Shown one piece after another: positions 1 through 39,618 of a stretch of 39,618 nt of DNA. Each line of letters opens with the position of its first letter. Position 1 is the stretch's first letter. The notes beneath the pieces were generated by a model, which was given only the letters and a program-made list of their open reading frames with translations, was not told the DNA's origin and did no database searches. Source of the stretch: Methanomassiliicoccus sp. (GTDB taxonomy: Archaea; Thermoplasmatota; Thermoplasmata; Methanomassiliicoccales; UBA472); assembly GCA_004525545.1 (NCBI GenBank), contig SPCU01000003.1:1-39618 (forward strand), given 5' to 3'. The position numbers were made by a program, and so were the translations under genes.

Positions 1-528
1 GGACTTGGAAGCCAGAACCGCCTTTTCGTAATCCTCCATGGAAGCGTTCCGAGGATCGAAACGCGAAGGAGGGTAGGCGTACTCCGCACCAATGATCACG
101 TCTCGGTGCCGCCACTTCTTTTGTTCCAGAGCATTGATGATCTTTCCCTCGTGGACCAGGATCAGGTTCCCTTCGCCTATCAGTTCGAAGATCACCTGGT
201 AATGACCCTCCTTGCTGGCCAGGTCCATGGTGACGATGCGATCGAACTCCCGTTGAGATATGGATAGTATACGGGTATTGCTAAGCACCTTTCTCAGATG
301 CACGGCGAATCCCGAAGGCGTGTCCGGGGTCTCTGGACGTTCGGCCATCAAGTGCAGCCATTTCCCGTCCTTCAGGAACAGTTCCTTCTTGCCCTCGCTC
401 TGAACATTGATCCGAATGAGCACGTTGCGGCCTTCCCAATGAAATACCTTGTCAAGGAACCCGCCGCAAATGCCCTGAAGTTCCGACGTCATGGCCGCCA
501 CGTCGAAGGCCGTCATCTCCTTCTTCAT
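1..528 (-). CDS. rqcH: RqcH/NEMF (Rqc2 family) protein, N-terminal part only
   Basis: The protein runs off the left edge, so only the first 176 codons are present. The visible part looks like the N-terminal NFACT-N domain of Rqc2/NEMF/RqcH (also annotated fibronectin-binding protein A): an opening MTAFDVAAMTSEL, a beta-rich stretch ending LFLKDGKWLHLM, a Pro-rich PETPDTPSGFA, then LRKVL and QREFDRIV, all typical of the family. Known members bind obstructed 50S subunits carrying peptidyl-tRNA in ribosome-associated quality control; in this organism that role is inferred. A GAGGTGG ribosome-binding site lies directly before two consecutive ATG codons (531 and 528); 528 gives the better spacing, and a third ATG at 515 is possible. 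It is divergent from the tRNA-Thr gene. Confidence 0.85.
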   Translation of the reverse strand, partial: MKKEMTAFDVAAMTSELQGICGGFLDKVFHWEGRNVLIRINVQSEGKKELFLKDGKWLHLMAERPETPDTPSGFAVHLRKVLSNTRILSISQREFDRIVTMDLASKEGHYQVIFELIGEGNLILVHEGKIINALEQKKWRHRDVIIGAEYAYPPSRFDPRNASMEDYEKAVLASKS

Positions 529-585
529 CATCCACCTCTAGTGTAATTGGAATGAAAAGGATTTTGTTTACTTCCAGCAACAAAA

Positions 586-595
586 GGTTTATGAA
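586..595 (+). promoter_or_regulatory. Possible TATA box of tRNA-Thr
   Basis: The AT-rich element GGTTTATGAA lies 28-37 bases before the first base of the tRNA, the distance expected for an archaeal TBP site driving a tRNA with a short 5' leader. Assigned from spacing and composition only. Confidence 0.4.
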
Positions 596-622
596 CGACC
601 ATCCTTTTCTCGGTCGAGCAAG

Positions 623-697
623 GCCACTGTGGCTTAGAGGTATAGCGACGCCTTGGTAAGGCGTAGGTCGAGGGTTCAATTCCCTCCAGTGGCTCCA
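623..697 (+). tRNA. tRNA-Thr(GGT)
   Basis: A complete cloverleaf can be drawn. The acceptor stem GCCACTG pairs with CAGTGGC, the anticodon stem ACGCC/GGCGT encloses loop TTGGTAA with anticodon GGT, and the T stem GAGGG/CCCTC encloses TTCAATT. The discriminator base is T at 694, and CCA is encoded at 695-697. No intron is seen. The downstream surface-protein gene begins only 35 bases after the tRNA. Confidence 0.95.
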
Positions 698-732
698 CAA
701 TTCTCAACAAATATTGATTAGCGGTCATCTCC

Positions 733-3129
733 ATGGGCAGCACCATGGTGGGCCGGGGAAGCACGGACTTGTTGATCAGGTCCAAGATAATCGTTCTAAT
801 GGTGTTACTGCTCCTGCTGGCCATCTCACCGTCCTCGACGGGGGCGGAGACGAGCACTCCCCTGGTGATCGAGGGCGACGATGGATTCCTCGCCACCGGC
901 TTCACCGGAAGCGGGACCATGGCCGATCCGTACGTGCTGACCGATGTCCAGGTCAATGCCACCGGCCAGCACCACGGTATTTTCGTGGCCAACACCACCA
1001 AGCACTTCCGCATAGTCGATTGCTCGGTCACCGACGCCTACACCGCGGAGAGCGAGAAGCTGAACATTCAGGCCAGTGGTTCCGGCATCATGCTTTTCAA
1101 CGTCTCCAACGGAACGATAGTCAACCTCCACGCCGAGTTCAACGCCCGAGGCATCACCGTTGCCAACTGCGAGAACGTGGTGGTGTCCGGTTCCTCGTTC
1201 CTAAACAATTACCTCGCTGGTGTCTATCTTCAGCATTGCGAGAGGATCGCATGTGAGGTCTCCAACAGCACCTTCACCGAGAACGGCGTCGGCACGCTGG
1301 TCGAGGACAGCCAAGGGGTATTGGTGAAGGACAATGTGGCGTTTGGGAACAGCCATGCGGGTATATCGTTGACCGCGATCACCGAAGGCTGCAACGGCAA
1401 CCTGGTCCAAGGGAACGAGGTGAGGGACCAATCTGGGGATGGAATACTGTTGACGGGTGGATCACAGGTCGATGAGAACATCATCCAGGACAATCTGGTC
1501 CTCAACATTGCCGGAGGTTCCGGAATATTCGTCGAGAGGGGGACGTTAAATCAGCTCCTGGAGAACGAGGTGAGCGATTGCCTATACGCTTTAAGGTTCG
1601 GTCCTGAGGCTAAAGGTAATCTCGTCTCCCACAGCTCTCTGGTCAATAATACCTATGGAGTAAGGTTGGAGAACGGTGCCGACCTGAACTCTATCACCTA
1701 TAATGAGATCACCGGGGGAACGTGCGGTGTTTATATCTCGCCCACCCAAGGCGTGCTGGTTCAGAACAATACCATAACCGGGATGAGCGAGGGCAGCGCC
1801 CCCGTCGGCATAAACCTGGGCCCGGGCAGCGTCCGGAACGCCTCGCTCGGAGGTAACATCATAGTTGATTGCGGGTGGGGCATCAGAGCCGCCACCACTG
1901 CCGACCAGGAGATCACAGGCCTGATGGTGAAGGATAACGTGGTGAGCAGGTCCCTCAGGGAGGGGATGTACATGCTCTACGTTAGCGATTCCCAGGTCCT
2001 GAACAATAGTTTCCTTGCTGGCGCTTATAACGGTACGGTGGCCCTCAGATGCCATGATGTGCAGATCCAAGAGAACATGTTCCAGTCGAATTTGTGGGAC
2101 GGGCTCTACCTGGGTCCTTTGTGCGAAGGGAACCTGTTGCATGGGAACACCTTCGTCACCAATCAGCAGTGTGGATTGGAGATGCGGGAGGTTGAAGACA
2201 GCCGGGTGACCGGAAACGTCTTCGAACGGAACGCCTTCGAAGGCATCTATCTGACCAGCGGATCGAGCAACGTCATTGATGCCAACGCCATGCTCTTCAA
2301 TAACGATTCGGGACGGACATACTCAGTGAACCGGGTGCAGGCCTATTGCGGAGACCTGAACAATAGCTGGTATTTCGGAACAGGGAACCTGTGGTCCGAC
2401 TGGGTGTTCCCAGATGAGAACGAGGATGGAATCGTGGACCAGCCATACTCGATACCCTCCGGTTGCCAGGACCCATTCCCACTGGTGAGCATCCCCGGCC
2501 TGAACATCACTGCGGACCTCAGCCCCCCCAGTGTGATAGGGTACGCGCCCCAGGGTCAGGCCGTCGATCACGATAGCCACATTAACATCACCTTCTCAGA
2601 GGACATGGACCAAGGATCGGTGATGGTGTCGGTGAACAACGTCACGCGAACAGGGGAGTGGGATGACCGCACCTTCACATCGACGATGGTCCTGGCCTTC
2701 GATGTTGAGTATCAGGTCCGTGTACTCGGTCAGGACCTGGCCGGGAACAGCATGACCGAATTCCAATGGACCTTCCGAACAGAAGGCCCCAACGCCACGG
2801 TGAACGGTAGAGCGGTGGACGAGGAGGGGAACGGTTTGACAGGGGTGCAAGTCGTATTCGGGGAGAGTTCGGTAACAATGCTGGAGGTGGATGATGATGG
2901 ACGCTTCTCGATCCTTCTCGCCCCTGGGAACCATTCCATCGCCCTCTTGAAAAATGGATATCAGGTGAAGGAAGTACAGATACAGGTTCTCCCTGGACAG
3001 GACATGGACATCGGTGATGTGACGCTAATAAAAGAGCCGGGGGCGTCATGGGTCTTTCCCCTGCTCGGTCTGGTGGCCGTGGCCGCCTTGGCTGCTATTA
3101 TACTGATATGGTATCGGCGCAAGCGATAA
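733..3129 (+). CDS. Secreted, membrane-anchored right-handed beta-helix surface protein (NosD/CASH-like)
   Basis: 798 residues. A basic N-terminus and a Leu-rich segment (about 18-35) form a signal peptide. Residues about 45-570 consist of many 22-25-residue turns with recurrent N-x-I/V, G-I and 'NNTITG'-like motifs, the pattern of parallel beta-helix repeats (NosD/PF05048, PF13229). Residues about 600-675 resemble a bacterial Ig-like domain (SVIGYAPQGQ... INITFSEDMD). Residues about 680-765 resemble a carboxypeptidase regulatory-like fold (NGRAVDEEGNGLTGVQV). The end is a hydrophobic helix (about 774-793) followed by RRKR, so the protein is probably anchored with its bulk outside the cell. 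Start 733 is the first ATG; ATG 745 is also possible. Such repeats often bind sugars or build cell-surface layers; no specific ligand can be named. Confidence 0.85.
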   Translation: MGSTMVGRGSTDLLIRSKIIVLMVLLLLLAISPSSTGAETSTPLVIEGDDGFLATGFTGSGTMADPYVLTDVQVNATGQHHGIFVANTTKHFRIVDCSVTDAYTAESEKLNIQASGSGIMLFNVSNGTIVNLHAEFNARGITVANCENVVVSGSSFLNNYLAGVYLQHCERIACEVSNSTFTENGVGTLVEDSQGVLVKDNVAFGNSHAGISLTAITEGCNGNLVQGNEVRDQSGDGILLTGGSQVDENIIQDNLVLNIAGGSGIFVERGTLNQLLENEVSDCLYALRFGPEAKGNLVSHSSLVNNTYGVRLENGADLNSITYNEITGGTCGVYISPTQGVLVQNNTITGMSEGSAPVGINLGPGSVRNASLGGNIIVDCGWGIRAATTADQEITGLMVKDNVVSRSLREGMYMLYVSDSQVLNNSFLAGAYNGTVALRCHDVQIQENMFQSNLWDGLYLGPLCEGNLLHGNTFVTNQQCGLEMREVEDSRVTGNVFERNAFEGIYLTSGSSNVIDANAMLFNNDSGRTYSVNRVQAYCGDLNNSWYFGTGNLWSDWVFPDENEDGIVDQPYSIPSGCQDPFPLVSIPGLNITADLSPPSVIGYAPQGQAVDHDSHINITFSEDMDQGSVMVSVNNVTRTGEWDDRTFTSTMVLAFDVEYQVRVLGQDLAGNSMTEFQWTFRTEGPNATVNGRAVDEEGNGLTGVQVVFGESSVTMLEVDDDGRFSILLAPGNHSIALLKNGYQVKEVQIQVLPGQDMDIGDVTLIKEPGASWVFPLLGLVAVAALAAIILIWYRRKR

Positions 3130-3172
3130 TCTAATAGATGATAACCCCGCTCATATCACCACTGGTCTTCAG

Positions 3173-4057
3173 ATGAGACGTAACCTGTTATACTCCATTA
3201 TCGCCCTTATGATGGTCATAGTCGGAGGCTTCGTAGGTTTCCTGTTCACAGAAGACCTATGGGATAGGCCTTTTGACGCGCTATATCTGACCGCGATGAC
3301 CATCACCACGGTCGGCTTTGGTGATATCGTACCTATCACCTCCGAAGGCAAGGTGGTGGCCGTAATGTTGGCCATAGGAGGCATCGCCGCTGGAATATCT
3401 ACCTTACAGGCGGTGTTCAATCTGATGATCAGCAGAGACCTGAGGTCGGCTTTGGGTTTACCGGAAAGGAGGATCAGGATGAAGAACCATTTTATCATCT
3501 GCGGTTATGGGAACGTGGGTCGGGAGGTAGCCGAAAAATTGAAGGCCAGTAAGGAGAGCTTCGTAGTGGTCGAAAAGGACATGGACAAGGTTCAGGACCT
3601 AGTTGACGAAGGGGTCCCGGTCATCCGAGGGGACGCCGAGGATGAAGAGGTATTGAGCAAGGCCGACATCATGCATGCCAAGGGGCTGATAGCGGCCATG
3701 AAGGACCCTACCAACATGGTCGCGGTGATCACAGCCCGCAGCATGAACCCCGATATCATGATCATCAGCGAGGTGGAAGATGACAAGAACGAGCCCAAAC
3801 TTCGCCGGGTCGGAGCCAACGTCACCGTCAATTGCTATCGCATGGGCGCTCAGATCATGGTTGGAAGAGCACGCCGAACGGATAGCGATCCGGTCTGCGG
3901 CATCAGCGTCAATGGCAACAAGTCCCTGGCACTGGAGTTCGACGGTAACACCTACTATTTCTGTTCCCAGGAGTGCATGACGGCCTTCAAGACCCATCCG
4001 GAGCGTTTCGTGCAATGGCAGAAGGCGGTCGAGGACAGCTGCGGTATGATGCTTTGA
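3173..4057 (+). CDS. Two-TM potassium channel with RCK (TrkA-N) domain and C-terminal YHS metal-binding domain
   Basis: 294 residues. TM1 spans about 5-25, the pore helix and selectivity filter TVGFGD are at 46-51, and TM2 spans about 60-86. A Rossmann-type RCK/TrkA-N domain starts at residue 105, with nucleotide-binding motif GYGNVG at 111-116 and an acidic residue, E134, after the second strand. This is the MthK plan. The usual RCK C-lobe (TrkA-C) is absent; instead residues 239-280 form a YHS/TRASH-type domain (DPVC at 239-242, YYFC at 261-264, C268), which in other proteins binds copper or other soft metals. K+ conduction is predicted from the filter; metal gating is an inference. The stop codon abuts that of the convergent DUF1015 gene with no spacer. 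Confidence 0.9.
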   Translation: MRRNLLYSIIALMMVIVGGFVGFLFTEDLWDRPFDALYLTAMTITTVGFGDIVPITSEGKVVAVMLAIGGIAAGISTLQAVFNLMISRDLRSALGLPERRIRMKNHFIICGYGNVGREVAEKLKASKESFVVVEKDMDKVQDLVDEGVPVIRGDAEDEEVLSKADIMHAKGLIAAMKDPTNMVAVITARSMNPDIMIISEVEDDKNEPKLRRVGANVTVNCYRMGAQIMVGRARRTDSDPVCGISVNGNKSLALEFDGNTYYFCSQECMTAFKTHPERFVQWQKAVEDSCGMML

Positions 4058-5245
4058 TCACCGCATGCGGTAGTAGACGAAGCCGGACCACATCTTAGGC
4101 CAGAAGTAAGTGGACTTCTTAGGCATGCGGCGGTCCTGCCTGGCCAGCTCCCATATCTTGCTGACCGACGGTGAGCGCAGCAGCACCGCCAGACGATAAC
4201 CGTCGACGGTCTTTCTCTCCGCCTCGACCGTATCGTGCTCGTACTCTACTGCGGGTTCGGTGGGCCAGGCATCCCCTTTCAATACCATTTCCTGACACAC
4301 GTAGGAGTCAAGTTCCCACATGGGGTCGGAAGAGAGGTCCTTTGGTGAGGCCAGGTAGGCCTTTCCATCCAACACCAGTCCGAGGTCGGACGATATCCTT
4401 CCTTCCAAGGATCCGAGGAGCGTGGCGACATCGTTCTCCTCCTGCAGCTCAAAACGAGCCTGTATGAACTCCAGGAAGCGGTCCGTGGGCACGGCAAGTT
4501 CCTTGACCAACCGGTGAGTGGGATAGACCAACAGCCCGGGGTCGTTTGAGGGCACCAGGGTCGTAAGGACGTATCCTTTCTTCGCCTCCCCGGCATTCTC
4601 CTGGGCATAGTGCGAGGCAGTTTCGAACCGATGGTGTCCATCGGCGATGAGCACGGTCTTTTCGCTCAGCTCCTCAGTGATGCCCATCACCGTTTCCGGA
4701 TCGCAAACCCGGAAGAGGCAGTGGCGCACCATCTGGGGGTCTGTGAACTCCAATACCTTGGTCTCATGGTCGTCGATGCGGTCCTTGAGCCTCAGCGATA
4801 TCTCGTCGAAGATGCCGAATATCGATTCGCAGTGTGTTTCCGTACCCCGCAGCAGATTAAGCCGGTCCTCTTTGACCTTCGAGAAAGTTTCCTCATGGGC
4901 CACGACCCCCTCGGCATAGCCTTTGGCAGCCATGACGCCGATGATGCCGGTCCTCTGCCAACAGAGATCGCCTTGGCAGAACGTCTGTTTATAGATGTAG
5001 AAGCAGTCCTTCCGGTCCTGGGCCAAGGCTCCGTCCTTCAGCCAGGATTCTAAAAGTCTTCCGGCCTCAGTATAATTTCCGTCAATTCCGCCCAGAGTGA
5101 TGTTGGTAACGTTAAAGCGTTGTCCCTTAAGCCGTGCCAGCTCCGATGGGGAGATGACGTCGTAGGGTGGGGAGACGCGTCCGATGATATCCTCGCCACT
5201 GTTCAGGCGAGGGATCAGGGGGCGAAACGGTTGGAAATCGACCAT
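4058..5245 (-). CDS. DUF1015 family protein
   Basis: 395 residues, the usual length for DUF1015 (PF06245). Recognised by the N-terminal MVDFQPFRPLIPRLNSGEDI, the SPPYDVISPSE motif near residue 26, and the conserved ADGHHRFETA motif near residue 200. Family members are soluble and widespread in archaea and bacteria; I do not assign a reaction. The upstream TATA element places the predicted transcription start at the start codon, so the message is probably leaderless. It is convergent with the potassium channel gene and lies downstream of the DUF362 gene on the same strand. Confidence 0.85.
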   Translation of the reverse strand: MVDFQPFRPLIPRLNSGEDIIGRVSPPYDVISPSELARLKGQRFNVTNITLGGIDGNYTEAGRLLESWLKDGALAQDRKDCFYIYKQTFCQGDLCWQRTGIIGVMAAKGYAEGVVAHEETFSKVKEDRLNLLRGTETHCESIFGIFDEISLRLKDRIDDHETKVLEFTDPQMVRHCLFRVCDPETVMGITEELSEKTVLIADGHHRFETASHYAQENAGEAKKGYVLTTLVPSNDPGLLVYPTHRLVKELAVPTDRFLEFIQARFELQEENDVATLLGSLEGRISSDLGLVLDGKAYLASPKDLSSDPMWELDSYVCQEMVLKGDAWPTEPAVEYEHDTVEAERKTVDGYRLAVLLRSPSVSKIWELARQDRRMPKKSTYFWPKMWSGFVYYRMR

Positions 5246-5263
5246 GGCAGGTGAACGGGCTAT

Positions 5264-5277
5264 CCAATAAAATCTTT
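5264..5277 (-). promoter_or_regulatory. TATA box of the DUF1015 gene (leaderless)
   Basis: On the minus strand the element AAAGATTTTATTGG is centred about 24 bases before ATG 5245, which puts the transcription start at or next to the start codon. It sits in the 37-base gap behind the DUF362 gene, giving DUF1015 its own promoter. Confidence 0.55.
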
Positions 5278-5282
5278 TACAA

Positions 5283-6392
5283 TCATTTCAATCGAACCAG
5301 TTCGTACTGCTTCCGCCCGAGCTTGATCTCCTGAGCGTGGTCCATGCCGGTCATCCAGTCCGTCCTGGGATGGGCGGCCTTGAACTTGTCTCCCTTCTTG
5401 ACCCCTTTAACGTCCAAGACGCTGCCCTTGATCACCGTGGCCTCATTGACCATTTGGACGCATGCTACGTCCAACGCAACCGGGTCCTTGGAGGCCGCCA
5501 TGCCGATGTCAGGCACTATAGGCATGTCGTTGAACGGCCAGCAATCACAGTTCGGCGAGACGTTCATGATGACGTTGATGTGCAATCCTGGTTTTCCGAG
5601 CATCACGGCATAGGCGTACTCGGCGATCTTCTTGTTGACGATCTCCGATGATTCCTCCCACTCCACCGTGGGCGCGCCGTAGCGACATACGACGACGCAC
5701 TGCCCGCAGCCAACACATTTTTCATGGTCGATGACCGCCTTCTTCTTATCATCAAGGGCGATGGCATCCTCGGGACAGTTCTTGACGCACTGCCCGCAGC
5801 CCACGCACTGCTTCCTTTCCACCGTGGGCTTGGATGAGGCGTGCATCTCCATCTTGCCGCAACGGCTGCCGCTGCCCATGCCCAGGTTCTTGATCGCTCC
5901 CCCGAACCCGGTGAGCTCATGACCTTTGAAATGGCTGAGGGAGATGACCACGTCCGCCTCGGCTATCGCGCTGCCTATCTTGGCCGTTCGGCACAGCTCC
6001 TTATCGATCAGGATCTCGCGATGTTCATTGCCTTTCAGACCGTCGGCGATGATGACGTCGCATCCTATGGCTATTCTGTTGAAGCCGTTCTCCAGGGCGC
6101 TGTTCAAATGGTCCACGGCGTTGGCCCTTTTCCCCGTATAGAGAGTGTTGCAGTCGGTGAGGAAGGGTTTCCCGCCCTTCTCCTTCACCATCCTCACCAG
6201 GACGGCGGCCAGGTTCGGTCGGATGTAAGCTAGGTTCCCCGGTTCTCCCATGTGGATCTTGATGGCCACCATCTTCCCGTCCAGGTCCATGCGGTCCAGT
6301 CCCGCCTTGCGCAACAACCGTTCCATCTTGTCCAGAAGATTGTTGCCCTGGCAAGTGCGCATATCGGTGAAGTAGACCTTGGAAGACGCCAT
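5283..6392 (-). CDS. DUF362 domain protein with two [4Fe-4S] ferredoxin motifs
   Basis: 369 residues. The DUF362 fold covers most of the protein (early KVYFTDMRT, later HFKGHELTGFGGAIKNLGMG). Between its halves lie two ferredoxin-type clusters: VGCGQCVKNCPEDAIAL and VGCGQCVVVCRY, each C-x2-C-x2-C-x3-C-like and suited to [4Fe-4S]. Such proteins are common in anaerobic archaea and act in electron transfer; the partner is unknown. The predicted TATA box leaves no room for a leader, so the mRNA is probably leaderless, although the gene follows hydantoinase A by only 38 bases. Confidence 0.88.
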   Translation of the reverse strand: MASSKVYFTDMRTCQGNNLLDKMERLLRKAGLDRMDLDGKMVAIKIHMGEPGNLAYIRPNLAAVLVRMVKEKGGKPFLTDCNTLYTGKRANAVDHLNSALENGFNRIAIGCDVIIADGLKGNEHREILIDKELCRTAKIGSAIAEADVVISLSHFKGHELTGFGGAIKNLGMGSGSRCGKMEMHASSKPTVERKQCVGCGQCVKNCPEDAIALDDKKKAVIDHEKCVGCGQCVVVCRYGAPTVEWEESSEIVNKKIAEYAYAVMLGKPGLHINVIMNVSPNCDCWPFNDMPIVPDIGMAASKDPVALDVACVQMVNEATVIKGSVLDVKGVKKGDKFKAAHPRTDWMTGMDHAQEIKLGRKQYELVRLK

Positions 6393-6410
6393 GACTCATA
6401 GATTGACCGC

Positions 6411-6425
6411 GGCTTAATTAATTAT
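6411..6425 (-). promoter_or_regulatory. TATA box of the DUF362 gene (leaderless)
   Basis: The minus-strand element ATAATTAATTAAGCC is centred about 26 bases before ATG 6392. It lies between the stop of the hydantoinase gene and the DUF362 start, so the two genes need not be co-transcribed. Confidence 0.6.
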
Positions 6426-6430
6426 GTCCC

Positions 6431-8362
6431 TCATCGCGGCTCCCCGCTGGCGCGTGCGGTGACCTCGATCCAATTGATGTGATCCATCCCCTTCTGGTCC
6501 TTAAAGCGCACCTCCTTCACGTCCACGCTCAGGCCGATGTCCTTGGCCCCGGCGCGGTCGGCGTTCCCCCACACATGCTGCCCCGCCAGCTCCTTGGCCC
6601 TGGCGATGGCCTCCTCAGGCCTACGGAAGTCCTGGGTGGTACCAAAGGGGGTCAGCAATTGAAATTTACCGTCGACCAACAGTTGAATTCTCAGTGTCAG
6701 CGTCTCCGATATCCTGCTGCAGACCGCGCCCACTGCATTTCCTGCCTGGCTTCCTTCGGGGATTACCACTTCCGCTCCTAGCATATCACGCAGTGAGGGC
6801 ATGAGCAATCTCGCTGGACCTCCTATGCCGACGATGGGGCGGTCCAATTTGACACTGACCCGGAACGATCCCGGTGAACGCTCCCCGGCCAGCAATTGTA
6901 CTAGCCTATCGACGTTCTGATCGACCGGCAGGTCCCCAACCTCTTCCACCAACATTTTACGGACGATCTCCTCCGCCACCCTTCCCACCAGGCGATGCAT
7001 CAGCCGGGCGCAGTAAGCCTCGACGGTCATTCTCGTCCCTTCCAGATAGTGCTCCACTCCAGCCCTTGACGATCCCACATCCCCGATCCTGTACAGCTCT
7101 TCAAGGTTGAATATGTCCGTGGGCGTGAGGCCGGTGGTCATCAGGTGCCCGCTACGTACCAGTTTGTCGATGGTGTCCTTGACCAGGTACTGGTCCGGCA
7201 AGGACGCGCTCACCTCACCGTGGTCACAAAGCCCCAGGTCCTTGACCACCTCGTAGACCTGTGATCCCTCCCCGGTCAAAGATTCTCCGCTCCGGACGGT
7301 GACCAGGAAATTGACGCTTCTACGCTCCATTATCATCCGGGGGAGCTTCGACGACAACTCCCCGGCCAAGGCCAAGGGCAGGACCCTTCTCGGACCTATG
7401 CGTACATCCCCCTGTATGTTCGAAACGATCTCCGAATCACCTCCCAGCGCCACCGTGGTGGCGTCGATGGACCTGACCTTGGTCCGCCAGCCTGCCACTT
7501 TGGCACCGTCGCGATTGATGCGTGGGAATCCCTCGTCGAAATAGGCGATATCCGTGGACGTGCCTCCCATGTCCACCACTAAACAGTTGTCCAACCCTGA
7601 AAGCCGGGCTCCCCCTAACAGGCTGGCCGCCGGGCCCGACAGCACTGTTTCCACCGGCCTTTGCCGAGCGGCGCTCACGGGCATGACGCTGCCATCTCCC
7701 TTTAGCACCATGATCTTGGCGGTAACATGCAGTCCTTTGAGCGCCATCTCGATCTTGTCCAGGAAGTCGGCTATGACCGGGAGCAATCTGGCGTTGAGCA
7801 CCGCGGTGACGCTCCTCTCCAACACCCCCAGCTCTCCGCTGAGCTCGTATGCGGCCACCACCGGTGCCTTCGTAAGCTCTCCGATCAAGGTCCTGGCTCG
7901 GTCCTCATGCGATGGCTGGTACACGCTGAACATGGAGGATACCACGAACGCATCCACCTCATCTTTCATGGCCAGCACTCTGCTTTTAAGGTCATCCATG
8001 TCCAGGGAGCTCAGTTCTCGTCCCTTGCTGTCGTGACCTCCCCCGATGAAAGCGCAATGGTCCGCCCCGAAGCTGTCCGGGTCATCATGGTCCCAGCCGA
8101 TGCCTATCAGGCCGACCTTCCCACCCCGTCTCTCCAGTATGGAATTGGTGGCCAGAGTTGTAGAGAGACCGACCAGCTTGATCTGGCGGGGGTCGTAGCG
8201 GTGCTTCCTCAGCAACGTGGATACGGATTCTACGATGCCCTCGGACAGGTCATGCGGCGTTGTGGGGCTCTTGGTCCAGGCCAGGAGTCGACGCTCCTGC
8301 AGGTCCACCATGGCCGCGTCGGTGAATGTCCCCCCGGTGTCGATACCTAATCCAAGCTCCAT
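6431..8362 (-). CDS. Hydantoinase/oxoprolinase family protein, HyuA-like
   Basis: 643 residues. The N-terminus GLGIDTGGTFTDAAMVD is the phosphate-binding loop of the ASKHA fold as found in N-methylhydantoinase A, 5-oxoprolinase and acetone carboxylase subunits. A second conserved block, VDMGGTSTDIAYFD, follows near residue 265. Family members carry out ATP-dependent opening or carboxylation of ring or ketone substrates, usually with a HyuB-like partner; no such partner is present in this window, so the substrate is open. A GGAGG ribosome-binding site sits 5 bases before ATG 8362. It is divergent from the moxR gene. Confidence 0.85.
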   Translation of the reverse strand: MELGLGIDTGGTFTDAAMVDLQERRLLAWTKSPTTPHDLSEGIVESVSTLLRKHRYDPRQIKLVGLSTTLATNSILERRGGKVGLIGIGWDHDDPDSFGADHCAFIGGGHDSKGRELSSLDMDDLKSRVLAMKDEVDAFVVSSMFSVYQPSHEDRARTLIGELTKAPVVAAYELSGELGVLERSVTAVLNARLLPVIADFLDKIEMALKGLHVTAKIMVLKGDGSVMPVSAARQRPVETVLSGPAASLLGGARLSGLDNCLVVDMGGTSTDIAYFDEGFPRINRDGAKVAGWRTKVRSIDATTVALGGDSEIVSNIQGDVRIGPRRVLPLALAGELSSKLPRMIMERRSVNFLVTVRSGESLTGEGSQVYEVVKDLGLCDHGEVSASLPDQYLVKDTIDKLVRSGHLMTTGLTPTDIFNLEELYRIGDVGSSRAGVEHYLEGTRMTVEAYCARLMHRLVGRVAEEIVRKMLVEEVGDLPVDQNVDRLVQLLAGERSPGSFRVSVKLDRPIVGIGGPARLLMPSLRDMLGAEVVIPEGSQAGNAVGAVCSRISETLTLRIQLLVDGKFQLLTPFGTTQDFRRPEEAIARAKELAGQHVWGNADRAGAKDIGLSVDVKEVRFKDQKGMDHINWIEVTARASGEPR

Positions 8363-8423
8363 ACGTGCCTCCAGAAGTAATCGGAGTTTCCCACTATTAT
8401 CGCTATCGCCCGCGACGCAACGA

Positions 8424-8432
8424 TTTTATAAA
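8424..8432 (+). promoter_or_regulatory. TATA box of the moxR-VWA operon
   Basis: TTTTATAAA is about 47 bases before ATG 8475. A start of transcription near 8453 would give a leader of roughly 20 bases that contains the GGTG ribosome-binding site at 8465-8468. Confidence 0.6.
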
Positions 8433-8474
8433 TCCTGCTTCCACACTCTTCTGTTCCATTCTTTGGTGCTCAGT

Positions 8475-9938
8475 ATGACCGACGCATCTGTCCAGAAAGA
8501 TAATGCTCCCGTTGCGCCCCCGAACATATCCGCGAAGTTGTCCGATCTCATGCAAGAGATGCGATCGATCTTCGTGGAAAGGGAGGAGGAGATCGCAGGC
8601 GCATTGCTAGCTATGCTCTCAGGGGAGCACGTGCTTTTCATCGGCCCCCCCGGAACGGCCAAGAGCCAGATGGCCAAGGTCATGTGCGAGCGTTTGCAGG
8701 GAGGGTCGTTCTACTACTATCTTCTCACCCGCTTCACCTCTCCAGAGGAGGTGTTCGGACCGTTATCGTTAAGCTCGTTGCAGAAGGACGAGTTCAGAAG
8801 GCGGACCGAGGGATATCTGCCGCAGGCCAACATCGCTTTCTTGGACGAGATATTCAAGGCCAACTCCTCCATCCTGAACAGTTTGCTGACCATCTTGAAC
8901 GAGAGGATGTTCCACAACGGCAATGAAGTGGTGGAGGTACCAGTCCTATCAGTATATGGGGCGTCCAACGAGCTCCCGGACGAGGAGGAGGGGCTGGCGG
9001 CACTCTATGACCGCTTCTTGTATCGTTTCTTCATAACCACAGTGCAGGACGAGGAGAACTTCCTGAAGGTCCTTACTTCCACCCACGGTGACGGAAAGGG
9101 GACCAGCATCAGTATGGAGGAGATATCCGTCATCAAGGAGGACGTCTCCCAGGTCGTTGTGGACCGAGAGGTTCTTCAGGCGTATCTGAGCCTGCGCAAG
9201 CACTTCCGTTCCCAGGGAGTTTACGTCTCCGACCGTCGATGGAACAAGACGCTGCTGGTGCTCAAGACGGCCGCCGCCGCCATGGGGCGAAAAGACCTGG
9301 ACCTAACGTTCCTACCTCTGCTGCAGCACATGCTATGGGACCGCCCGGAGCAGAAGGAAGGTCTGCGTTCCCTGCTCATCGACCTCACCGGCAGCGGTGG
9401 CGTGGACCTCAGGCGTCTGCAGAGCAGCAGTGATGAGCTCCTATCGCTCCTGGCCAAGGCCAAACAGCTCTCCGCATCCGAGGTCCAGTTCCCCCGGCCG
9501 GTATGCTGCTACGATTGCGGTTCCACCTTCATGAGCGCCAAGGAGCTGTGCAGGCACGGGGAGGGATTCCCAAAGCATCTGTTCATGGACCCCTATGCAA
9601 GGGAGGCGCAAGGCGTTAACCCATCGTATCGTAAGTTCGAGCTGCCAGAGCTGATGCACGTGCTGGAGAACGTACGCGGCTGGAAGGTGACATGTCTGAG
9701 AGGGGGAGCGGAACAGCGTCTCTATGCCAGGGAGTGGCAGGAGCTACGCTCCTCTTACGATAAGGTGAGGGGAGCGCACGAGATGGAGAGAAATGGGTTG
9801 CACGAAAGTCTGCGCTCGAACATATGGCTGAGCCAAAGGGACCGCCGAGATATTTTGGCGAGACAGGACAGGCGCTTGGAGAGCATGGCTGAGATCGAAC
9901 GATCATTGCGGGAAGTGGAGTCCGAGCTGAAGGGGTGA
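8475..9938 (+). CDS. MoxR/RavA-type AAA+ ATPase with a C-terminal C2H2 zinc-finger-like motif
   Basis: 487 residues from ATG 8475, chosen because GGTG lies 6 bases upstream and a TATA box precedes it; the reading frame stays open upstream, but that part overlaps the divergent hydantoinase gene. Walker A is GPPGTAKS (57-64), Walker B is IAFLDEIF (120-127), followed by GASNELPDE, all typical of MoxR proteins. MoxR ATPases work with VWA proteins in assembling or activating protein complexes, often metal-containing. Unusual is C345-x2-C348-x12-H361-x6-H368, a C2H2-finger-like arrangement, followed by a Lys/Arg-rich, probably coiled-coil tail. The VWA partner follows after 40 bases. Confidence 0.9.
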   Translation: MTDASVQKDNAPVAPPNISAKLSDLMQEMRSIFVEREEEIAGALLAMLSGEHVLFIGPPGTAKSQMAKVMCERLQGGSFYYYLLTRFTSPEEVFGPLSLSSLQKDEFRRRTEGYLPQANIAFLDEIFKANSSILNSLLTILNERMFHNGNEVVEVPVLSVYGASNELPDEEEGLAALYDRFLYRFFITTVQDEENFLKVLTSTHGDGKGTSISMEEISVIKEDVSQVVVDREVLQAYLSLRKHFRSQGVYVSDRRWNKTLLVLKTAAAAMGRKDLDLTFLPLLQHMLWDRPEQKEGLRSLLIDLTGSGGVDLRRLQSSSDELLSLLAKAKQLSASEVQFPRPVCCYDCGSTFMSAKELCRHGEGFPKHLFMDPYAREAQGVNPSYRKFELPELMHVLENVRGWKVTCLRGGAEQRLYAREWQELRSSYDKVRGAHEMERNGLHESLRSNIWLSQRDRRDILARQDRRLESMAEIERSLREVESELKG

Positions 9939-9978
9939 TGTTCTGACCTTCCTGCCCAGCCTCCGCGCCCGCGATCTT

Positions 9979-11379
9979 ATGAACCAGGCGGGTGTCACGG
10001 AGGTCATATCACAACCTCACCTCCTCCTTTTCGCGGACCGGGAGTTCTTGGCAACGGTGATGGCCTTGGACCTGCTGGGCGAGGAGCCGCAGCTGGAGGT
10101 GAACGACCTACCTTCTCTGGTCCTCAGGTCCCTGTTCCAAGGACGGGCTTGGAAGGACGTCCGGAAATTGGTCGACGAGCATGCGGAACTGGCGCCGACC
10201 GTCCTCCGGGAACTGCTGCCCAAAGTATTGAACATGGCCGAGAGGGCATTGGATGGCCTGGACTGGAGCGAACTGCCGGCGGAGGAGCGTCACCGGACGG
10301 AGGAAGCCCTGGAATGGCTTCTGAACGCGGTGGATGGAAAAAGGGATGGGGACATATCCCCGGAGCAGAGAAAGGCCCTGCTGCTGGTGATGCGAATGCT
10401 GGTGCGGGCATTGGACAGGAACATCGCCCCTCTGGTGGAGAAGCTGCGGCAGGATGCCGAGGTCCTGGTCCGCTTAGAGGAGCTGTTGCCCGGTCAGGGC
10501 TGGGACCTTAACCGGGTAGCATTGCACCGTACCTTCCTGGGCAATCTGGAGCGTTACGCCCTCATACTGCGCCGACATCGGGACGTGGAACGATTGAAGG
10601 AGATGCTGGGGCGAATGAACGGGGAGAAGGAGCACATGTCCTACAGCTTTTCCCATTCCAGCAGCGAGACCCATTCGTTGCGATTCTCCGGCGATCTGCA
10701 ACGCATGCTGCCGCAGGAGCTGGTCAACCTTGGGGACGAAAGATTGAAGCTGCTTTTTTATGCCCGTATGTGCGAAAAGAGGTTGCTCACATACCAGCTC
10801 CGCGGGCACGATCACCTGGGCGGTGAGAGGAAGAGAGGAGGGCCAGTGGTCGCTCTGCTGGACAGTTCCGGGTCCATGAGCGGGGAGGCGGAACTGGCGG
10901 CCAAGGCACTATTACTGGCATTGGCGCACCGGTTGCTCGAGGACCGCCGATCGCTGAGGGCGCTGCTGTTCTCCGTGGAGGTCCAAGGCTATGATCTGAC
11001 CGGTCCGGACGGGTCCTCCCAAATGCTGGACTTCCTGTGTCACTCGTTCGGTGGAGGCACGGACTTCGACGCCGCGCTGCGTCATGGAATGAAGAGCCTG
11101 GAGGAGCCTTCATGGCAAGGAGCGGACATCTTGTTCATTACCGATGGGCTCGCACGGATCAAGGACAGAGGCTGTCTTCATGACTGGAACTGCCTGAAGG
11201 AGAGGCAAGGCTCCCGTATCTTCACCGTCATCGTGGGAGGTACCGAGGCCGGAGGACTGCAGCGAATATCGGATCAGGTCTTTCTGCTAAACCGGCAGGG
11301 GGAGTGGGAAGGCGGCTCCCTTCTAAAGGAGATTACCCCTCAATCCCGTTCCGCCGGTTCCTGCTGGGTCACACGGTGA
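9979..11379 (+). CDS. VWA domain protein (ViaA/CoxE-like), partner of the MoxR ATPase
   Basis: 466 residues. The first 270 are helical and Leu/Arg/Glu-rich. The VWA domain begins near residue 285 with the MIDAS motif DSSGSMSG (D295), followed by a conserved Thr/Asp-containing GGGTDFDAAL and FITDGLA. This is the architecture of ViaA and CoxE-type proteins, which act with RavA/MoxR ATPases. ATG 9979 is the first usable start; no clear ribosome-binding site is visible, so translational coupling to moxR is likely. The last 13 codons overlap the 3' end of the convergent agmatine deiminase gene by 40 bases. Confidence 0.85.
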   Translation: MNQAGVTEVISQPHLLLFADREFLATVMALDLLGEEPQLEVNDLPSLVLRSLFQGRAWKDVRKLVDEHAELAPTVLRELLPKVLNMAERALDGLDWSELPAEERHRTEEALEWLLNAVDGKRDGDISPEQRKALLLVMRMLVRALDRNIAPLVEKLRQDAEVLVRLEELLPGQGWDLNRVALHRTFLGNLERYALILRRHRDVERLKEMLGRMNGEKEHMSYSFSHSSSETHSLRFSGDLQRMLPQELVNLGDERLKLLFYARMCEKRLLTYQLRGHDHLGGERKRGGPVVALLDSSGSMSGEAELAAKALLLALAHRLLEDRRSLRALLFSVEVQGYDLTGPDGSSQMLDFLCHSFGGGTDFDAALRHGMKSLEEPSWQGADILFITDGLARIKDRGCLHDWNCLKERQGSRIFTVIVGGTEAGGLQRISDQVFLLNRQGEWEGGSLLKEITPQSRSAGSCWVTR

Positions 11380-12380
11380 ATGCCACCGTAGCCGTACACT
11401 AGTTCTCTGGCCATTATAGGCACGATCTCCCGTCCGGGAAAGAAGGAGCTCATGATCTCGATAGCCTTGCGGTCCTGGGGGTCGTCGAAGACCGGCAACA
11501 GCACCACCTTGTTCCCGATGTAGAAGTTGGCGTAGCTGGCCGGAAGGTTCCGTTCCTCCTCTTCCAGGTAAAGGGGCGCTGGCATGGGCAACCGTTGCAA
11601 TTCCAGTCCAGCACGGTCCTTCCATTGCTCCAGTATATTCCAGTTCCTGCATAGGACCGGGGCGTTCTCCCCTATCTCGGAATGGGCGCATAGAACGGCC
11701 GTGCTATTAGCGAACCTGGCGAAGTCGTCCACGTGGCCATCGGTATCGTCTCCCTCAATGCCCGACGATAGCCAGACCACATCCGTCGCGGAAATGTATC
11801 GATGCAGATATCCCTCGATCTGCTGACGATCGAGATGAGGATTACGGTTCTTATTGAGCAGACATTGCTCCGTCGTCAATACCATGCCCTGACCATTAAC
11901 GTCGATGGCACCGCCCTCCATGACGATCCCTGGTTCGAAGGACCTCACCCCGGAGCTTTCGACGACATCCTTTCCAGCCACGTTGTCGTACAGCAGATCG
12001 TCGTATTTACCCCCCCAGGCGTTGAACTCCCACTCCACCGCCACTCTCTTCCCGGTCTGTCGGTGGAGGAGGAACGTCGGGCCATAGTCCCGGATCCAAA
12101 CGTCAGCGCTCTTGATGCGCAGGAACTTGACCTTACCCATGTCCGCCCCGGCCTTGGCGACCTTCTCAAAAGCATGCTCTTCGGCCTCGGCGTCGTTCAC
12201 CAGTATCTTCACCAGCTCAGCGCCGCTTAGGACGGCGGTCATATGAGCAAAGACCTCTTCCACCTCCCCCAGCACCTCCGGGGGAAAGGTCAGCGGATTC
12301 TTCGGCCAAGAGAGCCAGGTGGCATCATGTTTGGACCATTCGGCCGGCATGTAGTATCCTAACGAGCAGGGCGTTTCCAT
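11340..12380 (-). CDS. aguA: Agmatine deiminase homologue with catalytic Cys replaced by Arg
   Basis: 346 residues, normal for agmatine deiminase (agmatine to N-carbamoylputrescine plus ammonia; PPAD superfamily). The family signatures are intact: YMPAEWSKHDATWLSWP near residue 10, VWIRDYGPTF with the substrate Asp, IVMEGGAIDVNG with the Glu, and EGDDTDGHVDDFARF with the catalytic His and Asp. The C-terminal nucleophile motif, normally G-G-x-I-H-C-x-T-Q-Q, reads GGIHRVTQQEP here: residue 336 is Arg (codon CGT, forward bases 11373-11375) instead of Cys (TGT). The enzyme should therefore lack deiminase activity unless this is a sequence error. GAGGTGAT precedes ATG 12380 and overlaps the stop of aguB, so the two form an operon. 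Confidence 0.9.
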   Translation of the reverse strand: METPCSLGYYMPAEWSKHDATWLSWPKNPLTFPPEVLGEVEEVFAHMTAVLSGAELVKILVNDAEAEEHAFEKVAKAGADMGKVKFLRIKSADVWIRDYGPTFLLHRQTGKRVAVEWEFNAWGGKYDDLLYDNVAGKDVVESSGVRSFEPGIVMEGGAIDVNGQGMVLTTEQCLLNKNRNPHLDRQQIEGYLHRYISATDVVWLSSGIEGDDTDGHVDDFARFANSTAVLCAHSEIGENAPVLCRNWNILEQWKDRAGLELQRLPMPAPLYLEEEERNLPASYANFYIGNKVVLLPVFDDPQDRKAIEIMSSFFPGREIVPIMARELVYGYGGIHRVTQQEPAERD

Positions 12381-12392
12381 TGAACCATCACC

Positions 12393-13270
12393 TCAAGGCC
12401 CGGTCCTCTGCACCAGGCGGCTGTAATGTTCCGGGCGGCGGTTGTTGAAGAACCTCCACCCTTCGCGGATCTTTCGGCCGTGGTCCATGTCGACATCGGC
12501 CAAAACGATCTCTTCGTCCCGTCCTCCCCTGGCCAGGGTCTTCCCGAAAGCATCGCAGATGAAGGACCCGCCGAAGAACTCCGAATCTCCCTCGATGCCG
12601 ACCCTGTTGACGGCGCACACCGGTGTACAGTTGGCGATGGCATGCCCCCGCATGACGTTCTCCCAGGCCTGCTGCCAATCGCCCTCGGTCTGTTCAATTC
12701 CCCGCACCGTGCCGATGGCCGTGGGATAGAATATCATCTCCGCCCCATGAGAGCTACGGACCGGGCGGCCTCAGGGAACCACTGATCGTAACAGATGAGG
12801 ACCGACAAGCGTCCTACCGAGGTCTCGAAGACCTGGAACCCGGTATCCCCGGCATCGAAGTAGTGCTGTTCGTAAAAGTACTCGTCATGGGGGATGTGGG
12901 TCTTACGATATTTACCCAGATAACGGCCGTCCTTCTCGAAAACGGTGGCGGTGTTGAACAGCCCCTCGTCCACCGCCTCATAGATGGAACCGCCTATGAC
13001 GATCGCTCCCGTATCCCGGGCCAATCTGGACAGCTCTTCGGTCACCATACCGGGTATGGTGTTCAGCACGGCGCTCCTGTCCGCCTTGCCTTCGGGATCC
13101 TCCTCTCTAGGAAAGTACAAGGTGGTGAACAGCTCCGGCAGGCAGACCACCCGTGCACCACGATCGACCGCCTCCTTGGACATGCTGATCGCTTTGTACA
13201 GGTTCGCTTCAACGTCCGAGGACATGGCCATCTGGACCAGTCCTACCTTGAGGATACGATCAATGGGCAT
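12393..13270 (-). pseudogene. aguB: N-carbamoylputrescine amidase with a one-base frameshift
   Basis: Nitrilase-family amidase hydrolysing N-carbamoylputrescine to putrescine. The first frame (13270 to 12734, 178 aa) contains the catalytic Glu (LPELF, E46), Lys (YRKTHIP, K123) and Cys (LICYDQWFPEAAR, C160), but then reads MGRR and stops. The second frame (to 12393) continues with MIFYPTAIG and the family C-terminus through SRLVQRTGP. The span is 878 bases; one extra G in the G4 run at 12743-12746 restores MGAEMIFYP and a 292-residue protein, the normal length. It is either a real frameshift or a homopolymer error. It is first in the aguB-aguA operon. Confidence 0.85.
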
Positions 13271-13337
13271 TCTCTAGCGAATTAGGGGCGCTATGATTTA
13301 ACCGTGTCGCTGAAATGCCGATCGGCCGTTAGAGATC

Positions 13338-13886
13338 TCAATGCGGCCGTAATCTTTCAATACGCTCCAAGGACCACTCAGCTCCCTTGCGCAGGAACTC
13401 GCTCTTATCTTGAAGCATTATCTTCAACAGGGGTACGGAGGAAGGTGAGGTCACCCTCATCTTATCGGCCATGCGTCCCAGGGCCCATGCGGCCATGCCC
13501 TGCACCTGCTTCTCCGGGTCTGTGAGCAGGATATTGAGCGCCTCTATGGTGATGGTATCCCCGATGCCCAATCCGGTCAGTTCTCCCAGGGCCCAGGCGG
13601 CGTTCTCCCGCACCTCCATGTCCTGGTCCATCGCCAAAGGCACCAGCGCCTCTATCGAACGAGGGTCTCCCAGCTTCATCAAGGCCAGCTTTCCTAAGCA
13701 CCAGGAGGCGTCCCGGCGCACTTGGTCGTCCTCTGAGGCGGTCAGGGCGATCAGTGGCTGTAGCAATCCCCTGTCGGCAAGACCCGAGGTCAGCAGTTCC
13801 ATGGTCTCCTCGAGCGCTGCCCTGCAATCTTCGACGTTCAGGGACCTCAATCCTTTCAGCATACCGCCCAGGTCGATGTCCACCAC
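13338..13886 (-). CDS. HEAT-repeat (PBS-lyase type) protein
   Basis: 182 residues made of about four HEAT-like repeats, seen as recurring 'D..VR..A.W.LG.L' units: QVRRDASWCLGKLA, EVRENAAWALGELT, QVQGMAAWALGRMA and FLRKGAEWSLERI. There is no signal peptide or membrane segment, so it is a cytoplasmic alpha-solenoid, probably a protein-binding adaptor. It follows the Cys-rich small protein by 23 bases on the same strand and is probably co-transcribed with it. The partner is unknown. Confidence 0.85.
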   Translation of the reverse strand: MVDIDLGGMLKGLRSLNVEDCRAALEETMELLTSGLADRGLLQPLIALTASEDDQVRRDASWCLGKLALMKLGDPRSIEALVPLAMDQDMEVRENAAWALGELTGLGIGDTITIEALNILLTDPEKQVQGMAAWALGRMADKMRVTSPSSVPLLKIMLQDKSEFLRKGAEWSLERIERLRPH

Positions 13887-13909
13887 GCTTCGATCTCCTC
13901 GTTATACAT

Positions 13910-14095
13910 TCACTTGGGCACAGGCTTCGCTTTGTAGAACTCGCAAGTGGAGTAATCCTTCTGACCGCTGCATTCGCCGTATTCGTTCTTCATGCCCAGA
14001 GCATCAAGTCGATACCGCCTTGCCTTGCAATTTGCGCAACGGCCGTCGGTCGCGTGCCATAGGCACGGTTTTTTATCCACCTGCTCGTCAGCCAT
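13910..14095 (-). CDS. Small Cys-rich protein of unknown function
   Basis: 61 residues and not recognised. Five Cys are arranged C11, C20-x2-C23, C42 and C51, with one His between the first two, which suggests a small zinc or iron-sulphur site. Lys and Arg are common. GAGGG lies 3-4 bases before ATG 14095, and a palindromic TATA element is centred 29 bases upstream. These signals make it a likely real gene despite its size. The HEAT-repeat gene follows. Confidence 0.65.
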   Translation of the reverse strand: MADEQVDKKPCLWHATDGRCANCKARRYRLDALGMKNEYGECSGQKDYSTCEFYKAKPVPK

Positions 14096-14115
14096 GTTCC
14101 CTCAGCATAATAATC

Positions 14116-14133
14116 ATTCGTATATATACGAAT
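14116..14133 (-). promoter_or_regulatory. Perfect 18-bp palindrome containing a TATA box
   Basis: ATTCGTATATATACGAAT equals its own reverse complement. Its TATATATA core is centred about 29 bases before ATG 14095, where a TBP site should be. The symmetric ATTCG/CGAAT arms could be a dimeric repressor site over the TATA box; this is an inference. Confidence 0.55.
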
Positions 14134-14160
14134 AATCGATTGAAAACGCGGATTAGAACT

Positions 14161-14167
14161 AAAAAAA
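14161..14167 (-). terminator. Oligo-T terminator of tRNA-Val
   Basis: Seven consecutive T residues on the minus strand, 11-17 bases after the tRNA 3' end, match the simple oligo-T termination signals of archaea. Confidence 0.5.
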
Positions 14168-14177
14168 GGGAATTGAA

Positions 14178-14250
14178 TGGGCCCAGCCGGATTCGAACCG
14201 GCGACCTACTCCGTGTAAGGGAGTCGTCATGACCGCTAGACCATGGGCCC
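14178..14250 (-). tRNA. tRNA-Val(TAC)
   Basis: The minus strand folds as a cloverleaf: acceptor GGGCCCA/TGGGCCC, anticodon stem ACTCC/GGAGT with loop CTTACAC (anticodon TAC), T stem GCCGG/CCGGC with loop TTCGAAT, and discriminator A. CCA is not encoded, unlike the other two tRNAs here. No intron is seen. Confidence 0.95.
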
Positions 14251-14272
14251 TTCAGCAACGGTCATGGTTCAG

Positions 14273-14284
14273 GGATTATAAAAA
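14273..14284 (-). promoter_or_regulatory. TATA box of tRNA-Val
   Basis: On the minus strand TTTTATAATCCC lies 23-34 bases before the tRNA 5' end, the right place for TBP. It directly follows the T-rich termination region of the protease gene. Confidence 0.55.
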
Positions 14285-14298
14285 GAAAAAGGGAAAAA
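14281..14298 (-). terminator. T-rich terminator of the protease gene
   Basis: About 20 bases past the protease stop codon the minus strand carries three T5-type runs separated by C residues (TTTTTCCCTTTTTCTTTT). Archaeal RNA polymerase terminates on such tracts. Confidence 0.5.
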
Positions 14299-14318
14299 GG
14301 TTTGTTTGTGGCTTGAAC

Positions 14319-16487
14319 CTATCGGAACATCATGTTTCCACGGTAGATTTCACCGAACTCATAATCGACGAGACCATCGGTCGGCGAGATCAAGATGATG
14401 ATCTCGTCGTGGAGCATGAACGCTCCCATGAGCCTCTGCGCCACTTCAGTCGCGTCCCTCACCGGGATGTTCATGACCATTGGACCCACGTTCTCGTTGC
14501 CAGGGGCGAAGACGGTCAACATGAAGTCGACCTCAGGTCCCGCCGCCGGGTAAAGATCATCCAGGGGCACTTCGGCACCATCGACCAATACTTGATCGAT
14601 ATACCAGCCATCGTAGAAGGTGCCCCAGTCGGTCATGTAGCGGAATCCCACCATGATCTTCTGACCATCATAGGCCGAGAGGTCGAAGCTCAGGTCCACC
14701 GCTTCCGTGGTGAATGAGGTGATTCCAGGCAGATTATCGACGATGGACTGCATGGCGCTAGAGTCGGCCTCCTCGGTGCAGTAATCGCCGGTATCGTTCA
14801 GGGAGGTCCAGGTAAGACCATCATCGGTGGATACCTGTACGAACCCGAAGTCCCAGTAATCCTCCATATCCCATTCTGTGGTAATGTTCAACCAGTGGAG
14901 ATATTCTCCTTCTTCGGCCGCAGCAGCCGTCAGGTCAACATCCATGATCAGCAGGTTGTCGAGCTCATTACCGGTGTGGGAATACCAGTATAACGGACCC
15001 ATTCCGTAATACAGTTCCCATTCAGGTATAATGGCGGTGTCATCACCATCGAAGACCAGCTTTCGGTAGAGGGCGTCCATTCCTCCAATGTCGTAGAGGT
15101 CGATGTAGTCGGTACCGTAGGCATCAAGCATGTAGACACCAGTGGGGTCTCCCTCCTTGGTGTAGGTCTGTCCAAAGTCACTGCCCGATTGCATTCCCCC
15201 ATCGGCGTCCCAGGACATGATCTTTAACTCCTGACCAACTTCCGCCCAGGTGATGCTCTTGTAGTTGTACAATCCCGCGCCGATCTCATCGGTCCACAGA
15301 AGGTTAGCCAATCTCCAGTTCCTGAAGACGCTGTCAAAGTTCATCCGATTGTAGCCCATGTCCCTCAAGGCCTCGTTCACGCTATTGACGCCCTGAAGCT
15401 GGCTAGTGAAGATGGTCTGCAGCATCTCTGTGCCACCGTAATGGTCGTACATGTACAGCATGAACATCAGCACTTGGCCGTAGTCGGCCAGTATGTTGAT
15501 GCCACCCTGGTCTCCCCAGATGGTCAGGGAGTTGTCCGGGGTAGCCATGAACCAGGCCATGTGGCTGGTGGACAGCGGGTAACCGCAAAGGTACTCGGAC
15601 ATCATGGAAAGCCCTTCGTTGATCCAGCTCTCCTCCTGTCCGTCCATCTCAGTGTGCAGGAGGTGCTGGTACTCATGGGCTACGGTGGACTCGTAAACGT
15701 AGGAATAGTGTCCTGAGCCAGGGACATCCGACTGTTCACCGGTCCTGTTGACCCAGTCATAGCAATCGATGTGCATGACGTTCCTGTTGTACAGGTCACG
15801 TATGAAGCTCCAGTAGAAACCGGCTATGTACCCTCCCGTGTAGTCGGGGTCATAGTAGCTATCATCCCGGATGTTGAAGATCATGATCATCATCTTGCCC
15901 GTGTCGTTGGTCGGGTAAAGCGAATCGCTGATGTCTTCAACGGTGAGGTTGTCGTCATCGAACAACCACTGCCACAGGGAGATATCAGGATCTGTCCCGT
16001 TCAGAGCTGGTGCCTCGATGAACGTGTCTGTCATGACAGGGTAGATGGTAGTGTCGAACTCCTCCATGATGTAAAGGACCTGATCATCAGTTATGTTGAC
16101 CTTGGAGTTACGAGGATCGGAAGGGCTGCTGAAATTTAGGTTATCGGCGACCCATACTTCGCAGTGAACACCCTCGCCGCGTTTGGTCATTTGCTCCATG
16201 TATAAATTGCCAGAATACATATTCTGGGTAATGTAATCGTTGGAGGTATCGACGGGTATGTTATCCGCCATAGGTGCCTCCATACTAAGTTCGAACCCTG
16301 GATTCACCATGTCATCTATGCCATTGTTCCTAATGTCCTCCTCCGCATAGATCGGTATCTGGTCAGCATATGGTTCTGAATTCACCTGTGACGACTGTCC
16401 ACTTTCCGGGATCATAACCAAAAAGGCTCCTGACATCATGGTGAACGCGATAACCACAGCGATCATTTTTTTCAAATTGTTCATCAT
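14319..16487 (-). CDS. Secreted zinc metalloprotease (M6/M30-like)
   Basis: 722 residues from ATG 16487; GGAGGAG precedes it by about 7 bases. The N-terminus has a basic start and a hydrophobic segment (about 8-26), a signal peptide. The active site is HEYQH (271-275), with WINEGLS bringing a second conserved Glu at E291, a gluzincin-like arrangement; the zinc and catalytic roles are inferred from the motif. A later region (about 595-650) with GFRYMTDWGTFYDGWYIDQV resembles the beta-sandwich of immune inhibitor A-type (M6) proteins. The protein is acidic and Asp/Tyr-rich, as usual for extracellular enzymes. It ends in TAG. No membrane anchor is visible. Confidence 0.85.
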   Translation of the reverse strand: MMNNLKKMIAVVIAFTMMSGAFLVMIPESGQSSQVNSEPYADQIPIYAEEDIRNNGIDDMVNPGFELSMEAPMADNIPVDTSNDYITQNMYSGNLYMEQMTKRGEGVHCEVWVADNLNFSSPSDPRNSKVNITDDQVLYIMEEFDTTIYPVMTDTFIEAPALNGTDPDISLWQWLFDDDNLTVEDISDSLYPTNDTGKMMIMIFNIRDDSYYDPDYTGGYIAGFYWSFIRDLYNRNVMHIDCYDWVNRTGEQSDVPGSGHYSYVYESTVAHEYQHLLHTEMDGQEESWINEGLSMMSEYLCGYPLSTSHMAWFMATPDNSLTIWGDQGGINILADYGQVLMFMLYMYDHYGGTEMLQTIFTSQLQGVNSVNEALRDMGYNRMNFDSVFRNWRLANLLWTDEIGAGLYNYKSITWAEVGQELKIMSWDADGGMQSGSDFGQTYTKEGDPTGVYMLDAYGTDYIDLYDIGGMDALYRKLVFDGDDTAIIPEWELYYGMGPLYWYSHTGNELDNLLIMDVDLTAAAAEEGEYLHWLNITTEWDMEDYWDFGFVQVSTDDGLTWTSLNDTGDYCTEEADSSAMQSIVDNLPGITSFTTEAVDLSFDLSAYDGQKIMVGFRYMTDWGTFYDGWYIDQVLVDGAEVPLDDLYPAAGPEVDFMLTVFAPGNENVGPMVMNIPVRDATEVAQRLMGAFMLHDEIIILISPTDGLVDYEFGEIYRGNMMFR

Positions 16488-16503
16488 CAATTATCTCCTC
16501 CCG

Positions 16504-16513
16504 CCCCCCCCCC
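16504..16513 (-). repeat. G10 homopolymer at the 5' end of the protease mRNA
   Basis: Ten C on the plus strand, that is ten G in the transcript, lie about 17 bases before the protease start codon, immediately upstream of the GGAGGAG site. The TATA box at 16534-16546 predicts transcription to begin at or just before this run. Confidence 0.8.
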
Positions 16514-16533
16514 AATAAAGTAGTTCCGCAGGG

Positions 16534-16546
16534 CGAATTATAAAAA
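16534..16546 (-). promoter_or_regulatory. TATA box of the protease gene
   Basis: On the minus strand TTTTTATAATTCG is centred at about 16540, predicting a transcription start near 16514. The further 175 bases up to the VIT-like gene are AT-rich with no other assigned feature. Confidence 0.6.
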
Positions 16547-16722
16547 GCATTTCTTTGAAGATTATATAAGGTTTTGATTGATCATCATCATTAATTGTAA
16601 AAATCAATGGATTATAATGTTGAACCCATTTTAGATGGGTACAATCGATGGGCGTTCATCAGCATACGAAAAGGCTTTAGTCCGCCTCTCCCATTACATA
16701 ATCTCTAAATGGTGATCATCCA

Positions 16723-17316
16723 GTGGCCAAGAACGACCGCAGAGGCTCCTGGTTCCAGCAGGCCATGAGCCTGCCGGAGACCGGCCCCGCTCTAAGAAGA
16801 TATTTTATCAATACCATGTTCGACACCACGTTCGTGGTGCTGGGAATCATAATCGGTACCGCGTTGACCGCCGATGCAGAGAGGGGGCTGGTAATCTCCA
16901 CTATCATCACCAGCTGCGTAGCGCTGTCCATATCCACCGGCACCAGTGTCTACGAGGCGGAAAGCTTGGAGCAGGCCCGGCGCCTGGATGAGATCGGGCG
17001 GGCCATGCTGCGCCCGGTGGAAGATACCAATCTGGGCAAGGCTTCTAAAGCCAGTGCCATCATCATCGCGGTGTTGAACTCGCTGGCCCCACTCATGGCC
17101 TCGGCGATCATCGTCTCACCCTTCCTGTTCATGGGAGGGGATACGCTGGTGGCGGCAGCCGGGACATCCCTGGTCCTGGCCATCGCCATACTCTTCGTCA
17201 CCGGATTCTTCATGGGGCGCATGAGCGAGAGGAACCCCTGGTGGAAGGGGCTGAGGATGGCCATGGTCGGACTGTTCGCCTTCGTGATCTGCTATCTGAT
17301 AGCTGGAGCGGTGTGA
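16723..17316 (+). CDS. VIT1/CCC1-like membrane protein, probable metal transporter
   Basis: 197 residues with about five hydrophobic segments (approximately 34-54, 59-76, 111-130, 138-164 and 178-197). A FDTTFVVLGIIIGTAL block at the first segment, Gly-rich and preceded by a charged stretch, resembles the Ccc1/vacuolar iron transporter family, which exports or stores Fe2+/Mn2+. The match is by pattern only. Start is GTG 16723, with GGTGATC ending 5 bases before it; a TATA-like TTACATAATC centred near 16697 could instead make the mRNA leaderless. Its stop abuts the stop of the convergent methyltransferase gene. Confidence 0.6.
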   Translation: MAKNDRRGSWFQQAMSLPETGPALRRYFINTMFDTTFVVLGIIIGTALTADAERGLVISTIITSCVALSISTGTSVYEAESLEQARRLDEIGRAMLRPVEDTNLGKASKASAIIIAVLNSLAPLMASAIIVSPFLFMGGDTLVAAAGTSLVLAIAILFVTGFFMGRMSERNPWWKGLRMAMVGLFAFVICYLIAGAV

Positions 17317-17976
17317 TCAGTACTTCCTAAGCAACACCTCGTACAGCTTTTTGGTGAAGGGAGGCGACGGATCGTCAAACTCCTGGATATGAACGATCTC
17401 GTAGCCATCGGCCAGTCTCCTTATCTTCTCTTCAGAAAAGAAGTGCACCACGAAGCCCATGGGGTTCTGCCACATGTCCTCACCCTTGTTCGGCCCTTTG
17501 CCGAAGTGCGGATCATGGTCGTTACGCACTGAATAAAGGTTCAACCCCCCTGGCTTCAGCACTCGACGGCACTCCTCTAGGATGTAGGAAATCTCCTTCT
17601 CCCACAGATCCATGGTGAACAGCATGTGCGAGTACACCGCGTCCACCGATGCGTCCGGCAACGGTATGCCGGCACGCACATCCTGCACCACGCAATCAAC
17701 GTTGGGGTCCAGGCACAGGTCCTTGGCCTTCTCTCTCATCTGGCAGATTCCAGACTCGGAGTAATCCAGGGCGGTCACCTTGAATCCTTCCTTGGCAAAA
17801 AGCCAAGTGTCGCGCCCCTGTCCACATCCCAATTCCAGAACTTTCTTGCACCCGTTCTTCCTGAAGATCTCCACCGCTCTGTACCCTAGACCGCTTGGTT
17901 CAGAACCGAAGAAATCGTCCGTGTTGGTGTATGTCGAATCCCATTGCTTACGCTGGTTCTTCTCTTCCATGACCAT
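17317..17976 (-). CDS. Class I SAM-dependent methyltransferase
   Basis: 219 residues. Motif I is VLELGCGQGRDTWLFA (about residues 40-55), followed by VTALDYSESGI (acidic residue for the ribose), a middle DVRAGIPLPDASVDAVYSHML and LKPGGLNLYSV. This is a complete Rossmann methyltransferase of the Methyltransf_11/25 type. The substrate cannot be read from the sequence. It lies 9 bases after the DUF169 gene and is probably co-transcribed with it. ATG 17970 is an alternative start. Confidence 0.85.
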   Translation of the reverse strand: MVMEEKNQRKQWDSTYTNTDDFFGSEPSGLGYRAVEIFRKNGCKKVLELGCGQGRDTWLFAKEGFKVTALDYSESGICQMREKAKDLCLDPNVDCVVQDVRAGIPLPDASVDAVYSHMLFTMDLWEKEISYILEECRRVLKPGGLNLYSVRNDHDPHFGKGPNKGEDMWQNPMGFVVHFFSEEKIRRLADGYEIVHIQEFDDPSPPFTKKLYEVLLRKY

Positions 17977-17985
17977 CCACGTCCT

Positions 17986-18693
17986 TTACGCCTTCGCCCT
18001 TGACTTGGGTATGGTCTCGACGCCCATGGCCTTCAAGGCGGTCACGGTGGCTTCCAGTTTCGAGAACGGTATGCCTACTAGCATCTCATCCGCGCCGATG
18101 TCGGTCGTCTTGCGGCAACCGAAGCAGCCCAGAGAGATGTTCGTGTTTCCAGTCACGATCGGCACTATGGTCGCATCGGCACAGCTAGCCTGCACCGCAG
18201 CCATCTCAACGGTCACACGTCCGCCTTTCTCGTAGGTGGAGGATGCCGGGATAAGCCAGAAGGCCTGTTCGGGCAGGGCGGTGATCACTATGACGTCCGG
18301 TACCAACGTGGCCTTGCCTAGCGGTGCTGCGGCCACGGCCACGACACTTCCCAACGGGAAGGAAGGTCTGGCCTCCAGGGTCGCCTTGGCCGCTGCCGGG
18401 TCCTTGTACATGCCCATGTTGTGGTGGAACTCGCCGGAAGCTACCTTCTCAGGGACAGGCACCATTCCCAATGCCGATGCGCCCACTGGGCAAGCTTCCT
18501 TGTCCGTAGGGACCAGGAGCATCTCTCCCTTACGCGCCCTCATGATGGTGCCGCAATGCCTCACGGGCTTCTCGGTAACAGGGTAATCTGCTGGCATGGC
18601 GCTGCCCTTCTTGATCAGCGTGATGGCCACTGGTTCATGCTTCAGGCCCAGAGTCTCCTTCATCTCGCGCGCCAGCGCGGAATAGTCTGACAT
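17986..18693 (-). CDS. DUF169 family protein
   Basis: 235 residues, as expected for DUF169. Recognised by LGLKHEPVAITLIKKG at the N-terminus, the conserved Cys/His block RHCGTIMRARKG, ACPVGASALGM, and a Cys-rich SLGCFGCRKTTDIG near the C-terminal quarter. These Cys could hold a metal or cofactor. Members are common in methanogens and other anaerobes; no reaction is established here. TATA-like sequence (TATATGGATA and AAATATAATTA on the minus strand, about 18720-18750) precedes it. The methyltransferase gene follows in the same unit. Confidence 0.8.
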   Translation of the reverse strand: MSDYSALAREMKETLGLKHEPVAITLIKKGSAMPADYPVTEKPVRHCGTIMRARKGEMLLVPTDKEACPVGASALGMVPVPEKVASGEFHHNMGMYKDPAAAKATLEARPSFPLGSVVAVAAAPLGKATLVPDVIVITALPEQAFWLIPASSTYEKGGRVTVEMAAVQASCADATIVPIVTGNTNISLGCFGCRKTTDIGADEMLVGIPFSKLEATVTALKAMGVETIPKSRAKA

Positions 18694-18872
18694 GATATCT
18701 CTAATGAAAGACTCACATGGTATCCATATAAGGTTAATTATATTTGAATCTAAAAATTATTTAGTGTTAAAAGCTATTCCACCCCAACGGTCGTTTATCT
18801 CCAGAAAAGCGACGATCTGAGAAAATCAGAAGTTCGAATGAGATAGGCTATCTTCCCGATCCATTCACCTAA

Positions 18873-19919
18873 CTAACAGATCCGAGGGACCGGGTCTCCC
18901 ACCGGGGGTTCCAAAATCCTACGTCCGCCTACTTCGGTACGCATCATGACATGTTTTGTATCCTTGCTCGCCCTCCCCACGATGGCGGCGTTCCTGCCAT
19001 GCTCATCGGCCTGCAAGGCCTTTAAGATCGCATCGGCCATGTCTGGCACGCAGGCAATTATGACCTTCCCCTCGTTGCCGATAGTTAGCGGGTCCAACCC
19101 AAGCATCTCGCTGGCATTCCTCACCGCTTCCGCTACGGGAATGTCCTTCTCCACCAGCTCGATATCGACCTTGGACTTGGAGCTCCATTCATTAATAGCG
19201 TTGGCGAAACCGCCCCTGGTAGCGTCCTTCATGGAGGTGATGCCTCCCACTTCCAGCAGTTTTCCGATCATGTGGTTCAAAGGGGCGCAGTCGCTCTGCA
19301 CCTGGCTCTCGAAGCCGTAACCCTCCCGGAAGGAGAGCAGGGCTATCCCGTGGTCCCCTAATGTCCCCGAGACCAGAATGACATCACCGTCGCGCACGTT
19401 GTCATCGGTAAGCCAGCGAGAGTCCACTTTACGGTAAGTGGAAGCGACCTTCAGGTTGTGGTCCATGGCCGGATGGCGCTTGCCCACGGCAGCGGCCGAT
19501 ATCACCATTTTGTCTATGGCCCCTTTCTCCATGACCTTGGTATCACCGGTGACCACTGGCACCCCGGATATCTCCGAATATCGTCCGATGCTCCGCGTGA
19601 TCCGTTCCAGGGTCTCGATCTCCAATCCTTCCTCCAAGATCATTGACATGGACAACGCCAGGGGCCTACCGCCCATGACCGCGATGTCGTTGACAGTTCC
19701 GCTTACCGCCAGCGAACCGATGTCCCCTCCGGGGAAGAAGATGGGTTTGACGGTGTGCCCGTCAGCAGTGAATATGATGTCGTCCACCACGGCCGCGTCG
19801 TCCATGGAGTCCAGGGACACCTCGGTCTTGATCTTCGGGAGGAACGGTGCGATGGACTTGGCGATGAGCTCCTGCATCATCTCCCCGCCAGCCCCGTGGC
19901 CCATGGTGACCCGTTTCAT
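18873..19919 (-). CDS. hypE: [NiFe]-hydrogenase maturation protein HypE
   Basis: 348 residues from ATG 19919. The PurM/AIR-synthase fold is seen in MGHGAGGEMMQELI, DSMDDAAVVD, SGTVNDIAVMGG, VVTGDTKVM and SMKDATRGG. The C-terminus is PRIC, the HypE tail whose last Cys carries the carbamoyl group that is dehydrated to thiocyanate, source of the CN ligands of the NiFe site (established for HypE/HypF). This implies that the organism makes a [NiFe]-hydrogenase, encoded elsewhere. An upstream in-frame GTG at 20000 was rejected because the TATA element at 19941-19950 lies inside that extension. No other hyp gene is adjacent. Confidence 0.9.
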   Translation of the reverse strand: MKRVTMGHGAGGEMMQELIAKSIAPFLPKIKTEVSLDSMDDAAVVDDIIFTADGHTVKPIFFPGGDIGSLAVSGTVNDIAVMGGRPLALSMSMILEEGLEIETLERITRSIGRYSEISGVPVVTGDTKVMEKGAIDKMVISAAAVGKRHPAMDHNLKVASTYRKVDSRWLTDDNVRDGDVILVSGTLGDHGIALLSFREGYGFESQVQSDCAPLNHMIGKLLEVGGITSMKDATRGGFANAINEWSSKSKVDIELVEKDIPVAEAVRNASEMLGLDPLTIGNEGKVIIACVPDMADAILKALQADEHGRNAAIVGRASKDTKHVMMRTEVGGRRILEPPVGDPVPRIC

Positions 19920-19940
19920 GAATCGCTGAAGAGGGAAGCA

Positions 19941-19950
19941 GATTATTAAG
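19941..19950 (-). promoter_or_regulatory. TATA box of hypE (leaderless)
   Basis: CTTAATAATC on the minus strand is 22-31 bases before ATG 19919. Transcription should start at or near the start codon, which supports this ATG over upstream options. Confidence 0.6.
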
Positions 19951-20067
19951 ATTGCCAAAGAAAGAATGGTCGGGGAGAACCGATTTTTCCGTAACGGCAC
20001 GTCAATAACCTACATTAGGAAGGGAGGAATAGTATTATCTCCCCCATCCTCATATGCGGCAACGGAT

Positions 20068-20144
20068 GGGCCCGTAGGGTAGTCTGGATATCCTTTTGGC
20101 CTTCGAAGCCGAAGACTGGGGTTCGAATCCCCACGGGCCCGCCA
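20068..20144 (+). tRNA. tRNA-Arg(TCG)
   Basis: Acceptor GGGCCCG/CGGGCCC, D stem GGGT/ATCC, anticodon stem TTGGC/GCCGA with loop CTTCGAA (anticodon TCG), T stem TGGGG/CCCCA with loop TTCGAAT, discriminator G and encoded CCA at 20142-20144. A TATA-like AGTATTATCT at 20031-20040 is 28-37 bases upstream. Confidence 0.92.
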
Positions 20145-20168
20145 TCATGCATATACAGTCACCTCAAA

Positions 20169-20175
20169 TTTTTTT
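20169..20175 (+). terminator. Oligo-T terminator of tRNA-Arg
   Basis: A T7 run 25 bases after the encoded CCA end fits archaeal oligo-T termination. Confidence 0.5.
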
Positions 20176-20270
20176 CTCAATCAAGGGCTTTATTGCACCG
20201 GTCTTTACCGTAGGAGTCGAAACGAACGCGCTTTGGGTCCGCTCCACGGTTTTGTCCATGCACTGGGACC

Positions 20271-20280
20271 TTTATATTAA
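20271..20280 (+). promoter_or_regulatory. TATA box before the DUF1638-like gene
   Basis: TTTATATTAA predicts a transcription start near 20300. It suggests that the short downstream gene is transcribed on its own. Confidence 0.5.
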
Positions 20281-20342
20281 AAAAAGGAAATGGTTTAGGT
20301 CGGTGCAATCTCGACCCTGATTGAACCTTCGTTTCGATCATC

Positions 20343-20840
20343 TTGCTCAATGCCAGCGACCAAGTGGTGGACGATTGCATGGGGGTGGCCGCGGGTGGCG
20401 TGGACCCTTACATGCAGATATTAAGATCGAATCACGGTGCGTTCTTCCTGAACCCTATGTGGGCCTCTGATTGGAGGCATTACTTTGTTGACATAATGGT
20501 GCTTCAGAACCCGGACGATCTGGAAGGGGTCAGGTATGTCTCTCAGTATATGAACTACGGAACAGTGACCATGATGTGCACAGGACTCGGGAACAAAGAC
20601 GAATTCCATCGCGATGTGTTGGATTTCTCCAGGGCCTTCAGCCTCAAGGTGGAAGAATGCCAATGCAGCACAAGTGTGGTTGATCGGTCCTATGCCATAG
20701 CCAAGGCGTTGATGACAGCACCTGACCCTAAGGGGCGAAAGGGTGATTATTTGAAAAGGAATGACCGGTCATGGACATCTCGGTCTTGGTGGGGCTTACC
20801 GCAGGATTCATTACGACCATCGGTTTCGTTCCCCAGATAA
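20343..20840 (+). CDS. DUF1638-like protein, apparently N-terminally truncated
   Basis: 165 codons, starting at TTG 20343 (an in-frame TGA lies 21 bases upstream); ATG 20379 is the first ATG. The stretch VVDDCMGVAAGG, GAFFLNPMWASDW and a later YMNYGTVTMMCTGLG resemble the middle of DUF1638, whose members are about 220-280 residues and accompany corrinoid methyltransferase systems in methanogens and clostridia. The first roughly 90-100 residues are missing, and no remnant was found in the 200 bases upstream. The last 20-odd residues overlap the SemiSWEET gene in another frame and look non-native. It may be a decaying copy. The family match is from memory of the motif pattern. Confidence 0.45.
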   Translation: MLNASDQVVDDCMGVAAGGVDPYMQILRSNHGAFFLNPMWASDWRHYFVDIMVLQNPDDLEGVRYVSQYMNYGTVTMMCTGLGNKDEFHRDVLDFSRAFSLKVEECQCSTSVVDRSYAIAKALMTAPDPKGRKGDYLKRNDRSWTSRSWWGLPQDSLRPSVSFPR

Positions 20841-21031
20841 TTAAAGGGTATCGCACCGGTAGCATGAAGGACGTGTCCCTGGTAATGCCCATCATCCTCA
20901 TGGCAGGCATGTCCCTTTGGCTAGCCTATGGGATCATCTTACAAGACCTGCCGATAATCCTCTGGAACTCAGTGGCCATCGTACTGAACGGGGTAATAGT
21001 GGTGCTGAAGTTCCATAACAACGGGGTCTGA
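20771..21031 (+). CDS. SemiSWEET sugar transporter (PQ-loop)
   Basis: 86 residues with three hydrophobic helices (about 3-22, 36-56 and 61-79), the length and layout of a SemiSWEET half-transporter that forms a dimer. The first helix carries the PQ motif in FVPQIIKGYRTGSMKDVS, and VAIVLNGVIVVLKF ends the last helix. Such proteins move mono- or disaccharides down their gradient. ATG 20771 is preceded by a weak AAGGAATGACCGGTC. The gene starts within the 3' part of the DUF1638-like frame, so that upstream frame probably does not reach its apparent stop as a native protein. Confidence 0.85.
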   Translation: MDISVLVGLTAGFITTIGFVPQIIKGYRTGSMKDVSLVMPIILMAGMSLWLAYGIILQDLPIILWNSVAIVLNGVIVVLKFHNNGV

Positions 21032-21066
21032 GGCATCAGCTTCAAAAAACGAGGCCTGGGGAAAGC

Positions 21067-21142
21067 ACCCGAAAGGGTCTCACTTACCGGGGAATGAGAA
21101 CGGGCATCAGGCACGTCATTGGGGTGCCGATTGGAACGCCCG
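21067..21142. other. Intergenic region with several potential hairpins
   Basis: In the 157-base gap after SemiSWEET, three foldable elements follow one another: ACCC-GAAA-GGGT (21067-21078, GNRA-type tetraloop), TCTCA/TGAGA (21078-21082 with 21095-21099), and a two-tier stem with CGGGC/GCCCG (21101-21105 with 21138-21142) enclosing GGCAC/GTGCC (21110-21114 with 21124-21128). No known RNA family was recognised; there is no ACA box or T-run. It may be a 3' UTR structure or chance. Confidence 0.25.
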
Positions 21143-21188
21143 CATGTTAAATGTTGTTCGTGAATGAACTCGATCGGCCCAGGAGCGA

Positions 21189-21593
21189 TCAAGGTACAGA
21201 TCGCTTTCCCAGGTCGGTGAGACTGTACACCCGCCAGTTCTTGTTCTGCCGCCAGACGATCATCCCCGCCTTTTCTAGGATGCTCAGGTGGTAGGACAGT
21301 TTGGAATCGCTCAGTCCGGTTATGTCCTTCAGGACGCAGGGGCACAGTTCACTTCCTCTTAAAAAGTATATGATGGAGAGCCGGAATGGATCGGAAAGAG
21401 CTTGATGCCGCTCGGCCAGGGACTTCAAGGTCGCTTCGTCAGGCATGACGGACCGCAGACCTTCCAGCCCTCCCGCTTCCCTCAGTCCGGCAGCCACTTC
21501 CTGGGGCAGAGATCCATTTCTGTCCCCGGACCGACCATCGCTCTCTTCAGCCATGTCACTAGCGTCCTCAAGACAACAACCGTTACCATCCAT
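21189..21593 (-). CDS. ArsR-family winged-helix regulator with metal-binding-type Cys motif
   Basis: 134 residues from ATG 21593; ATG 21554 is possible and no clear ribosome-binding site is seen. The winged helix spans about 60-134: LSDPFRLSIIYFL, then ELCPCVLKDITGLSDSKLSYHLSILEKAGMI and a wing RQNKNWRVYSL. ELCPCVL matches the ELCVCDL metal-sensing site of As/Sb/Cd-type ArsR repressors, with both Cys kept. The 55-residue N-terminal extension is acidic and has a Cys pair (NGCCLED) that might complete the site. It lies 43 bases after the DUF2284 gene on the same strand. Confidence 0.8.
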   Translation of the reverse strand: MDGNGCCLEDASDMAEESDGRSGDRNGSLPQEVAAGLREAGGLEGLRSVMPDEATLKSLAERHQALSDPFRLSIIYFLRGSELCPCVLKDITGLSDSKLSYHLSILEKAGMIVWRQNKNWRVYSLTDLGKRSVP

Positions 21594-21636
21594 TACTATT
21601 TTACGCTGAGCAGCAGCCCCTATGCCGTTCGAGGCA

Positions 21637-22284
21637 TCATTCCAGAAGCACCAGGCCGACGGACCTGAGGTCGAATCTGACCACCTTGCCATACTGCATG
21701 TCCTGGCAGGGTATGGTGCTCAAGGACCACCCCACCTTCCTTGCGGTGGCGAAGACGTCCATGCCGGCCGCCTCCATGCTCGGGCGGACCAGGTCCATAT
21801 GCCGGCATTTTCGACGCACGCTCTCGTCCACCGACCCTTCACTCTCCTCGGCCACACAATGATCGCAATATATGCAGGGGTAGGCCCCGAAACTGAAGGC
21901 CTTGTAGTGCCCATCGTAGAAGGCGGTCTTCTCCAAGAGGTGCACCGTCCGGTTCACCCAGAGTATAAGATCTCTATACCAAGGGTGGAAATCCTCAGGC
22001 ACGTCCTCCGGCCGGGCATTCTCCCTTCCCGGTATTCCGTCAAATCTGAGCAACAAGGCGTGATTGTACTCGGCTAACATCCTGCGGGTCTCCTCAGGGT
22101 TAGGGGCGTACGGGGGGCAGGAGAGGTGTTTGGCGTACCCTTTACACCCGTAGCGGCATTTGAACCTGACCCAGTCAGCCACCACCACTTCGTGTGCGCT
22201 TAGGGGGGCGGCAACAGCTCCATGCCTTCTGGCGATATCGCCCAGCTTAGCTATCTCCTCGAACGGCGTCAACAACCACATCAC
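21637..22284 (-). CDS. DUF2284 predicted metal-binding protein
   Basis: 215 residues. The signature region FKCRYGCKGYAKHLSCPPYAPNP gives C-x3-C-x8-C with the conserved CPPYAP, and a second Cys group PCIYCDHCVAEE lies further on with RRKCRHMDLVRPS. This is the DUF2284 pattern, proposed to hold a metal or iron-sulphur cluster. GGTG lies immediately before ATG 22284; a TATA-like GTTTAATACC at about 22310 suggests a very short leader. It is followed by the ArsR regulator, so metal- or redox-responsive control is possible but unproven. Confidence 0.8.
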   Translation of the reverse strand: MMWLLTPFEEIAKLGDIARRHGAVAAPLSAHEVVVADWVRFKCRYGCKGYAKHLSCPPYAPNPEETRRMLAEYNHALLLRFDGIPGRENARPEDVPEDFHPWYRDLILWVNRTVHLLEKTAFYDGHYKAFSFGAYPCIYCDHCVAEESEGSVDESVRRKCRHMDLVRPSMEAAGMDVFATARKVGWSLSTIPCQDMQYGKVVRFDLRSVGLVLLE

Positions 22285-22347
22285 CGATTGAAATAGTCCG
22301 CTAGACCGGTATTAAACATGCGGTATGCGCGGGGTCAACGGTCTCGA

Positions 22348-22622
22348 TCAGAACCGTAAAAAGATGTCCAAGACCCCTACGTATCGGTAGAGAAGATAGA
22401 TCACCAGTCCATAGGCCAGCCCCCGAAGGATGAATACCGCGGGTTCCAGATTCCAGTCAGCACCAGGGCGTGGGACAACCCGAACATGCCGAAGACCAGG
22501 GCCAATATCAATGGTGGGGCATGCCTGCTCCTTCGGTAACCCAGTACACCAATGGCCAGGATTACCAGGCAAAGTAAAAGATTCACTATAGTGACCAGAC
22601 CGTCCGTTCCCACACCGAGCAT
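22348..22622 (-). pseudogene. Small three-TM membrane protein, frameshifted
   Basis: Two overlapping frames each hold half of one hydrophobic protein. From ATG 22622, two membrane helices run to VLTGIWN. The other frame continues with PAVFILRGLAYGLVIYLLYRY and ends at 22348. The 275-base span is one base short of a whole number of codons, so a single-base deletion between about 22415 and 22455 explains it; the G5 run at 22420-22424 (minus strand) is one candidate. Corrected, the protein would be 91 residues. Function is unknown. A sequencing error is as likely as real decay. Confidence 0.6.
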
Positions 22623-22667
22623 TACAATAATATTTATGCTATAAAAAACCCATTTTCTTCAATTCGC

Positions 22668-23444
22668 TCATTTTAATAGACAGAAGGTGCAGTAAATTGT
22701 GGTCCGGCCTCCGACCTTTGCCGATCGAAGCTCCCGACCGCATCTGGGGCAAGGTTCTCCCCCATCTCTCTGTCGAAGCAGATAATCAGCAGGAAACCTA
22801 TCAAAATCGGTCCCTGCCTTGATGGCAGTATCAAGCACCGTTCGCATTCTGCTCCATGTTCCTATCAGACGGTCATGTGGGATCTGAGAAGCCACTGCTG
22901 TAGGTGCAAGCCTTTCTTGTAACAGCACCTCATCGGCGTAAAGGTTCCCTATGCCCGCGACCACCTTCTGGTCCAGCAGCACGGCCTTGATGGCCTTCCT
23001 TCTCCTACATATTCTACGATAAAATTCCTCCTCTCCGATGCTGAGCGCATCTGGTCCCAATCCCTTCTCCGATACGAACGTCATGACATTCTTCACGACC
23101 TGAAAGCGTCCGAATCGTCGGGGATCATCGAAAATGACCCGACCGTGATCCAGGTCCAGGACCATCCTCTGATGGGAGGTCTTCCCTCCGCATCTGAACA
23201 GGTGAAGGCTACCGCTCATTCCCAAGTGTATGCGCAAGGCTCCGTGATCAAGCAATAAGAAGAGATGCTTACCATGGCGGTCCGTGCCTACGATGCGCCT
23301 TCCCTCCAGGCGGGAACTGAACTCATTGGCGTTACCGCCCACCAGCATCTTCAGGTCTAATGCATCCGATTTCACGACCCGCTGGCCAACCAGTTCCTCA
23401 TGCAACTGCCGGCGGGCTGTCTCCACCTCCGGCAGTTCCGGCAT
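22668..23444 (-). CDS. mutM: Formamidopyrimidine-DNA glycosylase (Fpg/MutM family)
   Basis: 258 residues. It starts MPELPEVE, so the catalytic Pro2 and Glu3 are present. RHGKHLFL supplies the conserved Lys, VVAGIGNLYADEVL is the helix-two-turn-helix with its DNA-contacting Asn, and the C-terminus carries a CPRC...CTFC zinc finger with GGRTTIYC. It removes oxidised purines such as 8-oxoguanine and nicks the abasic site. GGTGA, overlapping the stop codon of the preceding thiol-protein gene, lies 3 bases before ATG 23444, which indicates coupled translation in the arsA-thiol-mutM operon. Fpg enzymes are uncommon in archaea, so bacterial origin is likely. Confidence 0.93.
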   Translation of the reverse strand: MPELPEVETARRQLHEELVGQRVVKSDALDLKMLVGGNANEFSSRLEGRRIVGTDRHGKHLFLLLDHGALRIHLGMSGSLHLFRCGGKTSHQRMVLDLDHGRVIFDDPRRFGRFQVVKNVMTFVSEKGLGPDALSIGEEEFYRRICRRRKAIKAVLLDQKVVAGIGNLYADEVLLQERLAPTAVASQIPHDRLIGTWSRMRTVLDTAIKAGTDFDRFPADYLLRQRDGGEPCPRCGRELRSAKVGGRTTIYCTFCLLK

Positions 23445-23447
23445 GGC

Positions 23448-23786
23448 TCACCACATGGTCAGGGACTGGTCATTAGCAGCTTCCATCATCACTTCTTTCA
23501 GCTTCTCCAAGGTCGGTACTCCACCGTAGAGCTTCAGGTGCTCGTTGATGAAAAGAGCGGGCGCGACGGCCGCACCGTACTTCTTGAACAAGGGCTGGAT
23601 CTCTGCGAGGTAAAAGTGTTGGATGCCCAATTGCGCTTCCGTTGCAGTGATCAAATTGAGGTCCGCCTCCAATCCGGTCTCCTGCAAGGCCTGTTTCAAC
23701 CTATCCACGTACTGCTTGTCATAGGCCGCGTACTGGGGATGGCAGCAGGAAACGGAGAAGATGGTCAACCTCAATTTATTCGCCAT
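23448..23786 (-). CDS. Small thioredoxin-fold-like protein with vicinal Cys pair (ArsD-like)
   Basis: 112 residues. It opens with a beta strand followed by FSVSCCHP, a CC pair at residues 14-15, then helix-rich sequence, YGAAVAPALFINEHLKLYGG (a likely cis-Pro strand of a thioredoxin fold) and a final helix. This resembles ArsD-type metallochaperones, which pass As(III)/Sb(III) to ArsA, but similarity is only in the plan. Its first 11 bases overlap the end of the arsA-like gene, and mutM starts 3 bases after its stop. It could be a redox or metal-thiol partner of the ATPase. Confidence 0.6.
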   Translation of the reverse strand: MANKLRLTIFSVSCCHPQYAAYDKQYVDRLKQALQETGLEADLNLITATEAQLGIQHFYLAEIQPLFKKYGAAVAPALFINEHLKLYGGVPTLEKLKEVMMEAANDQSLTMW

Positions 23787-24681
23787 ACAGACCTCTTCCC
23801 ACCCTTCTTAATATGTCCATCCCATAAACGTCGGTGTCGAGAAGAGGCACTTCCTTGCGGGTTATGGACGAGAACCGTTCCTCGATCTCTTTCAGGTACT
23901 TGTCCTGTGTTGCCCTTCTCCTTTCTAAGAACCAGTTGCCCTGAAGAACCTCCTTTGGGATGACCTCGTTGATGATGAGCGAGCGCACATTGATGCCGAA
24001 ACCTGAGAGGTCCTCGATGGCTCTGGCGGTCTCCTCGATGGGCAGCTTTTCCGGCAGCAGCACCAGGTTGACGGCGGAGATACTGGTGTCCGAAAGTCCT
24101 TTGATCGAACGGTCGTAACGGGCTTTCTCTAACTCCAGATCGGCCACCATCTGCTCATCGTAAACGAAGCCCAGAGCCTCCGACAGCTCTCGGCGATTCT
24201 TGATCTGTTTCGAGATGTATCCCGACCAGTCGAAGGGCATGGACAGCTCTCTTAGGGTGTGACCTGTAGGTGCCGTGTCGAAGACCACCTTGTCATGTTC
24301 GGTATCCTCGAAGAAGCTGACGAACTGGTCGAAGGCGGCGATCTCCTCAGTGCACGGGGTGGATAGCAGCTCACTGCCGAACATGGTGGAGAAGCCCTGC
24401 ATCATGCCCTCCAACCTGGTCTGGAAGACTCCCATGGCCTTCTTGGGGTTGATGTTCAATCCGCACAAATTGCGTTCCGTACCGATCTTGGTTATCTCCG
24501 TCTCACCGATATGCTGGCCATAAATGGCCGATAGGCTGATGGTCGGGTCAGTCGCTACGATCAGCGTCTTGTATCCGTGATCGGCAAGCCAGGTTGCAGT
24601 GGTCGCGGCCATGGTGGTCTTGCCTACCCCACCTTTTCCACCGTAGAACAGGAACTTCTTGGTCTCAATGATCTCTCGCAT
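23776..24681 (-). CDS. arsA: ArsA/Get3-family ATPase
   Basis: 301 residues from ATG 24681. Deviant Walker A is FLFYGGKGGVGKTTMA, switch I follows ATDPTISLSAIYG, and switch II is VFDTAPTGHTLREL, the ArsA/Get3 signature. A single ATPase half is present, as in Get3 and archaeal ArsA. The role may be arsenite export support or insertion of tail-anchored membrane proteins; no ArsB pump gene is in the window. Alternative starts are ATG 24696, 24708 and 24726; the last sits at the edge of the TATA region and is unlikely. It is divergent from heliorhodopsin across a short shared promoter region. Confidence 0.88.
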   Translation of the reverse strand: MREIIETKKFLFYGGKGGVGKTTMAATTATWLADHGYKTLIVATDPTISLSAIYGQHIGETEITKIGTERNLCGLNINPKKAMGVFQTRLEGMMQGFSTMFGSELLSTPCTEEIAAFDQFVSFFEDTEHDKVVFDTAPTGHTLRELSMPFDWSGYISKQIKNRRELSEALGFVYDEQMVADLELEKARYDRSIKGLSDTSISAVNLVLLPEKLPIEETARAIEDLSGFGINVRSLIINEVIPKEVLQGNWFLERRRATQDKYLKEIEERFSSITRKEVPLLDTDVYGMDILRRVGRGLYGE

Positions 24682-24725
24682 AATGTTCTCTTTCATAACA
24701 ATCGACATTGTGAGGAGGAAGTACA

Positions 24726-24740
24726 TTAATATTATTTTTG
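24726..24740 (-). promoter_or_regulatory. TATA box of the arsA-thiol protein-mutM operon
   Basis: On the minus strand an AAAAATAATATTAA-type element is centred at about 24735, predicting transcription from near 24709. It lies in the same short gap as the heliorhodopsin TATA box, back to back. Confidence 0.55.
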
Positions 24741-24767
24741 AAAGGGCTCGACATTCATCCGCAAGTC

Positions 24768-24776
24768 ATTTATATA
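24768..24776 (+). promoter_or_regulatory. TATA box of the heliorhodopsin gene
   Basis: TTTATATA with flanking AT is 38-46 bases before TTG 24814. A transcription start near 24797 leaves a short leader containing the GGAGGGGG ribosome-binding site. Confidence 0.6.
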
Positions 24777-24813
24777 CAATAAAACTCTTTTTTTATTGAT
24801 TGGAGGGGGTTCT

Positions 24814-25596
24814 TTGGCAGATGTTGATACAGAAGATATCAGGTTCAAGAAGTTGAGGAACTTCAACGCCTTAATGGGGTTGTTCCATTTCATCCAGGCA
24901 ACTTTGATGCTTTTGGTCAGTAATTCCGTCTCCATAAACATCACTTCGAATTTTCTTTTCTATGACGAGCTGACCGAGACCTTGATGACCAAGACCGACG
25001 TGGTATACAGTTTACCGATCGGTCCATCAGTGGCCGCATTCCTTTTCATTTCGGCTATCGCCCATTGGCTCCTAGCATCCCCCTGGCTCTATCCTTGGTA
25101 CGTTAGGAACCTGAAGAACCACATCAACTATGCCAGGTGGATCGAATACTCGTTCAGCGCCTCCTGGATGCTGGTCATCATCGCCCTGCTGGTCGGCATT
25201 TTCGACTTCGGGGCCTTACTGCTCATCTTCTTCTCCTGCATGGTCATGAACCTTTGCGGAATGCTCATGGAGATGAGGAACCAGGATAGGGAAAAGGTGG
25301 ATTGGCTACCTTTCTACGTGGGGTGCATCGCTGGGGTCATACCCTGGGTGGTCATCATAGCCTATTTCGTAGGTGCTATAGCCCCGTACTCTGACACCAT
25401 TCCCTCCTTCGTCTATCTGATCATCGTGTCCCTGTTCATCACGTTCAATATATTCCCATTGAACATGGTGTTCCAGTACCGTAGGAAGGGTAAATGGGCC
25501 GATTATCTGGTGGGGGAGAGGGGGTACATAATCCTGTCCCTGTTCGCCAAGAGCATTCTGGCTTGGCAGGTGTGGTCGGGGACTCTTAGGGGATGA
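24814..25596 (+). CDS. Heliorhodopsin
   Basis: 260 residues with seven hydrophobic helices, starting at TTG 24814 because GGAGGGGG at 24802-24809 ends 4 bases upstream; an in-frame TTG at 24796 precedes that site. Heliorhodopsin hallmarks are clear: ARWIEYSFSASWM in helix C, with E111 as Schiff-base counterion; GKWADYL and GERGYIILSLFAKSILAWQV in helix G, with K246 as the retinal-binding Lys; and IAHWLLASP in helix B. Heliorhodopsins bind retinal, have an inverted topology (N-terminus inside) and a slow photocycle, and generally do not pump ions; signalling or enzyme-regulating roles are proposed. No retinal-synthesis gene is in the window. Confidence 0.93.
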   Translation: MADVDTEDIRFKKLRNFNALMGLFHFIQATLMLLVSNSVSINITSNFLFYDELTETLMTKTDVVYSLPIGPSVAAFLFISAIAHWLLASPWLYPWYVRNLKNHINYARWIEYSFSASWMLVIIALLVGIFDFGALLLIFFSCMVMNLCGMLMEMRNQDREKVDWLPFYVGCIAGVIPWVVIIAYFVGAIAPYSDTIPSFVYLIIVSLFITFNIFPLNMVFQYRRKGKWADYLVGERGYIILSLFAKSILAWQVWSGTLRG

Positions 25597-25656
25597 TCCA
25601 TAGGATCCTCTTTTATGGGCGGCTTGACCGACACTCCAATTTTTCCCCATTCCTTT

Positions 25657-27156
25657 TTATTCTGAGGTATATCTTCGAACGTTCCCGTACTGTACCAATC
25701 GACCGTTCTCGAGCACGGAGATCGCCCCGTGTCCACTGCAGACCAGGCACTTTCGGCCATCGTTCCTGGCCGATTCCACCTCATCGATCAGTCGCAGCAG
25801 ACCCTTGCGTTCCTTTGAGGCCTTGACGCTGTCTACGTTCACCGTGGTCATAAGGTTCTTGGCCAGTGTGGCGAACTCCTTGCGCTCTTCGGTCAAGCTA
25901 TCAAAGTTGATCAGACTATCACCGGTGAAAACGACGAGCTGGGCGGGAAGGAAATAGAACACCTGGCCCTGTGTGTGCCCGCCGAACCCTTCCAGGACCT
26001 CGCACTCCATGTCGGCCACCTTCGTTCTGGCCAATATGGTGAAGTCGCCCCTTTTTCCTAAGGTCTCGGTGTGGAACGTCCTAGGCTCCGCGTTCACGGA
26101 GAAGGCGGAGAAGAGGTTGATCAGCTTGGTGTAGATCTCAGCCAGTACGGACCCCTCGCTCTCCGAACCGTAGGCTCGATTGGACTGTCGTATCACTTCC
26201 ACCGTATCAGGGTGCATCCAGACCTCTGCGTTCAACAGTCCGGCGGAACCGGAGTGATCGGCATCCCCGTGAGTTATGAACGCCTGACGTACCATGCCCA
26301 TGCCGCCCCACCCCTCTCTTTCCATGAGCAGGTCCAGATCACGGAAGTATATTCCGAAACCGGTATCGATGATGGTCACGTCCGCTCCCTTCAACAACAG
26401 GTAGGAGTTCCCCCCGCAAGGCATCTGCACACAGAGCAATCTCGCTCCATCCAGGTCCAGCTCCTGCAGGTCGGCGTAAAAGCTCTTCCCACTCGTCCTC
26501 TTAAGATCCTTCCCGCTACGCAGGACGTCCGAGAAGACCTGCTTAGGGTCCTTGCCCATGTTCATCAGTTCCTGCGCTACGTGGTTGATATCGGACAGCA
26601 ACCTCAACAGGAACGCATCTTCAGCACGTCCGAGCAGTCCCCGCAGCTCCTGGGCGAAGCGAATGTAGAACACCGTGTCGTCTAGGTGCTGGCCAGTGGT
26701 ATCATATTCCAATATCTCCAATGGATAGCGGGACTTGAGGTCCTCCAGGAGATGGTCCACCGTCTGGGCCTTCTCCACTGTCAGAGAAACGGTCAGACGC
26801 TCCGGGTGTTTGCCGCGATCATCGAAGTCCAACAGATCGATGTTGCACTTTGCGGCGGTTGTGTAATTAAGAAAGTCGAACAACGCGCCACTGCTGTTTG
26901 GTAATATCACCTGGAACTTGAGAAAGCTGGGAACGATCATTTGCCCCTGAAGGTAGCCAATGGCCTCCAGCTCTGTCCTCATGGCCAGGTACTCCTCGTC
27001 GGAGCAGCGGGCCTCGAAGAACACAGTATAGGGATCGATCCTCTTGTCGTATTGGATCCGGTCGATGTTCCCGCCGTGCCGCTTGACGATCTCGGCCGCC
27101 CTATGCAAGGCCCCTGGTTCATCGGGCATCTTGGCAACGAAATAATGACGCTGCAT
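25657..27156 (-). CDS. ACT-ACT-metallo-beta-lactamase fusion protein
   Basis: 499 residues. Residues about 3-70 (HYFVAKMPDEPGALHRAAEIV) and about 80-155 (FQVILPNSSGALFDFL) are two ACT-like domains, which usually bind amino acids. A helical linker (about 160-235) follows. The MBL fold spans about 240-485 with its metal ligands: H296-x-D298-x-D300-H301, H394, D413 and H476. The set is complete, so a binuclear hydrolase is likely. A ligand-controlled hydrolase is the simple reading; the substrate is unknown. TATA element GGTATAAGG (27181-27189, minus strand) is about 29 bases from the start, fitting a leaderless mRNA. Confidence 0.85.
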   Translation of the reverse strand: MQRHYFVAKMPDEPGALHRAAEIVKRHGGNIDRIQYDKRIDPYTVFFEARCSDEEYLAMRTELEAIGYLQGQMIVPSFLKFQVILPNSSGALFDFLNYTTAAKCNIDLLDFDDRGKHPERLTVSLTVEKAQTVDHLLEDLKSRYPLEILEYDTTGQHLDDTVFYIRFAQELRGLLGRAEDAFLLRLLSDINHVAQELMNMGKDPKQVFSDVLRSGKDLKRTSGKSFYADLQELDLDGARLLCVQMPCGGNSYLLLKGADVTIIDTGFGIYFRDLDLLMEREGWGGMGMVRQAFITHGDADHSGSAGLLNAEVWMHPDTVEVIRQSNRAYGSESEGSVLAEIYTKLINLFSAFSVNAEPRTFHTETLGKRGDFTILARTKVADMECEVLEGFGGHTQGQVFYFLPAQLVVFTGDSLINFDSLTEERKEFATLAKNLMTTVNVDSVKASKERKGLLRLIDEVESARNDGRKCLVCSGHGAISVLENGRLVQYGNVRRYTSE

Positions 27157-27269
27157 CGGGATGGGAGAACGCTAGAAACGCCTTATACCTTGGTCTATAA
27201 CTCGTCGGGATCGACGTTGACCACAAGGTCAACGATATGGCGGGGTTCAAATAATGATAGACGAATGAT

Positions 27270-29075
27270 ATGAACATGCCCGAGCACCCTGTTGTTAGGA
27301 GTCTCTTGGCGTTCACCATCGTTCTCGTGATCATCATGGCAAGCCTGGTGATGATATTCTCTCCGGTGGAAGAAGAATGGCCTCAGGGTGATCTACCTAC
27401 CTTCGTCAGCGAATCACAGATGAGAAGATATCTGGCGGAGCGCCATGAGAGCCGCGGTGACCTATTCCCGCTGCTGACCGATGAGGCAGGCAGTACTAAC
27501 AACTACCATTCGCAGACCAATGTCCAAGTGTCTGGTGTAGACGAGATGGACTCGGTCAAGACTAATGGGGAGATACTGTTCCTCACCAATTATGACAGTG
27601 TCGCCCTGGTCAAGGCTTATCCATCGCATGACATGACGAACATGTCAGAATTGAACTTCACCGAACTTTGCGGGAAGGGCGATTCATACGGTTCTGTTCT
27701 GGGGTTGTTCACATATGATGACATTTTAGCCGTGATCATCAGCGAGTTCGGTCTGGTAACGATCTCATCTCCAATACTGGGCATTCCCTGGAATAACGGG
27801 GGGCCATCGACCGTCTGCTGCCTTATCGATATATCGGACCCATATGCCCCCGATATCATGTCCAGGCATTCGATCAGTGGGTACTACTCTGGAAGCAGGT
27901 TGATCGGGGAGAACCTCTACTTGCTCGCTCAGGAGAACATATGGATGACCGGGGAGGTATCCATCCCTCAGATCGGGATCGACGGGGAAGTTGCGGACAT
28001 ACCTATCGATTGCATCCGCTTCGATCCCTTGGCCAAAGAAGTAGAGGCATACCTGAACGTCCTGTCCTTGGACCTGAACACCAAGGAGAACAACTTCACC
28101 TCGATCATCACCGGTTACTCTGGCGTGATATACGTCTCCCAGGACAATATCTATCTGACGTATGTGGAATATGAATATTCGTCATCTGACAGCCAACTGG
28201 GTTCAGTGGACGAAACCGTCACCACCGTGTTCCGACTTCACCTGGACGGATCGAAGGTCACGCCTCAGGCCAAGGGGCAGGTGAACGGGTTCCCGTTGAA
28301 CCAGTTCTCATTGGACGAATATGAAGGGATGCTGCGTATCGCTACCTGCAGCGGTTGGACCAACCCAGACAATCGTGTATATGTTCTGGACCAGGAATTG
28401 AAGACGGTCGGTTCCTTGACCGGGATCGCTCCAGGGGAGTCAATTCAATCGGCCAGGTTCATGGGCGATACCCTGTACCTAGTGACGTTCCTGCGCACTG
28501 ATCCACTGTTCGTCATCGATCTATCCGACCATACCTCGCCCATAGTGCTTGGCGAGCTGGTGGTCCCCGGTTTCTCGACATATCTGCACCCCTGTTCCGA
28601 TCACAGGCTCCTAGGCATAGGATTGGAGAACTGGACGCTCAAGGTATCCCTCTTCGATGTGAGCGACCCGGCCTCTCCTAACGAGGTCGACACATACTCA
28701 GCCCCTCTCGACTCTTGGTCTGAGGCTCTCTGGGACCACAAAGCAGTGCTATTTGACGATAGGTACGATCTCCTGATGATCCCGGTCACGAACTGGAACG
28801 AGGGATCATATTACACCCAGGAGCAGGTCCTCGTCATACAGGTCAGCGAGGAGGGGCTTGCTTTAAAGACCAATCTGACCAATGGTCCTTACCAGGGTTC
28901 AGCACGATGCGCGATCATAGAGGACGTATTGTACACGATCACCCCCACGACGGTGGTGGCATGGGACATGGACACGTTCGATATGCTGGAACAGATCAGC
29001 TATCACCAGGATCCGGATGTATGGCCTGGAGCGATCGACGATCGTGGCGAAATCGAGGTCAAGACGAACAACTGA
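27270..29075 (+). CDS. Secreted beta-propeller protein (PF09826-type)
   Basis: 601 residues. A short cytoplasmic N-terminus and one hydrophobic segment (about 11-29) form a signal anchor. The family block TNVQVSGVDEMDSVKTNGE follows near residue 85, then repeated four-stranded blade-like segments with conserved Asp/Gly turns to the C-terminus (DISDPYAPDI, DLSDHTSPIVLGEL, DVSDPASPNEV are three recognisable blade ends). It is predicted to be extracytoplasmic and anchored. The next gene, a membrane-anchored winged-helix protein, begins 16 bases later, suggesting an operon and a shared process. ATG 27276 is an alternative start; a TATA-like CAAATAATGA lies just upstream. Confidence 0.85.
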   Translation: MNMPEHPVVRSLLAFTIVLVIIMASLVMIFSPVEEEWPQGDLPTFVSESQMRRYLAERHESRGDLFPLLTDEAGSTNNYHSQTNVQVSGVDEMDSVKTNGEILFLTNYDSVALVKAYPSHDMTNMSELNFTELCGKGDSYGSVLGLFTYDDILAVIISEFGLVTISSPILGIPWNNGGPSTVCCLIDISDPYAPDIMSRHSISGYYSGSRLIGENLYLLAQENIWMTGEVSIPQIGIDGEVADIPIDCIRFDPLAKEVEAYLNVLSLDLNTKENNFTSIITGYSGVIYVSQDNIYLTYVEYEYSSSDSQLGSVDETVTTVFRLHLDGSKVTPQAKGQVNGFPLNQFSLDEYEGMLRIATCSGWTNPDNRVYVLDQELKTVGSLTGIAPGESIQSARFMGDTLYLVTFLRTDPLFVIDLSDHTSPIVLGELVVPGFSTYLHPCSDHRLLGIGLENWTLKVSLFDVSDPASPNEVDTYSAPLDSWSEALWDHKAVLFDDRYDLLMIPVTNWNEGSYYTQEQVLVIQVSEEGLALKTNLTNGPYQGSARCAIIEDVLYTITPTTVVAWDMDTFDMLEQISYHQDPDVWPGAIDDRGEIEVKTNN

Positions 29076-29091
29076 TATCGGAGATGAACAA

Positions 29092-29673
29092 TTGAAGGTG
29101 GAGCTTGATAGGACGGCCTTATTCGCCCTGGCCTCGGACACCCGGCTAGAGATCCTGAAGGTGCTGCAAAACGAGCGACGGACCCTCTCCCAGCTGGCCG
29201 AGCTTCTTGACGTGGACAAGTCCGCGGTTCATCGCCATCTCAGGAAGCTCGAGGACGGAGGATTGATCAAGAAATCCGAGGACCACGGCTTCATCTACCA
29301 TTCACTGACCTGGAAGGCCAGGGACCTGATCTCTCCGGGGGAGAACACCCGGATCGTGGTGTTACTATCGGCCTCCCTCGTCATGCTGGTGATCTGTTGT
29401 ATACTTGTCGTGGTAGCCTCTGCCGGAGTACCAGGGGTGGGGGAGGCCAGCGACAACTATGATCCAGACGAATTAACCCAACTAACTGAAAAGGTGCAGG
29501 AAGTGCAGTACGCCCTGTACGCGGTGGTGATGATGGTCGCCGCAGTAGCTGTAATAGCTGTCTATATGGCCTTCGGTCTGCTCCACCGGCCTAGACAATC
29601 CGGGGCTGGGACGGCCGAGGATTGGGAGGGGCCAGAGGAAGTGGTAGGGCACCACATCGAAGACCAGATCTGA
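29092..29673 (+). CDS. Membrane-anchored winged-helix (ArsR-type) transcription regulator
   Basis: 193 residues from TTG 29092; GGAGATG ends 5 bases before it, whereas the upstream ATG of the same frame lies inside the beta-propeller gene. Residues about 5-75 are a winged helix (LASDTRLEILKVLQ, LSQLAELLDVDKSAVHRHLRKLEDGGLI). Two membrane helices follow (about 88-109 and 146-165), separated by an acidic loop of some 35 residues that would face outward; the acidic C-terminal tail returns inside. It is therefore a one-component regulator that could read an extracytoplasmic signal. Pairing with the secreted beta-propeller protein suggests that the latter is the sensor or target. Ligand unknown. 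Confidence 0.85.
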   Translation: MKVELDRTALFALASDTRLEILKVLQNERRTLSQLAELLDVDKSAVHRHLRKLEDGGLIKKSEDHGFIYHSLTWKARDLISPGENTRIVVLLSASLVMLVICCILVVVASAGVPGVGEASDNYDPDELTQLTEKVQEVQYALYAVVMMVAAVAVIAVYMAFGLLHRPRQSGAGTAEDWEGPEEVVGHHIEDQI

Positions 29674-29689
29674 TCGGCCGCAGGCATCC

Positions 29690-29923
29690 TTACTTCATCT
29701 TGGCGGCCATGCTGACCGCCACCTTGAACTGGTTTAGCATGCATGGTTCGACATAATAGCCCTTCATGGTGCGAAGTTCACCATACATATCATCGGGGGA
29801 CCTATCCACCAGTTCCTTGACCGATCCTATACCTAGAAGGTATAATGGTTCCGCTAGCTTCTCTCCCACGATGGGGATGCTGCGCAGCTCCTGCATGATC
29901 GATTCCTTATCATCCATATCCAT
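29690..29923 (-). CDS. Small helix-hairpin-helix protein (Cdd1-like)
   Basis: 77 residues. RSIPIVGEKLAEPLYLLGIGSVKEL is a helix-hairpin-helix, followed by PDDMYGELRT, a Cys, and MLNQFKVAV, the pattern of the 'pathogenicity locus Cdd1' family (PF11731), whose name says little about function. Nonspecific DNA binding is possible. A TATA box at 29946-29954 predicts transcription at ATG 29923, so the longer upstream frame, which overlaps the neighbouring membrane-protein gene, was rejected. Confidence 0.7.
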   Translation of the reverse strand: MDMDDKESIMQELRSIPIVGEKLAEPLYLLGIGSVKELVDRSPDDMYGELRTMKGYYVEPCMLNQFKVAVSMAAKMK

Positions 29924-29945
29924 CGTTAAAAGATGGCAGCGCCTA

Positions 29946-29954
29946 CCATATAAT
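29946..29954 (-). promoter_or_regulatory. TATA box of the Cdd1-like gene (leaderless)
   Basis: ATTATATGG on the minus strand is centred 27 bases before ATG 29923, between this gene and the stop codon of the upstream membrane-protein gene. Confidence 0.6.
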
Positions 29955-29982
29955 CGTTTTCGACTCACGTTCCTTGGCGAGA

Positions 29983-30603
29983 TCAGGGACGCAACTGGGA
30001 GGCCCGGCGTATGATCCCCTTGAAAGACTCCGCCATCTGTCCATCTTCCATTCCGCTCATGAATAGGTAGCATAGGGTGAAGGCGAAGTAAGGTGCTAGA
30101 TAGTGCCAGTCGAAAGGCATGATGATGATCAACAGTACCAGGCCCAGGTCGCTGAAGGGTCGATAGTGCAGTATATATTCTGCCATCTGCCCCAGACCTC
30201 TTCTGTGAGCGAAGGAGTCCGCGATCTCATCGATCGCCCCGGCAATGAGGAAGATCACTATGGGTATGGGCAACAGCTCCGCCCCCCAGATCAATGCCCC
30301 CACGATGAAGGTGGCCAAGGCCACTATCGTCCCCGTCAGAAAGCTCCAGTTATCGATCTTTTTGGTGAGCACCAAGCTAATGAGCATGGCCATGAAGAAC
30401 GCGGTCGAGAACCCTCCGTCCAGGATCATGCTCGCGCCCATGAGGAGTCCTGATAGCACGGCCAATGTCTTGGCCAGGGTGATGGACCCCATGCCCTCAT
30501 CGTACGCCTGATCGATATATTTTATAGCCCCTCCCAGAAAGGCATAGGTGGCTACTAAGAAGGCTAGGTTTAGGAGGGCTAACTCTTCCCCTACAGTGAA
30601 CAT
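29983..30603 (-). CDS. Multi-TM membrane protein of unknown function
   Basis: 206 residues with about six or seven hydrophobic helices and few charges outside them. Conserved-looking polar positions are IDQAYDEG near residue 30, a buried MILDGGFS, LTKKIDNW, and AIDEIADSF near residue 125, which could form a polar pocket within the membrane. No family with known function was recognised. It begins at ATG 30603 after an AT-rich spacer and is followed by the Cdd1-like gene, which has its own promoter. Confidence 0.75.
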   Translation of the reverse strand: MFTVGEELALLNLAFLVATYAFLGGAIKYIDQAYDEGMGSITLAKTLAVLSGLLMGASMILDGGFSTAFFMAMLISLVLTKKIDNWSFLTGTIVALATFIVGALIWGAELLPIPIVIFLIAGAIDEIADSFAHRRGLGQMAEYILHYRPFSDLGLVLLIIIMPFDWHYLAPYFAFTLCYLFMSGMEDGQMAESFKGIIRRASQLRP

Positions 30604-30961
30604 ATCTAACGTTTTAAAAACTCTCCCGATCGTTAGCCCGATTGGGCGGCATCAGTATCCTTGGGTTAGATAAGCGTTTTGTAATTAACAAGGATTAATT
30701 AGGACAATTTTCGACAATCAACGAAAAAATCAATCAATAAAGTGATGATATCTAACGTATTGCCTACATCATTACAAATATTGTCGAATTGTAATTTTTT
30801 CTAACTGGATCGATATCTCTCACTTAACGGCCTAAAATTTTGCACTTTTGTTATTTGATATCATATTCATGATAATAGAAACGTGGTATGATGATATTCC
30901 TTAGGTATATCATAACCGGTTATTTCTTTCATCCCCAGCAGGGACTGGAGGTGGTTTACGA
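30604..30961. other. AT-rich intergenic region with an imperfect inverted repeat
   Basis: This 358-base spacer is the longest in the window and much richer in A/T than its neighbours. ACAATTTTCGACAAT (30703-30717) is matched by the inverted ATTGTCGAATTGT (30779-30791), differing by two extra T. ATCTAACG occurs at 30603-30610 and 30750-30757. A GTTTTAAAAAC sequence near 30611 may serve the minus-strand membrane-protein gene. TATA-like elements for the micro-ORF occur near 30855-30880. No origin-recognition element or initiator gene was recognised. Confidence 0.5.
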
Positions 30962-31012
30962 ATGGATAAGAGCAAGAGGCCGGAAAAGAAGGCTGAGACC
31001 AAGAAGAAGTAA
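30962..31012 (+). CDS. 16-residue Lys-rich micro-ORF
   Basis: The peptide MDKSKRPEKKAETKKK is encoded by ATG 30962 to TAA 31012. It is preceded by GGAGGTGG (30947-30954), a near-perfect anti-SD match ending 7 bases before the ATG, and followed 31 bases later by a perfect hairpin plus T7 run. Eight of 16 residues are Lys or Arg. An isolated transcription unit with strong translation signals suggests a real, very small protein, perhaps RNA- or ribosome-associated; it is not eL41. No family was recognised. Confidence 0.5.
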   Translation: MDKSKRPEKKAETKKK

Positions 31013-31043
31013 TTCTTTCTTCTCTCCAAGTGAACCTAACCTC

Positions 31044-31079
31044 GTCAGGATGAAATGTCCTGACATCCTTCCTTTTTTT
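31044..31079 (+). terminator. Hairpin plus oligo-T terminator
   Basis: GTCAGGA (31044-31050) pairs perfectly with TCCTGAC (31058-31064) over a 7-base loop, and T7 follows at 31073-31079. It ends the micro-ORF transcript before the next promoter at 31088. Confidence 0.75.
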
Positions 31080-31087
31080 ATTCATCA

Positions 31088-31096
31088 CTTATATAC
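31088..31096 (+). promoter_or_regulatory. TATA box of the phospholipase C-like gene (leaderless)
   Basis: CTTATATAC is centred 26 bases before ATG 31118, predicting transcription from the start codon itself. Confidence 0.65.
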
Positions 31097-31117
31097 TGGC
31101 TCTTTGTAACGGGGTTC

Positions 31118-31858
31118 ATGAAATGGCGTTCTCATCTCTCCATCGGCAACGCTATCGCCGATCGGTTCCAGATGTCGGAGGGAGAGAGGAGGTCATTCCT
31201 GGATGGGATGGTGGAACCGGACCGCCATGGGGAGAGGGCCAACAGGCCGGGGCACTCCTACCGTGTAAGACATCACAGAGCATCCGACCGGGTCATTATG
31301 CTTCACGTCTGGATGGCCAGAAAATCGTTCCTACGCAATGATACCTATCAGGGTTACCGGCACCTAGGGATGGCGCTCCATTACATTCAGGACAAGTCCA
31401 CAGCAAAGGGGTTCATGGGGCTGACGCACGAACGACGGGAGAAGAAGCTGGCCGGGTTGACCGTTCCGCAAAAGGCCGTTGAAGGGGGGTTGAGAAAATA
31501 TGTCTCATCACCCGAGTTCGTCCGAGGGACGATCGTCAGGACCAAGCCCAAGAAGGACCTGGAGGGGATCATGGTCCAAGCTTCGTTCAGATCGGCGGCG
31601 GTCGCCGCGGCGGTCCTTGACGCCAGCCAGCCACCTCTTTTTAGTAAACAAATGTCCCTTGCACGCAGGAGACACGCCCTGATTCACGCGCCACTGGCCG
31701 TAGGATCCATGGCCGTTGGATTATCGTTAGCACTCGCATGGTATTCGCCTTTTCCGATCATCGTACCTCTGCCCTTGGTCCTATTGGCACTGATATTGGA
31801 CCGCCCATACCGTCAACTCAAACGGTTGGCAGAATGGAACGGTCTGAGAAGGCATTAA
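31118..31858 (+). CDS. Zinc-dependent phospholipase C-like membrane protein
   Basis: 246 residues. The N-terminal half has His/Asp positions spaced as in the phospholipase C/S1-P1 nuclease fold: SHLSIGNAIADRF, FLDGMVEPDRHG, VRHHRASDRV, and GYRHLGMALHYIQDKST, where an Asp follows HYIQ as in PF00882. Two hydrophobic helices near the C-terminus (about 190-230) would anchor it. No signal peptide is visible, so the catalytic part would be cytoplasmic, unusual for this fold. Activity is uncertain, since the trimetal ligand set was not fully traced. The photolyase gene begins 26 bases later and may share the transcript. Confidence 0.55.
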   Translation: MKWRSHLSIGNAIADRFQMSEGERRSFLDGMVEPDRHGERANRPGHSYRVRHHRASDRVIMLHVWMARKSFLRNDTYQGYRHLGMALHYIQDKSTAKGFMGLTHERREKKLAGLTVPQKAVEGGLRKYVSSPEFVRGTIVRTKPKKDLEGIMVQASFRSAAVAAAVLDASQPPLFSKQMSLARRRHALIHAPLAVGSMAVGLSLALAWYSPFPIIVPLPLVLLALILDRPYRQLKRLAEWNGLRRH

Positions 31859-31884
31859 GGTCGCGGGGGAGGATTCTATTCCGC

Positions 31885-33243
31885 ATGCAGGCGACAGTTC
31901 CTGGTTACGAGGGCCGATGGCGATCAGCACGTAATTCCTCAGGTGCTGGCCCCGTTGTTTATTGGATGAGCCGGGACCAGCGACTGCAAGACAATTGGGC
32001 GCTGTTCCATGCATGGGCCAGGGCCCGCCAGGAAGGGCGTCCATTAGGCATTGTGTTCTGTCTCGCTCCTCGTTTCTCATTGGCCGGTCCTAGGCATTAT
32101 CGTTTCATGCTGCAGGGGTTGAGGGAACTGACAATCAATGCCAAAAGGGTCGGGTTGCCGTTCTTCCTGCTACAAGGAGAACCGGAGAACGTCCTTCCCC
32201 GTTTCCTGGAGGAATGGGAGATATCTCTGACCGTAACCGATTTCGATCCTCTGAGGGAGAAGAGGGCATGGAGAAAAACATCGATGGAAAGGAGCGAGTG
32301 CGGGTTCGAAGAGGTGGACGCGCACAACATTGTACCATGCTGGAATGCATCTCCAAAACAGGATTATGCTGCATCCACCTTTCGTCCAAAGGTATCCGCC
32401 CATCTTTCCGAATACATCGATCATCTCCCTCCATTCCCCTCAAAATTTCCTTCCTGGCCAGGTGATGTGCCGGAGGTGAACTTCGAAGGAGCGTTCGACC
32501 AACTTGGACCGTATCAGGAAAAGCATTGGCGTGGTGACGAATCAGAGGCGCGCACGGTCCTGAACGATTTTATAACCAAGCGCCTTGAAGGGTATGGCCT
32601 CGGTCGTAATGATCCTAACTTGGACGCTCAATCTGGGTTATCCCCTTACCTGCACTTTGGCATGATATCAGCTCAAGCGGTGGCTTTGGCGGTCAGGGGA
32701 TCATCCGCTCCCCAAGGTGATCGAGAGGCTTTTCTGGAAGAGCTCATAGTCCGTCGAGAACTCTCAGACAATTTTTGTCATTACAATCCCAGATACGATT
32801 CGGTCGATGGATTTCCAGCTTGGGCCAGGGCAACTCTGAGGGAGCACATGGGCGATCGCCGCGAATATTTGTACGACGAGGTAGAACTAGGGCTTTCCAG
32901 AACCCACGACCAACTTTGGAACGCGGCCCAGAAGCAGATGGTCGAACAGGGAAAGATGCACGGCTGGCTACGCATGTATTGGGCCAAGAAGATCTTGGAA
33001 TGGACGGAGACGCCCGAAGAGGCCTTGCGCATCGTCATATCCCTGAACGATAGGTACGAGATGGACGGGCGCGACCCGAACGGTTATACCGGGGCGGCTT
33101 GGAGCATTGGAGGGGTGCACGACCGGGCTTGGGCTGAGCGGCCGATCTTCGGGAAGATCCGATATATGAATTTGAACGGTGCTAGAAGAAAGTTCGATGT
33201 GGACCGGTTCGTCCGATCGATCAACGACGGTCCAGAGATATAG
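31885..33243 (+). CDS. phr: Class II CPD photolyase
   Basis: 452 residues from ATG 31885, with GGGGGAGGAT about 10 bases upstream; ATG 31834 is also possible but overlaps the preceding gene. Class II features are VVYWMSRDQRLQDNWAL near the N-terminus, SGLSPYLHFGMIS, GWLRMYWAKKILEWT and GYTGAAWSIGGVHDRAW in the FAD-binding half. It repairs cyclobutane pyrimidine dimers using blue light and FADH-. The 3' end overlaps the convergent RNase J-like gene by 23 bases; the stop is TAG. Together with heliorhodopsin it shows that the organism meets light. Confidence 0.93.
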   Translation: MQATVPGYEGRWRSARNSSGAGPVVYWMSRDQRLQDNWALFHAWARARQEGRPLGIVFCLAPRFSLAGPRHYRFMLQGLRELTINAKRVGLPFFLLQGEPENVLPRFLEEWEISLTVTDFDPLREKRAWRKTSMERSECGFEEVDAHNIVPCWNASPKQDYAASTFRPKVSAHLSEYIDHLPPFPSKFPSWPGDVPEVNFEGAFDQLGPYQEKHWRGDESEARTVLNDFITKRLEGYGLGRNDPNLDAQSGLSPYLHFGMISAQAVALAVRGSSAPQGDREAFLEELIVRRELSDNFCHYNPRYDSVDGFPAWARATLREHMGDRREYLYDEVELGLSRTHDQLWNAAQKQMVEQGKMHGWLRMYWAKKILEWTETPEEALRIVISLNDRYEMDGRDPNGYTGAAWSIGGVHDRAWAERPIFGKIRYMNLNGARRKFDVDRFVRSINDGPEI

Positions 33244-34738
33244 GCTGGCCCTTGACCGGTATGATCGTCTCCACGGGGCATGATCTGGCAAAGGCCTCCG
33301 GGTCGGAACAATGCACCGGTATGACAACCTCTGGGGAGATCGTATCTATGATCCGCCAAAGGTGCGGCAGGGAAAGATGTCCCGAGGAGTGAAAGCCCCT
33401 CTCGAACTCTAAATGTCCATCGACCATGTCCAACCCCCGGCATTTGAAACCAAATAGGTCTATCCAGTTCATCAGCTTCTGCAGGTTGTCCACTTGCTTG
33501 AGGTCGTAGGCCTCGCTGTTGGAATAGATGTATGTTCCTCCGCTCCATTCCAGGTCCAGCAGCTTGGTCATGTCCCAGAATGAGAAGCAAAGCATGTATT
33601 CATTCGGGTCTTTGGCAATATCGTCCGGGTCGGCAACCTGCCAGCCCTTGTCCTTTAGGCTGTTCACAGCTTCGATGTCCTCTGAGTTCAGCGATCGGTA
33701 CACCCAAAGGTCGTCCTTGCGCACGTTGCCATCCACCTTGGCGATGCTCTCCAGAAAGGCCACGTCCCTATGGGTCACGACCATGCGCTTTCCGGCATCT
33801 TTGGTGATTCCTATGAACGTGTCCAGGCGCTCGAAGTTGTTGGCCGAGAAATCAGCGATGGTCAGCCCCCTTCCCTCCTCGACCGCCGCCCGGCAGTTCT
33901 CCCTAACCACTGCTTCGGTGATCTCCTTTTCCTCCGAGGCCCGGCCTATACGGGTACCTTCTATGATCAAGGCCTTAGGATTCAGCTTCCCCGCGGCATC
34001 GGCGAACGCAGCGCTCATCTCTCCTCTCGCCCCGTGCATTCTCAGGTCTCCGGAATAGACCACCCAATCCTCATTCCCAGAGCGAACGGCGTAGGCGGTG
34101 GCGCCATAGACGGAATGGTCTACAGGGAAGGCCCGGTACTCGATGCCATTTATCTCCCCGTCACCTCTGATGATATCGCATACCGACCCCTTCTTCCATT
34201 CAGGGTCGTCCTCGATGACATCCCCGGTCAGAACCCAGCACCGGCCCTTAATCTCCTTTACCTTTCCACGAGGGGAGATGAGGACCCTTGGCTCCCCCTC
34301 CTTCTCCGTTCTCACCACGTGGTCGAAGAGCTCGGTCGGGGCGTTCGCCCTCCCCGTCTCGCTGTAGGCCCGGAGGATGGCATAGGTCATGGGGCTGGCC
34401 ACGATCGGAATGTCCTGACGAAGGAAGCCCACATGCCCATAATGATCAAAATGGGCGTGAGATAGAAAGAGCGCATCCGTCCGCACCGGGGTCATGTCCG
34501 AAGAGGTTAGATCTCCAGGGTACAGGTCGGGCCTATAGCAGTCCAGCGCAGGTAGCATCCCCATTCGAAGGTAGTCCCTAAGCCCCCGAGCCCCGCGGGG
34601 CTTGATGAACTCCGTGCAATATTTCTTACTCACATCAAAAGGTTCGCCGAAATCAAAGAACAGCCCTCGGTCCCCGAAGCTCACGTGGATCTTGTTGCCA
34701 CCGATAACACCCGCCCCGCCGTAGACAGTGATCTTCAT
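33221..34738 (-). CDS. RNase J-like MBL/beta-CASP protein
   Basis: 505 residues. MBL ligands are in LSHAHFDHYGH near residue 96 and YSGDLRMHG near 230; the beta-CASP part includes EGTRIGR, HSSGHLS near residue 453 and VIPVHCSDPE at the end. This is the arrangement of the RNase J/archaeal aRNase J class, exo- or endoribonucleases in mRNA decay. Several segments differ from canonical RNase J (long inserts around residues 40-80), so a more divergent hydrolase is possible. TATA-like GTCATAAATCC near 34770 gives it a short leader. Confidence 0.75.
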   Translation of the reverse strand: MKITVYGGAGVIGGNKIHVSFGDRGLFFDFGEPFDVSKKYCTEFIKPRGARGLRDYLRMGMLPALDCYRPDLYPGDLTSSDMTPVRTDALFLSHAHFDHYGHVGFLRQDIPIVASPMTYAILRAYSETGRANAPTELFDHVVRTEKEGEPRVLISPRGKVKEIKGRCWVLTGDVIEDDPEWKKGSVCDIIRGDGEINGIEYRAFPVDHSVYGATAYAVRSGNEDWVVYSGDLRMHGARGEMSAAFADAAGKLNPKALIIEGTRIGRASEEKEITEAVVRENCRAAVEEGRGLTIADFSANNFERLDTFIGITKDAGKRMVVTHRDVAFLESIAKVDGNVRKDDLWVYRSLNSEDIEAVNSLKDKGWQVADPDDIAKDPNEYMLCFSFWDMTKLLDLEWSGGTYIYSNSEAYDLKQVDNLQKLMNWIDLFGFKCRGLDMVDGHLEFERGFHSSGHLSLPHLWRIIDTISPEVVIPVHCSDPEAFARSCPVETIIPVKGQPISLDRR

Positions 34739-34799
34739 TCCAGTCAGGAAAAGAACACCCGGAGCGGATTTATGACTATCCCCTCTATTTTCTAAAGGA

Positions 34800-35102
34800 T
34801 CAATCTTTTGGCCCTCTAAATCTGCCGTACCACCGTCGGTCTACCCAGTATCCGGATAACCTTATCCTGTTGAGCTCATCTTGCTTTGATCTCTCCCAAT
34901 CCAATCGGGCTTCATGCTCGGTCATGAGCATTATCCGACCTTCCTTTTCAGGATTGTATAGATCAGGACTTCGATAGAACCAGACAGCGATCCCCGCCAA
35001 GAGGCAAATAACGCTAGCCAGCCAGGGTCCATAGAAAAAATAATCAAATCCCAGTATGAACAAAGCGTAGGAAAGTGGGAACAAGATCAATGATGTCGCC
35101 AA
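34800..35102 (-). CDS. Small two-TM membrane protein, paralogue of the next gene upstream
   Basis: 100 residues. Two hydrophobic helices (about 5-22 and 26-42) end in AVWFYRSPD, followed by a charged cytoplasmic tail with RSKQDELNRIRLSGYWVDRRW. The neighbour at 35251-35595 has the same plan: two helices, IVWFYHRP, then QRQRELDIVRIDSHMVDRKL. They are tandem paralogues. Start is TTG 35102, in frame after a TGA, with GGAGA close by; a TTG at 35090 is another option. Function unknown. Confidence 0.55.
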   Translation of the reverse strand: MATSLILFPLSYALFILGFDYFFYGPWLASVICLLAGIAVWFYRSPDLYNPEKEGRIMLMTEHEARLDWERSKQDELNRIRLSGYWVDRRWYGRFRGPKD

Positions 35103-35250
35103 TCTCCATCATAGCCAACTCACCCATCTTTTCATGTTAAAAACCCTTTCTCCCTAAGATATCGAGGTAACATGATCGATGGGTGCCGATCCCTTTTAGC
35201 GAATCGAAAAGCACTGATGAACATACAAGCCTCCTCGGCATCCAGCGGTA

Positions 35251-35595
35251 TTACAATTTCCTATCCACCATGTGCGAATCGATCCGAACAATGTCCAATT
35301 CCCGTTGCCGTTGACTTTCGGAATCCAGATTCAGCTCGTGTCCGGTCTTCGGGGCACTACGACGTTCTTCAGTAAAGGCACCGGAACCCCTGGGTCTGTG
35401 GTAGAACCACACTATGATGGCAAAGAACAGGGATAACACCCCTAAGGTCCAATATAAGGTGGCCATGATGCCCAGCAAATTATCGTTATGGTCGTTAAGG
35501 TAACTGTTACCTATTAAGAACAGAACAAAGGCCAGAGCTAGGCATATGGCACTGCCGAGCAAGCGGGAAATGAACCACCTACCTCTCTTCCCCAT
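35251..35595 (-). CDS. Small two-TM membrane protein, paralogue of the next gene downstream
   Basis: 114 residues. Two helices (about 9-29 and 39-63) are followed by WFYHRP and a polar tail ending VDRKL that mirrors the tail of its neighbour at 34800-35102 (VDRRW). TATA element at 35615-35623 is about 24 bases before ATG 35595, giving a leaderless mRNA. It is divergent from the LeuC/HacA gene. Function unknown. Confidence 0.65.
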   Translation of the reverse strand: MGKRGRWFISRLLGSAICLALAFVLFLIGNSYLNDHNDNLLGIMATLYWTLGVLSLFFAIIVWFYHRPRGSGAFTEERRSAPKTGHELNLDSESQRQRELDIVRIDSHMVDRKL

Positions 35596-35614
35596 ACGAT
35601 TTCAACTAATTTCC

Positions 35615-35623
35615 CAGTATATG
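35615..35623. promoter_or_regulatory. Divergent TATA region between the small membrane protein and leuC/hacA
   Basis: AGTATATGT reads as a TATA-like element on both strands. On the minus strand it is 20-28 bases before ATG 35595. On the plus strand it predicts a start near 35645 and a leader of about 35 bases for leuC/hacA. Confidence 0.45.
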
Positions 35624-35679
35624 TAAGTTTTTCAAAGATGTTAGAAACGACTATATCGGGCGATACAGTTGGAGACATC

Positions 35680-36939
35680 ATGGCAGCCATGACCTTCGCC
35701 CAGAAGGTTCTATCCCGGGCCAGCGGAAAGGAGGTATTCCCTGGCGACATAGTATCGGCCAATATCGACCTGGCAATGTCCCACGAGAACGCCGCTCTCG
35801 TATTGAGGTCCTTCAAAGAGATCGGGGCTAAAGAGGTCTGGGACCCGGAAAAGATCGTTCTTCTTTTCGATCACCGCATTCCGGCCAACACCACCAAGGC
35901 CGCCGAGGGTCACCAGTCCGTCCGGAACTTCGTCAGGCAGGACGGTCTGCCCAATTTCTACGACCTGCGGGAGGGCGTTTGCCACCAGGTCCTCCCGGAG
36001 AAAGGGCATGTGCTCCCGGGAATGTTGATAGTTGGCACCGATTCTCACACTACCACCTATGGTGCGTTCGGGGCCTTCTCCACGGGCATAGGCGCCACGG
36101 AGATGGCCGCGGTCTGGGCCACAGGGGAGCTGTGGATGAAGGTCCCCCAGACCCTGAGGTTCCACTTGAACGGGAAACTGGAGGGACCGGTGTCGGCCAA
36201 GGACGTAATCCTTCACCTGATCGGAAGCATGGGGGCGGACGGTTGCGATTACCGTTGCACCGAGTTCGTCGGTCCGGTCGTCGACGATATGTCCGTATCC
36301 GGCCGCATGACCATGTGCAATATGAGCATGGAGATGGGAGCCAAGGCCGGCGTTACATTCCCGGACGACAAGACCCAGGATTACCTGAGAGGAAGGACGG
36401 ACACACCATGGCAGTCAGTGCTCTCAGATGCCGACGCAGAGGTGGAAAAGGAGATCGATTTCGATCTACAGGGGCTATCGCCCCAGGTGGCATATCCTCA
36501 TTCGGTCGACAACGTAAAACCGGTAGAGGAGATGGCCGGCATCCCGGTGGACCAGGCGGTGATCGGTTCCTGCACCAACGGTCGGGCCGAGGACCTATTG
36601 GCCGCGGAGAAGGTGCTGCGCGGGAGAAAGGTCGCAGACAGTGTCCGACTGATAGTGGTTCCAGCATCTCGTGAGGTGTACCTGTGGGCCGCGGACAGCG
36701 GTATACTATCATCTTTAGTGCGTTCCGGCGCAGTGATCACCAATCCTGGATGCGGTCCCTGCCTAGGTGCGCACCAAGGCTTGCTAGCATCGGGGGAACG
36801 CTGCATAGCCACCACCAACCGAAACTTCAAGGGACGGATGGGCTCGCCCGACTCCGAAGTGTACCTGGCCTCGCCGGCCACGGTGGCCGCTAGCGCTATC
36901 GAGGGAGCCATTGCCGATCCGCGGAAGGTGTGGAAATGA
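35680..36939 (+). CDS. leuC: 3-isopropylmalate/homoaconitate dehydratase large subunit
   Basis: 419 residues from ATG 35680, with GGAG 5 bases upstream; this is the archaeal LeuC/HacA length, whereas the open frame extends 14 codons further upstream. The [4Fe-4S] Cys are in GSCTNGRAEDL and NPGCGPCLGAH. Other marks are FDHRIPANT, VGTDSHTTTYGAFGAFSTGIG and YRCTEFVG. It dehydrates and rehydrates 3-isopropylmalate (Leu), or homocitrate-type substrates in coenzyme B synthesis of methanogens; the large subunit alone does not separate these. The small subunit overlaps its stop codon. Confidence 0.92.
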   Translation: MAAMTFAQKVLSRASGKEVFPGDIVSANIDLAMSHENAALVLRSFKEIGAKEVWDPEKIVLLFDHRIPANTTKAAEGHQSVRNFVRQDGLPNFYDLREGVCHQVLPEKGHVLPGMLIVGTDSHTTTYGAFGAFSTGIGATEMAAVWATGELWMKVPQTLRFHLNGKLEGPVSAKDVILHLIGSMGADGCDYRCTEFVGPVVDDMSVSGRMTMCNMSMEMGAKAGVTFPDDKTQDYLRGRTDTPWQSVLSDADAEVEKEIDFDLQGLSPQVAYPHSVDNVKPVEEMAGIPVDQAVIGSCTNGRAEDLLAAEKVLRGRKVADSVRLIVVPASREVYLWAADSGILSSLVRSGAVITNPGCGPCLGAHQGLLASGERCIATTNRNFKGRMGSPDSEVYLASPATVAASAIEGAIADPRKVWK

Positions 36940-37418
36940 GGGGAAAGGTCTGGAAGTATGGAGATCATGTCAACACCGACGTGATAATACCCGGAAGATA
37001 CCTGGACGACTACGACCCCAAGAACCTGGCCAAGCACGCGATGGAGGACCTAGACGTCACCTTCGCCAAGAATGTCGCTTACGGCGACATAATCGTGGCT
37101 GGAAGAAATTTCGGTTGCGGATCCAGTCGTGAGCAAGCCCCACTGGCGCTCAAATACGCCGGAGTAGGGGCGGTAATAGCACCCAGTTTCGCCCGCATAT
37201 TCTATCGTAACGCCATCAACGTTGGGCTGCCGGTCATTGAATGTGACGTCCTATCGATGTTTCAGAAAGGCGATGTTGCGTTGATCAATTTGGAGAAGGG
37301 AATAATCGTCAACGAGGGTAACGGCAAGACGGCAAAGTTCGAACCATTACCTGATTTCCTTCTCACCATCCTTAAGGAAGGTGGTCTGGTACCCCATACC
37401 GCTAAAAGATACCGCTAG
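36936..37418 (+). CDS. leuD: 3-isopropylmalate/homoaconitate dehydratase small subunit
   Basis: 160 residues from ATG 36936, which overlaps the leuC stop (ATGA); an in-frame GTG at 36930 is less likely. [13 protein letters not shown] and [17 protein letters not shown] are the family blocks, and [19 protein letters not shown] follows. Specificity is set by residues after GRYL: published archaeal isopropylmalate enzymes have YLVY-type and homoaconitases YLRT-type loops, while this protein reads YLDD. The substrate is therefore left open. It ends in TAG. The 159 bases to rpoK contain a TATA element at about 37425-37434 (ATGTATATAA) with no gene assigned to it. Confidence 0.9.
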
Positions 37419-37527
37419 GGCAATGTATATAAAGGGGGAAGGATTCCGTGAGAGCAGGGACGGTCGAGTAACTCCAACAAAAGCGGTGATGAAGTTGTCT
37501 GGCATGTCCCAAACAGGTCGTGAAAAA

Positions 37528-37536
37528 ATTTATAAG
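37528..37536 (+). promoter_or_regulatory. TATA box of rpoK
   Basis: ATTTATAAG, preceded by A6, is 42-50 bases before ATG 37578. Transcription from about 37557 leaves a 20-base leader that includes the GGTGA ribosome-binding site. Confidence 0.6.
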
Positions 37537-37577
37537 CTCCTCGCTAATATGGGGACACTTCCCCCTATGGTGAATTC

Positions 37578-37751
37578 ATGAAGTATACTAGATTTGAGAA
37601 GGCGCGCATCATCGGTGCCAGGGCACTGCAGATATCATTAGGCGCGCCTGTGCTTCTAGAGATCCCCGAAGGGATGATCGACCCAATTATCATTTCTCAG
37701 TTGGAGTTCGATAAGGGAATTATCCCGATAACTGTAAAACGCGACACATGA
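37578..37751 (+). CDS. rpoK: DNA-directed RNA polymerase subunit K (Rpo6/RPB6)
   Basis: 57 residues, the normal size of archaeal Rpo[26 protein letters not shown] and [19 protein letters not shown] match the conserved RPB6 core that clamps the largest polymerase subunit. GGTGA lies 4 bases before ATG 37578. It is followed by rps2 and MEMO, a common archaeal order (often with rpoN and enolase, which are not adjacent here). Confidence 0.96.
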
Positions 37752-37761
37752 GGTTATTAAA

Positions 37762-38373
37762 ATGAGCGACGAGTCCAAGACCGAGCTTCTCGTACCGGAG
37801 GACGTTTATCTGACCTCCGGTGTCCACATTGGCACCCAGCAAAAGAGTGCTGACATGAAGGATTTCATCTTCAAGGTCAGGACCGATGGCCTGTATGTAA
37901 TGGACGTCAAAAAAACCGACGCCCGCATCAGAGCCGCGGCCAAGTTCCTTTCGAGGTTCAAGCCCGACCGTATATTGGTGGTATCCGCCAGGCAGTACGG
38001 GCAAAAGCCTGTTCGAATAATGTCCAAGGCCATTGGCGCCATGTACTTCGAGGAGAGGCTTATCCCCGGGTCCCTAACCAACCCAGTGCTCGGCAGGTAC
38101 ATCGAGCCCGACGTCATCGTGGTAACAGATCCGGCTGCTGACCAGCAGGCGGTCGCCGAAGCTTTGAACGTGGGTATCCCGATCGTAGCCTTGTGTGACG
38201 CCAACAACGAGACTAGGAACGTCGATCTGGTTATTCCGACCAACAATAAGGGGAGACGTTCCCTGGCCTGCGTATACTGGCTACTGACCCGCGAGATCCT
38301 GAAGGAGCGCGGACAGATGGTCCGGGACGAGGATTTCAAGCTAGGCATCGACGACTTCGAAGCCAGTTTGTAA
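37762..38373 (+). CDS. rps2: 30S ribosomal protein uS2
   Basis: 203 residues. [59 protein letters not shown] and [27 protein letters not shown] are the archaeal/eukaryotic uS2 blocks. It binds the head-body junction of the small subunit. ATG 37762 is 10 bases after the rpoK stop, with AGGT just before it, so the two are probably co-transcribed. Confidence 0.97.
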
Positions 38374-38412
38374 ACCCCAACCCTTTTCAACTCCCTTTCC
38401 TTATTTTCATTT

Positions 38413-39231
38413 ATGGTACGCCACGCGGCTGTCGCCGGACAATTCTACCCCTCATCACGAGCTGCCCTACTGAAGGAGGTGGAGAGGTGCTTTCTTTCCC
38501 GGCTCGGCCCCGGGGCACTGTCGGAGGTGGTCAAGGATGGAGAACGTATGATAGTAGGGGCGGTCGTCCCACACGCCGGCCTGATGTTCTCCGGTCCAGT
38601 AGCCGCTCACGTCTATGCCGAGATGGCTCGGGACGGGTTACCTGAAACGGTGGTCATCATCGGTCCTAATCATACTGGTTATGGTAGGGCGGTATCCGCT
38701 TGCAACGAGGATTTCGAGACACCGCTCGGCACGATCAAGGTAGATCAAGAGATCACATCCCGATTAAGGGGTGTGGTGGAGATAGACCGTTCAGCGCATC
38801 TGTACGAGCATAGCCTGGAGGTTCAGCTCCCCTTCCTACAATTCCTGTCACCCGATATCAAGATCGTTCCTCTGGTCATGGGGCAACAGGACATCGTTAT
38901 GGCCCAGGAGACGGCCAAGGTGCTGAGGGAAGCCTGCTCTGGGAAGGACGTTCTTTACCTAGCATCCTCTGATTTCTCGCATTATGTATCCCCCCCCACA
39001 GCCAGACAGGAGGATGGGCGTGTATTGGACCGCATACTGGAGCTGGATGCCGAAGGTGTGATCAATACGGTCATGGAGAGGAATATCAGCATGTGTGGGT
39101 ATGGTCCAGTGGCAACGATGTTGCTGGCCAGCGATGGCAGAAGGGCACGAATACTTCATTACGGGACCTCCGGAGACGTACATCCCATGGACCAGGTGGT
39201 AGGATATGCCGCTGTGGTCATAGAAAAGTGA
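38413..39231 (+). CDS. MEMO-family protein (AmmeMemoRadiSam system protein B)
   Basis: 272 residues. VRHAAVAGQFYPS at the N-terminus, VPHAGLMFSGPVAAHVY, IIGPNHTGYG, EHSLEVQLPFLQF, LASSDFSHYV and GYGPVATMLLAS are the MEMO signature blocks, including the conserved His and Asp residues of the active-site-like pocket. Human MEMO1 binds copper/iron; in archaea the protein is linked by gene neighbourhood to an AMMECR1 and radical SAM partner, which are not seen here. It lies 39 bases after rps2. Confidence 0.93.
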   Translation: MVRHAAVAGQFYPSSRAALLKEVERCFLSRLGPGALSEVVKDGERMIVGAVVPHAGLMFSGPVAAHVYAEMARDGLPETVVIIGPNHTGYGRAVSACNEDFETPLGTIKVDQEITSRLRGVVEIDRSAHLYEHSLEVQLPFLQFLSPDIKIVPLVMGQQDIVMAQETAKVLREACSGKDVLYLASSDFSHYVSPPTARQEDGRVLDRILELDAEGVINTVMERNISMCGYGPVATMLLASDGRRARILHYGTSGDVHPMDQVVGYAAVVIEK

Positions 39232-39254
39232 AGGGTTCTCCCCTCGCAAAATTG

Positions 39255-39262
39255 TAAATATA
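39255..39262 (+). promoter_or_regulatory. TATA box of the zinc-ribbon gene
   Basis: AAATATAT lies about 61-68 bases before ATG 39323, predicting a start near 39285. The leader would begin with a CCCCCC-A-GGGGG stretch (39288-39299) and contain AAGGAGA 8 bases before the ATG. Confidence 0.55.
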
Positions 39263-39322
39263 TACCAGAAGCCATATACGGCCTAGACCCCCCCAGGGGG
39301 CCAATTTAAGGAGAAGATTTAC

Positions 39323-39618
39323 ATGGACGGAACCAAGACATGTCCTTATTGTGGGAAGTTGGCCACGGCCGACGCCCAGTTCTGTCAGGGCTGTGGCCGG
39401 AGCATAAGCTCTCCTCAGCAAGCCTATGCTGAGCAACCGCCCCAGCAGCAGCCATCTCAGCAGAACTACCAGCAGCCATCTCAGCAGAACTACCAGCAAC
39501 CGCCCCAGCAGGGTGGGTGGCAGCAACCGCCCCCGGGCGGTCCCGGTCAGATGCCCATTGGACAATCCTACGGAGGTGGGGCCAAGGGGCAGATCGCCGG
39601 AGCGATACAGAACCGCAA
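39323..39618 (+). CDS. Zinc-ribbon protein with Gln/Pro-rich linker, N-terminal part only
   Basis: 98 codons and two further bases are visible; the gene continues past the right edge. Residues 7-24 form a zinc ribbon (CPYC...CQGC). Residues about 30-75 are a low-complexity linker rich in Gln, Pro, Asn and Tyr, including two QPSQQNYQ units. AAGGAGA is 8 bases before ATG 39323. Proteins of this plan in archaea often continue with a membrane domain; that part is not visible here, so no function is assigned. Confidence 0.8.
   Translation, partial: MDGTKTCPYCGKLATADAQFCQGCGRSISSPQQAYAEQPPQQQPSQQNYQQPSQQNYQQPPQQGGWQQPPPGGPGQMPIGQSYGGGAKGQIAGAIQNR
39449..39496 (+). repeat. Tandem 24-bp coding repeat, two exact copies
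   Basis: Two identical 24-base units (39449-39472 and 39473-39496), each encoding QPSQQNYQ, lie in the linker of the zinc-ribbon gene. Copy number may vary between strains. Confidence 0.85.

Follow-up and report, generated by a model that had tools for sequence, protein, structure and literature searches.

The function of heliorhodopsins is still debated. The best solved relative of the protein studied here is TaHeR from the Thermoplasmatales archaeon SG8-52-1 (6IS6, 7U55), which stems from the same phylum, shares the Schiff-base lysine, the counterion glutamate and the loop pattern, likewise carries no Zn-finger extension, and matches over the full length (residues 5-259, E = 3.1e-75). In Trichococcus flocculiformis, a heliorhodopsin (TfHeR) and a class II CPD photolyase (TfPHR) lie in one operon, where binding of TfHeR to TfPHR enhances repair (PMC9769723). 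The Znf-HeR loci of Thermoplasmatales also reveal an archaeal heliorhodopsin near photolyase genes, together with an N-terminal zinc ribbon and nearby carotenoid genes (PMC8612252); a heliorhodopsin-photolyase link in other organisms has been reported in both studies. Heliorhodopsins of Bathyarchaeota, which are anaerobic sediment archaea, display the same gap in retinal genes as described below (PMC7110647).

Here, we have analysed a stretch of 39,618 nucleotides (the window) on contig C128 of genome G000 (1.6 Mb, 98% complete). In comparison with TaHeR, its heliorhodopsin belongs to an mcrA-bearing methanogen, has other gene neighbours and occurs in a genus with two heliorhodopsin types. Though a class II CPD photolyase is near, as in T. 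flocculiformis, heliorhodopsin and photolyase are 6.3 kb apart (stop to start) and have been lost independently in relatives. The window has neither nearby carotenoid genes nor an N-terminal zinc ribbon of the Znf-HeR type, the protein starting 13 residues before the PF18761 domain, and in contrast to Bathyarchaeota it stems from another phylum and from a methanogenic order, in which the gene pattern was mapped over 61 genomes. With a probability of about 0.6, we consider the gene to encode a functional, monocistronic methanogen heliorhodopsin that serves as a light-dependent regulator with scavenged retinal and not as an ion pump, its type A having been acquired and type B lost.

McrA was present in G000 and in 54 of the 61 sampled relatives, and the named relatives matched by the heliorhodopsin protein were MAGs of Methanomassiliicoccaceae and Methanomethylophilaceae; together, this identifies the host as a methanogen of the Methanomassiliicoccales, an order whose members are strict anaerobes. 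Of the 61 genomes sampled from the order, 31 carry the heliorhodopsin gene (the raw tally of 32 counts one degenerate match, in G031), and on the McrA tree its presence changed at least 12 times. The protein family is known; among the papers searched, we found none that discusses heliorhodopsin in this host group in its main text, though it may be listed in a supplementary table. We know of no methanogen that responds to light via a rhodopsin.

The heliorhodopsin gene and its protein

Judged by its sequence, the open reading frame is beyond doubt a genuine full-length heliorhodopsin, as had been predicted for this archaeon. It matched PF18761 over the full profile (1-242) with 304.8 bits (cut-off 26.7, E = 5.1e-91) and the HeR equivalog NF038020 with 314.3 bits (cut-off 100); these scores, together with those of the neighbours (Table 1), exclude chance. 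The TTG start codon follows a GGAGG (24802-24806) located 7 nt upstream, and the TATA-like box lies about 40 nt upstream of the start; AT-rich stretches of this kind were also seen 5' of most relatives' copies. No co-directional partner gene that would point to a target of the heliorhodopsin stands beside it.

Table 1. Features of the window around the heliorhodopsin gene
Feature	Position	Strand	Evidence
Fpg/MutM formamidopyrimidine-DNA glycosylase	22668..23444	-	PF01149/PF06831/PF06827
Thioredoxin-like small thiol protein, overlaps ArsA	23448..23786	-	PF13192 27.9 bits (just above cut-off), weak TIGR00412
ArsA/GET3-family ATPase, divergent from heliorhodopsin	23776..24726, likely start 24696	-	PF02374 246.7 bits
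TATA-like box ATTTATATAC, probable own promoter of heliorhodopsin	24768..24777	+	putative, read from sequence
Heliorhodopsin (type A, one of two types in genus)	24814..25596	+	260 aa; PF18761, NF038020, 6IS6 match
ACT-like + metallo-beta-lactamase protein (ACT-MBL), convergent with heliorhodopsin	25657..27156	-	PF00753 38.3; ACT 25.4, below cut-off 27
Secreted beta-propeller protein	27270..29075	+	PF09826 419.5 bits
ArsR-like winged-helix protein, C-terminal hydrophobic stretches	29017..29673	+	NF033788 46.9 bits, below cut-off 55
p246, predicted zinc phospholipase C / S1-P1 nuclease-like, C-terminal membrane hairpin	31118..31858	+	alignment, predicted fold
Class II CPD photolyase	31885..33243	+	TIGR00591 574 bits (cut-off 550); synteny

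The two residues named in the original prediction proved to be the expected ones, since E111 in the third helix (within RWIEYSFSASWM, which begins at residue 108) aligns to the counterion glutamate of 6IS6 and K246 in the last helix (within AKSILAWQ at residue 245) to its Schiff-base lysine. In an alignment of order members and 6IS6, E111 was kept in 40 of 40 sequences and K246 in 39, the sole exception being a frame-broken copy, and other pocket residues were also kept in nearly all copies. With three to five lysines and arginines in cytoplasmic loops versus none or one in external loops, the hydropathy and positive-inside counts, like the full-length alignment to 6IS6, fit a predicted seven-helix protein with the N-terminus in the cytoplasm, that is, an inverted topology. 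Purifying selection is shown by dN/dS values of 0.037 for type A (G000/G009) and of 0.072 and 0.087 for type B.

Retinal supply and putative role

Genes for retinal synthesis (blh/brp), which should accompany a self-supplied heliorhodopsin, did not turn up: Blh (PF15461, TIGR03753) scored over the cut-off in 0 of 61 genomes, its positive controls being weak, with 1 of 194 phylum genomes scoring. The RPE65-type oxygenase (PF03055) and the CarR-type lycopene cyclase (TIGR03462) were likewise detected in none of the 61, the latter search having scored three control genomes. Weak PF15461 matches (1e-4 to 1e-6) in some relatives were rejected as false positives; the two loci that were opened belong to a GspE/GspF-like cluster and encode membrane proteins of archaeal type II/IV secretion. 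Family searches of G000 revealed no phytoene synthase (PF00494) either, so that this genome does not show the combination of carotenoid synthesis and a 15,15' cleavage enzyme by which a retinal-autonomous host is recognised.

Phytoene synthase was present in seven genomes, all seven of them heliorhodopsin-positive. In some Methanomassiliicoccales, it is clustered with a CrtI-like oxidase and a UbiA prenyltransferase (L110, L111, L112, and L113), which suggests that there are methanogens with acyclic carotenoids, perhaps C50 ones. As a source of retinal these clusters were rejected, with no CarR-type cyclase or cleavage enzyme detected in the order and no phytoene synthase in G000.

Due to the lack of recognised retinal-synthesis genes, retinal, if used, must be scavenged. 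Heliorhodopsins have been described in organisms without a retinal pathway, and added retinal was bound quickly through an opening (PMC9296517). For an anoxic habitat, we infer such scavenging; the protein could also function without retinal or with another polyene. According to our preferred reading, the apoprotein would bind retinal taken from neighbouring organisms at K246, light would isomerise it, and a slow photocycle would alter the cytoplasmic face of the heliorhodopsin, which in turn may act in trans on a partner that is either soluble or in the membrane and modulate it. The photolyase would be one candidate for this partner, though not an obligate one, and the heliorhodopsin would probably serve as a switch for light warning or photoprotection and not as an ion pump.

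A light-driven ion transporter like V2HeR3 of giant viruses would come from the same family, for whose viral members transport has been reported (PMC9448325), but the window protein is nearest to the archaeal TaHeR group and not to the viral one, and the prokaryotic members studied are regulators (PMC9529153, PMC9769723, PMC11109279), so we regard transport as highly improbable. The missing retinal pathway would also suit a heliorhodopsin that is used with neither light nor retinal, be it as a structural component of the membrane or as a membrane protein that binds zinc or lipid. The conservation of K246, E111, and the other pocket residues, however, and the genus-level co-occurrence with photolyase, which points to light exposure, render this use quite improbable, if somewhat less so than transport.

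A broader version of our preferred reading, in which strictly anaerobic Methanomassiliicoccales sense light via a heliorhodopsin loaded with the retinal of oxygenic or aerobic neighbours, the type at the site having been exchanged, is tentative and somewhat doubtful; if true, organisms on both sides of the oxic-anoxic boundary would share retinal as a commodity for light signalling. With heliorhodopsin in about half of the sampled genomes, a detected retinal-forming enzyme in none, and photolyase gained and lost separately, the order forms a natural test set that could separate a photolyase helper from broader light regulation and that also puts to the test whether anaerobes rely on scavenging for their retinal.

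Gene neighbourhood and photolyase

The predicted operon of arsA, thiol protein and fpg genes, divergent from the heliorhodopsin, was recovered in the window, the genes overlapping or lying 3 bp apart; the Fpg protein revealed its N-terminal domain (104.2 bits) together with H2TH and a zinc finger. On the other side, the ACT-MBL gene, whose protein is found over most of the order, ends 60 nt past the heliorhodopsin stop. A small Cdd1/helix-hairpin-helix protein (29690-29914, 59 bits), with a weak match to DUF4332, is also kept in this region; the heliorhodopsin operon of T. flocculiformis has a DUF4332 gene as well (PMC9769723).

In the genera g1 (that of the window), g2, and g7, the order TRX-ArsA, heliorhodopsin, ACT-MBL, p127, p206, beta-propeller, ArsR-like, p246, photolyase, and LeuC is kept, with gene losses and small swaps, and ArsA adjoins the heliorhodopsin site in g3 as well as in these three. 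Within the family, the neighbours are therefore not free to vary, but the block, spanning HypE to MEMO with genes of unrelated functions and also holding ArsA, ACT-MBL, LeuCD, and RpsB, is by its gene content general synteny with many non-light genes. Fpg lies within the ArsA-Trx operon only in g1 (tblastn synteny). In other genera and families of the order, heliorhodopsin sits elsewhere with other neighbours; a recurrent partner outside the block was sought and rejected, only lineage-local repeats being seen and none common. The site is cleanly empty in G011 and was left unscored in G001 and G005, whose contigs end there.

These unrelated functions, the other neighbours elsewhere, the many presence changes, and the empty site all favour a gene order without functional meaning, in which a habitat gene, often gained and lost, was placed between ArsA and ACT-MBL by ancestry. 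We rate the chances of this as about even, the same site bearing type A, type B, or both, so that its location or the divergent promoter region may matter after all. It concerns the neighbourhood and is compatible with our preferred reading of the protein as a light-dependent regulator.

The class II photolyase was found where it had been predicted, about 6 kb away, and the distance between the two genes is 4-8 kb in six genomes (G000, G002, G009, G010, G015, and G021). Across the 61 genomes, 19 have both heliorhodopsin and photolyase, 12 heliorhodopsin only, 2 photolyase only, and 28 neither (p = 7e-6), and a class II photolyase is present in nine of 13 heliorhodopsin genera versus none of ten others (9/4/0/10, p = 0.0016). 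In G007 (contig C137, L090 7744-7996), an in-frame internal deletion has left only both ends of heliorhodopsin, with 84% identity to type B over the last 19 codons, and the photolyase of this genome is broken, too. The positive residues that the window protein has in cytoplasmic loops two and three may be added to this; TfHeR reportedly binds photolyase through E97, R162, and K227.

All this would be expected of a light and DNA-damage module as in T. flocculiformis, with heliorhodopsin sensing light, modulating the nearby photolyase, and working with Fpg. That proposal, made from the window alone, is supported in part, by the link reported elsewhere and by the co-occurrence across genera, while the nearby DNA-repair genes mostly reflect an old gene order that relatives share and are not proven to form a light-repair unit. 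Heliorhodopsin and photolyase share no operon, with at least five genes on both strands between them, and Fpg joins in one genus only. G004 and G006 showed no photolyase match though their heliorhodopsin is constrained (dN/dS 0.087) and though the profile also picks up other photolyase classes in control genomes; G008 and G018 have a photolyase without heliorhodopsin. Within g1, the association was not significant (p = 0.52), nor was it over eight independent pairs taken from the McrA tree to control for ancestry (4.4 going the same way and 0.1 the opposite way; median p 0.125). Though the module is thus unlikely, it is less so than a use without retinal; the simplest reading of the co-occurrence is a common habitat factor, namely light exposure at sunlit sites, with optional interaction.

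The conserved neighbour of the photolyase is p246, which ends 26 bp before the photolyase start on the same strand. Both genes are adjacent in the families f1, f3, and f6, with heliorhodopsin near or not, and also in G012, G016, G023, and G032, where heliorhodopsin is far off; p246 is therefore a possible photolyase-associated protein. Its AlphaFold2 model (pLDDT 88.7) resembles phospholipase C structures in Foldseek (best E 0.04, prob 1.00), and the alignment (A1) revealed an invariant H/D/E pattern (HxxxD, HxxxE) and W3. A further class II photolyase of G000 was seen in part, at the edge of another contig (G000:C22:6-728).

Two heliorhodopsin types at one site

In the tree, the window heliorhodopsin groups with copies from G002 and G009 (type A), which are sister to those of Methanomethylophilaceae-like sediment MAGs (100/99), and types A and B are separate with support of 100/99 and 95/91. 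The site between ArsA and ACT-MBL is occupied by type B in G004, G006, G010, G015, and G021, by A and B in tandem in G002 and G009, and by A alone in G000, while G003 has type B beside ACT-MBL at a contig edge. On this comparison, the type A of the window is not the ancestral copy of the locus, the original B being missing in G000. Most likely, A came from another lineage beside the resident B in an ancestor and B was later lost in G000, the direction being the probable one. A horizontal origin of type A is proposed because of one gene tree and the patchy distribution.

Between G000 and G009, the heliorhodopsin dS is 0.83 and that of neighbours 0.12-0.32. This high value resembled the mark of a recent replacement of the gene but was not relied on, since identity is uneven elsewhere in the region as well, ranging from 73-79% to 97%. 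In the part of the window from 18440 to 36731, compared with L037, the DNA alternates between stretches of 73-79% and of 93-97% identity to G009, its nearest relative, suggesting mosaic recombination.
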